Assembly: GCF_030157465.1 (NCBI RefSeq)
Contig: NZ_JAOAUU010000054.1
Location: 62,001 to 126,000 of the forward strand
Source: Zoogloea sp.
GTDB lineage: Bacteria; Pseudomonadota; Gammaproteobacteria; Burkholderiales; Rhodocyclaceae
Direction of reading: 5' to 3'
Length of the DNA: 64,000 nucleotides
The position numbers and the translations under genes are program-made. Below are positions 1 through 64,000 of the stretch, in pieces. The notes beneath the pieces were generated by a model, which saw only the letters and a list, made by a program, of their open reading frames with translations, ran no database searches and had not been told where the DNA came from. Every line of letters begins with the position of its first letter. Within the stretch, counting starts at the first letter, position 1.

Positions 1-2930
1 TAGCGCGAGACCGCTACGCGTTAGCCGCCGTCTTGGACGAGTTGCTGGTGAAAGACCAGTGCGACGGGGACTTACTCGGCTTGGAGCAGGTCCGTGAAGA
101 AATTCATCGTCTGCTTAACGAGCGCCAAGTCTCAGCTCTTGAACCCTTGCAAAGCGCACTAGATGGTAAAGGTCAGTCCACGGAGGTGCCTGACCTTGAA
201 CCGTATCACATCACAGTTCGTAACCTTGGGGCCACGGGAGTCCCTCAAGGCGAGATGTTGGGCGATAACGGGTACTTCTATCTCACGATGGAGAACTCAC
301 GAAGGAATCTCGGCTCCAGGCTGATACACCTGACGGGCGCGGGGGCCAGATTAACCGTCGAATGGCAACCCTCAGAGCGTCGAGTTGCATGGGTAACTGC
401 CAAATCCGTGGACCTGACACAGCTTATTTGGGTTCAGGATAAGTGCCTGGGACGGATACGTGCGAGGCTCATGCTTGCTGACGGACCGCGCAGCGACGCC
501 ACGGACCTCGAGCCATCGTTCGACTTGTGGAACGAACAGTTCAGCGAGCCGCCTAGCGAGGAAAACGAACTTTCCGAAGCCTCTCCGACAGCAGACGTGT
601 CACCGCTTGCCAGTAGTGCGGAAGATGAAGGCATTGCAGCACCATCCCAACGCGAGCTAGCGATTGACGTCGAAGAGCTTTGGCGAGGACTCTTAGCAGC
701 GGAAGAGGATTCGCTACCTATCGCCACGGTCGTCGGCGAGGCCAGGCGAAACCCGCAGCGCGAACACCAGATGCTATTGCCTTGTGCGCTAGACGGAACT
801 GGGTTTGACCCCGACATCGATGACAGAACCTGGGTTGAGAGGCAAAACGCCGATGGTCTGTGGCGCCGATGTGGGGACCTGGAACTGCGCGATACCTCGC
901 TTGGTGCAAACGCCGAGCTAGCTATCGAGCGCTGGGGTGGCAAGCCACCCAGGTTGGGGGACAAGCTCCGGCTGCGCAGCAACATGGAGAGCGCTTCTCT
1001 GACGCGGCGTGCAACAGCAGTGGAGCGGATTCTTGAGGGCCGCTCCGTCATTCCAGACCTGATGGCGTACTTTCAAGCCTCGGGAACACAGCCAGCACCA
1101 ATGGAGTTTCAGCGGCCGCCAGAGGAGGCCCTGGATGTGTATACACAGGGTAGCAAGCGCCTGAACGACAGTCAGAAAGAGGCCTTCCGCAAGGCTCTCC
1201 AGTTTGGGCCCTTGAGCTTGCTTCAAGGTCCGCCGGGGACCGGCAAGACGTGGTTCATCGCTTCACTGCTTCACTATCTGGTAACAAAAGAAGGGGCACG
1301 CCGAATCCTGGTTGTGAGTCAAGCCCATGAGGCCGTCAACAATGCCTTGGAAAAAGCGCTTGAACTGTTCGAGGCCCGTGGCGTGGCATTCGATGCCGTT
1401 CGCCTTGGACATGAGTCGGTGGTCTCGGAAACTATTCGACACCTTCACTCTTCGTCCATTGAACAGTCGTACCGCGAACGATTTAAGGCCGAATATAAAG
1501 AACGAGTGGTTCGACTGGCTACCGAGATGGGGCTTCCGGCTGCCTTTGCCGCAGCCGCGGTGCGATTACACGTCAATGTTGGTCGTTTGGTGGAGCAAAT
1601 TGCGAGGTTGTCAGCGGACATGCCCGAGCCGGTGCCGCACAACTCCCGTGCTCCCAACGACGAATCGGCAGCAGAGGACCCATCAATACTGCGCGTTCGA
1701 CAACTTACTGCAACCCTCCACGAAATCTGCGAGCGCGACTACGAGTACGTAGTTGGCGAAATCCAGCTAGGCGAAGTTTTGGACGACCTGTACGAACAGC
1801 TGGCCGACCAATACGAGGTCCAGTCCCCCCAGGCGCTGGACCGGCTTCGTCGGTTACTAAAGATGTCTGATGACTGGCTTAAGACTCTGGGTGAGCCGGC
1901 AGCAAACTTCGTCGAGTTCCTGGCTAAATCACGCACGATTGTGGCAGGCACCTTGGTCGGCATCGGTCGGCGTGCAGCGGGGGTTATTCAGAACATGTAT
2001 GACTGGGTAGTCATCGACGAGGCAGGCCGGGCAGCCCCAAGCGAGTTGGCCGTGGCGATGCAGACCGGCCGCCGTATTCTTCTCGTTGGCGACCACAAGC
2101 AACTTCCCCCCACATTTGCTCAGGAAGTCCGCGATGCCGTAACCAGAAAGCTGGGCTATCCCTCGGACTCGCGAGCGTTTGCCAGCGATTTCGAGCGAGT
2201 CTTCGATTCTCCCTACGGTGTGACTGTAGGTGCGTCACTGAAGGAGCAATACCGCATGGCGCCGACCATCGGCGACCTTGTCTCCGACGTTTTCTACGGC
2301 GGTCGCTTGGCTACAGGACGCAGCCCCTCGTGGCTGGATACCAGCCTGCTCCCACCTCAACTCCGTCATGAGGTTTGCTGGGTTGACACAAGCACGTTGG
2401 GAAAGAGCGCTCACGAAAGTACGTCACCTGACCGAATCGACTGCTGGAACGACACAGAAGCAAATGTCGTGATGACAGTATTGCGCACGCTTCTCAAGAA
2501 CCAAGCGCTGATAAGAGCCTTGAAGGAAGGACTTCAGCCCGGCGACCCTATCGTGGGTGTAATTTGCATGTACTCCAAACAACGCGAAGTACTAAACCGT
2601 CTGAAGAGTGAGGCACGGTGGATACCTGCCGAACTGAGAAGGCTGATAAAGGTCGATACCGTCGACAGTTACCAGGGTAAGGAGAACCGCATCGTCATCC
2701 TCTCTACTGTCCGAAACAACCCGCTGCTGAACCCTGGATTTCTTCGTAGCCCGAACCGCATCAACGTTGCAATATCCCGGGCAATGGAGCGCCTCATAAT
2801 CGTTGGTGCAACCCCCATGTGGCGAGGCAAGAATGAGCAAACGCCGCTAGGGCAAGTTCTGAAGAAGGTTGAAACATTGTGTGCAGCTGATTGTGCCGCA
2901 ATTGTTAAAGCCCAGGAGTTCCGGCAATGA
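1..2930 (+). CDS. Superfamily 1 DNA/RNA helicase (AAA_11/AAA_12 type), 5' end outside window
   Basis: The frame is open to the left edge, with no stop upstream of the TTG at 33, and the residues there read as continuing protein, so the gene is treated as 5'-partial. About 965 residues are visible from that TTG. SF1 motifs are seen in order: Walker A GPPGTGKT (about residue 400), motif II VVIDEAGRA (about 660), motif III GDHKQLPP, motif V VDTVDSYQGKE and motif VI NVAISRAMERL. This is the Upf1/Dna2-like arrangement. The ~380 residues before Walker A are not recognised. The stop overlaps the next start by 4 bp (ATGA), so it is in one operon with the following gene and with pglZ and brxL. The role is inferred as the ATP-driven translocase of a BREX-like defence locus; it is not one of the standard BREX helicases I can name. 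Confidence 0.85.
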   Translation, partial: ARDRYALAAVLDELLVKDQCDGDLLGLEQVREEIHRLLNERQVSALEPLQSALDGKGQSTEVPDLEPYHITVRNLGATGVPQGEMLGDNGYFYLTMENSRRNLGSRLIHLTGAGARLTVEWQPSERRVAWVTAKSVDLTQLIWVQDKCLGRIRARLMLADGPRSDATDLEPSFDLWNEQFSEPPSEENELSEASPTADVSPLASSAEDEGIAAPSQRELAIDVEELWRGLLAAEEDSLPIATVVGEARRNPQREHQMLLPCALDGTGFDPDIDDRTWVERQNADGLWRRCGDLELRDTSLGANAELAIERWGGKPPRLGDKLRLRSNMESASLTRRATAVERILEGRSVIPDLMAYFQASGTQPAPMEFQRPPEEALDVYTQGSKRLNDSQKEAFRKALQFGPLSLLQGPPGTGKTWFIASLLHYLVTKEGARRILVVSQAHEAVNNALEKALELFEARGVAFDAVRLGHESVVSETIRHLHSSSIEQSYRERFKAEYKERVVRLATEMGLPAAFAAAAVRLHVNVGRLVEQIARLSADMPEPVPHNSRAPNDESAAEDPSILRVRQLTATLHEICERDYEYVVGEIQLGEVLDDLYEQLADQYEVQSPQALDRLRRLLKMSDDWLKTLGEPAANFVEFLAKSRTIVAGTLVGIGRRAAGVIQNMYDWVVIDEAGRAAPSELAVAMQTGRRILLVGDHKQLPPTFAQEVRDAVTRKLGYPSDSRAFASDFERVFDSPYGVTVGASLKEQYRMAPTIGDLVSDVFYGGRLATGRSPSWLDTSLLPPQLRHEVCWVDTSTLGKSAHESTSPDRIDCWNDTEANVVMTVLRTLLKNQALIRALKEGLQPGDPIVGVICMYSKQREVLNRLKSEARWIPAELRRLIKVDTVDSYQGKENRIVILSTVRNNPLLNPGFLRSPNRINVAISRAMERLIIVGATPMWRGKNEQTPLGQVLKKVETLCAADCAAIVKAQEFRQ

Positions 2931-4414
2931 GCATCGACCATATCCCGTTCAACAGAGTCACCTTCGCGCTACCGGTCCAGCCATTTAAGGTGACTGCATT
3001 CATCTCCACACAAGAGCGTCTCCCCGCAGTCACAGAATTCGTCCTGCGGCTGCTGCACACATGCGAACGGGTTTCCCTCGCAGCATTTCGTGACTACTTC
3101 GGATTTTCGGAGGCTGAAGCACTCTCCGTCATTGAGTCGCTAAGCCGCCAAGGCTACCTCGTGCTGTCCGACGACGAGTTGTCTCTCGGCGAAGAGATGC
3201 GGCAACGTTTCGAGGTATCACCTGACGATTGCCCGTGGGTGACAAAACTTAAGAAACGTACAGATATTGTTCCTTTCGACCTGCTGACCTTTTCAATGCT
3301 CGGTCGAGCAGAGTTCAGCTTTGCGACAGGAAACTGGATAAAGTTGAATCCGCCGGCTGAGATTGTGGGCAACAGCCTCGGACGTGCTCGAGGTGGGTAC
3401 AGAGAGAATTTTGCCCGAATTGAGCGGGAAACTGCTCGTTCGCGAGGCGAGGAACGCGAACGGTCATACGGAGTGCACTCGATTGAGAGTATCGAAGCGC
3501 GTAAACCGGGCTTTTTTCCGCTGACAGTCAGTCTGGAGGTCGATGCCCGAAACGCCGTGACTGCCAGGTTGCCAAACGAGTTCGAAGCTGGCGCTAGTTT
3601 GGAGCTACTCACAGAGTTTCGTGAGCGTGTCGCCACTTCTCTGGAAGAGAGCAATAGCACTGGCGAAAACGGCCTTCAGGAATTCCTCGACCTGTTCGGG
3701 CTTGATTTTCTTCGCCCCTACGCCTTAGGGACAGAGTTGAATGCGCACAAACTAGCTACTGAAATTGAACGTGGCCTTGCTGCGCCTGCAGGGCTTCAAC
3801 CTATGTTCGGTAGTGCGTATCTGAAAAAGAACCTGGAGGCAGTACTGTCGCAGATTCATGAGGCCAGAGCCGGGCACAAAGGACAGCCAAGACACCTGAG
3901 TTCTTTAGCCTGGTTTGCACCAGAAGACGGGCTTTGGGGACGTGGGGATGACTTTCGAAAATCGGTTGAAGCCATCCGAAAAGCCATTCGGAGCAATGGA
4001 AAGGGTGACGACCTCTTTGTGTATGACCGTGCCCAGGAGCGTCAGGAGACAATTGTACGAGGCAAGTATGCTGGAACCGGCTTAACGGAGCTGCATTTGG
4101 TTCGTCCTGACGCGAAAGCGACTCACTGGCATTCGTCCGTTGAGTTGATGCTTTATCCGGGACGATTTGCTGCGGCCATGCTTCATACGCCGCTGCCAGC
4201 GGCTCCGGGCGCTAAGGTGCCGTTTGGGTTCATTTCAACTCAGCCCAGACATCTACGGACTGTTCACCAGTTAATACTCGATGCCGCGAATGGCAATCGG
4301 TACGCCGGGCGTTGGTCCCCGAGTCGAGAAGGCGGAGCAGCGCGCGCGCAGACCCTATTCGATGCATGCCCGTTCCTAGCATATTCCGACATTCAGACGC
4401 CGTCTCTGCCGTGA
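2927..4414 (+). CDS. Unrecognised 495-aa protein of the PglZ/BrxL operon, winged-helix-like N-terminus
   Basis: No family is recognised. Residues about 35-85 look like a winged helix (helix, a second helix in SEAEALSVIESLSRQGYLVL, then a strand turn), which would suit DNA or protein docking. The rest is mixed alpha/beta with no catalytic motif that I can see; a phospholipase-D HKD motif was looked for and not found. The ATG lies in the helicase stop (ATGA) and the next gene starts 12 bp after its stop, so translation is probably coupled within one operon. Its fixed position between a helicase and PglZ suggests a structural or adaptor subunit of the same defence complex; this is inference only. 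Confidence 0.75.
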   Translation: MSIDHIPFNRVTFALPVQPFKVTAFISTQERLPAVTEFVLRLLHTCERVSLAAFRDYFGFSEAEALSVIESLSRQGYLVLSDDELSLGEEMRQRFEVSPDDCPWVTKLKKRTDIVPFDLLTFSMLGRAEFSFATGNWIKLNPPAEIVGNSLGRARGGYRENFARIERETARSRGEERERSYGVHSIESIEARKPGFFPLTVSLEVDARNAVTARLPNEFEAGASLELLTEFRERVATSLEESNSTGENGLQEFLDLFGLDFLRPYALGTELNAHKLATEIERGLAAPAGLQPMFGSAYLKKNLEAVLSQIHEARAGHKGQPRHLSSLAWFAPEDGLWGRGDDFRKSVEAIRKAIRSNGKGDDLFVYDRAQERQETIVRGKYAGTGLTELHLVRPDAKATHWHSSVELMLYPGRFAAAMLHTPLPAAPGAKVPFGFISTQPRHLRTVHQLILDAANGNRYAGRWSPSREGGAARAQTLFDACPFLAYSDIQTPSLP

Positions 4415-4426
4415 CGGGGATGGACC

Positions 4427-6751
4427 ATGACCCTTAAGAGAAAACTCGCTGAAGCGATTATGTCGGCTGCGAAGGTCAATCGCTCCTTGATGGCGGCACC
4501 AGCTGCAGTGCTTTGGCCCGACCCTGACCGTCAATGGCAGAAGGTCATACCAGCTATTTCCGACGTCGTTCCCAACCTACTTTCACTGGGGGACTATGAA
4601 CCCGAGGCCAAGCGGGGACCGAGCATATGGCTAAAGACGATGGTCGGCGGAGCTGAGCATGCGCTGAAGCCTGGAGTGGTGCCCGTGGTCTATTTGCCGG
4701 GGGTAGGAAAGACAGACCTTCGGGCAATCGAGTCTTGCCCACGCAACCTTCAACCCTTGGCTGAACTCCAGTATCGAGGCAACTTCTGGTGCCAAGCAAA
4801 CGGGAAGGACTGGACCGTCAATGCGTTCTTAACCTCGAAGAACGGAGGGCTCGGGCTTGACGTTGCCCAAGATAAAGCTACGCAGGAGGCTCTAGGCCAG
4901 GCTCTCGAAGCTGGTGTCCTGTTAGAAAGTAGCCTTGAAAACCTGCACGGTCGGCAAATCAATGCAGAGTGGCTGCACAGCCTCTTGGCGCCGAACCCCA
5001 CGCGGGACCTGTTGCTCTGGATGAACGACGCCGATAGTGCCCGTGCGCAGTGGGCAGGGGTGCGCTGGGATGTCTTCAGCAAGCGCTGCAAAGCGGACTT
5101 TGGGTTTGACCCTGTGGCTGATGGCCTGCTGGTCGCGGCAGAGCTGCTTGCCAAGGGAAAGGGGAAGTGGGCAGCAGTCTCCGAGCTCTACCGAGACTCC
5201 TACACGAGCTTTCCCAAGGTCTATGACCTGCTCCTCAAGGTCCAGCCACCTCAATTGGGACTGTTCGACGAACTCGACCAGCTGGCAGGCTTTCCTCAGG
5301 CCAACGAAGAGCGGGAAGCCAATTTGCGCTATGCGCTGGCCGCCTGTGATTCGATGGATTCGGCACAGGCTCGTGCAGCCATCCACAAAGCCGAGCAGGA
5401 GCATGGGGGCCGTCGCGGTTGGCTGTGGCGGCGCATGGGGCAATCCCCCCTTGCTGTCGCTCTGGGGCACCTGTCTCGTTTGGTTGAGCTGAGCACCAAC
5501 CTTCCATCCGGCAGCTCGCCTGAGCAGCTTGCCGCAAGTTATCAGCAGCACGGCTGGCAAGTGGATGCCGCCGCTCTGGATGCCCTCGCAGCCGTTCAGG
5601 CAAAGGCTGACGTGGATGCCGTATCGGTTGCTCTGCGCTCGGTGTACCGTCCCTGGCTCGATGCATCCGCTGTGCGTCTGCAAGAGGCCGCAAAATCGGT
5701 TGGCGGGCTCCCCCCTTTGAGTCCTTCGTCTTCCAGTGAGGCAGAGGACGGGGTGTGCACCGTTTTCGTCGACGGATTGCGCTACGACGTGGCGGTACGG
5801 CTGAAGGAGCGGCTGGCCGAACTGGGTAAGTCGGCGCTGAGCGTCTCTTGGACCAGCATGCCCTCGGTGACGGCGTCAGGTAAGCCGTGGTGCTCCCCGG
5901 TGCGAGATTTGGTCGCCGGCACGAAGGAGGACGCCGACTTCCAGCCGAGAGTAGCGGCGGATGGCAAACCATTGTCGGGCTACAACTTCCGCAAGCTCCT
6001 CGCTGAGACGGGGGTTCAAGTTCTAGACAAACATGAGTCTGGAGACCCCCAGGGACGCGCCTGGACGGAATCAGGAGACCTGGACCATTATGGGCACGAG
6101 CACGGCATCAGGCTCGCCAGAGACCTCGACGTCCAGCTGAATCAGGTGATGGAGCGCGTTGAAGAGCTTATCCAGGCAGGTTGGCGGCGGTTCCGCATTG
6201 TGACCGACCATGGCTGGCTTCTGTTGCCTGGTGGGCTACCCAAGACCGAGCTTCCGATGCATCAAGTCGAAACCCGCTGGGGCCGCAGTGCAATCCTGAA
6301 GGATTCTGCCTTTGGCACCTCCCTGACCTTCGGTTGGGACTGGTGCAAGGAGGTGCAGATTGCCTATGCCCCGGGTGTCTCATGCTTTGTGGCGGGGACA
6401 GAGTACGCCCATGGAGGCCTCAGTCTCCAGGAGTGCCTGGTGCCCGTTATCGCCCTGGATGTCGCAGCTTCAGCTGCGCCAGCAGCCAATGTCACAATCA
6501 AGGCTGTGACGTGGCGAGGGCTGCGCTGCGTTGTCGAGGTGGAGCCCTCCATGGCGGGGCTGGAGGCGGATATTCGCACCAAGCCTGCGTTGGCATCGAG
6601 TTCGCTGGCTGCCAGCGTCAAGACGATTCAGGATGGCAAGGCCAGTCTTGCGGTCGCGGACGATGACAACCTGGGTGTGGCGGCCGTGGTTGTCGTACTG
6701 GGGCCTGATGGGACTGTGCTTCAGAAGAGCCCGACGACCGTGGGGGGCTGA
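4427..6751 (+). CDS. pglZ: PglZ-domain protein (BREX-type alkaline-phosphatase superfamily)
   Basis: The C-terminal half carries the PglZ domain: VFVDGLRYDVAVRL at about residues 446-459 gives the metal-binding Asp of the alkaline-phosphatase fold, and RIVTDHGWLLLPGG (about 590-603) gives the second metal-binding Asp/His pair. The N-terminal ~400 residues are helical and match the usual extension of BREX PglZ proteins; the length (774 aa) is in the family range. PglZ is a conserved core component of BREX/Pgl phage-exclusion systems, with nuclease activity reported for some members. It sits between the 495-aa gene and brxL, an adjacency typical of BREX. The ATG at 4427 is the first in frame and lies 12 bp past the previous stop. 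Confidence 0.9.
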   Translation: MTLKRKLAEAIMSAAKVNRSLMAAPAAVLWPDPDRQWQKVIPAISDVVPNLLSLGDYEPEAKRGPSIWLKTMVGGAEHALKPGVVPVVYLPGVGKTDLRAIESCPRNLQPLAELQYRGNFWCQANGKDWTVNAFLTSKNGGLGLDVAQDKATQEALGQALEAGVLLESSLENLHGRQINAEWLHSLLAPNPTRDLLLWMNDADSARAQWAGVRWDVFSKRCKADFGFDPVADGLLVAAELLAKGKGKWAAVSELYRDSYTSFPKVYDLLLKVQPPQLGLFDELDQLAGFPQANEEREANLRYALAACDSMDSAQARAAIHKAEQEHGGRRGWLWRRMGQSPLAVALGHLSRLVELSTNLPSGSSPEQLAASYQQHGWQVDAAALDALAAVQAKADVDAVSVALRSVYRPWLDASAVRLQEAAKSVGGLPPLSPSSSSEAEDGVCTVFVDGLRYDVAVRLKERLAELGKSALSVSWTSMPSVTASGKPWCSPVRDLVAGTKEDADFQPRVAADGKPLSGYNFRKLLAETGVQVLDKHESGDPQGRAWTESGDLDHYGHEHGIRLARDLDVQLNQVMERVEELIQAGWRRFRIVTDHGWLLLPGGLPKTELPMHQVETRWGRSAILKDSAFGTSLTFGWDWCKEVQIAYAPGVSCFVAGTEYAHGGLSLQECLVPVIALDVAASAAPAANVTIKAVTWRGLRCVVEVEPSMAGLEADIRTKPALASSSLAASVKTIQDGKASLAVADDDNLGVAAVVVVLGPDGTVLQKSPTTVGG

Positions 6752-6844
6752 TGGCTCCCGGTGCGTCTCCGCAGCTTTGGCCTGTTGGAACGCCTAATCA
6801 GATAGCGATGAGGGCCGCGCGTGGCCCGAGAAAGGTATTGAACG

Positions 6845-8890
6845 ATGCAGCTCGATGACTTGGACAGGAAGGCCACGGAAGCCTTTGAGGGCTATGTGGT
6901 CCGCAAGGACCTGGTGCGGACGTTCAGTCGCCAGTTTCCTGTTCCCACCTACGTCGTGGAGTTCCTGCTTGGCCGCTACTGCGCCACCACCGACGAGGCC
7001 GAAATCCAGGAGGGCCTGGAAATCGTCCAGCGCCAGCTCTCGTCACGAACTGTGAAGGCGGGGGAGGAAGAGCTTTTCAAGGCGCGCGCCCGGGAATCTG
7101 GCTCGGTCAAAATCATCGACATCATCACAGCCAGGCTTGACGCCAAGAGCGACTCGTACGTCGCCTCGCTCCCCAGTCTGCGCCTCACGGATGTCCGGAT
7201 TGACCCGGACCTCATCAAGGAGCACGAGCGCATCCTGACGGGGGGCTTCTACGCCGAGGTCACCCTAGCCTACGATGCATCGATTGCCCAGGAAAAGAGC
7301 GGTCGCCCCTTCGGTGTGCAGTCCCTGCGTGCTATCCAGCTGTCCAAGCGGGATGTGCTGGCAGACCTGAGCGCGGGCCGGGACAAGCTGACCACGCTCG
7401 AATGGAAGGATTTTCTGCTGCGCAGTGTGGGGCTCGAGCCAGAGACGCTCAGTGACCGTGCCAAGGACGCCTTTCTCCTACGAATGGTCCCCTTTGTCGA
7501 GCGCAACTACAACATGGTGGAGCTCGGCCCCCGCGGGACTGGCAAGTCGCACCTCTTCCAGCAGGTATCGCCCTACGCCCACCTGATTTCAGGGGGAAAG
7601 GCGACGGTGGCCCGCATGTTCGTGAACAACGCGAACGGTCAGCGGGGCCTAGTCTGCCAGTATGACGTGGTGTGCTTCGACGAAGTGTCCGGCGTGTCCT
7701 TCGACCAGAAGGATGGCGTGAACATCATGAAGGGCTACATGGAGAGCGGTGAGTTCTCCCGCGGCAAGGAAAGCATCCGTGCGGACGGCTCCATTGTCCT
7801 GGTGGGCAACTTTGATGTGGATGTCGAGCATCAGCAGCGTGTCAGCCACCTGTTCGGCCCCCTGCCCCCCGAGATGAGGGATGACACGGCCTTCATGGAC
7901 CGCATCCACTGCTACTTGCCTGGCTGGGACGTGCCCAAGCTCAACCCCAGCCTCTTCACCAATCACTTCGGCCTGGTCAGCGACTTCCTGTCGGAGTGCT
8001 TCACCCAGCTCCGCAATCAGAGCAGGGTCTCGGTGTTGCAGGGACGGGTCTTCTGGGGAGGCGCCCTGTCAGGTCGAGACCTGAACGGCGTGAACAAGAC
8101 CGTAAGCGGGCTGCTGAAGCTGCTTTACCCCAATGCGGAAACGCCCGTCAGCGACGAGGACCTGGAATGGGCAGTACGTTTGGCCCTCGAGGTGCGCCGG
8201 CGCGTCAAGGAGCAGCAGAAACGCATCGGTGCCGCTGAGTTCCGCAACACGCACTTCAGCTATACCCTGGGGGCCGAAGGGGTCGAGAAGTTCGTGTCCA
8301 CCCCTGAGCTGCAGAGCCAGGCGGGTATCGGTGACGAGCCCCTGGAGTGCGGGCAGATTTGGACGCTCAGCCCCGGGGGCCAGGATGAGCATGCCGGGTT
8401 GTTCCGGCTGGAAGTGACCGAAGGCCCGGGCAGCGGTGTCCGCGTACTGAACAACCCCGTCCCGCCGGCGTTCAAAGAGTCAATCCGCTGCGCCGAGCAA
8501 AATCTGTACGCACGGGCCCCGCAACTGGTGGGCGACCGTGACCCCAGGGCCCATGAGTTCTCGGTGCAGTTGCGCGGCTTCGATGCGGCCAAGAGCGGCG
8601 CCAAGACTTCGGTAGCGTGCCTCATCGCGCTGGCCAGTGCGCTCCTCAGAAAGTCGGTGCGTGGCGGCCTCATCGTAGTGGGCGAAGTCACGCTCGGTGG
8701 AACCATCGAGCCGATACACAACGCGGTCACCCTGGCCGAGCAGGCCGTTGAGAAAGGGGCGAAGTCCTTGCTGCTGCCGGTTGCCTGTCGGCGCCAGCTC
8801 TTCGACCTCTCGGATGACATGGCCACGAAGCTCGATATCGAGTTCTACCAGGATGCGCGCGATGCGCTCCTGAAGGCGCTGACAGAGTAA
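6845..8890 (+). CDS. brxL: BrxL, AAA+ ATPase with C-terminal Lon-like domain
   Basis: A 681-aa protein with the BrxL layout. The N-terminal ~200 residues form the DNA-binding-type region. The AAA+ core follows, with Walker A GPRGTGKS near residue 228, Walker B VVCFDEVSGV and sensor region SIVLVGNFDVDV. A C-terminal S16/Lon-like domain (about 560-680) includes GGLIVVGEVTLGGTIEPIHN and EKGAKSLLLP. The Lon catalytic Ser motif (PSAG) is not visible; the corresponding stretch reads SGAKTSVAC, so proteolysis is doubtful. BrxL proteins are hexameric DNA-binding motors needed for phage exclusion in type 1 and type 4 BREX. A 93-bp gap separates it from pglZ, longer than the other gaps in this operon, and a GAAAGG ribosome-binding site precedes the ATG. 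Confidence 0.92.
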   Translation: MQLDDLDRKATEAFEGYVVRKDLVRTFSRQFPVPTYVVEFLLGRYCATTDEAEIQEGLEIVQRQLSSRTVKAGEEELFKARARESGSVKIIDIITARLDAKSDSYVASLPSLRLTDVRIDPDLIKEHERILTGGFYAEVTLAYDASIAQEKSGRPFGVQSLRAIQLSKRDVLADLSAGRDKLTTLEWKDFLLRSVGLEPETLSDRAKDAFLLRMVPFVERNYNMVELGPRGTGKSHLFQQVSPYAHLISGGKATVARMFVNNANGQRGLVCQYDVVCFDEVSGVSFDQKDGVNIMKGYMESGEFSRGKESIRADGSIVLVGNFDVDVEHQQRVSHLFGPLPPEMRDDTAFMDRIHCYLPGWDVPKLNPSLFTNHFGLVSDFLSECFTQLRNQSRVSVLQGRVFWGGALSGRDLNGVNKTVSGLLKLLYPNAETPVSDEDLEWAVRLALEVRRRVKEQQKRIGAAEFRNTHFSYTLGAEGVEKFVSTPELQSQAGIGDEPLECGQIWTLSPGGQDEHAGLFRLEVTEGPGSGVRVLNNPVPPAFKESIRCAEQNLYARAPQLVGDRDPRAHEFSVQLRGFDAAKSGAKTSVACLIALASALLRKSVRGGLIVVGEVTLGGTIEPIHNAVTLAEQAVEKGAKSLLLPVACRRQLFDLSDDMATKLDIEFYQDARDALLKALTE

Positions 8891-8902
8891 AAGGCCTACC
8901 CA

Positions 8903-10048
8903 ATGACCTACTTTGTCGATGTGTTTTCTGTCGCCACCTACGAGGAGTTCTCCTGCACCGACAAGGCACAGGCGGGGTTTCACCCCAAGCGTCGCGCTTG
9001 GGTCACGAAAATCAAGCCGGGCGACAAGCTGCTGTGCTATCTCAAGGGCGTTTCCTGCTGGATAGGCGTACTCGAAGTCACCGGCCCGATGGTCGATAAC
9101 GGAAGCGAGGACGAGGCAGACGAATTTTCCCTCAAGTTCCCGGTGAAGCCTTTGGTCTGGCTGGGCAAAGGTCAGCTACTACCCATCAAGCGCGAGGACG
9201 TCTGGGCCGCGCTTTCCTTCACGAAGAACATCGCTCCGGGAGCCGGCGGGTGGAATGCCATCGTGCGTAGCAGTGGCGTACGACTGCCATCCAGCGACGG
9301 AGAGTTCCTTGAGCAACGACTGGCGTCTCAGCAGCAGCAAGGCCTGGCTGACGGCATTGCCGACGACGATTGGGAGAAGCTTCGAGGCTTCAAGGTGGAG
9401 ATTCACGGGAAGTCCGTGTCTGTTGAAATTCCCGAACCCGATATCACCGACGAGGAATCGGCTCAGACTACCGATACTGCACCCTCTGGCAATCAGGTAG
9501 GCGATAGCAATGCCTCGGCTGCGCTTGTCCGAACCTCTCACAAGATGCAGGCGCATCTCGCAGATATCGGCCTTGCCATGGGATTTCAAGTGTGGATTCC
9601 TAAGGCGGACCGAGAGCCTGTATTGTCGGAGATGCTTACCGACAGCCTCCTCGAGAGCTTACCTTTCACCCAGTTCTCCAATGCAGAGCCAACCCTCAAG
9701 ACCATCGAACAGATAGATGTTCTATGGCTCTCGAAGAAGACGATTGTCCGCGCCTTTGAGGTAGAGCACACGACGGCAGTGTACTCCGGCATCCTGCGCA
9801 TGGCCGACCTGCTGGCGTTGCAGCCCAACTTCCACACCCGCTTGCACATCGTCGCCCCGGAGGAGCGTCGCAAGAAGGTCTTTCAGGAACTGCGACGCCC
9901 GGCATTTTCGGTGTTCGAGCAAGGACCGCTCTCCAAACTATGCAGCTACCTGCCTTACGAGAAGGTACAGGAGCTGGCAGAAGACCCGAACTTGGAATAT
10001 CTGAAGCCTGAGGTGTTGGACAAGCTTGAAGAGTGGCCCGGCGAGTAG
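8903..10048 (+). CDS. EVE-domain protein with C-terminal PD-(D/E)XK-like nuclease domain
   Basis: Residues 1-145 resemble an EVE/PUA-like domain: MTYFVDVFS at the start, HPKRRAWVTKIKPGDKLLCY and LKGVSCWIGVLEVTG. EVE domains bind modified bases such as methylated or hydroxymethylated cytosine. After an acidic linker, residues about 205-375 look like a restriction-endonuclease fold with IDVLWL (Asp) followed by AFEVEHTTAVYSGI (ExE). A fusion of modified-base reader and nuclease is what a type IV, modification-dependent restriction enzyme looks like. It starts 12 bp after brxL and ends the defence operon. Pairing BREX with a type IV enzyme is known (BrxU beside BREX in Escherichia fergusonii), where each covers phages the other misses. 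The function here is inferred from domains, not shown. Confidence 0.75.
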   Translation: MTYFVDVFSVATYEEFSCTDKAQAGFHPKRRAWVTKIKPGDKLLCYLKGVSCWIGVLEVTGPMVDNGSEDEADEFSLKFPVKPLVWLGKGQLLPIKREDVWAALSFTKNIAPGAGGWNAIVRSSGVRLPSSDGEFLEQRLASQQQQGLADGIADDDWEKLRGFKVEIHGKSVSVEIPEPDITDEESAQTTDTAPSGNQVGDSNASAALVRTSHKMQAHLADIGLAMGFQVWIPKADREPVLSEMLTDSLLESLPFTQFSNAEPTLKTIEQIDVLWLSKKTIVRAFEVEHTTAVYSGILRMADLLALQPNFHTRLHIVAPEERRKKVFQELRRPAFSVFEQGPLSKLCSYLPYEKVQELAEDPNLEYLKPEVLDKLEEWPGE

Positions 10049-10078
10049 GTTTGATGACCTAGAGCCACCGCGTTTCAT

Positions 10079-10891
10079 ATGTACTTCAGCAGCTTACGTC
10101 TCTGTGGAAATGGACCAGGGGTGGCCGAGAATACAGTCACGAATCAGCCGACAGTTACGTTCAACCCACCAGCTGAACGCCCCTTCTCAGTGCGAGATGA
10201 GATTCAAATCTCCAACTGGAAGCATGCAGGCTTACAAACTGATTGCCGGCCCTTTGTCGTCGCGGCCCCCTGCTTAGAGCCTGCTTGGTGTCAGCGGCTT
10301 GAGGATCTGCTCAAGAATTCAGCCATAGCACTGGAGGCCGTCCTTGGTTGTTTTCCATCGTCGGGCCTCGTCGCTGTCCATGCTGCATTGCAGCTCGCGG
10401 AGCAGGTTCAGGTTTACCGCATGCCTCTCAAACCCAGCCTCATTCGACCCGCAGGCATGTCACCTCGAAAACCCTTGCCCTGTGCTTTTCACAATTGGCT
10501 GGGAGAGCGACGGCTCGGCCTTTACCTCCTGCGCGAGTATGGTCCAAAGCGTCTCCTTTGGAACTCACTCGCCCCTGAAGCGCTGACCGATAGCGGAGCG
10601 CCAACAGACTCCGCCCCACTGGCGATACTGGAGAATCTCTTTTGTCAAGCGCAGTCCGATCAAGAAGATGAGCTTGCCGAAACGCTGGACTGGCTAGCGG
10701 GCATTGAACGACGAGCCTGGGCCCGCAATGCTGAGGAGACCAGGCTGACGACCTTAGAGCAATACTTCTTCCTGAGCCGCCATCACCCGGTAACTACCAA
10801 TTGGTGGCTCTTCAACAACAGGTTATCCGCTCCTTTGGATGCTGTCCTGCAGCGGCTCATGGTTTGTCAGTTTGACCTGATGGAAAGTTGA
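10079..10891 (+). CDS. Hypothetical protein, possible GT29-like sialyltransferase fold
   Basis: A 270-aa protein not firmly recognised. The stretch FPSSGLVAVHAALQLAEQV (about residues 98-116) resembles the sialyl motif of GT29-type glycosyltransferases, a Ser-Ser-Gly followed by an amphipathic helix. That is the only family hint, and the His and Asp residues expected further on were not confirmed. It begins 30 bp after the EVE-nuclease gene but its neighbours on the other side are glycosyltransferases, so it may belong to either module. Its 3' end overlaps the convergent glycosyltransferase pseudogene by 35 bp. No signal peptide or membrane segment is apparent. Confidence 0.5.
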   Translation: MYFSSLRLCGNGPGVAENTVTNQPTVTFNPPAERPFSVRDEIQISNWKHAGLQTDCRPFVVAAPCLEPAWCQRLEDLLKNSAIALEAVLGCFPSSGLVAVHAALQLAEQVQVYRMPLKPSLIRPAGMSPRKPLPCAFHNWLGERRLGLYLLREYGPKRLLWNSLAPEALTDSGAPTDSAPLAILENLFCQAQSDQEDELAETLDWLAGIERRAWARNAEETRLTTLEQYFFLSRHHPVTTNWWLFNNRLSAPLDAVLQRLMVCQFDLMES

Positions 10892-13184
10892 GAGGCGGAT
10901 AGGCAAGCAGTTTACGCAGAATTCCCTGCTGCTCGTGCTTACGCTCGGTCGAGTACGGGGCGCGCTCGTGGTAATAGCAGAAATCGTCATTGATGAAGAC
11001 GGGTTTCTGAGCGAGTTCCGTCGCCGGAATCATGATGGCGTAGTCCGTCACATCATCGACCCAATGGCCGTCGGTGCGCAGATGGTCCTTTGGTATCCGT
11101 TGAAATAGAGACTTCCGGAATCCTCGCAGATGAGTCCAGACATTGCCACCACCCTTTTCTCTGGAATTGTCGTAATCCGGCTCGTAGAGATGAAGCGGCT
11201 TGTCGGGACGAAACATCACGCCGTGAACCAGGTCGGCGCCGTCCTCGATGGCGCTCAGCAATCGTGCCGAAACTTTCGACGACATCAAGGCGTCGTCGAG
11301 GTCCAGCGTAACGACTAGGGTATCGTCGCTCTGGCAGATCACCTCAACCGCCTCGATGAAATTCCTGATGTACCCGTTCCGGCTCCGCCGGCGAATGAGC
11401 GTCGTTCGCTCCTGCAAGGGACCGAGCAAATCTGGAATGAACCAGGTCGCTTCAAAATCACTGGCGTCGTCAATAATGATGATGCCGAAACGCTGATCCT
11501 CCTGGATCCGCAAGGAGTCGATGCTCCGCTTGAGTTGGGCGTACCCCGTGTCACGTCCCTTCATCAAGAATACCAAGGGCTCCGTCCTGGCGGGATAAGA
11601 CCACTTCGCCGTGGGCACCAAGTCCCACTTTTCCCCTTGCTCGTGCGGGACAATGCCCTGTGCAATGAGGTCTCGCCAGATCGGCAGGCTCCCGTTGGCC
11701 TTGTCTTCGTTTCTCGGATGGACGTAGAAAGAGCGGCTATCCCCACCGCGCACGCAGCGCATCCCCGTTTGCTGCTGTCGATGTTGAACGGCCCGGTGCC
11801 ACATCCATTCGAATCGTCCTTCCCGAACCGGGTTTGCCATAGGCTGCAAAGCCTTCAGTCGCTCCAAGTCGAAGAGGCCAAATCTGATCTCGGGGACGAA
11901 GCTGCCGGGCTCTGCTTGATATGGCTTGAAGCCATCTATCAGTTGAGGAATGTTGAAGCCCACCCCTAGAACGTCCTCTGGTTGCGCCGCCACAAGCATA
12001 TCCGTGATGAAATCGTGGCAGGGGTCTTTGCGTCCGATCAGTACGTCCACATCGCATTGCAGAACATAACGGGTACGGACTTGGTCGAATGCCCAGAGCT
12101 GTGAGAACAGGGGGGCGCCGCTTTTGGTGTGGGTCTCCCGGACCCAGTGGTTGCCGAACCAGCGTGCGTATGTGGAATGGACTTCTGCAGGGTCAGTCGG
12201 CGAGAACCAGACTTCATCCACCATGCCCACCGATCTGAGCTCCGCGGCCGCCGCGCTGACCCGCCCCAGGTCGCCTGTTGCAAACTGTCGCAGATACGGG
12301 CCCTCGTACCGGTCGATCGCCAGCACAATTGCCCCAAGCTTCTTCGGGTAGGAAAGCTGGGTGATGATGTGCCGCACCTGGTCTTCCATCAGCGCGGCAT
12401 CTTGCGGGCATACCTTGATCAGGAGGGTTACATTGCAAGCCCGGTCTGCTTCCGAGGGCTCCACGTTGGCTTGCATCGGGGACACATGAGGAAACAGACT
12501 CTCAACGAGCGAGCGATAAAAGCGGGGAAAACCAGCCAACTGGTCAAGAGCCTCATGTTGACGCAGCGTCGACGTCCGGCGTGCGAGCTCTTGGTCGGAA
12601 TTACCCAGTATGGCGATGCTGTAGAGTCGGGCGGCTGCGTCGAGAAAGCGCGAAGGCGTGAAAGGAACGATGTCCTTGCCAACATCGATATAAATCAGCC
12701 TGCCATCCTCCAGAACCCTGAAATTGGATCGCTTGATGTTGGAAGTGACCAACCCGTGTCGATGAAGTTGGCGCAAGAAGTGGATGACAGTGCGCTCCGG
12801 CAGGGTCGCTGGAAACGCGCTTGAGACCGCCCAAGGGTAGTGGCACCGGACTTCACCTCCCGCCTCGACGGTCCATTCCACCACCGGAGTCGGCCCATCC
12901 TCGCCCACTGAATTGCACAGAGGTTTCAACCTCTCCACGGCTTCCGCGTCCATAGCCCATGGATAGAACCGTTTGCGAACTCGGTTGCCCTCCCGCCATA
13001 CGATGCCTTCCTGCCCGACGCCCAGAATTGATCCTTGGCTCTCTAGAGCCTCCACCCAGCAGCGGACTGCCACGGCCAGGCGTTCCCGCTGAAGTGCCCA
13101 TTGAGCGGAGCGCCGATTGTGTTGCGTGGTGGCGCCCCCGAGCGAGTACACCGCATAGATCGGCGAGGGGACGACGATGCCCTT
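10857..13184 (-). pseudogene. 3' part of a glycosyltransferase/kinase-like fusion gene, split by an IS
   Basis: This is the downstream 775 codons of a gene whose first 233 codons lie at 18136-18834. From N to C it holds a protein-kinase-like domain (RVRKRFYPWAM; catalytic-loop-like HGLVTSNIKRSNF; YIDVGKDI in the DFG place, so degenerate), a first GT-A-like domain with QCDVDVLIG as the DxD region, and a second GT2 domain with IIIIDDASDF and TLDLDDAL. An apparent start TTG at 13190 comes from the IS end and is not native. Removing the IS and one CCCTT copy joins LVASLLCLHSD to KGIVVPSPIYAV without a frame change. The fragment could still be expressed from the IS end, but the first GT domain would be missing. 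Confidence 0.8.
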
Positions 13185-13236
13185 TGTCAAGCGACACCAG
13201 GAATTGACCCCCTGGCGACATCAGGAACTGACCCCC

Positions 13237-14028
13237 CTACGCGGGTTGATGACTGGTTGATGGGGCCACGGGCTGGTGGAACACTGCCCCGGCGCGACGC
13301 TTGTCTTTGAGGCGGTAGCTATCACCGCGGATGGTGATGACGTGGCTGTGGTGCAGCATGCGGTCGAGGATGGCGGTGGCGGCGATCGCGTCGCCAAAGA
13401 CCACGCCCCATTCGGATACGGTGCGGTTGCTGGTGATGAGGAAGCTGCCGCGCTCATAGCGCCGCGACACCAGCTGGAAGAACAGGTGGGCAGCCTTGGG
13501 CTCGAACGGTAGGTAGCCGAGCTCATCGATGATCAGCAGCTTCGGCTTGGCGTAGTGCGCCAGCTTCTCGTCCAGGCGGCCTGCGGCATGCGCTTGGGCG
13601 AGGCTCGCCACCAGCGCCGGCGCGGTGACGAACAGCACGCTGTAGCCACTCAGGATGGCCTCGCGCCCGAGGGCGATGGCCAAGTGAGTCTTGCCGACAC
13701 CGGGTGGCCCCAGCAGCAGCAGGTTCTCGCCGTGGGCCACCCAGCGGCAGGCCGCCAATTCGCGGATCTGCCGTTCATCCACGCTGGGCTGGGCCGCGTA
13801 GTCGAAGCCGGCCAGCGTGGCGATGCAGGGGAAGTGTGCAATGCGCGTGCCCATCTGGATGCGCCGTTCGTCCTTGCGTGCAATCTCACGCTGGCACAGG
13901 AAGGCCAGGGTCTCCCGGAGCGTCAGCTCCTGACGGGCGGCTTCGTCGAGCAGGCTGTCCAGTTGATCGCGGATGGCGGTCAGGTGCAGCCGCGTCAGCA
14001 TGGTCATGAGGTGTTCGTGGGCGATCAT
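13237..14028 (-). CDS. istB: IstB ATPase helper of the outer IS21 element
   Basis: A 263-aa AAA+ protein with Walker A LGPPGVGKTHLA, Walker B LLIIDELGYLPF and the DnaA/DnaC-like sensor SFLITSNRTVSEW, all typical of IstB, which regulates target choice and activates the IstA transposase. Its ATG overlaps the istA stop (ATGA), the standard IS21 coupling. The gene is intact even though its istA partner is split. It reads away from the interrupted istA, so expression would rely on a promoter inside the element. Confidence 0.95.
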   Translation of the reverse strand: MIAHEHLMTMLTRLHLTAIRDQLDSLLDEAARQELTLRETLAFLCQREIARKDERRIQMGTRIAHFPCIATLAGFDYAAQPSVDERQIRELAACRWVAHGENLLLLGPPGVGKTHLAIALGREAILSGYSVLFVTAPALVASLAQAHAAGRLDEKLAHYAKPKLLIIDELGYLPFEPKAAHLFFQLVSRRYERGSFLITSNRTVSEWGVVFGDAIAATAILDRMLHHSHVITIRGDSYRLKDKRRAGAVFHQPVAPSTSHQPA

Positions 14029-14438
14029 CAGAAGCGCCCGCCCGCGACCGCCTCATAATCGGCGAGGGGCCGTGCCAGCGCCCCCGACAGGGGCGCCGCA
14101 GGCGCCACAGACGGGGGCGCTGGCACGGCAGGCGCCGCCTCACCCTCCGTTCTGGGTTGAAAGGCCCGCCCCACCAGGCCGTCGAAGTGGGCCGGCTCAA
14201 TGGCCCGTTGCCGCTGTCCGCTCAGCACCGCGTGGTGCGCCACCGCCTGACCGCCATGCCGCACCACGACGCTGTCGGCCTCCACCAGCACGCTCACCGA
14301 CTCGCCGATCAGGCGCCACGGCACGCTGTAGCGGTTCGTATCCACCTCGACACAGGCTTCGCTGCTCACCACCCGCTGCAGTTCTCGCGCCAGGGCAAAC
14401 GGCGGCTTGCCGGCAAGCGGCTGCAGGGCCGTGCGCTC
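14028..14438 (-). pseudogene. istA: 3' part of the outer-element istA
   Basis: The last ~137 codons of the outer IstA (beta-barrel and C-terminal region, e.g. ACVEVDTNRYSVPWRLIGE). The insertion of the inner IS at 14439 separates it from the 5' part at 17139-18056. Joining the two parts after removing one CGCTC copy restores the frame: RFERD runs into ERTALQPL. The rebuilt protein would be about 442 aa. The stop overlaps the istB start. Confidence 0.9.
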
Positions 14439-14446
14439 TGTCACCG

Positions 14447-14592
14447 ACCGGCACATAGGAGCCACTTGATGATCGGCACAATGGAGCCAGGGCGTGATCG
14501 GCACATTGGAGCCACCCCGTGATCGGCGTAATGGAGCCACCCACGGATCGGCACATTGGCGCCAGCGCCGGATCGGCGTAATGGAGCCAGTT
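14447..14592 (+). repeat. Six terminal direct repeats at the left end of the inner IS21 element
   Basis: Six head-to-tail copies of a ~20-bp unit, consensus GATCGGCRYAWTGGAGCCA, spaced about 22-26 bp. The opposite end (17082-17133) carries two inverted copies. Multiple terminal repeats of this kind are the IstA binding sites of IS21 elements. They are unevenly spaced and have no cas genes, so they are not a CRISPR array. Confidence 0.85.
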
Positions 14593-14661
14593 TCACTCTG
14601 ACGGACGTCTCGACCTTTCGCGGCCCACCGCTACCCTGCCGGGTTTGGCAGGAGAGAGCCG

Positions 14662-16212
14662 GTGGCCCGCAGGAGCATCGAGATGCACGAGTACCGCCAG
14701 GCCCTGATGCGTTTGCGTCAGGGCGATTCGGAGCGCGAGATTGCCCGCTCCGGTTTGATGGGCCGCGCCAAGGCGGCCCGCTTCCGTACGCTGGCCCAGG
14801 CCCAGGGCTGGCTTGAGCCCAGCCGCCCCTTGCCGCCGGACGCCGAGATCGCCGCCGCGCTGGCGCCCCCGCGCCTGCCGGCCTCGGCCCAGTCGGCCCT
14901 CGCCGCCTACCGCCCCCTCGTCGAGCGCTGGCTCGGCCAGGGCGTCTCCGGCGTGGCGATCCACGCCGCGCTGGTGCGCGAGCACGGCTTCACCGGCCAT
15001 TACTCCAGCGTCCGCCGCCTGATCGGCGCCATCGGGCGCGAGCTGCCGCCCGACACCACGGTGCGCCTCACCTTCGAGCCGGGCGAGGCGGCGCAGGTGG
15101 ACTTCGGCGCCGGCCCCGAGCTGGTCGATGCCGCCACCGGGCAGCTTCGCCGCACCTGGGCCTTCGTGATGACCCTCGCCTTCTCGCGTCACCAGTACGT
15201 GGAGTTCGTGTGGGACCAGAGCGTGCGCACCTGGCTCGGCTGCCACCAGCGGGCCTTCGAGTGGTTCGGCGCGGTGCCGGCGCGGCTGATCATCGACAAC
15301 GCCAAGTGCGCCATCACCCGCGCCTGCGCCCGCGACCCCGAGGTGCAGCGGGCCTACGCCGAGTGCGCGGAGGGCTACGGCTTCCGGATCGATGCCTGCC
15401 CGCCGCGGGACCCGCAGAAGAAGGGCATCGTCGAGGCGGGGGTGAAGTACGTGAAGGGCAACTTCCTGCCCACCCGGCGCTTTCGCGATCTGGCGGATCT
15501 CAACGCCCAGGTGCGCGCGTGGGTCTTGCAGGTGGCCGGGCAGCGCGTCCACGGCACGACGCGGGTGAGGCCGCTGGAGAGCTTCGCGGTGGAGCGCGCG
15601 TTGCTCCTGCCCTTGCCGGCGGTGCCGCCGGATCTGGGCACCTGGCACCAGGTCGCGGTGCATCGGGACTGCCACGTGAGCTTCGAGCGCGCGCTCTACT
15701 CGGTGCCTTTCGCGCTCGTCGGCAAACGGCTCTGGCTGCGCGCCACCGACAGCGTGGTGACGGTGTATCAGGACTTCCAGCCGGTGGCTGTCCACGCCCG
15801 TAGCCGCCGGCCCGGCGAGCGGCGCACCGTCACCGACCATCTGCCGCCAGAGGCCCGGACCTTCTTCGCCCATGACCGGGCCTGGTGTCTGCAGCAGGCC
15901 GCCGGGGTCGGGCCGGCCTGTGCCCGGCTGATCGAGCGGCTCCTCTCGGACCGCGTCTCCGAGCGCCTGCGGGCGGCCCAGGGGGTGCTGCACCTGAAGG
16001 CCAGGTACGGTGCCGAGCGGCTCGAGGTGGCCTGCGAGCGGGCCCTGGCGCACGACAGCCCGCACTACCGCACCGTCAAGACCATCCTCGCCGGGGGGCA
16101 CGACCTGGCGCCCGCGGCGGGGCCGGTCAGCAGCGCGCCCTACGCCGGCGGGGCCCGCTTCGTCCGCGGCGCCGCCGATCTCTTCGCCGACGAACCCCCT
16201 TCGATTCACTGA
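14662..16212 (+). CDS. istA: IstA transposase of the inner IS21 element
   Basis: A 516-aa DDE transposase. An N-terminal helix-turn-helix (about 5-50, LRQGDSEREIARSGL) is followed by the catalytic core with Asp in VDFGAG, Asp in LIIDNAKCAI and Glu in KGIVEAGVKYVKG, and a C-terminal beta-barrel region (HVSFERALYSVPF). Start chosen at GTG 14662, just after GGAGAGAG; an ATG at 14683 is the alternative. istB follows after 48 bp. Confidence 0.95.
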   Translation: MARRSIEMHEYRQALMRLRQGDSEREIARSGLMGRAKAARFRTLAQAQGWLEPSRPLPPDAEIAAALAPPRLPASAQSALAAYRPLVERWLGQGVSGVAIHAALVREHGFTGHYSSVRRLIGAIGRELPPDTTVRLTFEPGEAAQVDFGAGPELVDAATGQLRRTWAFVMTLAFSRHQYVEFVWDQSVRTWLGCHQRAFEWFGAVPARLIIDNAKCAITRACARDPEVQRAYAECAEGYGFRIDACPPRDPQKKGIVEAGVKYVKGNFLPTRRFRDLADLNAQVRAWVLQVAGQRVHGTTRVRPLESFAVERALLLPLPAVPPDLGTWHQVAVHRDCHVSFERALYSVPFALVGKRLWLRATDSVVTVYQDFQPVAVHARSRRPGERRTVTDHLPPEARTFFAHDRAWCLQQAAGVGPACARLIERLLSDRVSERLRAAQGVLHLKARYGAERLEVACERALAHDSPHYRTVKTILAGGHDLAPAAGPVSSAPYAGGARFVRGAADLFADEPPSIH

Positions 16213-16260
16213 CCCCCAAGACGCCCTCCCGGCGTCTTTCCATCCCCAAGGAGTTTCACC

Positions 16261-17049
16261 ATGAATCCCGCCACCGAACTGGCCCCGCAGCTCAAGCAGC
16301 TGCGCCTCTCGGGCATCCTCGACTCGCTCGATGCGCGCAACCGCCAGGCGATCGACGCCAAGCTCGCCTACACCGAGTTCCTCGCCCTCTTGATCCAGGA
16401 CGAGGTGGCCCGGCGCGAGCAGAAGAAGTTCGCCACCCGGCTGCGCCGGGCGGCCTTCCGCGCCACCAAGACGCTGGAGGGCTTCGAGTTCGACCGGCTG
16501 CCCTCGACCAACCGGGCGCTGGTCCATGACCTCGCCACCGGCCGCTACATCCACGAGAAGGCCCCGGTGCTCATCGTCGGGCCCTGCGGCACGGGCAAGA
16601 GCCACCTGGCGCAGGCGCTCGGGCACTGCGCGGTGCGCCAGGGGCAGGACGTGGTCTTTGCGTCCTGTGCGCAGCTGCTGGCGAGCCTCAACGCGGCCCG
16701 GGCCATCGGCAACTACGAGCGAAAGCTCCAGCAGCTGGCCCGCGTGCCGCTGCTGATCATCGACGACTTTGGCCTGAAGCCGCTGCGCGCCCCGGCCGAC
16801 GAGGATCTGCACGATCTGATCGCCGAGCGCTATGAGCAGGCGGCCACCGTCGTCACCAGCAACCTCGACTTCACCGAGTGGGACCAGGCCTTCCCGGGCA
16901 ACCGCCTGCTGGCCTCCGCCACCGTCGATCGGCTGCGCCACAACGCCTATTGCCTGACCCTCGACGGGGCGTCCTACCGCGCGCCGCGACAGGGCCCGAA
17001 CAAGGCCAAAACGACGCTTGCCAGCACCCCGAAAAACAACCACTCTTGA
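16261..17049 (+). CDS. istB: IstB ATPase helper of the inner IS21 element
   Basis: A 262-aa AAA+ protein with Walker A VGPCGTGKSHLAQ, Walker B LLIIDDFGLKPL and sensor VVTSNLDFTEW. AGGAG lies just upstream of the ATG. It cooperates with the adjacent IstA; the pair is complete, so the element should be able to transpose. The C-terminal tail is basic, as usual for IstB. Confidence 0.95.
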   Translation: MNPATELAPQLKQLRLSGILDSLDARNRQAIDAKLAYTEFLALLIQDEVARREQKKFATRLRRAAFRATKTLEGFEFDRLPSTNRALVHDLATGRYIHEKAPVLIVGPCGTGKSHLAQALGHCAVRQGQDVVFASCAQLLASLNAARAIGNYERKLQQLARVPLLIIDDFGLKPLRAPADEDLHDLIAERYEQAATVVTSNLDFTEWDQAFPGNRLLASATVDRLRHNAYCLTLDGASYRAPRQGPNKAKTTLASTPKNNHS

Positions 17050-17138
17050 ACCCCCGAAGACGTCCCTCAGAGACGATTCAAACTGGCTCCTATATGCCGG
17101 TCAGAGGTGGCTCTATTGTGGCGGTCAGTGACACGCTC

Positions 17139-18056
17139 GTCGCGCTCAAAGCGCAGCCGCGGCGCCTCTGCCGTCGTCCCGTGGCAGCGCACGTCGGACA
17201 CCTCTCGCTGCCAGCGCACAAGGTGGGCCGACAGGGCCTCCCAACTGGCGAAGACGTGGCCGGCCAGCGCGTTCTTCTTCACATAGCCCACGCCGTTCTC
17301 GTCCTTGCCCTTGGTCTGGGGCCGGAAGGGCGCGCAGGCCTTGGGCGTGAAACCCCAATGCCGGGCAAAGGCCAGCAAGCGTTCGTTGAACGTCACTTCA
17401 CGCGTCTGCACGTCATGCGCGAGAACCAGCGCCCGGGCGTTATCCAGCAACACCTCGCGCGGGATGCCGCCGAAGTGGGCAAAGGCGCCTTCCAGGCCCG
17501 CCAGCCAGGCCGCCTGTCGCTCGTGGCCAAAGGCCGCCACATATCCGAGCCGCGAATAGCCCAGTGTCGCCACGAACACATGCACCTTCTGCCGGGCCCC
17601 ATCGATCTCTACCGTGGCCGAGCCAAAATCAATCTGCAGTTGCTGCCCCGGCGCCGTCTCGAAGCGTACCGTCGCCCGCGCCTGTGCCGCCCATTCCGCC
17701 CGGTAGCCCCGGCAGGCCCGTTCCACCGTGCGCAGGCTCACCAGGACGCCCTGCTGCCGTTGCAGTTCCTGGCGCACCACGTCGCAGTTGCCGCGGTGCT
17801 GTGCAAACTGCGCCTGTAGCCACGCGCCCAGGCCTGCCAACTTCCCTTCCCGGGCGGGCGACCGATACGGCACATACCGTCCCGCGGCCACGTAGCGCTT
17901 GACCGTATTGCGCGCAACCCCCAACTCCTGCGCAATGCGCTTTGTGCCCCACCCTAACCGCGCCAACGCCAACATCTGCGCTACTGCTTCTGGCTCCTGC
18001 ATCCGCTCTCTCCTGCTCACTCGCAGGCCCGAATGCTGCTCTCTTGCTTCCTTCAT
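17139..18056 (-). pseudogene. istA: 5' part of the outer-element istA
   Basis: The first ~306 codons of the outer IstA: helix-turn-helix GWGTKRIAQELGVARNTVK and all three catalytic residues (Asp in IDFGSATV, Asp in LLDNARALV, Glu in KGKDENGVGYVKK). It reads into the inner IS at 17133, which adds a foreign tail. Start at 18056 or, more likely, at the ATG at 18002. The rest of the gene is at 14028-14438. Confidence 0.9.
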
Positions 18057-18130
18057 GACTCCTCCTGGTATGCGTCCAGGGGGTCAATTCTTCCTGTCGC
18101 CAGGGGGTCAATTTAATGTGTCGTCTGACA

Positions 18131-18834
18131 CCCTTGTCGGAATGGAGGCACAGGAGTGATGCCACAAGCCAGTGATCTTCGGCGCTTCGGACATCTGGAT
18201 AGCGGATTCCGGAATTACTGCGCAGCACGAGGTTGCAGGAAGGCAGTTCCTGATGCGCTCCGTGCAGGCAGAACCCTTCGACAAAGTGGACCAACCGTTG
18301 GCGATCCAGTAAAACTGCAGGGTCCGCGATGTTTGAACGATCTAGTAGCTCATCATCACCTGCAAGGTGATTGCTGCCGAGCACATATTGAGCCCCAGAC
18401 TCATCGCCTTCGCGGCACAACTCGGCGACCGACACAGTGGAAGCCAGGACGTCGTCCGCATCGAGCCTTGCGACCCAACGAGCGCCAGGAAGGTGTTGAT
18501 CGACAAAGTCGAGCAGCGCATTGCGGGCTCGGGATGCAGAGCCACAGACACCTTCGGTCACCAACACGCTCGGATGCTCTAGCAGCTTGCCGCAACTTTC
18601 TCGCCAGCCGTCCGTGGACTGATCATCGAGCAGAACAACGACCGCTTGGCCGTTATCGACGACCGTTTGTGATAGCGCTGACCTCAATGCTCGTGGCAGC
18701 CGCTGGGCCTGGTTACAAACGGTAATCCCGATGACGATTTCGGCGGAAAGGATCTTGGCTGTGAGCGTACCGCGAGCATGTAGCGCACGGGCCGAGAGCA
18801 CGGGACAAGGGCGCCGCGGAGCTGAGTCACGCAT
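18131..18834 (-). pseudogene. 5' part of the split glycosyltransferase/kinase-like gene (GT2 domain)
   Basis: The first 233 codons of the gene continued at 10857-13184. It holds a GT2 domain: IVIGITVCNQAQRLPRAL at the start, VVLLDDQSTDGW for nucleotide binding and WVARLDADDVLAS as the DxD motif. The chosen start is the ATG at 18834, which overlaps the end of the upstream glycosyltransferase by 8 bp; an ORF reaching back to 18927 would overlap much more. The outer IS enters after HSD (codon 233). With the IS removed the protein would be about 1,008 aa: GT2, kinase-like, GT, GT. Confidence 0.85.
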
Positions 18835-19678
18835 GCGCAGCGACTCCGACCTCTGCCTGAATCTCCTCTTCGGACCAGCCGAACAGATTCTCTGCACGCT
18901 CGAAGAAACGGTGCCTGACGGCTTCATTCATCCGGTGGCCATGTAGCGCTAGGAACTGCGCCAGCCCTATGCGTTTCGCCTCGCTCTTTCGAGAGGAGAG
19001 ACTGGATCTGTCGGTGTCCAGGTTCCAGCTAGCCGTATGGCTACCAGTGAAGACAAGCTTTGGATCGGGAAGCGACAGGACCCGGATTGCCAGATCTCTG
19101 TCGTTGCAACTCTTGAGCCCTTCTGTAAAACAGCCCGCCGCAAGCAGCGTTGTCAGGCGGATAAACGTGTTCGAACCCTGCCAGCCGGGGTTGCCGGTCA
19201 GAAAATCCTCAACGGAAAACGACAGCGGCGGATCACGCGGCACCTCTGCACCATCGATGAGCATCCGAAGCCCCGAGACTACAACATCTGGCGAACCCGC
19301 ACTTCGCGTTGCGTCCTCGCAGATACTCAAGTGCTCGGGATCCCACTGATCATCATCATCAAGAATCGCAACATAGGCTTCCGGCCAGTGAACTGCGATG
19401 TACTCGATCCCTGTATTCCAGGTATTGGCTGCTCCGCCCGCCTTCTCGCTGCTCAGAACATGGACGTCCGTGCGTGGCAGCTGTCTTCTGAGTGCTTCCA
19501 CTACGCGTGCCGACATGGAGAAGTTATCGGTGACAATGACTAGCGCGTTCAATTGCCTTACTTGGCTCGCAATCGATGGAATGGCTACCCTGAGCAAGGT
19601 GTCTCTCGTTGGGAGGGCTGCGATCAACCCGACAATGGTCAGGCAAATGTTCTTGTTGTTTGTGAGGCCAGTCAGCAT
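18827..19678 (-). CDS. Family 2 glycosyltransferase
   Basis: A 283-aa GT-A protein with NICLTIVGLIAALPTRDTL at the N-terminus, a GGAANTWNTGIEY acceptor-side motif and VAILDDDDQWDPEH as the metal-binding DxD. It lacks membrane segments. It is the first gene of a two-gene operon with the split multi-domain glycosyltransferase, overlapping it by 8 bp. The sugar and acceptor cannot be read from the sequence. It may decorate a surface glycan, or belong to a glycosylation-based conflict system; context does not decide. Confidence 0.85.
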   Translation of the reverse strand: MLTGLTNNKNICLTIVGLIAALPTRDTLLRVAIPSIASQVRQLNALVIVTDNFSMSARVVEALRRQLPRTDVHVLSSEKAGGAANTWNTGIEYIAVHWPEAYVAILDDDDQWDPEHLSICEDATRSAGSPDVVVSGLRMLIDGAEVPRDPPLSFSVEDFLTGNPGWQGSNTFIRLTTLLAAGCFTEGLKSCNDRDLAIRVLSLPDPKLVFTGSHTASWNLDTDRSSLSSRKSEAKRIGLAQFLALHGHRMNEAVRHRFFERAENLFGWSEEEIQAEVGVAAHA

Positions 19679-19799
19679 GCGAACAGGATGTATTGCTTAA
19701 GGAGGAGATGATTATCTCATTTTCATGGAATCGGCGTTCAGTCGCTCAGTTTATGCAATCCAGCCTTTGACTCAACTCCTCGCCGATACGTTGTCAGCG

Positions 19800-20013
19800 G
19801 CGCCCACCGCAACCCCTGCCTGGTTTGGCAGGAGAGAGCTGGGGGCCTGCAGGAGCATCGAGATGTATGAGTGCCGCCAGACCCTGATGCGTTTGCGTTA
19901 GGGCGATTCGGAGCGCGAGATTGCCCGCTCTGGTTTGATGGGACGGGCCAAGGCGGCCCGTTTCCGCACGCTGGCCCAGGGCTGGATTGAGCCCAGCAGC
20001 CCCGAAGCCCTGC
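19800..20013 (+). pseudogene. istA: Relic of an IS21-family istA (5' end)
   Basis: The sequence follows the inner element istA start region (14631-14830), from the GGTTTGGCAGGAGAGAG leader through the helix-turn-helix codons, with scattered changes and an in-frame TAG at about 19900 where the intact copy has CAG. It breaks off near GGGCTGGATTGAGCCCAG. It is a decayed copy of a related element, not a target-site hybrid. Confidence 0.8.
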
Positions 20014-20039
20014 TGAAAGGCGGGATAGGTGAGCCCGCT

Positions 20040-20568
20040 GGGCGCCTACAGACGCAGACGATGCTTGATCCGCTTGAAGGCCCCTCGATTCGCCAGCGGC
20101 GGTGATTGAGTGCCCCGAACTGTTCGGCCGGATAACGCCGGGCGTCGAGCAGGTTGGTCATCAGCACGCGGATGTTGCCGCTGGGGGGCGTCGTGAATCA
20201 GGCGCACCGGGGTCGGTGTGGGCCGTATCTCGTAGATCGAAGTCTCGGCAGCGCGCGGCGCAGCCAGCGGCACCACCTGCTTCGCGCACGCCCGAGCGCA
20301 GAAAATCGGCAACGCAGCGCCAGCCCTGGGTGTCGGCACGCAAGCAGCAGCCCAGCCCCCGCTGCGCCAGGGACGCCACCATCGTGTTGCCGACATAGCT
20401 GCGGTCGAGCACCAGCAGGTCGCGGCCGGCATCGAGTTCGTCCAGCGCCTCGAACAGCATCTGGCGCTCAAGATGGCTCGCTTTCACACCTCGGCCAAAA
20501 CGCAAGGCTGGCTTGGACCCAGCCGTCGCAGAGCGGGAATTCGTCGTCGCCATGCCAATGGGCAACAC
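20040..20568 (-). pseudogene. Frameshifted IS4-family transposase fragment
   Basis: Three overlapping minus-strand frames together give an IS4-type C-terminal half: LDELDAGRDLLVLDRSYVG (catalytic Asp region), RVLMTNLLDARRYPAEQFGAL (split over a frameshift), then HRRWRIEG continuing in another frame as AFKRIKHRLRL, the YREK-type region. At least two frameshifts make it inactive. It sits between two istA relics. Confidence 0.75.
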
Positions 20569-20617
20569 GAATAAACAGCCTTTGGCTGCATGACTCAGGT
20601 GGCAACTAGCTTGACGC

Positions 20618-20768
20618 GCGCCGGTACATGAAGGGCAGCTTCCTGCCCACCACCCGGCGCTTCCGCGACTTGGCGGGCCTCAACGCCCAAGCGCGCGAGT
20701 ATGAATCTTGCAGGTTGCCGAGCAGCGCGTCCACGGCGCGACGCCGGTGAGGCCGCTTGAGAACCTTT
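20618..20768 (+). pseudogene. istA: Relic of an IS21-family istA (middle part)
   Basis: It matches the inner istA around 15450-15590 (codons for YVKGNFLPTRRFRDL through RVRPLESF), with substitutions and small indels. Together with the 19800-20013 relic it suggests one old IS21 copy into which the IS4-type fragment was placed. From 20769 to about 20940 nothing recognisable remains. Confidence 0.75.
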
Positions 20769-20944
20769 AGCGTGGAGCGGGCGCGGCTCTGTCGCTCCCG
20801 GCGATACAGCCTGAAATGGGCACCCGAGGTTGGACATCCATGCTTGCGCTCTCCGACAGCGGAGAACCCAGGCCGACTCCACGCGCGCAACCGATTCCGC
20901 CATCGACCCTACGCGCCGAATTCCGTTTACTAAAACAAATCAGA

Positions 20945-21148
20945 GGGCGCCTCGAGAATTCCCTAATTTTTCCGAGATCGCCGCTGTAAGTTATTGATTT
21001 AGCTATGCCGGTTTTCCGAAAAACGAGGTTTTCGAGGCGCCCGAGAGTTTCACCATTGAAACTCCGACTTGGAAAACAAAATCTATTTTAATCGCTTCGA
21101 AAGCATTTTCGTTTTCATTCTCCGAAAATGAGAAATCGCTTTGAAAAC
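20945..21148 (+). repeat. AT-rich repeat cluster upstream of the giant recombinase gene
   Basis: Within a ~430-bp non-coding, AT-richer stretch I see: an 11-bp inverted repeat GGGCGCCTCGA / TCGAGGCGCCC (20945-20955 and 21032-21042; 13 of 14 if extended); a tight hairpin GAGTTTCA / TGAAACTC (21045-21052 and 21057-21064); CATTTTCG / CGAAAATG (21104-21111 and 21123-21130); and a direct repeat ATCGCTTCGAAAGC / ATCGCTTTGAAAAC (21091 and 21135). Possible roles are recombinase binding sites or an element end. A 79-codon minus-strand ORF here (21003-21242) is probably chance. From 21150 to 21374 I see only a likely promoter region. Confidence 0.6.
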
Positions 21149-21374
21149 GAATTGATTCGGATACACTTTGATCGTCGAGACATTCAAAAATTTTCATTTT
21201 TTTGAACTCCTTCTTTCCGTTGCACGATTTTTTTCTTGCCACCTACGAACTAACCGTGCCCAGAACTATTTCGTGCGCGCAGCGGTGATAACGTCCACAA
21301 AATCAATTTCGATGAGCCTTACCTGAAATGAAGAGCAGCGCCCACTTCTTCACACCCCCGCCTAGACGGGTCGC

Positions 21375-24300
21375 ATGCCAGCGCAAATCGACCTCGTGGT
21401 CGAGGGTGTTCAGTCATTCGGACAATCAGCCAAATCAAGCGCGGAGCTACCAGCCGTGAGCAGTTCTGTTAATGCAGGCTTCTCGTGGCTGGATAGTGAG
21501 CTGAACGGCGACGAGCTTTTCTACACCAGGCTCGTCGCATCGACTATCCATTGCCCCGCTGCCGGACAGGGCTTTCTAGTGGCATTTGGCTTGGCTATCG
21601 ACTCACTTGAGGCGCTGTCACAGGCATGGGTGCAGAACTCGACCGATATTTCACATGTTGTGCAGGCCGTCAAAAACGCTCGTGCGTGTCTGATCGCTTC
21701 GACAACACTCTCTTCGGTCGTGCGAAGCCTCCCCGACTTAAAACCATTGCCGAAAAGTTATTCGCTCTGGCATTCATCAGTGGACAAGGCTCGCTCCAAC
21801 TCAGATGCGAGAAGAGTCCGTCAAGCTCTCGGGCTGACACTTCTATGGCACATGGGCAAAGGTGAAGAAATCGGGGAAAGTATTTCTGACGCCCTTAAGA
21901 TCTTGGTCGACTGTAGTGCTCGTCGCGGACATCACTCGCAATTTTGGAAGGATATCATTCCTCTCATTAAACCCGAGAGCACTGTACTCGAGGGTCTTTC
22001 CAAGGAGGTGCGTCATGATCCGATCGTAAAGCTACTCCGGACTTTAGCTGGCTACGGCGTCACATGTGTCATCCCCGTGAGCCCCGCAGTTCGGTATCCC
22101 GAGGAAAAATCAGATGAAGACCTCGGTTCTGATACGCAGACCAGCGGTGAAAGATCGGAAGATCGATATTCGCAATCTGAAACGAATGAGCCAGAAGAGG
22201 ACGTGCTGGAGGAAGGCAGTCCCATCATTCGCTGGCAGGCTTCGCGCGCGACCCGCGCACCCTGGCCGCAAGTTCTGGGGCTGGAAAATTGGGATATTTT
22301 ATCTCCGCCATTGCTAAAAGCAGTTTTGGCTCACATCCCGGGAAGCTTCACAAATAACGATGTATCTGCGTATGCAATCTTGTCAGCGGTATCGCTGGTC
22401 TCTGCACTGCCAGCCCGCTTGGCATTGACGCTTCCCGTCACACAAAACGACGACATCTGGGTAGACATCCGTAACGCGCATGTGTGCTGGAATCTGGCAC
22501 AACTGGTGGCCAGAACAGCGACATCGGAAGAAATCTGGGCGGGGGGCCATCAGCCCAGCCAAATCGTCCGACTGCCGCTGCCGAAGCTGGCCGCCGTCGC
22601 ATTAAATAAAAAATATATAAATCGAGAATCTTCCGGCAATTTGCTGGCGTTTCTATTTGGAGACGATGCACAGACGGAGGACGTCTTACACGAGTACGGA
22701 CGATTCCTGCGCTCCGGCGGCGCCACTTCAGACACACCTTCCAGCTATTCGGCACGCATCGCCTATAGTTTCGGCGCAGTTGTACATCAGGTGAGCGGAA
22801 ATAAAGTTCTAGCCGCGCTCGCCAGCCTTGATCTTCGCTTGAGCGCTCCTGCTGAGCTTGACTATCTGTGTATTCGTGAGGATGCAATCTCGAACGCAGT
22901 AAGCGGAGCTTTCAGTTATCTCGGCTTTGGTGAGTGCGTTGAAACACCCGATCCACGGTATGTGGGCTCTCCCCTCTGCCCGAAGCCTGAAATCGTTAGA
23001 AACTCTCTCCAGCAGATCCGCGACGAAATGAGCAGTATCGTTGGTAGGGTTACTCCGCGCATGCCAATCAGTCGGTTTGTAAAAGAGTTCAATCGACTTT
23101 CAGAGTTGAGCGCCAAAGCTTTTGTCATTCTTAGTGCCCACCGTGGGAGCAAGCTTGAAAGAAGCAATTTCACTTCGCTCTATTCGTCGACGGAGTACTT
23201 GCAACTGAATGACAAGCTAACGCAGAACAACTCCACTCGAATCATCCCAAAGATATCGTCCGTGAAGAGTTTGCTTAACGGCCATCTTGCTGCGCTCCGG
23301 TCTCTGGCAAAAAGGCTCGCCAAGGAACATCCGGCGACAGCGGATAAAATAAATAAGATCTCGAATCTAGAAAGGCCATTCTCACCCGTTTTCTTTACTG
23401 TCGAAATTGACACTGTCGCAGCCCTTCGTCCAGTAAGGCTGGAGCAGCAATCCATTGATGGAGCTGAAACTGGAATGGCAAAAAACGGCGGACGCCACTT
23501 CATTGTTTCTGAATTGGTGAGAAGGAAAGTCTACGCGCCGTTGATAAGGGTGATCACTGGGCATGCCCGGGAGGCGGCTGCCACATTTAATCCGGCAGGA
23601 GGATTGTCACCCGCCGAGGCGTGCGAATATCTGCGCCCGTTGCTAGAAGACGTCTACGCGGATGTCGCACAGGCAAGTTGGCCATCGCTACTCCTACCCT
23701 CCAGCGTTCTTCCTCGGGTAACGATCCTGCCAAAAACCAAGCGGCGCGGAGCCATTTCCGAGTTGGAAGTCGCCGATGATTTTGATCCGCCGCCCATCCG
23801 TCTCAAAGAGCCATTTCACAACCAAACGCTCGCCTACTCCTCGTTGGGGGACTTGATTGTGAAGGAGCTTCTTTCCGGCGCCAGCGAGCTATCTACTTGG
23901 GTGGTCGTTTTTAATTCACTAATGTTTGTTGAGTTGCTTTGGCAGCCGTCGCGCATCGCTTCAGCATGGGAAAGCATTTCAAAAAAAGACATCTGGAGAT
24001 TAGGTAATACTCTGATCCTCAGAATTGAACGGCCTAGCGAACAGCCGGTAAGCATGCCTCTCCACCCCATCACCACGATGATGGTCAATGCCGCTTGGCA
24101 GAGCCCAATCCCGAGCTACCCAGAGTGCGTGACAATGACACGCAGCTGGATCTCGTCGCTTACACTGAACACCATCTGGGCATCCGAGCCAGACTCCTTT
24201 CTTGATCAGTACTCAGAAATCGCTCGCGCGTACCATGTGATTCGACTTCCGCCTTGGTTGGTGACGGCCGGAAGCACCGAAATGGAGGCTGCCGCGATAT

Positions 24301-26408
24301 CAATTTCATCTATTGCCCGTATAGCCTATGGACGTCCGGGACTCTTTGATGCACCTGAACGAAGAGTTCCACGAAAATCTCCTAATAGGAGTGATCGCGA
24401 TCTTCTTTCTCAAGTAATCCGCATCGTGAATCACATGGGAGACAACACCAAGCACTACGGTGAAGATGGTGCGCGCAAGACTACACTTACCGATAATCTT
24501 CGAAAATGGAAAGCAAACTGCGGCATTTCCATTGGCATCGCCGTCGATGTAGCGGATTGGGTTGTCGCCGAATGCAAAAAAAAGAAAAGTGAAAAATCAC
24601 ATCTTGAGGTCTCTTCGATGTCGACCTATTTATCGAGGCTGCGTCCGTTCCTTGAGAAGGTCGAGTTAAATGAAGAGCTGGAAGACCTGGACGGTACGCA
24701 ATGGGAAGAAGGGCGTCGACTCGTTTTGGGGGATTCCACTGGCGACTCCCAGAAGCAAGCCTCGTCCATTTATCGACACTTTGCGCGCTTCTGGCGAAGC
24801 AGGGGATGTATCGCAATATCTAACGACATTCTTTGGGACCCTCAAAACCAAGAAAGAATCGGCCGCTGCCACAATGCCTCCAGCACGTATGTGACGACGC
24901 GAGAGGCAGAAGCTATCGTCGGGGTAATGACCAGATCGTTCGAGGCGGGTTCTCTCGATGAAGCACGCGCCGCACTCTACGCACAATTAAATACCTCAAT
25001 CGCATTTCGCCCAGCTGAAGTCGGGCTTATTCATTTTCAGCATACATTTCCCGATCTGGATGCGTTAGAGGTAACAACTTCTGGGTACAGCCATCTAAAA
25101 CATCCAAAATCAAGCCGGCGTCGTATTTCAGTTCCACGTTCCATATGTGAGGTACTTGCCTCACTTAAAAAAAGAATCCTTTCTGCACACCCTAAATCGA
25201 GGGGGTATTTTCTCTCGACCGCCCCCGAGTCGGATCACACGCATATCGCCGACATTAGAAGCGCGATGCACTACGCCCTTCGATTCATTACAGGAGAGGC
25301 ACTGGTTAAACAGCACTCCCTGCGTGGCTCTGCTGAGTGCCGACTGGTATGGCCTGAATTTGAACAAGCCATTCAGTCGATGCAAAACTGTAATCCGCCT
25401 CCGAAAATGGATCGTGCTCCGGAGAAACGCTGGAACGATGTGGGGCTAGCCGCAGTATCTGCCGGGCACCACCCACTCTCCGCGATCAAGTATTACCTCT
25501 CAATGTGGCCTATATTTTTCTATGCGGCTAACTACCAGTGCAACTTAGATTTTAGGCCAAGATCTGGTTTCTCCCGATTCCTTCCCGGAATAAAGGAGGA
25601 AAACATTCGCCAGGTTCTTTCGCGTTCAGCTGTAAGACTAAAGAGAGCTGAAGTCTCAAATAGTGACTATGACAAATTGGAAAGAAAGGACGTTTGGCAG
25701 GAGCTCCTCTGTCGATCCCACTTCTCCAGCGATATCAAATCAATTGAGGATCTTATGCAGCCCACGTCCAGGTCACGGACCGAGGTTGCGCCGGAGGAAC
25801 TGCAGCCTGCAAGGCAGGCCTTGAAGATCAGCTACCTTGCACTTCGTTTTAACGGATGGTCACGTGAATTAAGTGCTGACACCTTCGGACTGTCTGCTGC
25901 TGACTCAAAATGGCTTGATCAGGCAATCCCTGATGTAGATGTCTTTTCAAAAGATTCAAGCCAGCGCGGCATTTCAATTAAATTCGCGAGGGAAGAATGT
26001 CCGGAAATGAGTGCAGCCATTGCGGGGTGCACTGACCTCGACCGACTGAAACTCGGTTTTCTGGCAACGTCTTCGGAAAAACGAAACTCAGCGTCGCCTC
26101 TCACTCATGTGATAGAGGCTGCACGGATATTGCTCAGTCTCATTCCGCCTCGCTTGACACTTACAGTTCTCCCAGAAATGGATCAAGAGCAGGCTCAACT
26201 CCGATCGGCTCTAAACAATATGGATAGCGCGATCGAGATTAAGCCACAGTCTCTGGTCAAGACTATGCGGTATCGAATTCAGATTGTTCCCCGCGACAAG
26301 TCCAGACAAGGACCTCGACCGCAGGGCCGGTACACAAGACTTTTCAGAGCTCTTCTCCGTTCGCAAATTTCAATTCTTTTACACGAGAAAAATAATGACC
26401 AAAAGTGA
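21375..26408 (+). CDS. Giant protein (1,677 aa) with C-terminal tyrosine-recombinase domain
   Basis: The last third holds a tyrosine-recombinase core: Arg in IAFRPAEVG (R1212), a beta-hairpin Lys in KHPKSSRRR (K1245), HSLR (H1314, R1317), AGHH (H1365) and a nucleophile candidate in IKYYLS (Y1374, nine residues after H1365). All catalytic positions appear present. A SAM-like core-binding region with SSMSTYLSRLRPFLEKVEL precedes it. The first ~1,000 residues are unrecognised and far exceed normal integrases (300-450 aa). Base composition is AT-richer than the flanks, indicating transfer. The gene overlaps the next by 14 bp. It may mobilise the island, or a smaller element within it. Confidence 0.8.
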   Translation: MPAQIDLVVEGVQSFGQSAKSSAELPAVSSSVNAGFSWLDSELNGDELFYTRLVASTIHCPAAGQGFLVAFGLAIDSLEALSQAWVQNSTDISHVVQAVKNARACLIASTTLSSVVRSLPDLKPLPKSYSLWHSSVDKARSNSDARRVRQALGLTLLWHMGKGEEIGESISDALKILVDCSARRGHHSQFWKDIIPLIKPESTVLEGLSKEVRHDPIVKLLRTLAGYGVTCVIPVSPAVRYPEEKSDEDLGSDTQTSGERSEDRYSQSETNEPEEDVLEEGSPIIRWQASRATRAPWPQVLGLENWDILSPPLLKAVLAHIPGSFTNNDVSAYAILSAVSLVSALPARLALTLPVTQNDDIWVDIRNAHVCWNLAQLVARTATSEEIWAGGHQPSQIVRLPLPKLAAVALNKKYINRESSGNLLAFLFGDDAQTEDVLHEYGRFLRSGGATSDTPSSYSARIAYSFGAVVHQVSGNKVLAALASLDLRLSAPAELDYLCIREDAISNAVSGAFSYLGFGECVETPDPRYVGSPLCPKPEIVRNSLQQIRDEMSSIVGRVTPRMPISRFVKEFNRLSELSAKAFVILSAHRGSKLERSNFTSLYSSTEYLQLNDKLTQNNSTRIIPKISSVKSLLNGHLAALRSLAKRLAKEHPATADKINKISNLERPFSPVFFTVEIDTVAALRPVRLEQQSIDGAETGMAKNGGRHFIVSELVRRKVYAPLIRVITGHAREAAATFNPAGGLSPAEACEYLRPLLEDVYADVAQASWPSLLLPSSVLPRVTILPKTKRRGAISELEVADDFDPPPIRLKEPFHNQTLAYSSLGDLIVKELLSGASELSTWVVVFNSLMFVELLWQPSRIASAWESISKKDIWRLGNTLILRIERPSEQPVSMPLHPITTMMVNAAWQSPIPSYPECVTMTRSWISSLTLNTIWASEPDSFLDQYSEIARAYHVIRLPPWLVTAGSTEMEAAAISISSIARIAYGRPGLFDAPERRVPRKSPNRSDRDLLSQVIRIVNHMGDNTKHYGEDGARKTTLTDNLRKWKANCGISIGIAVDVADWVVAECKKKKSEKSHLEVSSMSTYLSRLRPFLEKVELNEELEDLDGTQWEEGRRLVLGDSTGDSQKQASSIYRHFARFWRSRGCIAISNDILWDPQNQERIGRCHNASSTYVTTREAEAIVGVMTRSFEAGSLDEARAALYAQLNTSIAFRPAEVGLIHFQHTFPDLDALEVTTSGYSHLKHPKSSRRRISVPRSICEVLASLKKRILSAHPKSRGYFLSTAPESDHTHIADIRSAMHYALRFITGEALVKQHSLRGSAECRLVWPEFEQAIQSMQNCNPPPKMDRAPEKRWNDVGLAAVSAGHHPLSAIKYYLSMWPIFFYAANYQCNLDFRPRSGFSRFLPGIKEENIRQVLSRSAVRLKRAEVSNSDYDKLERKDVWQELLCRSHFSSDIKSIEDLMQPTSRSRTEVAPEELQPARQALKISYLALRFNGWSRELSADTFGLSAADSKWLDQAIPDVDVFSKDSSQRGISIKFAREECPEMSAAIAGCTDLDRLKLGFLATSSEKRNSASPLTHVIEAARILLSLIPPRLTLTVLPEMDQEQAQLRSALNNMDSAIEIKPQSLVKTMRYRIQIVPRDKSRQGPRPQGRYTRLFRALLRSQISILLHEKNNDQK

Positions 26409-27348
26409 TAAAAACCTTTTCAATCAGGCTGCGATTCAGTATGTTCTGACCCTGCCCATTATTTCTCTTAAAGAGGCACGAAGCCGGCTATCCCCACCCG
26501 GAGATTGGGTGGAGATGGACGATTTGATTCGGCTTCTCGAAGCCGCGAAAAAGCAACTTTTTGACCTTCGCCCGACTGGGATGGCTAATTTAAAAGTCGT
26601 CATTTCCCGTGACATGACAATGGTTGCGCTAGTCCGTATTAAAGGCCCGCAACAAGAGATTGAGGACTGCGGCGCAGATGAATCACAGGAGCCTTCGGAT
26701 GTAGGTGATGCCGAGTCAAACTTTCTCGATAACAGCAAGCCGCTGGGTAGCGAGGCCACAAAAAGAGGAAGCCAACGTGCGATTGAAATCGCTCAGGAGC
26801 TGATTAGATCTTATCAAAGCGGGGGTGTTGCAAACATGGAGGATGTCCTCAAGGTTCTTTCGACGAGCCCCGACCCCAATTTGACACGGCGCTGCCTTTC
26901 TCCTCAGGAAAAATACAAATTTGATGTTAGTGCTCCGGATTTTACCTTGACGTCTGGAGGTCACACCGATTTTCCTAAGCAGCTCGAGTCAGCAGAGCGG
27001 TTTGAAGTAACTCTGGACAATATAGAAGATGTTAATCAGCACACGGTTTCTGCTCGATTGATTTCTGTAAATTCAGGCATGCGCAAGCCTTATTCTGATT
27101 TTTTCAAAAGCAACAAGAAACTCAAGGTATATATTGGAACGAGTCATGACGCTCTTCTCATTCGGCATCCAGGGGTATCACTTTGCGATGAATTGAAAGC
27201 AGAGGTGACATTAACTCTTAACATTTTGACGGGAGCTATCGACAGGCTGACCCTGATCCGGATTCTGAACAAGGACGCCCTCAAACCATTTATCACTGAG
27301 ATCAGTAAACAAATTGAAATTCAGTTCGAGAGTTGGCAGGGTGATTGA
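26395..27348 (+). CDS. Unrecognised partner of the giant recombinase
   Basis: A 317-aa protein starting at ATG 26395, inside the last codons of the recombinase gene, which points to translational coupling. A longer frame reaching back to 26284 would overlap the recombinase by over 100 bp and is less likely. No known domain or catalytic motif is seen; residues 1-80 are helical, the middle is acidic and low in complexity, and the C-terminal ~130 residues are beta-rich (e.g. LKVYIGTSHDALLI). It shares the lower GC of the recombinase. It could be a recombination accessory or directionality factor; that is a guess from position. Confidence 0.65.
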   Translation: MTKSDKNLFNQAAIQYVLTLPIISLKEARSRLSPPGDWVEMDDLIRLLEAAKKQLFDLRPTGMANLKVVISRDMTMVALVRIKGPQQEIEDCGADESQEPSDVGDAESNFLDNSKPLGSEATKRGSQRAIEIAQELIRSYQSGGVANMEDVLKVLSTSPDPNLTRRCLSPQEKYKFDVSAPDFTLTSGGHTDFPKQLESAERFEVTLDNIEDVNQHTVSARLISVNSGMRKPYSDFFKSNKKLKVYIGTSHDALLIRHPGVSLCDELKAEVTLTLNILTGAIDRLTLIRILNKDALKPFITEISKQIEIQFESWQGD

Positions 27349-27444
27349 ACATTCCGACCACCCGTTTGTCCTAGCCATACCCTCGAACCCCAGGCACAGC
27401 AACGATGCGCGGTGAAATCGATCTTTCGAGTGGCGGCAGTGCCG

Positions 27445-28815
27445 TCAGGCTGGCTTGTCCTCCCGAAGCGCGTCGGCAGGGGGAAGGTCGGCCCGCAGCG
27501 CAGCGTAGGCGTCCAGGATCCCTTCACCATACTGCTCGCGATTCCAGTCGCCCCCAGCCGATGCCGTGTCTTTCACGAGGGTCTTGAAGGCTTCGACCCG
27601 TTGCCATTTCTGGGGGTAGCGCGCGCGGATCTCCTCGCCGCGGTAAAGCAGCCACAGGGCTGCGGTTGCAGCCACCTGGGGTGTGGCGAAGGATGTTCCG
27701 TCGCCGTAGCCGTAAGTTTGCCGCCCCTTGCGATCGGCCGAGGCGCGGCGGATCGGCCAGGCTGGTGCGCAGAGATCCACCTCGGGCCCGAAGCTGCTGC
27801 CGATCCAGGGGATCAGGGCCGGCGTGCAGCCGCCGACGGCGAGGGTCCGGTTGAGGCGGGCCGGTGCCACCACCAGGTCCCACACGTTGCCTGCGGCGGC
27901 AACCAAAATGACGCCATTCTCATAAGCGTAGTCGATGGCCTTCCTGAGCCTGTCGTCGATGAGGGTCAGCGCCATCCCCATGCTCAGGGTGATGACGCTG
28001 CAGCCATGCCGCACCAGATGTTCGATGGCGAGGGCCAGGGCTCCCTGCACGTGGTTGATGATCACGCTGTCACAGATGCGGACGGGGATGAACGGCAGCT
28101 GCGGCGCGGCACCGAAATAGGGCCTGTCGACGCTCGGGTCGAAGCCAGCCAGTACGCTGGCGGTGCGGGTGCCGTGGCCGTCATTGGCGCCGCCAAGCAT
28201 CGGGTCGAGGGCAGAGAATTCGCTGGCAAAGGGGTTTCCCACGTACTGGAACGGGTCCCGCGTGAAGTCGCCCGGGAAGAAATTGCGGTCGAAGTCGGTC
28301 AGCACGAAGCTGGAAGGCTGGCCGCCCTTGAAGCCCAGGCAGGGGATCTCCCGAAACCCTGTGTCGATCTGACCGACCCGCAGGCCTTTCCAGTCGATCC
28401 GCTCCGCCGAGCCCACCAGGCCCCAGGCGTCCACCAGCCGGGTACGCTTCAGATGCCAGTCCCAGCCATCGATCACGAGGTCCGACTCATCCAGCTCGGC
28501 GCGCGGGATGCCCGCCAGCTCGGCTGGCTCCCGCGTGGCGAGCAGCTCCGCCAGCCGGCCCTGGTTGATCGGGGTTGCACCCTCGGCCTTCATGCCTTCC
28601 ATGATCTCGGCGAAGCTGGGCGGAAAGCCGGTGATGGGCTGCGTCGGCGCACTCTCTATCATCCGGCTCACGGCCGCCGGCATCAGCACGATCCGGTGGC
28701 TGCCGACAGCCAGCACCGGGTCGCCTTGCTGCTTGCCGGTCAGCTTGCGGGCATATCTGGCGATCTTCGCCAGCTTCTTGGGGTCTCCGGTGACGAGGTA
28801 GTAAGGCTGGGCCAT
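27445..28815 (-). CDS. Subtilisin-like serine protease (S8 family)
   Basis: A 456-aa protein with the S8 triad in order: Asp in GQIDTGF, His in NDGHGTRTASVLAGF, oxyanion Asn in VAAAGNVWDL and Ser in GTSFATPQVAATAALW. No signal peptide is visible, so it is probably cytoplasmic; the ~140 residues before the catalytic Asp may be a pro- or sensor region. It reads in the same direction as the FGE/MoxR operon upstream but ~330 bp away. Cytoplasmic subtilases occur as effectors in bacterial conflict systems, so the location fits that role, but a housekeeping role cannot be excluded. Confidence 0.85.
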   Translation of the reverse strand: MAQPYYLVTGDPKKLAKIARYARKLTGKQQGDPVLAVGSHRIVLMPAAVSRMIESAPTQPITGFPPSFAEIMEGMKAEGATPINQGRLAELLATREPAELAGIPRAELDESDLVIDGWDWHLKRTRLVDAWGLVGSAERIDWKGLRVGQIDTGFREIPCLGFKGGQPSSFVLTDFDRNFFPGDFTRDPFQYVGNPFASEFSALDPMLGGANDGHGTRTASVLAGFDPSVDRPYFGAAPQLPFIPVRICDSVIINHVQGALALAIEHLVRHGCSVITLSMGMALTLIDDRLRKAIDYAYENGVILVAAAGNVWDLVVAPARLNRTLAVGGCTPALIPWIGSSFGPEVDLCAPAWPIRRASADRKGRQTYGYGDGTSFATPQVAATAALWLLYRGEEIRARYPQKWQRVEAFKTLVKDTASAGGDWNREQYGEGILDAYAALRADLPPADALREDKPA

Positions 28816-28898
28816 GGTGATCTCCTCCTGTTGGGTGCCGGATCAGGCGAGCGCTGATCTCTATGGGATTTTTAGTACATGGCGTGTGGTTTGTCGTC

Positions 28899-29033
28899 CA
28901 TGATGGGTTGGCACGATGGTCATCTGCACGAACTCGAGACCGTCGGCGAGCGCTACGGCATCCCTGATCCGGAGTTCGACCGGGGCGATCCGCTCCGTTC
29001 CGAGTGGCGCATCCAGTTCAAGATGGCACTGGG
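28899..29033 (+). pseudogene. Fragment of a pRiA4b ORF-3/IS1096 TnpR-type passenger gene
   Basis: The plus-strand frame reads MGWHDGHLHELE and then GERYGIPDPEF, DRGDPLRSEWR, the typical N-terminal segment of plasmid pRiA4b ORF-3-like proteins. It has no proper upstream part and runs into unrelated sequence by about 29033, so it is a remnant. The rest of the 28,816-29,149 gap shows nothing else I can name. Confidence 0.5.
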
Positions 29034-29149
29034 GGGGCGGGAGTCTGTCTGTGGCCGCTCAGCGCCTGGAGAGGCTGAAGGCCTGAAACGTCAAGACGGG
29101 GGGAGACGGCACGTACGACGGGGCCTTTCTTCGCCCACGAGCAGCACAG

Positions 29150-30064
29150 TCATTCTCTGCCCCACTTTTCACCCCCGCCGGCGTCGCTGCCCGCAGCCTG
29201 GCCGGCGCGCTCCGCTTGCGCCTGCCCGTCCGCGCGCCGCGTCGCCTCCTGCCCTACCGGGCCTGGCCTTTGACCTGGGGCAAGGCGGAAGCCAATGGTG
29301 TAGAGGCGGCTGCCTGGCTCGCCCCAGATGCGGTAGGCAGCGCGGCAGAACTGGCCGTTGTAGAACCACGACCCGCCGCGCAGCACGCGGAAGACGCCCT
29401 CCGACGGGCCGGACGGGTCGATCTGCGGGCCTTGCGGATAGTCGCCGTACCAGTCGGCGCACCATTCGTCGACGTTGCCGTGCATCTCGTACAGCCCCCA
29501 CGGGTTGGGCGGCAGGGATTTGACCGGGACGGTGCGCTTCCGGTACAGGCCTTTCTTTCCGTCGGCATAGGGGTTGTTGCCGTCGTAGTTCACCTGCTCC
29601 GGCGTGATGTTCTTGCCGAAGGAGAAGGGGGTGGTCGTGCCCGCCCGGCAGGCATTTTCCCACTGAGCCTCGGTGGGCAGGCCGGCGGCCAGGCCGGGCA
29701 CCAGCTCGTTGAGGCGGGCGATGAAGGTCTGAACGTCGTCCCAGCTCACCTGCTCCACCGGGTTGGCCGGGTCGTCCTTGAACTCGCTCGGGTTGTCGCC
29801 CGTCACCGCCTGCCACAGAGCCTGGGTGCAGGCGGTATCCGCCAGCCAGTAGCCGCAGGTGAGAGTGACTAGATGCGGGGTTTCGTCGTCGTACCGATCC
29901 ACCTCGCCCTCCGGCGAGCCCATCAGGAAAGTCCCCGGCTGAATCCAGCGGAAAGTCTGCTTCACCCCGTTCAGGTTCAGCGTCGCCGCCAGCCCCCACT
30001 CGGCGTCTTCTTCCCACTCGCTGGCCCAGGGCGGCGGGAACGGATCGGGTAGCACGAAGCTCAT
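29150..30064 (-). CDS. FGE/SUMF1-domain protein, DGR target with C-terminal variable repeat
   Basis: A 304-aa protein that is almost entirely a formylglycine-generating-enzyme fold (C-type-lectin-like): [54 protein letters not shown] and [19 protein letters not shown]. The segment 227-260 is the variable repeat of a diversity-generating retroelement (template at 30227-30328). In DGR targets this fold presents diversified ligand-binding loops rather than doing catalysis. Start chosen at ATG 30064. It follows the template repeat in the TIR/MoxR operon orientation. Its last ~210 codons duplicate the end of the 30532-33591 gene exactly. Confidence 0.85.
   Translation of the reverse strand: MSFVLPDPFPPPWASEWEEDAEWGLAATLNLNGVKQTFRWIQPGTFLMGSPEGEVDRYDDETPHLVTLTCGYWLADTACTQALWQAVTGDNPSEFKDDPANPVEQVSWDDVQTFIARLNELVPGLAAGLPTEAQWENACRAGTTTPFSFGKNITPEQVNYDGNNPYADGKKGLYRKRTVPVKSLPPNPWGLYEMHGNVDEWCADWYGDYPQGPQIDPSGPSEGVFRVLRGGSWFYNGQFCRAAYRIWGEPGSRLYTIGFRLAPGQRPGPVGQEATRRADGQAQAERAGQAAGSDAGGGEKWGRE
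29174..29780 (-). repeat. Exact ~607-bp direct duplication, copy 1
   Basis: Identical to 30577-31183 (offset 1,403 bp) as far as I can align by eye. It covers the C-terminal ~200 codons of the FGE domain, including the variable repeat. Beyond 29780 the two genes stay related to about 29940 but with roughly 10-15% differences, so the exact block looks like recent gene conversion or duplication. Confidence 0.85.
29284..29385 (-). repeat. DGR variable repeat VR1
   Basis: The 102 bp align without gaps to the template repeat at 30227-30328. There are 17 differences; at 15 of them the template has A on the coding (minus) strand. The other two are adjacent C-to-G and G-to-A changes. Encoded residues [17 protein letters not shown] correspond to [17 protein letters not shown] in the template. 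This bias is the hallmark of DGR adenine mutagenesis. Confidence 0.88.
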
Positions 30065-30226
30065 GCCGCCTCCCGATAGCGCCGGCCCGACGGGCTTTCG
30101 GCGGTGCTGCTGCACGGCCTACTCACGCGCCGGGTGGCCTTGGGTTTTTGCCACGACCCGTGGGGGCGCCGCAGACTGGATGATCGTCTGGTCAAAGGCG
30201 GAGTCTCCTGCTTTTGAGCTGGGGAA

Positions 30227-30328
30227 GGCGGAAGCCAATGTTGTTGTTGCGGTTGCCTGGCTCGTTCCTGTTGCGGTTGGCAGCGCGGCAGTTGCGGCCG
30301 TTGTTGTTCCACGACCCGCCGCGCAGCA
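30227..30328 (-). repeat. DGR template repeat (TR)
   Basis: Read on the minus strand it would encode [19 protein letters not shown] and then [12 protein letters not shown], i.e. runs of AAC codons, the typical adenine-loaded template in which AAC-to-any mutations make most amino acids without stops. It is not itself part of an intact gene. It lies between two target genes and just after a truncated accessory gene, the usual TR location, but no reverse transcriptase follows it. Confidence 0.88.
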
Positions 30329-30333
30329 TGGGG

Positions 30334-30535
30334 TAATCCACCCACTCCCGCTTGCTCTGGGGCGGGAAGACGGAACCCTCCACCCACCCACGCACACCGC
30401 CCAGAAGCTGTCGACGCCCCGGTCCACGAAATGCTGGCTTGATGCCACGACGCGGTGCTGGGCGCAGAAGGCGTTGAGGGCGTCTTGCGCGGCGTCGGGG
30501 TCGAAGGCGGGGATGGTGAAGAAGCGGAATCTCAT
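30334..30535 (-). pseudogene. Truncated DGR accessory gene (HRDC-type)
   Basis: The ATG at 30535 overlaps the stop of the upstream target gene (ATGA). The product begins [17 protein letters not shown] and goes on to [20 protein letters not shown], which I recognise as the N-terminus of small HRDC-domain proteins found next to some DGR reverse transcriptases. After about 48 codons the frame shifts, and in the other frame the protein continues as [17 protein letters not shown] and then runs directly into the template repeat. The HRDC part is missing. The loss looks like one deletion plus a frameshift. Confidence 0.6.
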
Positions 30536-33500
30536 GGTTTTTTGCTTCCCTTCCTGCTGTGAGTCTTTGAGCCTCGCCCGCCGGCGTCGCTGCCCGCAGC
30601 CTGGCCGGCGCGCTCCGCTTGCGCCTGCCCGTCCGCGCGCCGCGTCGCCTCCTGCCCTACCGGGCCTGGCCTTTGACCTGGGGCAAGGCGGAAGCCAATG
30701 GTGTAGAGGCGGCTGCCTGGCTCGCCCCAGATGCGGTAGGCAGCGCGGCAGAACTGGCCGTTGTAGAACCACGACCCGCCGCGCAGCACGCGGAAGACGC
30801 CCTCCGACGGGCCGGACGGGTCGATCTGCGGGCCTTGCGGATAGTCGCCGTACCAGTCGGCGCACCATTCGTCGACGTTGCCGTGCATCTCGTACAGCCC
30901 CCACGGGTTGGGCGGCAGGGATTTGACCGGGACGGTGCGCTTCCGGTACAGGCCTTTCTTTCCGTCGGCATAGGGGTTGTTGCCGTCGTAGTTCACCTGC
31001 TCCGGCGTGATGTTCTTGCCGAAGGAGAAGGGGGTGGTCGTGCCCGCCCGGCAGGCATTTTCCCACTGAGCCTCGGTGGGCAGGCCGGCGGCCAGGCCGG
31101 GCACCAGCTCGTTGAGGCGGGCGATGAAGGTCTGAACGTCGTCCCAGCTCACCTGCTCCACCGGGTTGGCCGGGTCGTCCTTGAAGTCGCTCGGGTTGTC
31201 GCCCGTCACCGCCTGCCACAGGGCCTGGGTGCACGCGGTATCCGCCAGCCAGTAGCCCCGGGTGAGGGTGACTTCGTGCTGGGTTTCGTTGTCGCGCCGA
31301 CCCACCTCGCCCTCCGGCGAGCCCATCGGGAAGCTGCCGGGGGCGATCCAGCGGCAGCGCTGGGTGACGGTGGTGGATCGTCCGGGGACGTCGAATTCGG
31401 CCCAGAGGCCGAATTCATCGGCTCCGTGGCGCACAGCCCACGCAGGCGGGCGCAGCAAGACATCAAGCGGGTTCTCTGGACCACCGATATCCCACCAGCC
31501 CGCTTGAGGGAGTGTGATTTCTCCGGCGACGGAGGCCGACAGCGCTGAGGAATTTCCTTCAATCGGCAGTGGCTCATGGGCCAGGACATGCATCTTTTGC
31601 CTTGGCACCCAAGCCAACTCGCTTCCAGCTTGCCGAACAGCACGAACGTACCCATCCACGAAACCAACGGATTTCGCCCACACCGGCCGCTCAAACGGTT
31701 CGATCACCACGTCCCTACGCCGCGTAACGATCCGGTACGCCTGCCCACCCGGCAGATTCAGCACCCGACCCGGCACCAGCACATGACGAGCATCCACATC
31801 ACGCGCAACGACCGGCGCGATGGTCACCGGCAGTTCATCCTCCAGGTTGCAGATGAGCGCCGAGGGCACTGTTGACGAGGGTGACGCCTCCACCAGTTCC
31901 AGCCGCAGGCCCATGCCTTTCCCGCCGTTCTGGCTGACTTCCGTTGCAGCGACCAGATGGAGCGGGCCGGACGAAATACGATCGGGCGGAATCAGCCAGT
32001 CCAGCTGATCCAGCCGCAAACCTTCAGGCAAGCCGACACGCCCTTCCCGGATGTCCTCAGCCCTCACCAACGCCCAGGCGGTCTGCAATGCGTCGCCGCC
32101 TCGCCCTACGGCGCCGGGCGCCCGCATACTGAGACCGCCGATGAAATCGCCCAGCACCCCCGCCAGCTCTCTCGCATCGCGCCCTGGTGGACGGGCGTAG
32201 AGACAGCGGGCGAGGTCTGTGAGTAGGGCGTCGGCGGCCTGGCCGTGGGCCTGCAAATCGTTGTCGTCCGCGACGATCCCCGAGCGGCGCACTTCGCTCA
32301 TGAAGATTGCGTGGAGCAGCGGGGAGGCGTGCGTGAGTTCGGCCAGATGATGGGCGACGAGTCGCGACAGTACCTCCGGTTGGCTGGCGCGGAGTTGCCT
32401 GAGCACGCCAAGCGCGGGCTCCACTGCGCCCACCGCCAGCGCGCAGCCAGTCGCCACCGCACAGACGTCGCCGTCCTGCCACAGCTCGGCTTCGGTACCG
32501 ATGTCGACGGCGAGGTCGTCGGGCGAGTCCTGCAAGGCAAGGCGCAGCTGTCGCACCAAGCGCCACGACACGTGGCTGTTGCCGAACAGCGCGGCACGAA
32601 GATGATCCAGCCCTCGCTGGTAGCGGCCCCGCGCCTGTTCGCCTTGATGATCGTCCGTTGCGTGCCCCCCGAGAAGGCTCAGGCCACGGCCCTCGCCGAG
32701 CAGCGCCACATCGAACACTTCCCGCAGTTCATCTGGCAGCAGGCGCAATGGCACCGGGGCCAGCAGCAGCGGACGAACGCCAACCGCACCGAGCTGACGG
32801 GCGAGGGCTGCCCAGCGGCGCTGAAGCCCGGAGCCCGAGCGATAGCTGCCAGCATCGCCCAGCACCACGACGGGGCTGCCATCGAAGCGCAGGCTGCTGG
32901 CCAGGCCAGATGCCTGAAGCCACTCGCCGGTCTCCCCGTTCTTGGTCACCAGCACTTCGATACGCCGGTCGAGCAGGCGGCGAAGCTGATTGAGCAGGGA
33001 GAGCAGATCGTCGCGGAACGGGGTGAGCACGCCGCTCCAGTCCAGCACCACCTGCACGCACCCCGGCCATTTGCGTCGGGCGAGGCGCGGCAAGGGCTGC
33101 ACGCTGCGCCCACTGGCGATGCGATCGACCGCGCGGGGTAGATCGGGCGCCTGCCCTGCCTGGTAGGGGCGCAGGTAGGCGCTCACAAAACTGGCAAAGT
33201 GCTCGGCGCTGACGAGGGGCACGGCGGGCAAACGTTCCGCGCCGGGCCTGGACGAGACATAGCGCGTCGTGTCAAAGCTGGCTGGCTCGCTGGTCAGCCA
33301 GGCGGGGGGCTGCTGCTGCCGGGGCGCCGCCGGAATGAGCAGATCCTGGGCGACTCGCCAGAAGATCGGGCCGAAGCCGGTGGCGGTGTCTGGCGGGAGT
33401 TTGGGCTGGGGCGCATCGCCCCCCCCATCCGGCGGACGCTGCTGGGGGTCGAGCTTATTGGAGGGCGGCGTTTCTGCCGCCGTTTCAATCGGCTCGAAAC

Positions 33501-33591
33501 CCACGGCGCGGCAGGCCGCAATCTGCTCAGACTCGGGCAGTGCGTCGAGAATCCGGAGGATGTCGGCGGCAAAGACGCGGGGCTTGTTCAT
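30532..33591 (-). CDS. vWA-like/FGE fusion protein of a MoxR conflict system, DGR target
   Basis: A 1,019-aa protein. A short N-terminal helical domain (about 1-35, [19 protein letters not shown]) is followed by a Pro-rich linker, then a von Willebrand A-like domain near 185-300 ([14 protein letters not shown] with a partial [15 protein letters not shown]), a long middle region, and a C-terminal FGE domain from about 765. The variable repeat covers residues about 935-968. It starts 2 bp after the MoxR stop and overlaps the accessory gene start. MoxR plus vWA pairs are known chaperone-like ATPase systems; versions with effector and FGE domains were described as NTP-dependent conflict systems. 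Target binding by the variable FGE tip is inferred. Confidence 0.8.
30577..31183 (-). repeat. Exact ~607-bp direct duplication, copy 2
   Basis: The second copy of the block at 29174-29780, here forming the last ~200 codons of the vWA-like/FGE gene. The left borders (29174 and 30577) and right borders (29780 and 31183) are sharp. Confidence 0.85.
30687..30788 (-). repeat. DGR variable repeat VR2
   Basis: Identical to VR1 at all 102 positions, so it differs from the template at the same 17 sites. Independent mutagenic homing into both genes could not give the same result; copying between the two genes explains it. Confidence 0.88.
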
Positions 33592-33593
33592 GT

Positions 33594-34607
33594 TCAGCGA
33601 TGCCTGGCGCCGCCTTTGTGAAGCGCCAGTTTCTGGAGCTGCGCCAATCGCCGTTCGTGCATGTCAGCCGGTGTCGTGGCGAGCACCTTGATCATGTCGA
33701 GGAACTCGGAAGTGCCGGGCAGGTAGCGCCCTGTCTTGGCCAGGCTGTCACGGGCGTCGGCTACATAAGCGGCGGCCTGTAGCATGAGCTTTTTCGAACA
33801 CTTGGCCGGCCACTTGAGGGCAGCCTGATGACGGGAACCCACATTGACAAGCCAGCCGATGAGAGCTTCCCGATCATCGGGCAGTTCCAGCCGATGAACC
33901 AGGCAGCGGCGCAGGAAGGCGTGGGGCAGCTCCCGCTCCTCGTTGGTGGTGATGATGACAAGGGGCCGGGTGGCTTCGGTGCATGCGACCTCTGTTCCGC
34001 CATAGGGCTCCCGAAAACCCAGGTTGGCGAGAACTTCGAGCAGCGCATTGGGGAGATCGGGATCGGCCTTGTCGATTTCGTCGATCAGCAGCACGGCGCG
34101 GCCGGTTTCAGGGCTCCACTTTTCAGGCGGCGTTCCTGGCGCGGCGAGCTTGTGATTACGGTCGCTGTTGACCTCGTCAAGCCGCTCACGCGCACTTTTC
34201 CAGTTGTAGGCCCACCACAATGCCCCGGGCAGAAGGTAGGCGCGCTCGTTCTTCAAGGGCTGATCCGCTTTGGCCACCTGTGCATCGGCAAGGCGCGCTA
34301 CCGCATCGAAACGCCATTTGAGATCGGTGGGCTCGGTGCGACCGTCGATCACCACCGACACGAACGGCCGCTTGGCCGCAGCCGCGGCAGCCCGCGCGGT
34401 CTCGCTCTTGCCGGTTCCCGGATCGCCCCGCAGCAGCAGTGGCCGGCCAGTGACCTCGGCGGCATGCAGGGCGGCGACGGTGTCTTCGTCAAAGACATGC
34501 ACGGACTTGGGCCAAGTGCCATCGGGGGGGATGGGGATAGGCTCAGTCGCAGGATAGTCGGGCAGGGATGACTCACCTGATGCTTTACCAAGGGCGATCT
34601 TAGTCAT
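33594..34607 (-). CDS. MoxR-family AAA+ ATPase
   Basis: A 337-aa AAA+ protein with Walker A LLRGDPGTGKSETAR, Walker B AVLLIDEIDKADPDLPNALL, sensor 1 PLVIITTNEERELP and a C-terminal lid. The chosen start is the ATG at 34607, which overlaps the end of the upstream TIR gene by 8 bp; frames reaching to 34793 would lie inside that gene. MoxR ATPases remodel proteins together with vWA partners, and the vWA-like/FGE protein follows after 2 bp. In this operon it probably acts as the NTP-dependent switch between sensing and the TIR effector. Confidence 0.9.
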   Translation of the reverse strand: MTKIALGKASGESSLPDYPATEPIPIPPDGTWPKSVHVFDEDTVAALHAAEVTGRPLLLRGDPGTGKSETARAAAAAAKRPFVSVVIDGRTEPTDLKWRFDAVARLADAQVAKADQPLKNERAYLLPGALWWAYNWKSARERLDEVNSDRNHKLAAPGTPPEKWSPETGRAVLLIDEIDKADPDLPNALLEVLANLGFREPYGGTEVACTEATRPLVIITTNEERELPHAFLRRCLVHRLELPDDREALIGWLVNVGSRHQAALKWPAKCSKKLMLQAAAYVADARDSLAKTGRYLPGTSEFLDMIKVLATTPADMHERRLAQLQKLALHKGGARHR

Positions 34608-35979
34608 TTGAGATTTTCTCGATTTGTATGAGACAGCGCCATGAGGGGCCGATGAGTTCCCGTTCTTTGGTGCCAAAATCATTGGCCTCTTTCCCGGTTC
34701 GAACCAGCACGTCGATCTCCAGCCCCATATCGACGAGCCAGCGTCGCAGAATGCGCGCTCCGGCGGCCTCGGGGGAGTCGCCCAGCAACGCAATCGTCAC
34801 TCGGGCCTCGCGATCATCACTACTCATCGAATTGAGCGCCTCGGTCAGATCGGCAATGTCGTCCGGGCTTCTGGGATTGGGCGGAAAGGTGGGCTGATAG
34901 CCCTCGAACTCTGGCACCATGCTCCAGAGTTGATCGAGAATTATTGAGCTTTGGTCCTTCAGAATGCCGGCAGTGACTGTTCCTTGGTCCATCGTCCGCT
35001 CCAGACCAAACTGGTTCAGCGCTCCTAACGTTCCCGCCTCAACCGAGATACGCGCCTTGCGCCCACCCTGGCTATGGGCCGCGGCGAAGGCTTGGGTTGC
35101 CAGCCACTTTGCTGCAATCGGAGTCGTATGGTCTCCTAGTGCCGGAAGCTGGGCAGCCAACCGACACGCGCCCAAGCGCAATAGCTCCGCAACGATTGCG
35201 ACGCAATCATTCCGCAGCTCTTTACGCTTCTCGGCTCCAAGATTAGCCAGCGCTGTCCGGTCATTCTTGTTGAGGGACTCGAGAGTAGATCGGAGTTCGT
35301 TCAGCGCCTTCGCCGAATCGATTGCTTTGGTGGGGCTGAACTTCCTGTCCCAGTCGTCTTTGAGGTCTTTCAGCGTCTTCAGCTCGGTCCACTTGGCCAG
35401 TCGTTCGAAGATGCTTTGGGCGCATTCCGCTGCCAACTTTTCAAGACAGTGGTCATTGAGTGGGTCTGTCGCGCGTGGCACCGCGGCATTGACGTCCGCC
35501 AGAAAATCGTCAAGCCACTGCTGGTCTGAGTGCCAGTGGTCGCCATTGCAGGCAGGGTACGCATTGATACTTGCAAGCCAGCAAAGCTCATCGGGCAACT
35601 CGTGGGCTGCGGGCATTTTCCCCCCACCTACGAGCACCACGCGCACATTCGGTGGATTGGCCATGCCGTCTCCACGACGTTCTTTGGTGATCTGTGCCTC
35701 TCGCCGCACCCAGTCCACGCCTTCAAGCTTTTCGCGCCTGTGAAACTCGTCCGCCCAGCCCGGCGAGATGACGAACAGAACCAGATGCGCCAGCCTCAAC
35801 GCCGTGTCGATCTCTTCGGGGAATGCTGCGCCGACTGGGATGACACGCTGATCCAAGAAGACCCGGTTCTCTCCCAGACGCGCCTCCAGAAAACCATGCA
35901 ATCTCCTGGCATCCTCGAGCGCCGGATCTCGCCGATAACTGATGAAAACCCCACCCCGAAAATCGCCCTGCTGAGCCAT
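34600..35979 (-). CDS. TIR-domain protein, first gene of the MoxR operon
   Basis: A 459-aa protein with an N-terminal TIR domain: GGVFISYRRDPALEDARRL, FLDQRVIPVGAAFPEEIDTA, AHLVLFVISPGW and the WVRREAQ helix with the likely catalytic Glu. Prokaryotic TIR domains cleave NAD+ or make signal nucleotides on infection. The remaining ~290 residues are helical with a C-terminal alpha/beta part (VTIALLGDSPEAAGARILRR) of unknown type. Start at ATG 35979; the frame to 36102 has no better site. It is divergent from the hydrolase gene at 36213 across ~230 bp that should hold both promoters. Confidence 0.85.
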   Translation of the reverse strand: MAQQGDFRGGVFISYRRDPALEDARRLHGFLEARLGENRVFLDQRVIPVGAAFPEEIDTALRLAHLVLFVISPGWADEFHRREKLEGVDWVRREAQITKERRGDGMANPPNVRVVLVGGGKMPAAHELPDELCWLASINAYPACNGDHWHSDQQWLDDFLADVNAAVPRATDPLNDHCLEKLAAECAQSIFERLAKWTELKTLKDLKDDWDRKFSPTKAIDSAKALNELRSTLESLNKNDRTALANLGAEKRKELRNDCVAIVAELLRLGACRLAAQLPALGDHTTPIAAKWLATQAFAAAHSQGGRKARISVEAGTLGALNQFGLERTMDQGTVTAGILKDQSSIILDQLWSMVPEFEGYQPTFPPNPRSPDDIADLTEALNSMSSDDREARVTIALLGDSPEAAGARILRRWLVDMGLEIDVLVRTGKEANDFGTKERELIGPSWRCLIQIEKISND

Positions 35980-36212
35980 TGCTTTTCCCCAAACCCTGCA
36001 AACCCAAGAGCACGCTGTTCCGGACTCAGCATATGGCATGAGACTGCCCGCTGTCCATCGTGCGCCGAGGGCCTGGATGGTCGCCCGCCAAGCTCGATCC
36101 AACAGCTACAAAAACATCGAGAACGACTCACATTGACGCCATCAGCATCATCACCTAAACCAGAATGGTGCCGGTGCAATCTGTCTCGGCCTCAACAGGG
36201 GGGAATGCGAAG

Positions 36213-37019
36213 ATGTCGCTCAAATACGATGCAGCACGTCCGCTCTTCATCGCGCCGGAAGCACGCCTGAGCATCGATCAGGCAAGCCAGGCGCTGGACC
36301 AGTGCTACCAGACTAAAATGCCGGTGCTGATCTACCTCCACGGGCGGGCCAAGGGCGTTGGAGAGCCGAAGAAAAGCGTGGAATCCGGCATCTACCGGGA
36401 GCTCGCTGCCTACGGGGTGGCCGTGCTGGGCTTCACCTGGGATGCCGACGACGGGGGATACGATGAAAACCGCCCGATCGCATCCTGCGACGACTTCGCC
36501 AAGCTGCTCAACGCCCTGCGGGGCTATCTTGACACCCATAACGTGGCTCGCCCCGCACTGCTGGCGCACAGCATGGGTAACATCATCGTTGCCGAGTCAG
36601 CCAAAGACGACCTGCTGACGGCGGATGCGGGCCTCCTCTTCAGCAATCTCGTGCTCACCTCGGCCGCGGTCAAGACAAAACGACATGCTCGCTGGCTGGA
36701 CAACATCGGCGCCGCAGAACGCATTTACGTGAGCATCAATGAGCACGACTTGGTGTTGAGCGCCGCCGGCTTTGCGTTTCGCCCCAACATGCTTGGCTGC
36801 GATCTCCGAGCACCCGGCGCAACGTCTGCCCGCGTGAGCTATGTTGACGTGAGCGCGTGCAGGGTGAATCACCGCTATTTCGTGCCCCAGGGGCAGGAAA
36901 AGAAGGCCAGCCTGGCTACCCTGTATCGACAACTGGTCACCGGCTCGGCCGTTGATTTTTCCGGGATAGCCAAGCCTGGGGACTTGAACGGAATTGGGGT
37001 GCAGCGACTGATGGATTGA
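36213..37019 (+). CDS. Alpha/beta hydrolase (DUF900-like)
   Basis: A 268-aa alpha/beta hydrolase with the oxyanion strand PVLIYLHGRA, nucleophile elbow LLAHSMGNII (Ser), and the acid and His in NEHDLVLSA and ACRVNHRYF. No signal peptide is seen. ATG 36213 follows GGGGGAATG and is preferred to the frame start at 36165. The substrate is unknown. It stands alone between two minus-strand conflict operons; DUF900-type hydrolases recur beside TIR and DUF2235 genes, which suggests an effector role (inference). Confidence 0.8.
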   Translation: MSLKYDAARPLFIAPEARLSIDQASQALDQCYQTKMPVLIYLHGRAKGVGEPKKSVESGIYRELAAYGVAVLGFTWDADDGGYDENRPIASCDDFAKLLNALRGYLDTHNVARPALLAHSMGNIIVAESAKDDLLTADAGLLFSNLVLTSAAVKTKRHARWLDNIGAAERIYVSINEHDLVLSAAGFAFRPNMLGCDLRAPGATSARVSYVDVSACRVNHRYFVPQGQEKKASLATLYRQLVTGSAVDFSGIAKPGDLNGIGVQRLMD

Positions 37020-37068
37020 GCAATGCGAGCGAGCCGCGCACGGCGGGTGGCCAGCGAAGTCGCACAAA

Positions 37069-38136
37069 TCAAACCGCTGGCATCACACCCAAGTGCGTGA
37101 GGCCTCGCTGAACCAATTTGAGCGCCTCGCGCATGTTGCGAGTTGTCAGGAGTTGTCGAACCTCCGCGTCGTCAAGCCCGCAGTTGAGCGCCGCCGGCAG
37201 ATCAATCCGCGCCTTCATGATCGCCGTCTGCAGGTCTGACAGCAAGCTAGAAGTGTCGCGGACGCTTGCGGGTAAAGGCAAAATGTGGCCGACATCAGCG
37301 AGGTTGGCGAGCGCAGGCGTCTTTTCCCTCTGCCCGGACTCGGTCAGTTCATGCGGCATACTGCCGGAGGGTTCGCCCAGCAATGCCTTGGCGAGGACCT
37401 CTGAAGCACCGCCGAAGCCACCGAGCAGGAAGAGCGGGCGCCTAACCTCCAGATTGAGCAGCACTTCCTCAAAGATCCCGGGCGCAAAACCACGATACCC
37501 TTCAACCTTGCCGCCAAGCACGATACGCGCCGCAATGGGCGGTATGGTTTCAGCCTGAGGTACATCGGGGATGAAAAGCTCAATCCCGTCCAGCGCGAAT
37601 CTACGCATCGTGCTGAGGCAGACGGCCTCACACCACAAATCCTGTCGCTTGCGGGCCTCATCGTCCGGCGAGGCAGCCTGCGGAAGCGCTTCCGGCAAAG
37701 CCGACAGCCCAGCCATCGAGGGTGTCACCCTCACGATGCGACACACGTTGATCCATTGAGCCTCGATGGCAGGGGTGATCTTTTGATAATAGGGCCATGC
37801 GCTGTGATTGATCAGCCGACCAGTCTGCGCTGACGCGGCAGCGGACTCCACGCCACCAGGCGGACGCTCGGCGGTGCGCCGTTCGGACTCCACAGCTTTT
37901 TCTGCGCTGACGAGACGGAGTAAGTCGTATGTGAAATTATCTTCTGTATCTGCCCAGTGGCCTCCGTATGCAAGGCTTACGCCGGCCCGCAGCAAGGGCC
38001 TGGAGACACGGATCAGCAGCTCCCTGAGGTGGTCGAGCCCCAAACCACGCGCCAGCAGGTTCTCCCGTTCAAAGGAGACGGAGATGGCAACAAGAGGGGG
38101 GGTGCTGTTGGGCGCGGAGATGGAATTCGAGCTCAT
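37069..38136 (-). CDS. SLOG-like nucleotide-sensor protein paired with a TIR gene
   Basis: A 355-aa protein. PLVAISVSFERENLLARG, GVSLAYGGHWADT and RPLFLLGGFGGASEVLAKA are the strand-loop signatures of SLOG (LOG-related Rossmann) domains, which bind NAD-derived or other nucleotide signals. No SIR2 or other effector domain is seen attached. The ATG (38136) overlaps the TIR gene stop (ATGA). TIR-made signal plus SLOG receptor is the logic of Thoeris (ThsB/ThsA), so this pair may be Thoeris-like with a different output. Confidence 0.65.
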   Translation of the reverse strand: MSSNSISAPNSTPPLVAISVSFERENLLARGLGLDHLRELLIRVSRPLLRAGVSLAYGGHWADTEDNFTYDLLRLVSAEKAVESERRTAERPPGGVESAAASAQTGRLINHSAWPYYQKITPAIEAQWINVCRIVRVTPSMAGLSALPEALPQAASPDDEARKRQDLWCEAVCLSTMRRFALDGIELFIPDVPQAETIPPIAARIVLGGKVEGYRGFAPGIFEEVLLNLEVRRPLFLLGGFGGASEVLAKALLGEPSGSMPHELTESGQREKTPALANLADVGHILPLPASVRDTSSLLSDLQTAIMKARIDLPAALNCGLDDAEVRQLLTTRNMREALKLVQRGLTHLGVMPAV

Positions 38137-39422
38137 GGGGCGATCCGGTCGAAGCTGATGAACCGTACCCTGGAAAAGAAGTCCCCAAGATAGCGGAGTT
38201 CCGGGCCCGAAAGATCGCGCCCCGGATAGAAGACCCGGCATTTCGTGTTGTTTCTGACTCGCGGAATCTGCATCAAGGTCGCGATGTCAGGCCGCCAGTT
38301 GAGCACAATGCAGTCTGACTCGTCGGGCATACTCCGCCCCAGCGCCTGGTTGTGAGCACCGAGCAGCACATTGCGCAGCACCGACGTCACGATCTTTTCC
38401 TCCTGAAGGGGGATGGCCGAGGACCAACGGATCGTAGGCACATTGCCAAACTCCGGGATACATACGGTCTCATCACCGTCACTCAGGGCATCCACAACAA
38501 GCACTGGATTGAGCATCCAGAACTGGTTGCGACGCCCTCGCACCCTCTCCTGGCGAGGCTGCCGGAACAGGGAGAGTTCCCGACGGCACCAGGGGCGATC
38601 GGCATAGACGGCACTGCGTACCGCAATCAAAGCCGCCGCACGAGCGCTGCCAGCGACGTTGCCATCCAGAACCTTGTCGAACAGGGAACCAAACGGAATG
38701 TCATTCTCGTCAAAAAAAGCAGCGATCTGGGTCTGGCTGTAGATATAGTCGCGAATGCGCTTGGCGGGCTCAGTGCCGTCGGCCTTGGCGTGGCTCAGAA
38801 ATATCTTCACCTTTGAACGGCTCACTTCGAGCGGCGCACCGCCACCGCGGAACTCGTCGAATTGCAGCATCAGGTCACAAAGGGCTTCGGTGAGTTGCTT
38901 TAGCAACGAGCGGATTACCACTTCCCGCTGTTCGAGGGACCACCTGCCATCTGGCCCAGTAGCCGCAACGCCCGCTGGACGGAGGAAGTTGCAGGCATGC
39001 ATGGCAGGCGGGACGTTATACGCCGTACCGTCGAGGGCAACAGGCAAGAGCACCCGCCTGGAGGCCACAGCGGACTCCGCCAGTTCATTGATCCAGTGCC
39101 GCCATGTAGCGTCAGCGATGAGATTCGCATCGATCAGCAGGATCACCACCTGAAGGTTGTTGTCGCTGGACTCCGGATAACGCGGGAACTCGCCGGACTC
39201 TTTGCGCCGTTCCCTCGGAATGCAGGGTGGCAGCACGTGCGGGAGGGATTCCGGCGGCTTGGGTGCTTCGGGCGCGGGTAGGCTACGGTAAAACACCTGT
39301 GGCCCGAGGCCGTTGGGTCTCACCCATCCGTAAATCGTCCGGGCGAGTGCTTCGCCCTCGGAAAAGCCGGGGTGCCAGAGCACATAGACCTCGGGAACCA
39401 CTTCATTGCCTTGGTGGATCAT
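38133..39422 (-). CDS. TIR-domain protein with an additional N-terminal alpha/beta domain
   Basis: A 429-aa protein. A C-terminal-half TIR domain (about 205-340) has VKIFLSHAKADG, AAFFDENDIPFGSLFDKVL and WCRRELSLF with the presumed catalytic Glu. The first ~180 residues form another TIR-like or Rossmann-like unit (PEVYVLWHPGFSEGEALAR, LQVVILLIDANLI), probably a degenerate second TIR. It starts 2 bp after the DUF2235 stop and overlaps the SLOG gene. It is the likely signal-producing or NADase subunit of this operon. Confidence 0.85.
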   Translation of the reverse strand: MIHQGNEVVPEVYVLWHPGFSEGEALARTIYGWVRPNGLGPQVFYRSLPAPEAPKPPESLPHVLPPCIPRERRKESGEFPRYPESSDNNLQVVILLIDANLIADATWRHWINELAESAVASRRVLLPVALDGTAYNVPPAMHACNFLRPAGVAATGPDGRWSLEQREVVIRSLLKQLTEALCDLMLQFDEFRGGGAPLEVSRSKVKIFLSHAKADGTEPAKRIRDYIYSQTQIAAFFDENDIPFGSLFDKVLDGNVAGSARAAALIAVRSAVYADRPWCRRELSLFRQPRQERVRGRRNQFWMLNPVLVVDALSDGDETVCIPEFGNVPTIRWSSAIPLQEEKIVTSVLRNVLLGAHNQALGRSMPDESDCIVLNWRPDIATLMQIPRVRNNTKCRVFYPGRDLSGPELRYLGDFFSRVRFISFDRIAP

Positions 39423-39424
39423 CT

Positions 39425-40963
39425 TTACTTCACGCGTTTTATGGTCAGGGACACCTTGCCCCGATTATTGCCGTAAAACTTCCAGGCGTCATTCGCAAAT
39501 CCGTACAGATAACCAGAGGCCGAAGGTGTGTGGATGGCTTGACGTCCAATCAGGATGAACTCGCCTTCGGTCGGCGTGCCGCTCGCGTCCGCATTGGGCT
39601 GATTGGCGACCATGCCTACGAGCTGAAACCAGTCAGCCGACTCGACCCGCTTGGTGCCCCACCAGTCCGACCCGGCCTTTTCGGTGAAGTCCTTGTACTT
39701 TTCCTCCAGTTCGCCAAGGACATTGCCAAACACCTGGGCGATCCGCCCCAACTGAAAAACGCCCTTCTTCGGCCCATCGGGGCCACAAGCGATGTCTGCA
39801 TCCAGCCACTCGCCGCTTGCTGAAAAGCCGTAGGTCGCGCCGGCCTCAAGATAAATGCCTGTAGGGTTCCAGTGCGGGCGGGCAAAAACGTCCAGCGTCA
39901 CTTCGTCGCCTACCGACAACGTGCGGGTAGGCCAGTACGGCGCCTGGCTAAGAGGGGGAGCCGTGTGTCGCTCGATGACCTGAGCCGAGAGAACCGACCC
40001 TGCCAGAGACGGCAAGAGTGGCGGCGTCGCCCGCGGCAGGGTGCGCAGAAGCTCCCAGACGCCCGAAGCTGAATCGTGGAGCACACCACGCGGGTTGGGC
40101 TGCACTTGCGCGAGCAGGGCCGGATTAACCTTGAGCCCCACGGCAATCGCCTCATCGACCATCCATTTCAACGCACCATCGGAGAGCCCCGTTTCGGCAT
40201 AACCGCCCCCCACATCGCTATGGACACCGGCAAACCATTGCTGCTTGAAACTGCCGTCCGCCGGCCGTTCGGTGCCCTCGTCCCACAAGGTGGGGGCAAA
40301 GCTCGCTCGCACCTCATCCATCGCCACGGCGTGGCGGGCATGGCGTACCACCGGGCTGAGACGCGTGTCGTGAAAGCGGTATTTCCGGGCATCATCGAAC
40401 AACTGATCCAGCAAGACCAGATCATCCGGTACCCCGAGGGCGCCCACCGTGTCCCAGACACCGATCATGTGGATATCCACCTTGCCGCCAACCAGCGGGC
40501 CGGGGATGAAACTGTAGTCCTTCGGCCATTTAGTCGGGGGCTTCGGGGGGCGGTAACCCTTGTCGTACACATAAGCGACGTGACTCCAGGCCTCCGCGTC
40601 GGTGAGTGACGACAGATCAAGCAGGCCACAGCGGGCAACAAACCCTCCCAGACTACGCGCCGTGAACGCCCCACGACTAAAGCCGAAAAGGAAGATGCGA
40701 TCCCCCGTCGCGTAGTTGCGGCACAGCCACTCGTAGGCACTCTTGATGTTTTGGCTGATCCCCACGCCCACACCACCACCCAGCGCCTTGTCGAACACCC
40801 CACCGTTCGTCCCGACACCTGGGTGGTAATACCGGCGCTGGCTTTCGTCCTCAACGCTGAGGTTGTGGAGCTTAACCACATTGGTCGGGCACGGCAGCCC
40901 GCCCTCCCGCTGCTCCGGCGTATTCCAGGTTCCGTCGCAGCAGACGATCAGATTCTTGGCCAT
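39425..40963 (-). CDS. DUF2235 lipase-like hydrolase with C-terminal beta-sandwich
   Basis: A 512-aa protein. The N-terminal ~300 residues match DUF2235 (T6SS Tle1-like alpha/beta hydrolase): NLIVCCDGTWN, nucleophile IFLFGFSRGAFTAR, the acidic residue near HMIGVWDTVGALG and His in FAGVHSDVGGGY. Residues about 350-510 form a beta-rich domain (LEAGATYGFSASGEW, FILIGRQ) like galactose-binding PA-IL-type folds. Unlike T6SS effectors it has no VgrG or immunity neighbour; it leads a TIR/SLOG operon, so attack on the cell's own membrane after activation is the likely role. Confidence 0.85.
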   Translation of the reverse strand: MAKNLIVCCDGTWNTPEQREGGLPCPTNVVKLHNLSVEDESQRRYYHPGVGTNGGVFDKALGGGVGVGISQNIKSAYEWLCRNYATGDRIFLFGFSRGAFTARSLGGFVARCGLLDLSSLTDAEAWSHVAYVYDKGYRPPKPPTKWPKDYSFIPGPLVGGKVDIHMIGVWDTVGALGVPDDLVLLDQLFDDARKYRFHDTRLSPVVRHARHAVAMDEVRASFAPTLWDEGTERPADGSFKQQWFAGVHSDVGGGYAETGLSDGALKWMVDEAIAVGLKVNPALLAQVQPNPRGVLHDSASGVWELLRTLPRATPPLLPSLAGSVLSAQVIERHTAPPLSQAPYWPTRTLSVGDEVTLDVFARPHWNPTGIYLEAGATYGFSASGEWLDADIACGPDGPKKGVFQLGRIAQVFGNVLGELEEKYKDFTEKAGSDWWGTKRVESADWFQLVGMVANQPNADASGTPTEGEFILIGRQAIHTPSASGYLYGFANDAWKFYGNNRGKVSLTIKRVK

Positions 40964-41067
40964 GATGGATGCCTCTCAGGTTGTCGGGCTTTCAGCTAAG
41001 CACACGAACCGATCGGTTTCAATGACAAACAGGCAAGACACCGCTCTTGATGCAGACAGAACCCGCG

Positions 41068-41511
41068 CTACTCTGCAATCCGCGCAAGAAGCTCAGCATA
41101 TGCAAGCATGTCCTGTCGTAGCGCCTCCAGTTGCTTACGAAAAAGATCCTGTTCGGCTTTATCGAGCGAGCAGGCTGCCTCGAAATCGGCATGCCAGCGC
41201 GTCAGGAAAGGCCTCAGGATGTCGTTGAGCACCGCGATCGCCACCGGCGCAAACTTGCTGGCGCCGGGGCCATGCCGCTTCAGAATGTCCCGTGTCGACG
41301 CGAACAGAGAATGCAGGCTGGCAAGTGCAGTTTTCTCCACACCCTCATCAGGTGGTAACGGCTGGGTGCTGACGCGGGTAGCGAGTTCAATGTACAACTC
41401 CCACGCAGCATTGCGGTCGGCATCCTGCGGCGTGAACTCCGCCTCCACGAAGCCGGCTTTCAACTGCAGCTTGGTCAGCCCCCAGTTCGTTAGCAGATCT
41501 CTCCATTTCAT
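41068..41511 (-). CDS. Unrecognised small protein upstream of the DUF2235/TIR/SLOG operon
   Basis: A 147-aa, mostly helical protein (MKWRDLLTNWGLTKLQLKAG, then ARVSTQPLPPDEG and a long helix AEQDLFRKQLEALRQDM). No motif is recognised. It lies 104 bp upstream of the DUF2235 gene in the same direction and could share its transcript. It may be an adaptor or regulator of that operon; no function is claimed. Confidence 0.6.
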   Translation of the reverse strand: MKWRDLLTNWGLTKLQLKAGFVEAEFTPQDADRNAAWELYIELATRVSTQPLPPDEGVEKTALASLHSLFASTRDILKRHGPGASKFAPVAIAVLNDILRPFLTRWHADFEAACSLDKAEQDLFRKQLEALRQDMLAYAELLARIAE

Positions 41512-41687
41512 GTCGTCATCCCTCTTGATATGAGCTTTCTCTGGTGATCGGCCTGCGGCCTGCGCCCCCAGAAGCTATCGCTGCCATCGGTCGCCAGTCC
41601 GATTCTGGGTAAAGGTCGCTACAAACTCACATGGCTGCTCGCTTGTTATCGAACCGCTCACACAACGCGGGCAAGAAGGTCTCACCC

Positions 41688-42320
41688 TCAGTCCTCGTCC
41701 CTCGGTCTTTGCGATGGCGGCATCAGCCCCCACAGGCGCCACCAGGCATAGAGGATCTCGGTTGCAGCCTGCATGGCCTGCGTGGGGTCAAGCATCATTG
41801 CCGGAAGACGCTGCCCGAACCCTTCGGTAGCCCTCTCCTGGCCAAGGCCGAAGAGGGGTGGAGGAGGCGGGTGGAAATCGACCGGGGCCACCGGCGGGCA
41901 CTCCATCACTTTAGGGCGAGGCTCCCGAGGCAGGTGCTTCTCGAGGTAGGCCTTGCGCCCCGTGGCCGGCACCTTTTGATACAGATCGACATAGCGACGC
42001 TCCTTCGCGTAAGCCTCAGCCTCTTCGTCTACCGGCCAGATGAAGACCGCTCCATTGGCGCCGTCGAAGAAACCCATCTCCCAGGGCATCCACTGGGATG
42101 AAGCCGACCCTGGCGACAGCACATAGACCAGCGACGAACATTCCCGCATTTTTTCAAGCAGTGCGTCGGCGGTGTCTCGTGTCACCTCATCTGGCGTGAT
42201 CGTCGGGAGCACCTCGTAGTCTACGCAGACACGGTAGCCCAGTGCCTCGAGTTCATCCCGAACCCGGTCCACGTCGGCCCTGTCCTTGCTGGAATGGGAG
42301 AGAAAGACGTCGTACTCCAT
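41688..42320 (-). CDS. Stand-alone TIR-domain protein
   Basis: A 210-aa protein with the TIR domain at residues 1-130: MEYDVFLSHSSKDRADVDRV, GYRVCVDYEVLP, SLVYVLSPGSASSQWMPWEM with the catalytic-type Glu, and GANGAVFIWPV. The C-terminal ~70 residues are Pro-rich and then helical. It is divergent from the TIR-STAND gene, with 141 bp between them. By size it resembles ThsB-like TIRs. Whether it serves the SLOG operon downstream is open. Confidence 0.85.
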   Translation of the reverse strand: MEYDVFLSHSSKDRADVDRVRDELEALGYRVCVDYEVLPTITPDEVTRDTADALLEKMRECSSLVYVLSPGSASSQWMPWEMGFFDGANGAVFIWPVDEEAEAYAKERRYVDLYQKVPATGRKAYLEKHLPREPRPKVMECPPVAPVDFHPPPPPLFGLGQERATEGFGQRLPAMMLDPTQAMQAATEILYAWWRLWGLMPPSQRPRDED

Positions 42321-42461
42321 GGCGCAAGCTCCATTCTCGGGTTTCTGACGGGGTCACCCCTGCCTGGATTGTGCTCCGGCCCGCCGGGCGCTGGTGCATA
42401 GTGGATGGCATACTTTGTGGAAAAATGAGTTTTCAACACAGCTGCCAGCGTCGACCGGGAC

Positions 42462-45452
42462 ATGCCCATGAGCGAGATTTTCCTCAGCTACAGTCGCAAC
42501 GACAACACGGCGGCCAGCGCACTGAGAGCAGCCCTTGAGCGGGCCGGCCTGCAGGTCTTCAAGGACGACGCCTCCCTGCGTTCAGGTGACCGCTGGCTCA
42601 GCCGCCTGCAGACGGCCGTTAGTTGCTGCGACGCCTTTGTCGTCCAGGTAGGGCGGGATGGTGTGCAGCGCTGGATCGGCGCCGAGGTCGAGGTGGCGCT
42701 GATCCGACATCATCAGCCCGATGACGACGCCAAGCGCCTGCCCATCTTCCCCATTCTGCTCCCCGACGCTACACCCGAAAGCCTCCCGTCCTTCCTTGCC
42801 CTATTTCAGGCAACCCGCTGGGATGGTATCTCCGAACTCCCCTCATCACTGATCGAGGCGCTGCGTAAGCGCCAGAGTCTTCAGGACACCCGGCCGACCT
42901 TCCAGGGCAATCCCTTCCGCGGCCTGGGCGTGTTCACCCAGGACCACACGCAGCAGTTCTTCGGCCGCCGCAGCGAGACCCTGGCGGCCCTGGCCCTGCT
43001 GGGCGACGCCACCGAGTCCGACCCCACCCAGCTCGCCGGATATGGCCGATCCCAGTACACCCGCTGGCTGCAGGTGACGGGCAACAGCGGCGCGGGCAAG
43101 TCGTCCCTGGTGCAGGCCGGCCTCATGCCCATGATCCGCAGCGGCGCCCTGTGGGCCCGCACCGGCGTTGAGCAGTGGACGCTTCTCGGCCCCATGGTGC
43201 CCGGCCAGGAGCCGGTTGAAATGCTCGCCGAAGTACTTGAGCGGGGCCTGATCGACGCGCCGGAGCGACGCGACATCGGCAAGCGCCGGGCGCAACTGGA
43301 GCGGGGCGAGCGCGAGCTGGCCTATGCCCTGCGCGCCTACGGGTCGGATCAGCGACGGGCCTTCCTGCTGGTCATCGACCAGTTTGAAGAGCTGTTCACC
43401 TTTGCCGACGAGGCCGGGCGAAACACCTTCGAGGCCCTGCTGGCCCATGCCCTGCAAGACCCGGGGTGCCCATTTTTCCTGATCACCACCGTTCGTGCCG
43501 ACTTTCTCGACCGCTTCGATCAACTGCCCAGGCTGGGTGGGCCGTACAACACCACGTGTCGGCAATACTTCCTGCCGAGTATCTCCGAGCAGGGCTTGCG
43601 TAAAGTCATCGACGGCCCCGCCACCCTGGCCGGGCTGGATGTGAGCGAGGTGCGCACCGCCATCCTCGAAGACGCCCGCGAGGAGATGGCCGGCGCCCTG
43701 CCGCTGGTGGAAAACGCCCTGAGCGTGCTGTGGGAAAAACGGGAGGGCCCCGAAGGCAAACGCCTCAGTGGCGAGAAGTATCGCAGCCTGGGCAAACTGG
43801 CCGGCATCCTGGCCAGCCAGGCCGACCGCCTGCTCACCCGCATCGATGCCGAGATCAAGTTGAAGGTCAGTGCTGCAGGTCGGGGGCGTCAAGGTGCCCT
43901 GGAGCTGCTGTTGCGCCTCACCTGCGTCAATGACGACGGGCGCAACACCCGCCAGCGCATCAGCCGGCGCGATGCCATCCTCACCGCGGGTGCCGGGCGC
44001 GACGACGTCGGCGAGCACATCGTGCGCCGCCTGTCCGGTCATCCCGATGAGAACGCCCCCGCCATGGTCCATCAAGGCCTCCGCCTGATCGTGGTGGCCG
44101 CCGAACAGAGTGCCGACGGCAAGCCCGTCAAAGACGAGAACGGCAGACAACTTGGGCATGTGGACCTGATTCACGAAACCCTGATCCGCGCCCGGGGCAA
44201 GGACGACAAAGGCAAGCCGGTTGGCTACTGGCCAACGCTCTTTGACTACATCGCCGCTCATCCCGACCGTGGCGATCAGCTACGCCGCCTGAAGAAGCAG
44301 GCACTGGCCTGGAGCAAAAGTCGGTGGCTGGGGCGCTGGTGGCATCTGGCCGGCTGGCCAGATTTGCTGGCCTATCGCCCGCTGGTGGTGGTTGATCCGG
44401 ACTGCGTGGAGGCGCGTTTCCTGCGGTGGAGCAGGCGGGTGGGCCGAGTGCATGCCGGGCTATGGGTGTTGGCCGTGCTGGGTGTTGTGTTCGGGCTGTA
44501 CTATCGGGAGGTGGAACGCTGGGCGGACCGCCATCGCTTGCCGAAGGAGATGATCTGGCTGGATATCAAGTGGAGCCTGGGCATAGACACTCCACCCCCA
44601 CCCGAGCTCGTGGATATCGTCACGGACCGTCCGGTGACGTTTGAGATGGGGTGCGACCCGAAGCGGGACGCAGATAAGGTCCTCGATGGCGAGGAAGAGG
44701 ATTCCGGACTGAGCAGGTTCAAATGTGATCAGTCGAACGCGGTTCACGACGTGACCCTGACCAAGCCCTACAGCCTCGGCAAGTATGAAATCTCCCGGCT
44801 GGAGTACATCTTCTTCCTGCGGGACTCGGGCGAAAAGGGTAGCCAACGGGCCGAATGCAGAACTGTCCCCGCCCCGGAATATCCGCCAATCACTTCATTG
44901 GAGGATCTCAAGCTGCCGGCAATCGAAGTCAGTTGGTGTGACGCGAATGCCTACATCGAGTGGCTCAATGCCCGCTACCCCGATCCGGAGAAGAGATGGC
45001 GCCTGCCGACGGAAGCCGAGTGGGAGTACGCGGCGCGTGGCGACACCCGCACAGCCTTTTGGTGGGGAGGACGCTACGAGGAAGGGTATGTCAATTGTGA
45101 TGGAAAAGAAGGTCCATGGCCTGTCACCCAACGTGGAGAGAAGCAAGACAGGGAGCCGCCGTTTGGGCTGCACAACATGCTCGGCAATGTGGTGGAGTGG
45201 GCTGAGGATGCTCCTGCGCCCTTCGATTCGGCCTCGCAGACAGACCCTGTTAGACGTGGCAATGAAGACCAGCTGTTCCGTGTGCTGCGCGGCGGGGCCT
45301 GGAACCGCGGTCAGGATTACTGCCGCGCTGCCTCCCGCGGCGTCAACTCGCCCGGCAACCGTTACTACAGCTTCGGCTTTCGGGTGTGTCGTGGTTCCCC
45401 CATCGATCCGCGGGACGCCGATTCGCTGGGCGCTGAAACGCCGAGCCGCTGA
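42462..45452 (+). CDS. TIR-STAND NTPase-TM-FGE sensor protein
   Basis: A 996-aa fusion. A TIR domain (1-125: EIFLSYSRNDNTAASAL, DRWLSRLQTA) is followed by a STAND NTPase (about 148-560) with NPFRGLGVF, Walker A VTGNSGAGKSSLVQAG and Walker B FLLVIDQFEELFTF. A membrane helix lies near 663-683 (HAGLWVLAVLGVVFGLYY), then an FGE domain (about 725-990) with VTFEMGCDP, LPTEAEWEYAA, LGNVVEWAED and VLRGGAWNRGQDYCRAAS. A membrane-anchored STAND with a lectin-like FGE sensor suggests detection of a ligand and NAD+-consuming abortive infection (inference). Start may also be the ATG at 42468. GC is high and matches the core. Confidence 0.88.
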   Translation: MPMSEIFLSYSRNDNTAASALRAALERAGLQVFKDDASLRSGDRWLSRLQTAVSCCDAFVVQVGRDGVQRWIGAEVEVALIRHHQPDDDAKRLPIFPILLPDATPESLPSFLALFQATRWDGISELPSSLIEALRKRQSLQDTRPTFQGNPFRGLGVFTQDHTQQFFGRRSETLAALALLGDATESDPTQLAGYGRSQYTRWLQVTGNSGAGKSSLVQAGLMPMIRSGALWARTGVEQWTLLGPMVPGQEPVEMLAEVLERGLIDAPERRDIGKRRAQLERGERELAYALRAYGSDQRRAFLLVIDQFEELFTFADEAGRNTFEALLAHALQDPGCPFFLITTVRADFLDRFDQLPRLGGPYNTTCRQYFLPSISEQGLRKVIDGPATLAGLDVSEVRTAILEDAREEMAGALPLVENALSVLWEKREGPEGKRLSGEKYRSLGKLAGILASQADRLLTRIDAEIKLKVSAAGRGRQGALELLLRLTCVNDDGRNTRQRISRRDAILTAGAGRDDVGEHIVRRLSGHPDENAPAMVHQGLRLIVVAAEQSADGKPVKDENGRQLGHVDLIHETLIRARGKDDKGKPVGYWPTLFDYIAAHPDRGDQLRRLKKQALAWSKSRWLGRWWHLAGWPDLLAYRPLVVVDPDCVEARFLRWSRRVGRVHAGLWVLAVLGVVFGLYYREVERWADRHRLPKEMIWLDIKWSLGIDTPPPPELVDIVTDRPVTFEMGCDPKRDADKVLDGEEEDSGLSRFKCDQSNAVHDVTLTKPYSLGKYEISRLEYIFFLRDSGEKGSQRAECRTVPAPEYPPITSLEDLKLPAIEVSWCDANAYIEWLNARYPDPEKRWRLPTEAEWEYAARGDTRTAFWWGGRYEEGYVNCDGKEGPWPVTQRGEKQDREPPFGLHNMLGNVVEWAEDAPAPFDSASQTDPVRRGNEDQLFRVLRGGAWNRGQDYCRAASRGVNSPGNRYYSFGFRVCRGSPIDPRDADSLGAETPSR

Positions 45453-45457
45453 CCACT

Positions 45458-45490
45458 GGGCGGCGCGTAGCGCCCGCCGCTGGCCGTTTT
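45458..45490 (+). terminator. Possible terminator after the TIR-STAND gene
   Basis: An 8-bp GC stem with one bulge (45459-45466 with 45470-45478, loop GTA) starts 6 bp after the stop; a run of five T is at 45486-45490. The gap between stem and T run weakens the call. Confidence 0.4.
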
Positions 45491-45598
45491 TCAGCCGAGT
45501 CCTGCCGCAACCCGGGCATTCGGCAGGCCTTGGCAGACAGGCCGCGGGGGTGGGTACAGCCCTCCCGGGCCGCACACCAAGCAGAACACGACGAGTGA

Positions 45599-45627
45599 TT
45601 TGCGTTAACCCGACGGTCAAGGTATAG
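45599..45627 (+). promoter_or_regulatory. Sigma70-like promoter near the island end
   Basis: TTGCGT, a 17-bp spacer and TATAGT point towards the tRNA fragment. The following CGCGCCC resembles a stringent discriminator. It could be left from a tRNA promoter or serve an element transcript; nothing coding follows for 400 bp on this strand. Confidence 0.35.
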
Positions 45628-45703
45628 TCGCGCCCTCTGCAGTTGGTTGAAACGGTAGTTGTGACAACTTTTGTGGATGCTGCTCCCGAAATCGGGGAAG
45701 ACC

Positions 45704-45812
45704 GTCACAAGAGCGGCGTTAAAAGATTTCTTATAAATCAACAGATTATGATCTGATTGACGTTTAAGGCCGGTCTTGTGACACCTGGCTACGATTAACA
45801 TTGATGTTAATC
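45704..45812 (+). repeat. Inverted repeats next to the att-like site
   Basis: A 20-bp inverted repeat with 18 matches, GTCACAAGAGCGGCGTTAAA (45704-45723) and its inverse (45763-45782), spaced 39 bp. TTGTGAC also occurs at 45659-45665. A perfect 9-bp palindrome GATTAACAT-TG-ATGTTAATC lies at 45793-45812, seven bases from the tRNA fragment. This is how recombinase or excisionase binding sites are laid out at element ends; identity of the binder is unknown. Confidence 0.6.
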
Positions 45813-45818
45813 ATCAGC

Positions 45819-45863
<45 letters not shown>

Positions 45864-45879
45864 GTTTCAAGCTTCTAGG

Positions 45880-45908
45880 CTCAATCATTCAGGTGATTGG
45901 GTCTTTTT
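45880..45908 (+). terminator. Terminator of the former tRNA-fMet gene
   Basis: CAATCA-TTCAGG-TGATTG stem, extendable to 8 bp, followed by TCTTTTT. It lies 17 bp after the CCA of the tRNA fragment. From here to 46019 nothing else is seen. Confidence 0.75.
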
Positions 45909-46019
45909 GCTGTTTACTCGGCGGAGTGGGCGCGTGCCGACAGCAAAACCCTGAATTTTCTTCGGGGGTTTGACCCGCGCGCGCCGGCCCATTGCTGGAG
46001 CCGGCGGCGGCCCGGTTGT

Positions 46020-46610
46020 TCAGCTTGGCCGGGCGAGGCGGTAGAGGGCCACGCTGGCGAGGAAGTTGGGTTCCTCGACGATCACCTTACCTTCGTCGAA
46101 GGCCAGCCGCTCGCGGATGATGATGCCTTCCGTGGCGCACAGCTCGTCGAAATCGGCGATGGTGAAAAAGCGTACGTTGGGGGTGTTGTACCACTGGTAC
46201 GGCAGGTTCTTCGACACCGGCATGTGGCCGTTGAGGATGGCCTGGCGATGGCGCCAGTAGGCAAAGTTGGGAAAGCTGACGACGGCTTCGCGGCCGACGC
46301 GCAGCATTTCGGCGAGGATGCCCTGGGTGTTGCGCATGGCCTGCAGCGAGAGGCTCATGATGACGTGGTCGAAGAAGCCGTCGTCGAAGCCGGCGAGGCC
46401 CTGTTCCATGTCGATCTGGATGACGTTGATGCCGTTTTTGGCGCAGGCCACCAGGCGCTCGGGGTCGTTCTCGACGCCGTAGCCGCGCACCTGGCGCACG
46501 TCGCTGAGATAGCGCAGCAGGCTGCCGTCGCCGCAGCCGAGGTCGAGCACCCGTTCGCCGGGTTCGATCCAGTTGGCGATCACGTCGTAGTCGTAGCGTT
46601 GGAAACTCAT
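46020..46610 (-). CDS. metW: Methionine biosynthesis protein MetW
   Basis: A 196-aa class I SAM-dependent methyltransferase-like protein with motif I VLDLGCGDGSLLRYL. It is the standard partner of MetX in proteobacteria, where the two act together in acylating homoserine; MetW also shuts down MetX in some species. It starts 10 bp after metX, so the two form an operon. Length and position match the family. Confidence 0.95.
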   Translation of the reverse strand: MSFQRYDYDVIANWIEPGERVLDLGCGDGSLLRYLSDVRQVRGYGVENDPERLVACAKNGINVIQIDMEQGLAGFDDGFFDHVIMSLSLQAMRNTQGILAEMLRVGREAVVSFPNFAYWRHRQAILNGHMPVSKNLPYQWYNTPNVRFFTIADFDELCATEGIIIRERLAFDEGKVIVEEPNFLASVALYRLARPS

Positions 46611-46620
46611 GGCGCGGTCC

Positions 46621-47745
46621 TCACACCCGGATGTTGTCGATGTAGGCCTGCAGCACCGCGTGGTACTGGGGCTCGTCGAGCAGGAAGGAGTCGTGGCCGG
46701 CGGCGCAGTCGATTTCGGCGTAGCTGACGCGGCGGTCGCTGTGCATCAGCGCATAGACGATCTCGCGGCTGCGGGACGGGGCGAAGCGCCAGTCGGTGCT
46801 GAATGACACCACGAGGTAGTCGGCCTTGGCGCGGCCCAGCGCGGCCACCAGGTCGCCTTCGTAGTCGAAGGCCGGATCGTAGTAGTCGAGGGCCTTGGTG
46901 GTGAGCAGGTAGGTGTTGGCGTCGAAGAAGCCGGCGAACTTGTCGCCCTGGTAGCGCAGGTAGGATTCGATCTCGAATTCCACGTCGTAGCTGAACACCG
47001 GCTTGTCGTGGCGCAGGTTGCGGCCGAATTTCTGGCCCATGGCGTCGTCCGACAGGTAGGTGATGTGGCCGATCATGCGCGCCAGCGCGAGGCCGCGGGT
47101 GGGCACCACGCCGTGCTCGTAATAGTGGCCGCCGTGGAATTCCGGATCCTTGAGAATCGCCTGGCGGGCGACTTCATTGAAGGCGATGTTCTGGGCGGTG
47201 AGCTTGGGCGCCGAGGCGATGACCAGTGCGTGGGCAACCCGGTCGGGGTATTGCAGCGTCCACGACAGGGCCTGCATGCCGCCAAGGCTGCCGCCGACCA
47301 CCGCGGCAAAGCGTTCGATGCCGAGCCGGTCGGCCAGCCTGGCTTGGGCGTCGACCCAGTCTTCGACGGTGACGAAGGGAAAGTCGGCGCCCCACGGCTT
47401 GCCGGTGGCCGGGTTGATGGCGTTGGGGCCGGAGCTGCCGTAGCAGCCGCCCAGGTTGTTCACGCCGATGACGAAGAACTTGCCGGTGTCGAGGGGTTTG
47501 CCGGGGCCGACGAGGTTGTCCCACCAGCCTTCGGAGCCGGGCTTGCCGGCGTAGGTGCCGGCCACGTGGTGGGAGCCCGAGAGGGCGTGGCACACCAGCA
47601 CCGCGTTGCTGCGGGCGGCGTTGAGGGTGCCGTAGGTTTCATAAACCAGGTCGTATTCAGGCAGTACGCCACCGCTTTTAAGGGGGAGCGCGGTGCTGAA
47701 ATGTGCCCGCTGGGGCACGACGTTTCCGACGGATTGTGCTTGCAT
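46621..47745 (-). CDS. metX: Homoserine O-acyltransferase MetX
   Basis: A 374-aa alpha/beta hydrolase-fold enzyme that acylates homoserine (acetyl- or succinyl-CoA), the first committed step of methionine synthesis. The nucleophile Ser is in [14 protein letters not shown], His in [13 protein letters not shown], and the Asp in [10 protein letters not shown]. It is followed by metW. No SAM-responsive riboswitch was recognised in the 160 bp upstream, which is shared with the pts terminator. Confidence 0.95.
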
Positions 47746-47753
47746 TCCTGTTT

Positions 47754-47801
47754 CGTCCCAAAAAACGAAAACCCAGTCTGCGAACGGTCGCGGACTGGGC
47801 T
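47754..47801 (-). terminator. Rho-independent terminator of the pts operon
   Basis: Read on the minus strand, CCCAGTC pairs with GACTGGG, with an inner GCGA/TCGC stem and one mismatch, followed by TTTTCGTTTTTT. It lies ~105 bp beyond the ptsI stop and just before the metX start. Confidence 0.8.
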
Positions 47802-47905
47802 GCCGTCGCTTTAGCCGTATTTTTAAAGCGCCCGCAAGCTGGAGGGTTCAAATCGGCGCTGGAGGTGAAGATTAGCGCGCGGCGCAGCCCCGAGTCAAAC
47901 CCGCC

Positions 47906-49627
47906 CTACAATTTCTCGACTGCTTCGCGCACCCGGTCGGGCTCGTCAAGCTTGAGCAGGCGCTGCACCTTGGGGGTGAGATCGACGGCATCGGCGCGCA
48001 GGATCTCCTGTTTGACTTCCAGGATTTGTGCCGGATGCATCGAGAACTGGCGCAGGCCCATGCCGATCAGGAGCCGCGCGCAGTCGGGGTCGCCGGCCAT
48101 TTCGCCGCACACCGACACCGGGATGCCGGCTTTGGCGCCGGCCTGGATCGTCATGTGGATGAGCCGCAGCACGGCCGGGTGGAGCGGGTTGTACATGTGG
48201 GCGACGGCCTCGTTGCCCCGGTCGATGGCCAGCGTGTATTGGATCAGGTCGTTGGTGCCGATCGACAGGAAGTCGAGCTTGCGGGTGAACGCGCCCAGGC
48301 ACAGGGCCGCGGCGGGCACCTCGATCATGCCGCCCACCTGCACGGCTTCGTCGAACTTGATCTTGCGTTCGCGCAGCTGGGCCCTGGCCTTGTCGAGCAG
48401 GATCAGGGTCTGGTCGATCTCGTGGCTGCTTGCCAGCATCGGGATCAGGATTTTCAGCTTCCCGAAGTGGCTGGCCCGGAGCAGCGCGCGCAGCTGGATC
48501 AGGAACATCTTCGGCTCGGACAGGCAGAAGCGGATGGCCCTGAGACCGAGGGCCGGGTTGTCCTCGGTGCGGGTGGCGCCTTCGAGTTCCTTGTCGGCGC
48601 CCACGTCGAGGGTGCGCACGGTAACCGGCTTGCCGGCCATGGTCTTGACGACGGACTTGTAGGCCTCGAACTGTTCGTCTTCGTCCGGCCAGGTGTCGCG
48701 GCTCATGAACAGGAACTCGGTGCGGAACAGGCCGACGCCATCGGCCTCGACCGCCTTGGCCTGCACGGCGTCGGGGGGGAGTTCGATGTTGGCGAGGATC
48801 TGCACCTCTTCGCCGTCGAGGGTGGCGGCGCGCATCGACTTGAGGCGCTTGAGCTTGGAGCGTTCGAGTTCGACCGCGGCCTTGCGCAGGCGATATTCCT
48901 CGAGCACCCGTTCGTCGGGGGCCACGATGACGACGCCGCGGGTGCCGTCGATGATGATCAGCTCGTCGTCCTTGATCACATGGCGGATGTGGCGCAACGC
49001 CACCACGGCCGGAATCGACAGGCTGCGGGCGACGATGGCGGTGTGCCCGGTGGGGCCGCCGACGTCGGTGATGAAGCCGGCGACGGCGTGTTCCTTGAAG
49101 CCGATGGTGTCGGTGGGCGAAAGGTCGTGGGCGACGACGATGGTGCCCAGCCCGTCCTTGCGCTTGGGCGGCAGGTGGCCGGGGTGGCCGAGCAGCACCT
49201 TGACGATGCGCTCGACGACCTGCACCACGTCGGCCTTGCGCTCGCGCAGGTAGGCGTCCTCGATGGCCTCGAACTGTTCGACCAGTTGCTCCATCTGCTG
49301 CACCAGCGCCCATTCGGCGTTGGCGCGGCGGGTGCGGATCAGGGCTTCGGCCGCGTCGACCAGCATCGGGTCTTCGAGGAACATGATGTGCATGCCGAGA
49401 AAGGCATCCACTTCGGACGGTGCCGAGCCGGCGCCCGACGCGGCCTTGAGGCCGGCCAGCTCGGTCTTGACGGCGGCGACGGCCTTTTGCAGGCGCAGGA
49501 CTTCTGCTTCGACGTGCTTGGGGGCCACCGTGAAGTGGGCGACTTCGAGCAGGGCGTGCGAAACCAGATGGGCATGGCCGATGGCGATGCCCTGGGAGAC
49601 GGCGAGGCCGTGGACGGTGAAACTCAT
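47906..49627 (-). CDS. ptsI: Phosphoenolpyruvate-protein phosphotransferase (EI)
   Basis: A 573-aa enzyme that passes phosphate from PEP to HPr. The phosphorylated His is in GGPTGHTAIVARS; the C-terminal PEP-binding barrel has LFRTEFLFMSRD and SVCGEMAGDP. Rhodocyclales usually lack sugar permeases of the PTS, so this chain is thought to act in regulation. It follows ptsH after 28 bp. Confidence 0.96.
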   Translation of the reverse strand: MSFTVHGLAVSQGIAIGHAHLVSHALLEVAHFTVAPKHVEAEVLRLQKAVAAVKTELAGLKAASGAGSAPSEVDAFLGMHIMFLEDPMLVDAAEALIRTRRANAEWALVQQMEQLVEQFEAIEDAYLRERKADVVQVVERIVKVLLGHPGHLPPKRKDGLGTIVVAHDLSPTDTIGFKEHAVAGFITDVGGPTGHTAIVARSLSIPAVVALRHIRHVIKDDELIIIDGTRGVVIVAPDERVLEEYRLRKAAVELERSKLKRLKSMRAATLDGEEVQILANIELPPDAVQAKAVEADGVGLFRTEFLFMSRDTWPDEDEQFEAYKSVVKTMAGKPVTVRTLDVGADKELEGATRTEDNPALGLRAIRFCLSEPKMFLIQLRALLRASHFGKLKILIPMLASSHEIDQTLILLDKARAQLRERKIKFDEAVQVGGMIEVPAAALCLGAFTRKLDFLSIGTNDLIQYTLAIDRGNEAVAHMYNPLHPAVLRLIHMTIQAGAKAGIPVSVCGEMAGDPDCARLLIGMGLRQFSMHPAQILEVKQEILRADAVDLTPKVQRLLKLDEPDRVREAVEKL

Positions 49628-49655
49628 CGGCGCGCCCCCTGTGCCAGGCGGATGC

Positions 49656-49925
49656 TCATTCGCCTTCCCCGAACTTGTCGGCGATGAGGGCCTGGAGGGC
49701 GGCCATGGCCTGGTCGGCGTCGCTGCCCTCGGTGTCGATGACGATGGTGCTGCCCTTGGCGGCGGCCAGCATCATGACGCCCATGATGCTCTTGGCGTTG
49801 ACTCGCCGGCCATTGCGCTCCAGCCACACGTCGCAGGCGTAGGCGCTGGCGGTCTGGGTGAGCTTGGCGGAGGCGCGGGCGTGAAGGCCCAGCTTGTTGA
49901 TGATGTTTGCGTCCTGGCGTGGCAT
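49656..49925 (-). CDS. ptsH: Phosphocarrier protein HPr
   Basis: An 89-aa HPr with the phosphorylated His in NKLGLHARASAKL and the regulatory Ser in AKSIMGVMMLAA. It transfers phosphate from EI to the EIIA protein encoded next to it and may be a target of HPr kinase, which is common in this group. It is in one operon with the EIIA and ptsI genes. Confidence 0.95.
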   Translation of the reverse strand: MPRQDANIINKLGLHARASAKLTQTASAYACDVWLERNGRRVNAKSIMGVMMLAAAKGSTIVIDTEGSDADQAMAALQALIADKFGEGE

Positions 49926-49971
49926 CGGTGTCTTTCCTGTCGTCCTCGATGTGGTATCGGGTTTTTTGTTT

Positions 49972-50355
49972 TTACTTCATGTGCGCGACGCCTTCGCAGG
50001 CGCCGGCCACTGCTTTCTTGACCAGCACGTCCATGCTGCGTTCCCGGTAGGTGATCACGCGCAGCAGCATCGGCAGATTGACGCCCGCCACGCCTTCGAT
50101 CCGGCCGGGCTCGAGGAGCTTGGCCGCGGTGTTGGCAGGGGTGGCGCCGAGGATGTCGGTGAGGATCAGCACGCCGTCGCCGGTGTCGGTGATTTCGAGC
50201 AGGCGACGGGCGAGGGGGAGTGCGTCGAGGGGATCGTCCTGCCCGGCCATGCCCAGTTGCATCAGCTGCAGCGGGCGACGGTTCATCACGTGGCAGGCGC
50301 ACTGGATGAGCGCTTCGCCGAGGGCGCCGTGGGTTATGAGGAGGATCCCGATCAT
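49972..50355 (-). CDS. PTS EIIA component, mannose (ManX) type
   Basis: A 127-aa EIIA-Man domain with the phosphorylated His in GILLITHGALGEAL and GVLILTDILGATPAN. No EIIB/C/D permease is near, so it is probably a regulatory phosphate acceptor. It is first in the EIIA-ptsH-ptsI operon. Confidence 0.93.
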   Translation of the reverse strand: MIGILLITHGALGEALIQCACHVMNRRPLQLMQLGMAGQDDPLDALPLARRLLEITDTGDGVLILTDILGATPANTAAKLLEPGRIEGVAGVNLPMLLRVITYRERSMDVLVKKAVAGACEGVAHMK

Positions 50356-50442
50356 TCGCTCAATTCTATCCGAAGGGGCCCGGCCGGCAAGTCGGAATAA
50401 CCCGGACGCTTGCGGTGCGTCAAGCGGAAAGGGCCGCCGGGT

Positions 50443-51519
50443 TCAGTCGAGGATGGCGGCCGGCTTGAGGCCTTCGCCGTACTGCAGGCGGTCGTTGAGG
50501 GCGCGGGTGACTTCGATGCGGCCGGTGGCGTCGACCCGCAGGGCGTGGTCGATGCCGAAGCGTTTTGCGTAGTCGCGCCAGCGTTCGCCGCCGAGGTAGG
50601 CCGGTTTGCTGGCGGCATCCGACAGGGTGCCGGCGAGGGCGCGCGGCGTGATGAGCAGGGTGACGGCCTGGGTTCCCTTCGCGGGGTGGCCGGTGCGCGG
50701 GTCAAGGAGGTGGCAGTAGCGCTCGCCATCGAGCTCGAAGAAGCGCTGGTAATCGCCCGAGGTGCCGATCGCTTCGCCGTCGCGCAGCGGCAGGGTGGCC
50801 AGCGGGCGTGGTTCGCGGGGGTGCTGGATACCCACCCGCCAGGGCGTATCGCCCTTGCTGCCCAGCGCCAGCACGTTGCCGCCGATGTTGATCAGGGCGT
50901 TGCTCACGCCGCGGGCCTTGAGAATGGTGGCGGCGCGGTCGAGCGCGTAGCCCTTGCCGTAGCCGCCGAGGTCGAGCTGCACCGCCGGGTTGCGGCTGGT
51001 GACCCGGTTGTCGGCGATGCTGAGATCGGCCATTTGCGGGTGGGCGGAAATGGTCGCGGCAAGCTCGGCCGGGTCGGGCCTGAGCGGCTTGAAGGTGTCG
51101 GAGTGGAAGCCCCACAGGGCGATGAGATGGCCGAGGGCCGGGTTGAAGAGTTCGTCGCCGGTGGCGGCGATGGCCTTGGCGTCGGTGAGCATGGTGGCCA
51201 GCTCGGGTGACACCGGAATGCTCGTCTGTCCGGCGGCGATAGCGCTGTTGAGGGCGGTAAGCTCGGAGGGCTCCCAGGCGTGATAGGCCCGGTGCAGGCG
51301 GTCGAATTCGCGCAGCACTTCGGCTACGGCGGCCCGGGATGTGTCTTCGGATGCATCCCAGGTGAGCACTTCGACCCGGGTGCCGAAGACGTAGGCTTCC
51401 TGCTGTTGGAGGCGTTCGCGGGCGCAGCCGCCGAGCAGGCCGGCCAGCAGGCTGGCCGCGCAGAGGAGCGCGGCCAGCCTGCTGCCGGCGCGAAGCTTTG
51501 GACGCAGGGTCAGGCGCAC
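50443..51519 (-). CDS. apbE: FAD:protein FMN transferase ApbE, lipoprotein
   Basis: A 358-aa ApbE: YVFGTRVEVLTW, AYHAWEPSELTALN, VQLDLGGYGKGYALDRA and GTSGDYQRFFELDGERY, with the metal-binding DAASKPAYLGG. The N-terminus has a lipoprotein signal with lipobox LLGGC, so it works at the periplasmic face, attaching FMN to threonines of membrane complexes such as Rnf or Nqr. Start chosen as GTG 51519, overlapping gshB by 10 bp; a frame running far upstream inside gshB is not real. Confidence 0.92.
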   Translation of the reverse strand: MRLTLRPKLRAGSRLAALLCAASLLAGLLGGCARERLQQQEAYVFGTRVEVLTWDASEDTSRAAVAEVLREFDRLHRAYHAWEPSELTALNSAIAAGQTSIPVSPELATMLTDAKAIAATGDELFNPALGHLIALWGFHSDTFKPLRPDPAELAATISAHPQMADLSIADNRVTSRNPAVQLDLGGYGKGYALDRAATILKARGVSNALINIGGNVLALGSKGDTPWRVGIQHPREPRPLATLPLRDGEAIGTSGDYQRFFELDGERYCHLLDPRTGHPAKGTQAVTLLITPRALAGTLSDAASKPAYLGGERWRDYAKRFGIDHALRVDATGRIEVTRALNDRLQYGEGLKPAAILD

Positions 51520-52451
51520 GCTTTCTCGAGGGCGTCGATGACTGCGCCGGGTACGTCGAAGCCGGTTTGCGCGGTGATCTCGACCATGCAGGTGGGGCTG
51601 GTGACGTTGATTTCGGTGAGCCGGTCGCCGATCACGTCGAGGCCGACGATGAGCAGGCCCCGCGCCCACAGGATGGGGGCGAGGTATTCGGCGATGGCGC
51701 GTTCGCCCTCGGTGAGCGGCATGGCTACGCCGCGGCCGCCGGCAGCGAGGTTGCCGCGGGTTTCGCCGGCCTTGGGAATGCGCGCCAGCGAGTAGGGGAC
51801 GACCTGCCCGCCGATGATCAGCACCCGCTTGTCGCCGCCCGAGATGGCGGGCAGGTAGGCCTGGGCCATGATCGTCCGGCTGCCCTCGTGGGTGAGGGTT
51901 TCGATGATCACGTTGCGGTTGGGGTCGTCGGCGCGCACGCGGAAGATCTGGCTGCCGCCCATGCCGTCGAGGGGCTTGAGGATGGTGTCGCCGTGGGCGT
52001 CGATGAAGGCGTTGATGTCGTCCGCGGCGCGTGCCACCCGGGTGGGCGGGATGAACTGCGGAAACTCGGTGATGGCGATTTTTTCGGAGTGATCGCGGAT
52101 CGAGCGGGGCTGGTTGAAGATGCGCGCACCGGCCTGGGCGGCCCTCTCGAGCAGCCAGGTGGCGGTGATGTACTCGAAGTCGAAGGGCGGATCCTGGCGC
52201 ATCAGCACGGCGTCGAAGGCGGTGAGCGGCGGGTTGGACATGGCGCCGGGTACGTACCAGGCGTCGTCCCCGTCGGTGGGCGTGATGGCCAGGGCCTGGG
52301 CGGACACGGTGCCGCCGTCCCACACCAGGGCGTCGCGCTGAATGGCGAAGACTTCGTGGCCGCGGCGGGCGGCGGCACGCATCATGGCGATGCTCGAATC
52401 CTTGTAGGCCTTGAGTTGATCGAGGGGGTCGAGGATGAAGGCAAATTTCAT
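51510..52451 (-). CDS. gshB: Glutathione synthetase
   Basis: A 313-aa ATP-grasp enzyme that joins gamma-Glu-Cys and Gly. MKFAFILDPLDQLKAYKDSS is the family N-terminus; LKPLDGMGGSQIFRV, RVLIIGGQVVPYSLARIPK and EINVTSPTCMVEI are ATP and metal sites. The ATG at 52451 is chosen from the family start although the frame continues upstream. It is followed by apbE with a 10-bp overlap. Confidence 0.95.
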   Translation of the reverse strand: MKFAFILDPLDQLKAYKDSSIAMMRAAARRGHEVFAIQRDALVWDGGTVSAQALAITPTDGDDAWYVPGAMSNPPLTAFDAVLMRQDPPFDFEYITATWLLERAAQAGARIFNQPRSIRDHSEKIAITEFPQFIPPTRVARAADDINAFIDAHGDTILKPLDGMGGSQIFRVRADDPNRNVIIETLTHEGSRTIMAQAYLPAISGGDKRVLIIGGQVVPYSLARIPKAGETRGNLAAGGRGVAMPLTEGERAIAEYLAPILWARGLLIVGLDVIGDRLTEINVTSPTCMVEITAQTGFDVPGAVIDALEKACA

Positions 52452-52465
52452 CGGTAGCTCCGGGG

Positions 52466-53731
52466 TCAGGCGGTGGGTTCGGCTGTAATGGCGGGCAGGA
52501 AGGCGCGGAAGCTGTCGGGCAGCGGCGCGTTTTCGAGGCTGCGCTGGGTGAAGAGGTAGCGCTTGTCGCACACGAAACCCAGGTCAGCCCAATCCACGGC
52601 GTTGAGGGCGTCGCGGAAGGCATCGAGATTCACATCCCGGCGATGGGGGAAGACGCCCATCACCGCGCCGTCGAAGTGGGGGCAGGCGTGCAGGAAGAAG
52701 GGGTTCGGCCGGCGGGTTTTGGTGTTGACGTAAACCCGCGGCGCGTCGGTTTGCGGGTATCCGCGGCCCCACTGCCACCAGTTGTTCTCGTCGAAGGCGC
52801 GGATACGCCGGGCGATCAGGGTGTCGTGGTGGGGGAGCAGCACTTCCGGTGGGGGTTCGCCTGGTTCGCACCAGATCATGCGGCGGGTCTGACCGCTGCC
52901 TGCGGTGGATGAGGTGACGAAATCCCGGTTGCCGCTGGTTTCGTTGGCGTAGATGGCGTCGAGGCCGGATACCGCGCCAACCCTCACGCTGGCCACGTCG
53001 GCCAGGCTGAGGCTGTATTCGCCGTGGCAGAACAGCAGGTGGCCGGCGCACTCGGAGAAATGCCGGTACTGCCAGGGCGGGGATTCGAGGCTGGCGGCGA
53101 GGTCGTCGCCCTGGCCGATGCGTGCCCAGGCGGTGTTGTGGCTGAGGTTGCCCAGTTCGTAGCGCCAGATCAGGCAATTGGGCAGGGCTCCGGCAAACAC
53201 GCGGGCGTCGCCCAGTTCGATGGCGTGGGTGATGGTGCCGCGTTCGTGCAGCCAGCGATTGAGCTGGCGGGCGCTGGTGGATTTGAGGAAATCCCGCGGG
53301 GTGATGAAGATCAGCTCGCCGCCCGGCGCGAGGTGGAGCACGCACTTTTCGATGAAGAACAGGTACAGGTTGCTGCGCCCGTCGAAGCCGTCCTGGCGCA
53401 GCAGGGCGCGGGTGGCCGGCGAGATGTCCTGGTAGCGCACATAGGGCGGGTTGCCGATCACCGAGTCGAATTTTTCGCTTTCGGGGTAGGCGAAGAAATC
53501 CATGGTGAGGGCGCCCGGCGGAGCCTGGCGGGCATCGAGTTCGATGCCGACCGCGTTGTGCAGGTGCTTCAGGAAGGCGCCGTCGCCGCAGGAAGGCTCC
53601 AGCGCGCGTCCGGCGTTCTGGCGCAGGCGCAGCATGCAGCGGACGACCGGCTCGGGCGTGAACACCTGGCCAAGGGTCGAGATGTCCGGAATCGGGGCGG
53701 GTGACGGGGAGGATTGCATCAGGGGTTGCAT
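52466..53731 (-). CDS. N6-adenine DNA methyltransferase-like protein (class I)
   Basis: A 421-aa protein with SAM motif I ALEPSCGDGAFLKHL and catalytic motif IV VIGNPPYVRYQDI, then FITPRDFLKSTSARQL, as in Eco57I/TaqI-type enzymes. A C-terminal target-recognition-like region has GRGYPQTDAPRVYVNTKTRR. No restriction partner is adjacent, so it is solitary. Start ATG 53731 or 53719; the frame reaches 53815 without a better site. gshB follows after 14 bp. Confidence 0.85.
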   Translation of the reverse strand: MQPLMQSSPSPAPIPDISTLGQVFTPEPVVRCMLRLRQNAGRALEPSCGDGAFLKHLHNAVGIELDARQAPPGALTMDFFAYPESEKFDSVIGNPPYVRYQDISPATRALLRQDGFDGRSNLYLFFIEKCVLHLAPGGELIFITPRDFLKSTSARQLNRWLHERGTITHAIELGDARVFAGALPNCLIWRYELGNLSHNTAWARIGQGDDLAASLESPPWQYRHFSECAGHLLFCHGEYSLSLADVASVRVGAVSGLDAIYANETSGNRDFVTSSTAGSGQTRRMIWCEPGEPPPEVLLPHHDTLIARRIRAFDENNWWQWGRGYPQTDAPRVYVNTKTRRPNPFFLHACPHFDGAVMGVFPHRRDVNLDAFRDALNAVDWADLGFVCDKRYLFTQRSLENAPLPDSFRAFLPAITAEPTA

Positions 53732-53996
53732 CGGGGCGGCAAATGCGAGGGCTGGCGAATTGTGCAGGAAGCGGGGCAGGCAGGCCAGTGTTGCCCGTCG
53801 TGGGTACAAACTCACAGGTTTGTCGTGCGGGCCGCCAAGTAATTAACGAATTTGCGCAAATATGTTTCCGGGTTTGGTTTGCCGATGGATGCCTCTGTAC
53901 TATTCGCCGGAATGTTAAATAACTATTCAGCGAGGCGTGCCGGGTGTCCCGTTGGGCAGATCTGGCGGTGACCCCGATGTTTATCGAAAGTGCTGC

Positions 53997-54917
53997 ATGA
54001 CTCACCTTCCGCACAGGATTTTTTCGCTTCCCTTCATTGTTCGCGGCAAGCATCTTTTTTCCGTTCCGTTGCGCCTGGCCGTGAGTGAGGCGTCGCTCCC
54101 CGACGTGCTTGGCGGACGGGCCGCCCGCGAGCTGGCTGAGCAGAGCCTCCCGTCAGGTGTCGATGGCATGCTTCAGCGCTGCGTCGCCGATCCGGGGTGG
54201 CGTACCCACACCGTCCACGACAATCGCATCGCCTACGTGCTGACTCGCGACGTGTGGCATTACCTGGCCTGGGCAGGCTGCTACGACCGCTTTCTGGAGG
54301 GCCGTTTTTCGGCCAAGACCCGCGAGTCCTTCGAGCGGGACGAGGCGCGCTTCATCGACCAGTTCGGCCGTGACGGTGCGGGAGCCGGCCGGCTTGACCT
54401 GCGGGAATACAGCAGGCCCGGGGAGATCGCCGAGTTTCGCCGGCACGCCGCAGCGATTGGCGCCACGGGTGGCGTCTCCGGCATTCCGGGGGCGGACATC
54501 GAACCCGGCCCGGCGGCCGAGCGGGGCGAGTTGAAGGGTTTTGTGCTGTTTGCCGATTCGATGCCGGTGGCCTGCGTGTGCCTGCTGGCGTCGGGCGAGA
54601 CGCTGCAGTATGTCTGCTCCGGCGAGCGGGACGATTTTCGCCAGTGGTCGGCCGGTACCATCACTCACTTGCAGGCCTTTCAGCGCCTGTTTGCCGATCC
54701 GCGCTACCGCTACGTGGATTTTCGCCCCGGCGAGAGCGAACTGAAGCGCCAGTTTGCCAATGGCGCATTACGCAGCGCGGTGGTGCTGAATCTCCGCCCC
54801 ACCTTGCGCAACCGGCTGTTGCTCGCGGCCTATGGCCTGTCCTCGCGCTCGTCGGGTGCCGGTGGCGCCAGCCCGGCGTCGGATTTGATCCGCGCCCAGC
54901 TGGCGTTGCTGGACTGA
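53997..54917 (+). CDS. GNAT-family acyltransferase (BioF2/CelD-like)
   Basis: A 306-aa protein. Residues about 170-275 show a GNAT fold of the type seen in CelD/FemAB-like enzymes: GFVLFADSMPVACVCLLA, then THLQAFQRLFADP and YVDFRPGESELKRQF. Start at ATG 53997; an in-frame ATG at 53937 exists. The AT-rich 265-bp gap to the divergent methyltransferase gene probably holds both promoters. The substrate is unknown. Confidence 0.75.
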   Translation: MTHLPHRIFSLPFIVRGKHLFSVPLRLAVSEASLPDVLGGRAARELAEQSLPSGVDGMLQRCVADPGWRTHTVHDNRIAYVLTRDVWHYLAWAGCYDRFLEGRFSAKTRESFERDEARFIDQFGRDGAGAGRLDLREYSRPGEIAEFRRHAAAIGATGGVSGIPGADIEPGPAAERGELKGFVLFADSMPVACVCLLASGETLQYVCSGERDDFRQWSAGTITHLQAFQRLFADPRYRYVDFRPGESELKRQFANGALRSAVVLNLRPTLRNRLLLAAYGLSSRSSGAGGASPASDLIRAQLALLD

Positions 54918-54933
54918 TTCCGGGCAGGGCGCT

Positions 54934-56160
54934 TCAGGCAGCGAGAAACAGCATCAGCAGTTCGTTGAGAAAGTGGCGGCCGCGGGTTGTCGGACGGACG
55001 GTGTCGCCATCGACCGTGATGAAGCCCTGCTGGCGGGCCTTGAGCAGCCCTTCCTCGGCGGCCTCGAAGGGCAGGCCGGTGCGCTCGGCAAACAGCCGCC
55101 GGGGAAAGCCCTGGTTGAGGCGCAGGGCGTTCATCATGAATTCGAAAGGCAACTCGGCGGCGGTGATGTCGCGCCGTTCCTGCACGAATTCGCCCGTTTG
55201 TCGGGCGGCCAGGTAGGCCGCCGGGCTCTTGGGGCGGGTTTCGCGCACGATGCCGGCGTGGGACGAGAGCTTGCCGTGGGCGCCGGCGCCAATCCCCAGG
55301 TAATCACCGAAAGTCCAGTAGTTGAGGTTGTGCCGGCACTCGCGATTCGGCTTGGCGAATGCCGAGGTTTCGTAGTGGCCGTAGCCGGCTTCGCCGAGGC
55401 GCGCCTCGATGTGGTCCTGCATGTCGGCCGAGGCGTCCGGGTCGGGCACCACCGGCGGATTGGCGGCGAAGGCGGTGTTGGGTTCCAGCGTGAGGTGGTA
55501 GCACGACAGGTGCGTGGGGCCGAGGGCCAGTGCGGTGGCCAGGTCGGCCTCGGCCTCGGCGAGGCTCTGGCCGGGCAGCGCATACATCAGGTCGAGGTTG
55601 ACCGCCTCGAAGTGGGTGAGCGCGGCTTCGGCGGCGGCGATCGCGTCGGCACGGCCGTGGATGCGCCCGAGAGCCTGCAGGTGGCCTTCGTTGAAACTCT
55701 GGATGCCCACCGACAGGCGATTGACGCCGGCCTGGCGAAAGGCCCTGAAGCGCCCCGAATCAACGGTGCCGGGGTTGGCTTCGAGGGTGATTTCGGCCAG
55801 CGGATCCAGCTGCACGCGCATGCGGATGGCGGTGAGAAGTTCATCCAGGCCGTCGGGGCTGATCAGGCTGGGGGTGCCGCCTCCGATGAAGATGCTGTGC
55901 ACGCGCCTGCCCCAGATCTGCGGCAGGGCGCTTTCGAGATCAGCCACCAGGGCTTCGATGTAGGCCGCCTCGGGGATGCCTTCGTCGCGCACGGCGTGGG
56001 AGTTGAAGTCGCAGTAAGGGCACTTCTTGACGCACCACGGGTAGTGCACGTAAAGCGACAGCGGCGGTGAGGCGGTGAGCTGTGCTTCCCAGGGGCTGGC
56101 GCCGACGGCAGGCTTCGGCGCAGCTTTTGGGGTGATCGGAATGATCCTGGGTTCGGCCAT
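54934..56160 (-). CDS. hemW: Radical SAM heme chaperone HemW
   Basis: A 408-aa radical SAM protein with the CxxxCxxC cluster in YPWCVKKCPYCDFNS, GGGTPSL and the HemW C-terminal domain. Formerly annotated as oxygen-independent coproporphyrinogen oxidase; HemW lacks the extra N-terminal Cys of HemN and delivers heme. It is last in the rph-rdgB-hemW operon and converges with the GNAT gene. Confidence 0.95.
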   Translation of the reverse strand: MAEPRIIPITPKAAPKPAVGASPWEAQLTASPPLSLYVHYPWCVKKCPYCDFNSHAVRDEGIPEAAYIEALVADLESALPQIWGRRVHSIFIGGGTPSLISPDGLDELLTAIRMRVQLDPLAEITLEANPGTVDSGRFRAFRQAGVNRLSVGIQSFNEGHLQALGRIHGRADAIAAAEAALTHFEAVNLDLMYALPGQSLAEAEADLATALALGPTHLSCYHLTLEPNTAFAANPPVVPDPDASADMQDHIEARLGEAGYGHYETSAFAKPNRECRHNLNYWTFGDYLGIGAGAHGKLSSHAGIVRETRPKSPAAYLAARQTGEFVQERRDITAAELPFEFMMNALRLNQGFPRRLFAERTGLPFEAAEEGLLKARQQGFITVDGDTVRPTTRGRHFLNELLMLFLAA

Positions 56161-56193
56161 GAATGGATTTGAGCGGTGAGACGGGGCTGAAGG

Positions 56194-56787
56194 TCAGGCG
56201 GCTTCGGCGCGCAGCTTGTCGAGCAGCTGGCGGAAGGCGTTGCCGCGGTGGGACAGCATGTTCTTCAGTTCGGAAGGGATTTCGGCGGCGGTCTGCTCAA
56301 GCTCGGTGACGAGGAACAGCGGGTCGTAGCCAAAGCCTTCCTGGCCGCGCGGGGTGTCGAGGATCTGGCCGTGCCATTCGCCGCAGGCGATGAGCGGCTG
56401 CGGGTCGTCGGCGTGGCGGACCAGCGCGAGGGCGCAGTAGAAGCGGGCGCGCCGGTTGGTTTCGCCGGCCAGGCGTTCGAGGAGCAGGGCGTTGTTGCGC
56501 TGGTCGGACTTGGGCTCGCCGGCAAAGCGGGCCGACAGTACGCCGGGGGCGCCGCCAAGCACGTCGACGCACAGCCCGGAATCGTCGGCCAGCGCCGGCA
56601 GGCCGGTGGCGCGCGCGGCGTGGCGGGCCTTGGCGATGGCGTTTTCAATGAAGCTGGGGTGCGGCTCTTCGGCCTCGGAGACATTGAAGGCCGACTGGGG
56701 CAGCACTTCGATGCCCAGCGGGGCGAGCAGGGCGGCGAGTTCCTTGAGCTTGCCGGCGTTACCGCTGGCGAGGACGAGCTGTTTCAT
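56194..56787 (-). CDS. rdgB: Non-canonical purine NTP pyrophosphatase (XTP/dITP)
   Basis: A 197-aa Ham1-family enzyme that removes XTP and ITP from the nucleotide pool. SGNAGKLKEL, ADDSGLCVDVLGG, GFGYDPLF and LSHRGNAF are the family motifs. It sits 20 bp after rph. Confidence 0.95.
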   Translation of the reverse strand: MKQLVLASGNAGKLKELAALLAPLGIEVLPQSAFNVSEAEEPHPSFIENAIAKARHAARATGLPALADDSGLCVDVLGGAPGVLSARFAGEPKSDQRNNALLLERLAGETNRRARFYCALALVRHADDPQPLIACGEWHGQILDTPRGQEGFGYDPLFLVTELEQTAAEIPSELKNMLSHRGNAFRQLLDKLRAEAA

Positions 56788-56807
56788 GGCGCGGCTCCGG
56801 TTGGGGC

Positions 56808-57557
<750 letters not shown>

Positions 57558-58021
57558 TTGAATTTGCATGGATTTTTATGGGTAGCTGAAATCCTTTTGC
57601 TGCAAGGCTTTCAGGTGTTTCGCCATTTGCGGGCTATGCGTCTGGCTGCACGGATTGCTGTGGTCAGCTTCCATTGTAGCCAGTGGTCACAGCTGATGTG
57701 TGGGCTGCGCATAGTTCACCCGGTCAGGGCTCAGGCTTTCGGGCTGGCCCCTGTCGGGCTTGAAAATACAAATGCCATATTTGATCGCGCCAGGTGCTCG
57801 GCAGCAAACCCTTGCGTCAAGTCCAGGCAATTCCTGCCGACAACAGCGCGTCCATCAGATGCCGCCAACGCGGGTTGTCGGCGATCGGTGATGGCGATTC
57901 CGTCTGACAGAGATCAAACATAGGCCGTGCTGCCGCCCATGGCCATCAAGCCTGTACTCAAGACGGGCACTGGGGCGCCGTTTAGAAACTGTCTGCCCAT
58001 TACAAAAACAGAAAGAAAAAT
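57558..58021. other. 464-bp divergent intergenic region
   Basis: It separates rph (minus) from the chemoreceptor (plus) and should carry both promoters. ORFs crossing it have no recognisable product, and I see no repeat, RNA gene or clear operator. Confidence 0.5.
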
Positions 58022-60061
58022 ATGAATGCACTTCGTCACTGGTTCGGATCCAGCATTGCGGGCAAGCTCAATGCTGCCCTCACGGTGATCATCTCCATCG
58101 TTTTCCTTGTGGTGGGCAGCTTGCTGACCTACTGGCTCGGCGATAGCCTGGAGCGGCGCGCGGTTAAAGAGCTGCAACTCACCAACCAGCAGGTTGTGGA
58201 CATGATGGGCGCTTATTCCAGTTCGCTGGAGGAGAGCGCACGCTTGCTGGGCGCCACGTTTGCGGCCAGCCTGCCAAAGAGGATGAGTGTTGATCCGGCC
58301 CACTCCGTGGCCTCGGGTGAGAAAACCCTTCCGGCCCTTAAAGGGGGGGATGTCGTCTTCAACAACAACTTTGCCCAGGTGGATGAGTTTTCCCGCCTCA
58401 CGGGGGGCGTCGCGACCCTCTTCGTGCGGGACGGAGACAACTTCTTCCGTGTCACCACGTCGGTAAAGAACAAGGGCGGTGCGCGCGTAACCGGCACCGC
58501 TCTGGATGCAAAGCATCCAGCCTACCGACTGCTGCTCGAAGGTAAGCCCTACGTGGGCAAGGCCACGCTGTTCGGCAAGGACTACATGACCCGCTACCTG
58601 CCCATCAAGGACGAGGCGGACAAGGTGATCGGGATCGCCTTCGTGGGCCTGGATCTTACCGAGAGCATCAAGGCGCTGAAGGACAAGGTGAAGTCCGTGA
58701 AGGTGGGCGACACCGGCTATGTGTTTGTGCTGGATGCCTCGATTGTGCCTGGCATGGCGGTGATTCACCCCGCTGCCGAAGGCCAGAACCTGATGGACGT
58801 GAAGGACAGTCAAGGGGTGTCCGTTGCGCGCACCCTGATCGAGAAAGGCACTGGTGTCACGCGCTACTGGTGGCAGAACGCCGGCGAGAAGGAGGCACGG
58901 GAAAAGCTCGTCGCGGTTCAGCCCTTTGAGAAATGGGGCTGGCTGGTGGCCGCCGGTGCTGACTCGGACGAGTTTGTCCACGAGGTGCGTGCCCTCCAGA
59001 TCCAGATCGCGGTTGCTGCAATCGTTGTGACGCTGATCCTGGTGGGAACCATGGTGATCGCGACAAGACACTGGATCACTCACCCGCTGCGCCAGGCACT
59101 TGCCGTGACTCAGCGCGTGGCCGACGGTGACCTGACCCAGCACATCCAGGCCGATTCCGCCGATGAGGTCGGGGAATTGCTCCGGTCCGTCGACGGCATG
59201 AGCACGCACCTCCGGAGCATGATCGGAGAAATCGATGCCGGCATCCAGGGCCTGGCGGAAAGCGCCCACACGCTATCGCTGGCCTCCGACGCCGTTGCCT
59301 CGAGCTCGGGGACGCAAAGCCAGTCGGCCGTGGTGATGGCTGGCGCGGTGGAGCAGATGACGGAGAGCATCCAGCAGGTGGCTGAGCACGCGCAATCCTG
59401 CAGGGGGCTTGCAGAAAGCTCGGGCGATGTCTCGGATTCCGGGATCGAGGTGATCAATCAGGCGATATCGAGCATGTCCATGATCGCCGACACGGTCAAG
59501 AAGTCGGCCGAGGCGGTGCTGCATCTGGGCGACGAGTCCAAGGCCATCTCACAGATCGTGAATGTGATTCGGGAAATCGCTGACCAGACCAACCTGCTGG
59601 CCTTGAATGCGGCTATCGAAGCTGCGCGTGCGGGTGAGGCAGGCCGCGGGTTCGCCGTCGTGGCGGACGAGGTGCGCAAGCTCGCGGAGCGAACCAGCTT
59701 GTCGACAAAAGAGATTACGCGGATGGTCGATGATATCCAGGCCGGCGCGGCGAAGGCCGTTCAAAGCATGACCATGGGCGAAGGGCAGGTTCAGGAGGGC
59801 GTTTCCCTTGCCGGTGAGGCCGGCGGCCGCATTGCGGATATCAAGATTGGTGCGACGCAGGTCAGCGATGCGGTGATCGGGATTTCGAACTCCCTGCGCG
59901 AACAGAGTGCCGCCAACCGGGAGATCGCCAGAAACGTGGAAACCATCGCCGAGCAAGCAGTGCAGAACCACGCCCAGGCCCGCTCGACCTCCGACGCCGC
60001 GCGTGAAATGGAGGTGCTGACGAGGCAGATCCGGACGAGCATTTCCCGATTCAGGACTTGA
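58022..60061 (+). CDS. Methyl-accepting chemotaxis protein with Cache sensor
   Basis: A 679-aa chemoreceptor. TM1 lies near 15-42 ([20 protein letters not shown]), followed by a periplasmic Cache 3/Cache 2-type domain (about 45-320, with [20 protein letters not shown]), TM2 near 325-345, HAMP and a signalling domain with the conserved hairpin tip [17 protein letters not shown]. The C-terminus lacks a CheR/CheB pentapeptide. The ligand is unknown. A strong terminator follows. Confidence 0.95.
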
Positions 60062-60109
60062 TCATCCAGGCTGCTGCCCGACTTGGGTCGGGCAAATGCT
60101 TGAAAACAA

Positions 60110-60145
60110 TGAATTCAGGCGACCGCATGGGGTCGCCTGAATTCA
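60110..60145. terminator. Bidirectional terminator with a 15-bp perfect stem
   Basis: TGAATTCAGGCGACC (60110-60124), loop of 6, and its exact inverse (60131-60145). It lies between the convergent chemoreceptor and phosphatase genes, and the phosphatase stop codon is inside the stem. T-runs are weak on both sides. Confidence 0.75.
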
Positions 60146-61051
60146 TTTGAACTTGTGGATGGCGGCGTTGATTTCGCGGATGGCTTTTTCGATCTCGTCT
60201 TCGCTGAGATCTTCCTGTTCGCGCTTGCCGCGCCCGAAGCCTTCCATCTGGGTGGTGTAGGCGTCGGCGGGCATGGTGCGGGTGGATACGGTGTCGGGGA
60301 TGTCTTCCTGGTGGTCGTCGTGCCAGGTCATGGCGATCAGCGTCATGTTGTCGCACTGGTGGCCGCCGAGTTCTTCGGCCTCGTTCATCAGGCGGGGCAC
60401 GCTTTCCATGACGCGGCCGTCGGACAGGGTGTTGACGAGGCTGCCCGGCTCGAGCGGGCCCCACACGCCGTCGGAGCAGATCGCGACGACGTCGCCATTG
60501 GCCAGCGAGACGCCGCGGGAGAATTCGATCTGCGGCGGGTGATTGCCGCCCAGGCAGCTGAAGATGCGGTTGCGGCCGGGGTGCACCGCGGCAGCCTCGG
60601 CGTCGAGCAGGCCCTGGTCGAGCATCAGCTGCACGCGCGAGTGATCGCGGGTTTGATAGAGCAGGCGGCCCTTCCTGATCATGTACAGGCGGGAGTCCCC
60701 GGCGTGGGCCCAGTGGGCCACGCCGTCCTGGATCAGGCAGGCGACGACGGTGGTGCGGGGGATGTCGGTGAGATGCTTGTCGAAGGCGTAATCGAGGATT
60801 GCGTGGTGGGCGTTGCTGAGCACGCGCGACAGGAACAGCACCGGGTCGGAGACTTTCGGACGTGCCTCCTGCTGGAACGACTGGGCGATGAACTGCACCG
60901 AAATCTGCGCGGCGATTTCGCCGTACAGGTGGCCGCCCATGCCGTCGGCGAGCACCATCAACAAGGCGTCGCGGGTGTAGGAATAGGCAACACGATCCTG
61001 GTTGGTGCGTCGTTTGCCGATCCGGCTTTCCTGAAAAATGGTGAATCTCAT
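60143..61051 (-). CDS. PP2C-family Ser/Thr protein phosphatase
   Basis: A 302-aa PPM phosphatase with metal-binding VLADGMGGHLYGE, WAHAGDSRLYMIRKG and VAICSDGVWGPLEPG. It overlaps the upstream kinase gene by 4 bp (ATGA), so the pair is coupled; the phosphatase is expected to reverse the kinase. A charged C-terminal tail of ~70 residues is of unknown use. Confidence 0.93.
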   Translation of the reverse strand: MRFTIFQESRIGKRRTNQDRVAYSYTRDALLMVLADGMGGHLYGEIAAQISVQFIAQSFQQEARPKVSDPVLFLSRVLSNAHHAILDYAFDKHLTDIPRTTVVACLIQDGVAHWAHAGDSRLYMIRKGRLLYQTRDHSRVQLMLDQGLLDAEAAAVHPGRNRIFSCLGGNHPPQIEFSRGVSLANGDVVAICSDGVWGPLEPGSLVNTLSDGRVMESVPRLMNEAEELGGHQCDNMTLIAMTWHDDHQEDIPDTVSTRTMPADAYTTQMEGFGRGKREQEDLSEDEIEKAIREINAAIHKFK

Positions 61052-61998
61052 GAACGGCCTATCATTGTTTTTAGTCGGGAGCCGAGCCCTTCGAGCCAGG
61101 TTTTTTGCTGTGGTGGCGCTTCGCGATGACGCTGGGCGAGCACCTTTTGCAGCGCAAAACAGCTCTGAGGGCGTTTCAGTGGATCAAGTTGCAGGCACCA
61201 GTCGATGGTGGCCAGAAAATGCGGCGAATACTGGCCGGCCCAGGCCTTGGTGGCCGGGACGACGGTGTCGTGCTTGATCCGCTCGTCGGAACGCTGTGGC
61301 GAGTTGCCTGCCAGGCAGGCGTACATGCTGGCGCCCACGCTGTAGATGTCGCTCCAGGGCCCCAGCGCCTCGCGGCTGGCGAACTGCTCGGGCGAGGCGA
61401 AACCGGGGGTGTACATCGGTTTGAGGATGGGTGTGTCGGACATCAGCGTCTGGCGTGCGGCGCCGAAATCGAGCAGCACCGGGGTGCCGTCGGCGCGCAG
61501 GTAAATGTTGGACGGTTTGATGTCCAGGTGCAGCAGCTTGTGGGCGTGGACTTCGCGCAGGCCGTTGAGCATGCGGGTAAACACGCCGCGGATGAAGCGT
61601 TCGCGGACGTTGCCCTTGTTTTTCTGGACGTAGTCGTGAAGCGTCCGGCCTCGTTCGAACTGCATCACCATGTACACGGTGCCGTTGGCGCGGAAGAAGT
61701 TGAGCACGCGCACGACATTGGGGTGCACCAGCTTGGCGAGGGCCCGGCCTTCCTCGAAAAAACACTTCATGCCGTAGCGAAAGGCGCCCTGGTGGGCTTC
61801 GGTGACGTGGGGCGTCACTTCGCCGTCGGCACGCAGCGCCAGCGAGTTGGGCAGGTATTCCTTGATGGCGACGGGCGTGCCGTCCTGGTCGTAGGCGAGG
61901 TAGACGATCGAGAACCCGCCCAGCGAAAGCTGACGTTCGACCCGGTAGTGGTCGAGCTGGAATCCAGACGGCAGGGCGCAGTTCTGTTGAGTGGCCAT
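61048..61998 (-). CDS. Ser/Thr protein kinase (Hanks type)
   Basis: A 316-aa kinase: Gly-loop LSLGGFSIVYLAY, Lys in VAIKEYLP, HLDIKPSNIYL, LLDFGAARQ and GFASPEQF; all catalytic residues are present. No transmembrane segment or sensor domain is attached. Start at ATG 61998; the open frame continues upstream through yicC but is antisense there. Divergent from yicC with an 87-bp gap. Confidence 0.93.
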   Translation of the reverse strand: MATQQNCALPSGFQLDHYRVERQLSLGGFSIVYLAYDQDGTPVAIKEYLPNSLALRADGEVTPHVTEAHQGAFRYGMKCFFEEGRALAKLVHPNVVRVLNFFRANGTVYMVMQFERGRTLHDYVQKNKGNVRERFIRGVFTRMLNGLREVHAHKLLHLDIKPSNIYLRADGTPVLLDFGAARQTLMSDTPILKPMYTPGFASPEQFASREALGPWSDIYSVGASMYACLAGNSPQRSDERIKHDTVVPATKAWAGQYSPHFLATIDWCLQLDPLKRPQSCFALQKVLAQRHREAPPQQKTWLEGLGSRLKTMIGRS

Positions 61999-62085
61999 CG
62001 GGCGGGGCGCTACACTTCGTCTTTTGGTGGCGTTCGGGCTTGCTAGTTTAGCTTTGGATCGCCGCGCTATCTCGGGAAAAACAGG

Positions 62086-62952
62086 ATGATTCACAGCATG
62101 ACCGGCTACGCCGTCCAGGTTCGCGACCTGGGCCGCGTCGCTCTGCACCTCGAACTGCGGAGCGTAAACTCCCGCTACCTCGATCTCGCCTTCCGCATCA
62201 ACGATGATCTGCGCCAGGCGGAACCCGCGCTGCGCGAAGCCATCACCGCCAAACTGCGCCGGGGCAAGGTCGAGTGCCGTTTCAACCTGCAGGCGAAGGA
62301 TAGCGCACCTCGCGATCTGGCGATCAACGACATGCTGTTGGGGCAGCTGAAAACCGCCCAGGCCGCCGTGCTCGCCCAGTTGCCCCAGGCCGCGGCGCTC
62401 AGCGTGGGCGAAGTGCTGCGCTGGCCTGGAATGCTGGCCGACGACAGCCCCGCCTTCGATGCCCTGCAGCCGGAAATTGCCAGCCTTGTGGCCGCTGCGC
62501 TCGATGAACTCGTCGCCACCCGTGGCCGCGAGGGCGAGCGGCTTGCCGAGATGATCCGCGGCCGTATCCAGCGCATGCGCGAACTGGTCGCCACCGTTCA
62601 GCCGCGGGTGCCGGCCCTCGTCGCCGAATACCAGGAAAAACTCGCCACCCGCCTGCGCGACGCGGCCGCCACCCTCGACGACGATCGCATCCGCCTGGAA
62701 GTCGGGTTGTTTGCCCAGCGTGTCGATGTGGCCGAGGAGCTGTCGCGCCTGTCCACCCATCTCGACGAGGTGGAGCGCATCCTCAAGGTGGGCGGTGCCG
62801 CCGGCAAACGGCTGGATTTCCTGATGCAGGAACTCAACCGGGAGGCCAACACCCTCGGCTCCAAGGCCATGGCTGCCGACATGACTGCCATTGCCGTCGA
62901 ACTCAAACTCGCCATCGAGCAGATGCGCGAGCAAGTGCAGAACATCGAATAA
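62086..62952 (+). CDS. yicC: YicC family endoribonuclease
   Basis: A 288-aa YicC protein: MIHSMTGYAVQVRDLGRVAL at the start, ELRSVNSRYLDLAFR and the C-terminal DFLMQELNREANTLGSKA. YicC proteins are RNases that act on small RNAs. It is followed by gmk after 9 bp, the usual order in proteobacteria. Confidence 0.95.
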   Translation: MIHSMTGYAVQVRDLGRVALHLELRSVNSRYLDLAFRINDDLRQAEPALREAITAKLRRGKVECRFNLQAKDSAPRDLAINDMLLGQLKTAQAAVLAQLPQAAALSVGEVLRWPGMLADDSPAFDALQPEIASLVAAALDELVATRGREGERLAEMIRGRIQRMRELVATVQPRVPALVAEYQEKLATRLRDAAATLDDDRIRLEVGLFAQRVDVAEELSRLSTHLDEVERILKVGGAAGKRLDFLMQELNREANTLGSKAMAADMTAIAVELKLAIEQMREQVQNIE

Positions 62953-62961
62953 GGAGGCTCC

Positions 62962-63576
62962 ATGCCCGGCACCCTGTTCATCGTCACTGCGCCTTCGGGC
63001 GCCGGCAAGACCACCCTGGTCAGCGGCCTGCTCGACCGCGATCCGATGGTCCGGTTGTCCGTTTCCTACACCACCCGCGCCCCGCGGGAGGGTGAGGTGG
63101 ATGGCCGGCACTATCATTTCGTCGATGTTTCCACCTTCCGCGCGCTGCGTGACAAGGGGGAATTCCTCGAGTGGGCCGAGGTCCACAACAATTATTACGG
63201 TACGTCGAAGGCCTGGCTCGAAGCGCAGACGCGCTCGGGCAAGGACATCCTCCTCGAGATCGACTGGCAGGGCGCGCAGCAGGTGCGCAAGGTGTTTCCG
63301 AAGGCGGTGGGCGTGTTCATCATGCCGCCTTCGCTCGAGGAGCTGGAGCGCCGCCTGCGCGGCCGCGGCACCGACAGCGAGGACGTGATCGCCCGCCGGG
63401 TGCTGGGCGCCCGTGGCGAGATGCGCCATGTGGCCGAGTTCGACTACGTTATAATCAATGAGGACTTGCCCGCCGCCCTGGAAGATCTGGTGGCTGTGGT
63501 GCGAGCATCACGGCTGCGCTACGCCAACCAGGAGGCGCGCAAGCCGGAGTTTTTCCATTATCTGGAACAGGATTGA
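62962..63576 (+). CDS. gmk: Guanylate kinase
   Basis: A 204-aa enzyme making GDP from GMP and ATP. P-loop APSGAGKTTLVSGL; GMP-binding SYTTRAPREGEVDGRHYHF; lid region RGTDSEDVIARR. GGAGG precedes the ATG. rpoZ follows after 3 bp. Confidence 0.97.
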   Translation: MPGTLFIVTAPSGAGKTTLVSGLLDRDPMVRLSVSYTTRAPREGEVDGRHYHFVDVSTFRALRDKGEFLEWAEVHNNYYGTSKAWLEAQTRSGKDILLEIDWQGAQQVRKVFPKAVGVFIMPPSLEELERRLRGRGTDSEDVIARRVLGARGEMRHVAEFDYVIINEDLPAALEDLVAVVRASRLRYANQEARKPEFFHYLEQD

Positions 63577-63579
63577 TCC

Positions 63580-63795
63580 ATGGCCCGTATTACCGTTGAC
63601 GACTGTCTGAAAAGAATCCCCAACCGCTTCCAGCTCACCCTGGCCGCGACCTACCGTGCCCGTCAGCTGACCAATGGCGCCACCCCGCTGGTAGACCTCG
63701 ACCGCCACGACAAGGACAAGCCCACCGTGGTTGCCCTGCGTGAAATCGCCGCCGGCAAGGTCGGCGCCGAAGTGCTCAACCGCGGTCAGGCCTGA
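63580..63795 (+). CDS. rpoZ: RNA polymerase omega subunit
   Basis: A 71-aa omega subunit with the conserved [20 protein letters not shown] and [16 protein letters not shown]. It supports beta' assembly and is part of the ppGpp binding site, which fits its place just before spoT. Confidence 0.96.
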
Positions 63796-63821
63796 GCGCC
63801 CGTCGCAGGAAGAGCCGTGTC

Positions 63822-64000
63822 ATGGAAAACGCCACCCCCGTTTCAGTCAGTGGCGGCAGCGTTTTCCAGCCCCCCGCGTCCAGTGTCGTGCCGCTTGATT
63901 TCGGCCGGCTGCGGACGCAGGTGGCTACCTATCTCCGTCCCGAGGACGTAGGCAGGGTCGAGGCCGCCTACCACTTTTCCGCCGATGCCCACCAGGGGCA
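63822..64000 (+). CDS. spoT: RelA/SpoT (p)ppGpp synthetase/hydrolase, 3' end outside window
   Basis: The first ~59 codons only. After a Ser/Pro-rich start come DFGRLRTQVATYLRPEDV and VEAAYHFSADAHQG, the beginning of the HD hydrolase domain of bifunctional SpoT. The gene order rpoZ-spoT supports this. It is cut by the window end. Confidence 0.9.
   Translation, partial: MENATPVSVSGGSVFQPPASSVVPLDFGRLRTQVATYLRPEDVGRVEAAYHFSADAHQG

Follow-up and report, generated by a model that had tools for sequence, protein, structure and literature searches.

A 64,000-nucleotide stretch of the genome of Zoogloea sp. (the window) holds a locus that is very probably a decayed diversity-generating retroelement (DGR): its reverse transcriptase (RT) appears to have been deleted, leaving a presumably inert template repeat (TR) and a variable repeat (VR) that is probably now fixed in both target genes (Table 1). 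Because no RT was found in the assembly and the two VRs are identical, unlike the pairs in five intact cassettes, diversification has most likely stopped, with the targets frozen. The locus keeps its TR and VRs, has lost the DGR core and has an intact counterpart in a relative, as befits a degenerate, RT-less DGR; of the features of an active DGR it has the adenine-biased TR/VR relation but neither a DGR-type RT nor an intact accessory gene. It adds a new and well-resolved case to a kind of locus that has already been published (PMC10907252); among the papers listed in literature searches, none on this particular locus was recognised.

Table 1. Features of the decayed DGR locus and of the third VR, in window coordinates
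Feature	Position	Strand	Remarks
DGR template repeat (TR)	30227..30328	-	102 nt; without RT
Variable repeat 1 (VR1)	30687..30788	-	C-terminal portion of large FGE target
Variable repeat 2 (VR2)	29284..29385	-	identical to VR1; C-terminal portion of small FGE target
HRDC-type DGR accessory gene stump	30332..30535	-	~70 N-terminal codons; HRDC domain absent
Deletion junction	30329..30332		uncertain by a few bases; ~1.3 kb of G542 absent here
Large FGE target gene	30532..33591	-	1019 aa, open; FGE-sulfatase domain at residues 748-970
Small FGE target gene	29150..30073	-	307 aa from ATG at 30073, open; FGE-sulfatase domain
MoxR-like AAA ATPase gene	33594..34793	-	directly upstream of large target, as in the intact G292 and G018 loci
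609-nt tract including VR2	29174..29782		100% identical to 30577-31185
609-nt tract including VR1, second copy	30577..31185		100% identical to 29174-29782
TIR-nSTAND1-FGE gene with third VR	42462..45452	+	996 aa
Third, separate frozen VR	45283..45387	+	C-terminus of TIR-nSTAND1-FGE gene; fits a G542 TR

Adenine-biased differences between template and variable repeats

The TR differs from either VR at 17 of 102 nt, and 15 of these mismatches fall on the 26 adenines of the TR (hypergeometric p=2.3e-9), while only one of the 12 VR adenines is mismatched. The coordinates and counts given for the three repeats in the earlier note therefore hold, as does the concentration of differences at template adenines on which its interpretation depended. 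Read in the target frame, the TR specifies 33 residues; the adenine changes lie at codon positions one (8) and two (7) and never at position three, and the remaining two mismatches make up a single codon (CGC to CAG). Both targets match the Pfam FGE-sulfatase domain (PF03781; E 3e-43 and 1e-42), which supports the earlier view of a DGR with FGE-fold targets, and the VRs appear from the sequence to sit in the C-terminal FGE-sulfatase/CLec domain, a C-type-lectin (FGE-like) target fold.

FGE genes are multi-copy in this genome, with seven family matches that include the TR region itself, as might be expected if the TR were an ordinary third copy of an FGE C-terminus that had drifted, with no DGR involved. 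The strength of the adenine bias, the codon-position pattern and the intact orthologous DGR in the genus leave that account a negligible probability, and a chance FGE repeat was likewise rejected on the adenine bias. FGE pairs without a DGR core (on contig C58 of this genome, C49 of G036 and C9 of G542) show mismatches to the TR of G545 at 11-30 of its 83 non-adenine sites. A scan of genome contigs with the large target returned 20 stretches at 10 loci, in distant phyla and mainly through the FGE domain; a tRNA search of the window found none.

The deletion and the missing reverse transcriptase

The same-genus relative G542 carries an intact locus with a target, an HRDC accessory gene, a DGR RT (56% identical to that of G292), the TR and a second target, and the same gene order recurs in G292 and G018. 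Nucleotide identity between the window and G542 is 86% and 91% to either side of the gap (31446-30317 and 30334-29174, respectively) and 75% farther upstream (34538-31651). The ~1.3 kb absent from the window comprises the accessory C-terminus with its HRDC domain and the whole RT gene, and the accessory stump runs straight into the TR, whose 5' end coincides with the junction and is altered relative to G542. Just past the 3' end of the TR one base is missing relative to G542, and the stump is 7 nt (net) shorter than the G542 gene over the same stretch, with loss of the frame. With accessory proteins of G018 and G104 the stump shares 49% identity, over stretches of 49 and 59 residues. The HRDC domain is present in the intact accessory proteins of relatives; a domain search of the stump found none, giving one sub-threshold Pfam match and no NCBIfam match. 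Viral contigs scanned with the stump gave 28 pattern-matching stretches, none confirmed. A class-wide accessory search gave matches in 151 of 369 genomes; among the matches listed, most start past residue 50 in long frames and a few at residues 1-3, the late-starting ones presumably being HRDC domains of other proteins, RecQ or RNase D.

The earlier note had seen no RT in the 64 kb, with which we agree, and had proposed a whole-genome profile search. Across the 4.7-Mb assembly (G000) there were no matches to RVT_1, none to a DGR-RT profile built from six sequences, even at E<=10, and none at 1e-5 with a single DGR RT. The profile matched five of six other genomes: G292 and G018, which contributed sequences to it, do so by construction, the matches in G104 and G094 are independent, and G036 yielded fragments only. 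The assembly is rated 100% complete; with its 174 contigs, a gap could in strictness still hold an RT, yet the deletion sits inside a contig. Of the two options raised earlier, an RT elsewhere in the genome thus finds no support in this assembly, while a system frozen after diversifying is supported by the intact G542 cassette, which puts the missing RT at the stump/TR junction. Since TR and VR still match at 74 of the 76 non-adenine sites, either the RT was lost recently or the TR remains in use; this agreement would also suit an RT acting on the window TR in trans, as is proposed for some degenerate loci of Thiohalocapsa PB-PSB1 (PMC10907252). With the RT searches empty and the assembly rated complete, we regard such activity here as extremely unlikely.

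Short-read assembly is easily confused by repeats such as the TR, the VRs and the identical 609-nt copies, and a short ACCGCG is common to both deletion ends in G542, so an assembler might simply have skipped the RT. However, what meets the TR at the junction is the unique accessory gene, the stretch shared by the G542 ends is only ~6 nt and is not reproduced by the junction bases of the window, and no other contig carries the RT. A misjoin would additionally leave unexplained both the frame-destroying change in the stump and the single-base deletion near the other end of the TR. An artefact is accordingly very unlikely, and a misjoin was rejected as the likely cause on the junction bases and these two changes.

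Identical variable repeats and the course of decay

In four intact cassettes (two loci of G542, G292 and G018, with eight VRs in all), every TR/VR mismatch lies at a TR adenine, and VR1 and VR2 differ at 16, 21, 11 and 9 sites; in G545, a fifth cassette whose core is intact, they differ at 19, against none in the window. The main TR/VR test covered the window and the first four of these, two more templates (G545 and L106) being added later; the loci of G337, G165, G177, G302 and G164 and L107, L108 and L109 were inspected but, like G104, lay outside it. Two items look out of register and were left unused: another stretch of L106 (957, plus strand), where 22 of the 42 mismatches are non-adenine, and the count in the upstream flank of the second locus of G542 (207/300). 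One VR of G545 has two non-adenine mismatches to its TR although an RT is present, and so the two in the window are by themselves no mark of decay.

The TRs of the window and G542 differ at seven sites, and the window VR carries the window TR base at all seven. This pattern fits homing in the window lineage after its split from G542, though TR-VR conversion is another possible source of it. As VR1 and VR2 both lie inside the 609-nt identical tract they are not independent, and the tract probably reflects a recent gene conversion or duplication that takes in the VR. Conversion also makes the target flanks of G292 identical despite its RT (0/300 upstream mismatches), and hence the identity of the window VRs is support for a halt in diversification, not proof of it. 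The targets of the window and G542 give dN 0.20 and dS 0.74 for one pair and dN 0.081 and dS 0.21 for the other, values that span the time before and after the loss of the RT and are thus no measure of selection since then.

It is conceivable that the RT was lost only in the assembled majority genome, while other cells keep an intact cassette and the VRs still vary in nature. The present genome may be a metagenome assembly, and at DGR 3 and DGR 7 of PB-PSB1 intact variants occur alongside broken ones in long reads (PMC10907252). Nevertheless, the VRs are identical within one contig, with no hint of ongoing diversification, and we consider a mixed population unlikely.

For the decayed DGR that we favor instead, we envisage an ancestral order of a MoxR AAA gene, the large FGE target with VR1, the HRDC accessory gene, the RT, the TR and the small FGE target with VR2. 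In this ancestor, error-prone copying of the TR would have placed random bases at adenines, and the copy would have been pasted into either VR. A deletion of ~1.3 kb in this lineage would then have taken the accessory C-terminus and the entire RT, up to the 5' edge of the TR, which would be inert without the RT and have no remaining role. The last-written VR would have become fixed in both targets, gene conversion having probably made the copies identical, and the targets may now act as fixed binding proteins of a putative defence-type operon.

Other remnants in the genus and known systems

Three points lie beyond the earlier note: the accessory stump, the VR identity, which speaks against recent diversification, and the third VR. 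Against a TR of G542, the last has 20 mismatches; TR adenines account for 17 (p=1e-9), and 3 of 77 non-adenine sites differ; in G542 the orthologue of its gene (89% nucleotide identity) is followed by that TR and then by RT reading frames. A search of G000 with this TR found no such template beside the third VR, the nearest match being the window TR (85% identical). Separately, the window TR was rejected as the template for the third FGE region (45.3 kb), from which it differs by 33 mismatches, 17 at non-adenine sites.

This genome therefore has VRs fitting two different TRs, both left without any RT. The congener G133 has a VR fitting a DGR template and an accessory stump, with no RT match, and in G036 and G544 stop-containing RT fragments lie beside VR-like stretches. 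That shedding of the DGR core is repeated, and perhaps selected, in the genus, with conversion of a VR into the sister target after a useful version has been written, loss of the mutator and locking of the sensor, is a tentative and rather doubtful idea. The window and G542 form a matched pair in one genus, with the same target operon and the RT deleted in one and the DGR intact in the other. The pair permits a direct test of the value of a DGR to its host, by asking if frozen VRs stay under selection, and also bears on the rate of TR decay without copying and on gene conversion versus retrohoming as the source of identical sister VRs. Frozen targets of this kind will escape RT-centred DGR surveys.

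Degenerate DGR loci of PB-PSB1 keep their targets and some parts while key machinery is missing or pseudogenized, and, as in the window, their CLec/FGE targets belong to putative conflict-system proteins, including ones with TIR and nSTAND1 domains (PMC10907252). In PB-PSB1 one complete locus is kept per class, diversification is seen at all incomplete or remote loci but DGR 1, and RT loss at some loci is tied to transposons and MITE-like arrays (PMC10907252); in contrast, no RT was found anywhere in the window genome, where a simple deletion seems to account for the loss. The DGR of Treponema denticola resembles the intact relatives in having an HRDC accessory gene beside, and overlapping, the RT (PMC4891356). 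There, however, TR and RT flank the accessory gene, whereas the relatives have accessory gene, RT and TR between two targets. Related T. denticola isolates are described as keeping targets but lacking RT and TR (PMC4891356); unlike these target remnants, the window keeps its TR.

The RT of G292 is homologous to plasmid RTs adjoining avd and to brt of BPP-1 (35.6% identity over 79% of the query), a system that shares with the window the adenine-specific transfer from TR to VR; unlike BPP-1, the window has no RT. The accessory protein of BPP-1 is the four-helix Avd and not an HRDC protein, and its diversified target is a phage tail protein (PMC7159879). Finally, the large target has, in a Pfam search, no vWA or VMAP domain, and the AAA protein matches AAA_5 above the cut-off and bpMoxR below it (19.9 bits against 27), features in which the locus may differ from the VMAP/MoxR-vWA ternary conflict systems. 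In these systems a MoxR-like AAA gene stands beside a large DGR-diversified protein with an FGE-type end, just as it does here (PMC7159879).

The template and variable repeats of the window

The pattern of template repeat (TR) and variable repeats (VRs) at the window locus is the signature of a diversity-generating retroelement (DGR). All three repeats lie where the earlier note had placed them, on the minus strand, and its count of differences is borne out: 17 of the 102 sites are mismatched between TR and VR, and 15 of these fall at the 26 TR adenines (p=2.3e-9), so the lack of concentration at template adenines that it had named as telling against a DGR is not seen. Since only one of the 12 VR adenines is mismatched, the copying direction was from TR to VR. 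The adenine changes are confined to codon positions 1 and 2 and replace N or R by F, Y, I, W, G, S, L or T; both non-adenine mismatches lie in a single codon (R to Q). The claimed FGE fold of the targets is likewise supported by an FGE-sulfatase domain in both VR-bearing genes. As both VRs fall within a 609-nt stretch that the two genes share without a single difference (29174-29782 and 30577-31185), they constitute a single record, and it would be wrong to count the adenine bias twice.

As controls, each TR was compared with both VRs in four intact cassettes (two loci of the congener G542, and one each of genomes G292 and G018). The 8 comparisons gave 11 to 17 mismatches per VR, all of them at TR adenines; paired VRs differ at 16, 21, 11 and 9 sites, again confined to TR adenines. 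The two G292 copies match exactly over the 300 nt upstream of their VRs but have different VRs, as expected from an active DGR plus gene conversion; in the window, flanks and VRs are both identical (0/102 VR differences). A fifth cassette, from the congener G545, likewise retains its core of accessory gene and reverse transcriptase (RT); its VRs differ at 19 sites, and one has two non-adenine mismatches to its own TR; hence the two in the window are by themselves no mark of decay.

Coordinates of the features in the window and of RT-bearing loci in G542
Feature	Position	Strand	Location or basis
TR	30227-30328	minus	sequence comparison with VRs
VR, small target	29284-29385	minus	TR/VR alignment
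VR, large target	30687-30788	minus	TR/VR alignment
Accessory-gene stump	30535 down to about 30332		between large target and TR; translation matches, alignment with G542
TIR-nSTAND1-FGE gene	42462-45452	+	ends in VR-like stretch
Third frozen VR	45283-45387	+	fit to G542 TR
TIR genes	34600-36102, 38133-39422, 41688-42320
SLOG cluster 2 protein	37069-38241
Tle1-like hydrolase	39425-40963
Subtilase	27445-28815
G542 RT/TR loci	C7 near 0.65, 1.33, 1.52, 1.89 Mb; C10 near 0.53 Mb

Probable loss of the reverse transcriptase

The RT absence claimed for the window extends to all 4.70 Mb of the assembly (174 contigs, completeness rated at 100%), which gave zero matches to RVT_1, to a single DGR RT as query (1e-5) and, in the genome-wide search proposed earlier, to a profile from six DGR RTs (E<=10). 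That profile matched five of seven genomes, G292 and G018 by construction as sources of its rows, G104 and G094 independently, and G036 with two RT fragments only; the two without matches at E<=10 were the window's own genome (G000) and the congener G133.

What remains beside the TR is a stump of the HRDC-type accessory gene. Its translation matched four of 150 family genomes, its own included, with 49% identity over 49 and 59 residues in G018 and G104 (same family) and weakly in G133 (26 residues, E=0.007); intact homologues have an HRDC domain and an adjoining RT gene. Among 23 genus genomes of mixed quality, G542 has the locus with its core intact, in the order large target, accessory gene, RT, TR and small target, which G292 and G018 share; the G292 RT is related to brt of BPP-1 and to RTs annotated next to avd on plasmids. 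Nucleotide identity between the window and G542 is 75% at 34538-31651, 86% at 31446-30317, stump included, and 91% at 30334-29174, from the TR onward. The stump tracks the G542 accessory gene up to the VDY codons, and its reading frame is lost because it is 7 nt shorter than that gene over the same stretch. Its end and the TR, about 1.3 kb apart in G542, touch in the window, where the retained TR sequence TGCTGCGC starts at 30328, three bases past the last match; one base is absent just past the TR 3' end. Since a short ACCGCG is common to both deletion ends in G542, the deletion may have arisen between short repeats.

At all 7 sites that separate the window and G542 TRs, the window VR has the window TR base. 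This is most simply explained if the DGR was still active after the lineage diverged from G542 and was lost later, though TR-VR conversion could also yield this agreement. In the proposed mechanism, error-prone reverse transcription of the TR would ancestrally have rewritten adenine-coded FGE-domain positions in both targets, which belong to a MoxR-AAA operon, and the deletion would have left the TR inert and the targets fixed. Both target genes still have open reading frames; dN and dS against G542 span the periods before and after RT loss and are no evidence on selection since.

A third variable repeat and other loci in the genus

The TIR-nSTAND1-FGE gene appears to end in a VR of different origin. 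The window TR was rejected as its template (33 mismatches, 17 at non-adenine sites). A G542 TR differs from it at 20 sites, 17 of them TR adenines and 3/77 elsewhere (p=1e-9), and alone fits its non-adenine sites. The G542 orthologue (89% nucleotide identity) is followed immediately by that TR and, further on, by RT reading frames; because this RT (L106, C7 about 1520.7-1521.7 kb) is split over two frames, it may itself be broken, possibly by a frameshift. With this TR as query (E<0.1), G000 yielded the window TR (85%, so the two are related), the third VR (81%) and the two known VRs (72%), and no TR of its type beside the third VR. We read this as the probable loss from G000 of the cores of two DGRs; no trace of the second core was found there. 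G542 has five loci with an RT match plus a TR-like repeat (L098, L099, L106, L108, L109), against zero RTs found in G000.

A second back-to-back FGE gene pair of G000 (L102, C58, 8391-11201 and 7467-8387, minus strand) has no accessory gene, RT or TR detected between its members; in G545 an accessory gene, RT and TR lie between a related pair. The L102 genes may or may not once have been DGR targets. In G133 (L027, C61, 616-723, VR near 1044) an FGE target is followed by an accessory-gene stump and, near the contig end, an integrase-core transposase gene; its VR fits the G545 TR, with 15/21 mismatches at adenines (p=5e-10). VR-like stretches adjoining short RT fragments with stop codons in two further congeners (G036:C90:14126-14665 and G544:C67:21576-22287) are apparently further DGR decay in the genus.

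Genomic neighborhood and published systems

The region 34600-42320 is a defence-type neighborhood with weak PADLOC matches; a 1677-aa open frame (21375-26408, +) had zero Pfam matches. PMC7159879 places such MoxR-AAA operons among DGR-equipped conflict systems, which, together with the TIR, SLOG, Tle1-like and subtilase neighbors, suggests a conflict role for the operon. In the Treponema denticola DGRs described in PMC4891356, HRDC accessory genes overlap the RT gene, and the same source reports isolates with target remnants and neither RT nor TR. RT-less degenerate DGR loci are also on record in PMC10907252. With its RT absent and accessory gene not whole, the window locus falls outside the active DGRs and within the degenerate ones. 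To these it adds one more case, in which the states before and after the loss can be compared unusually clearly.
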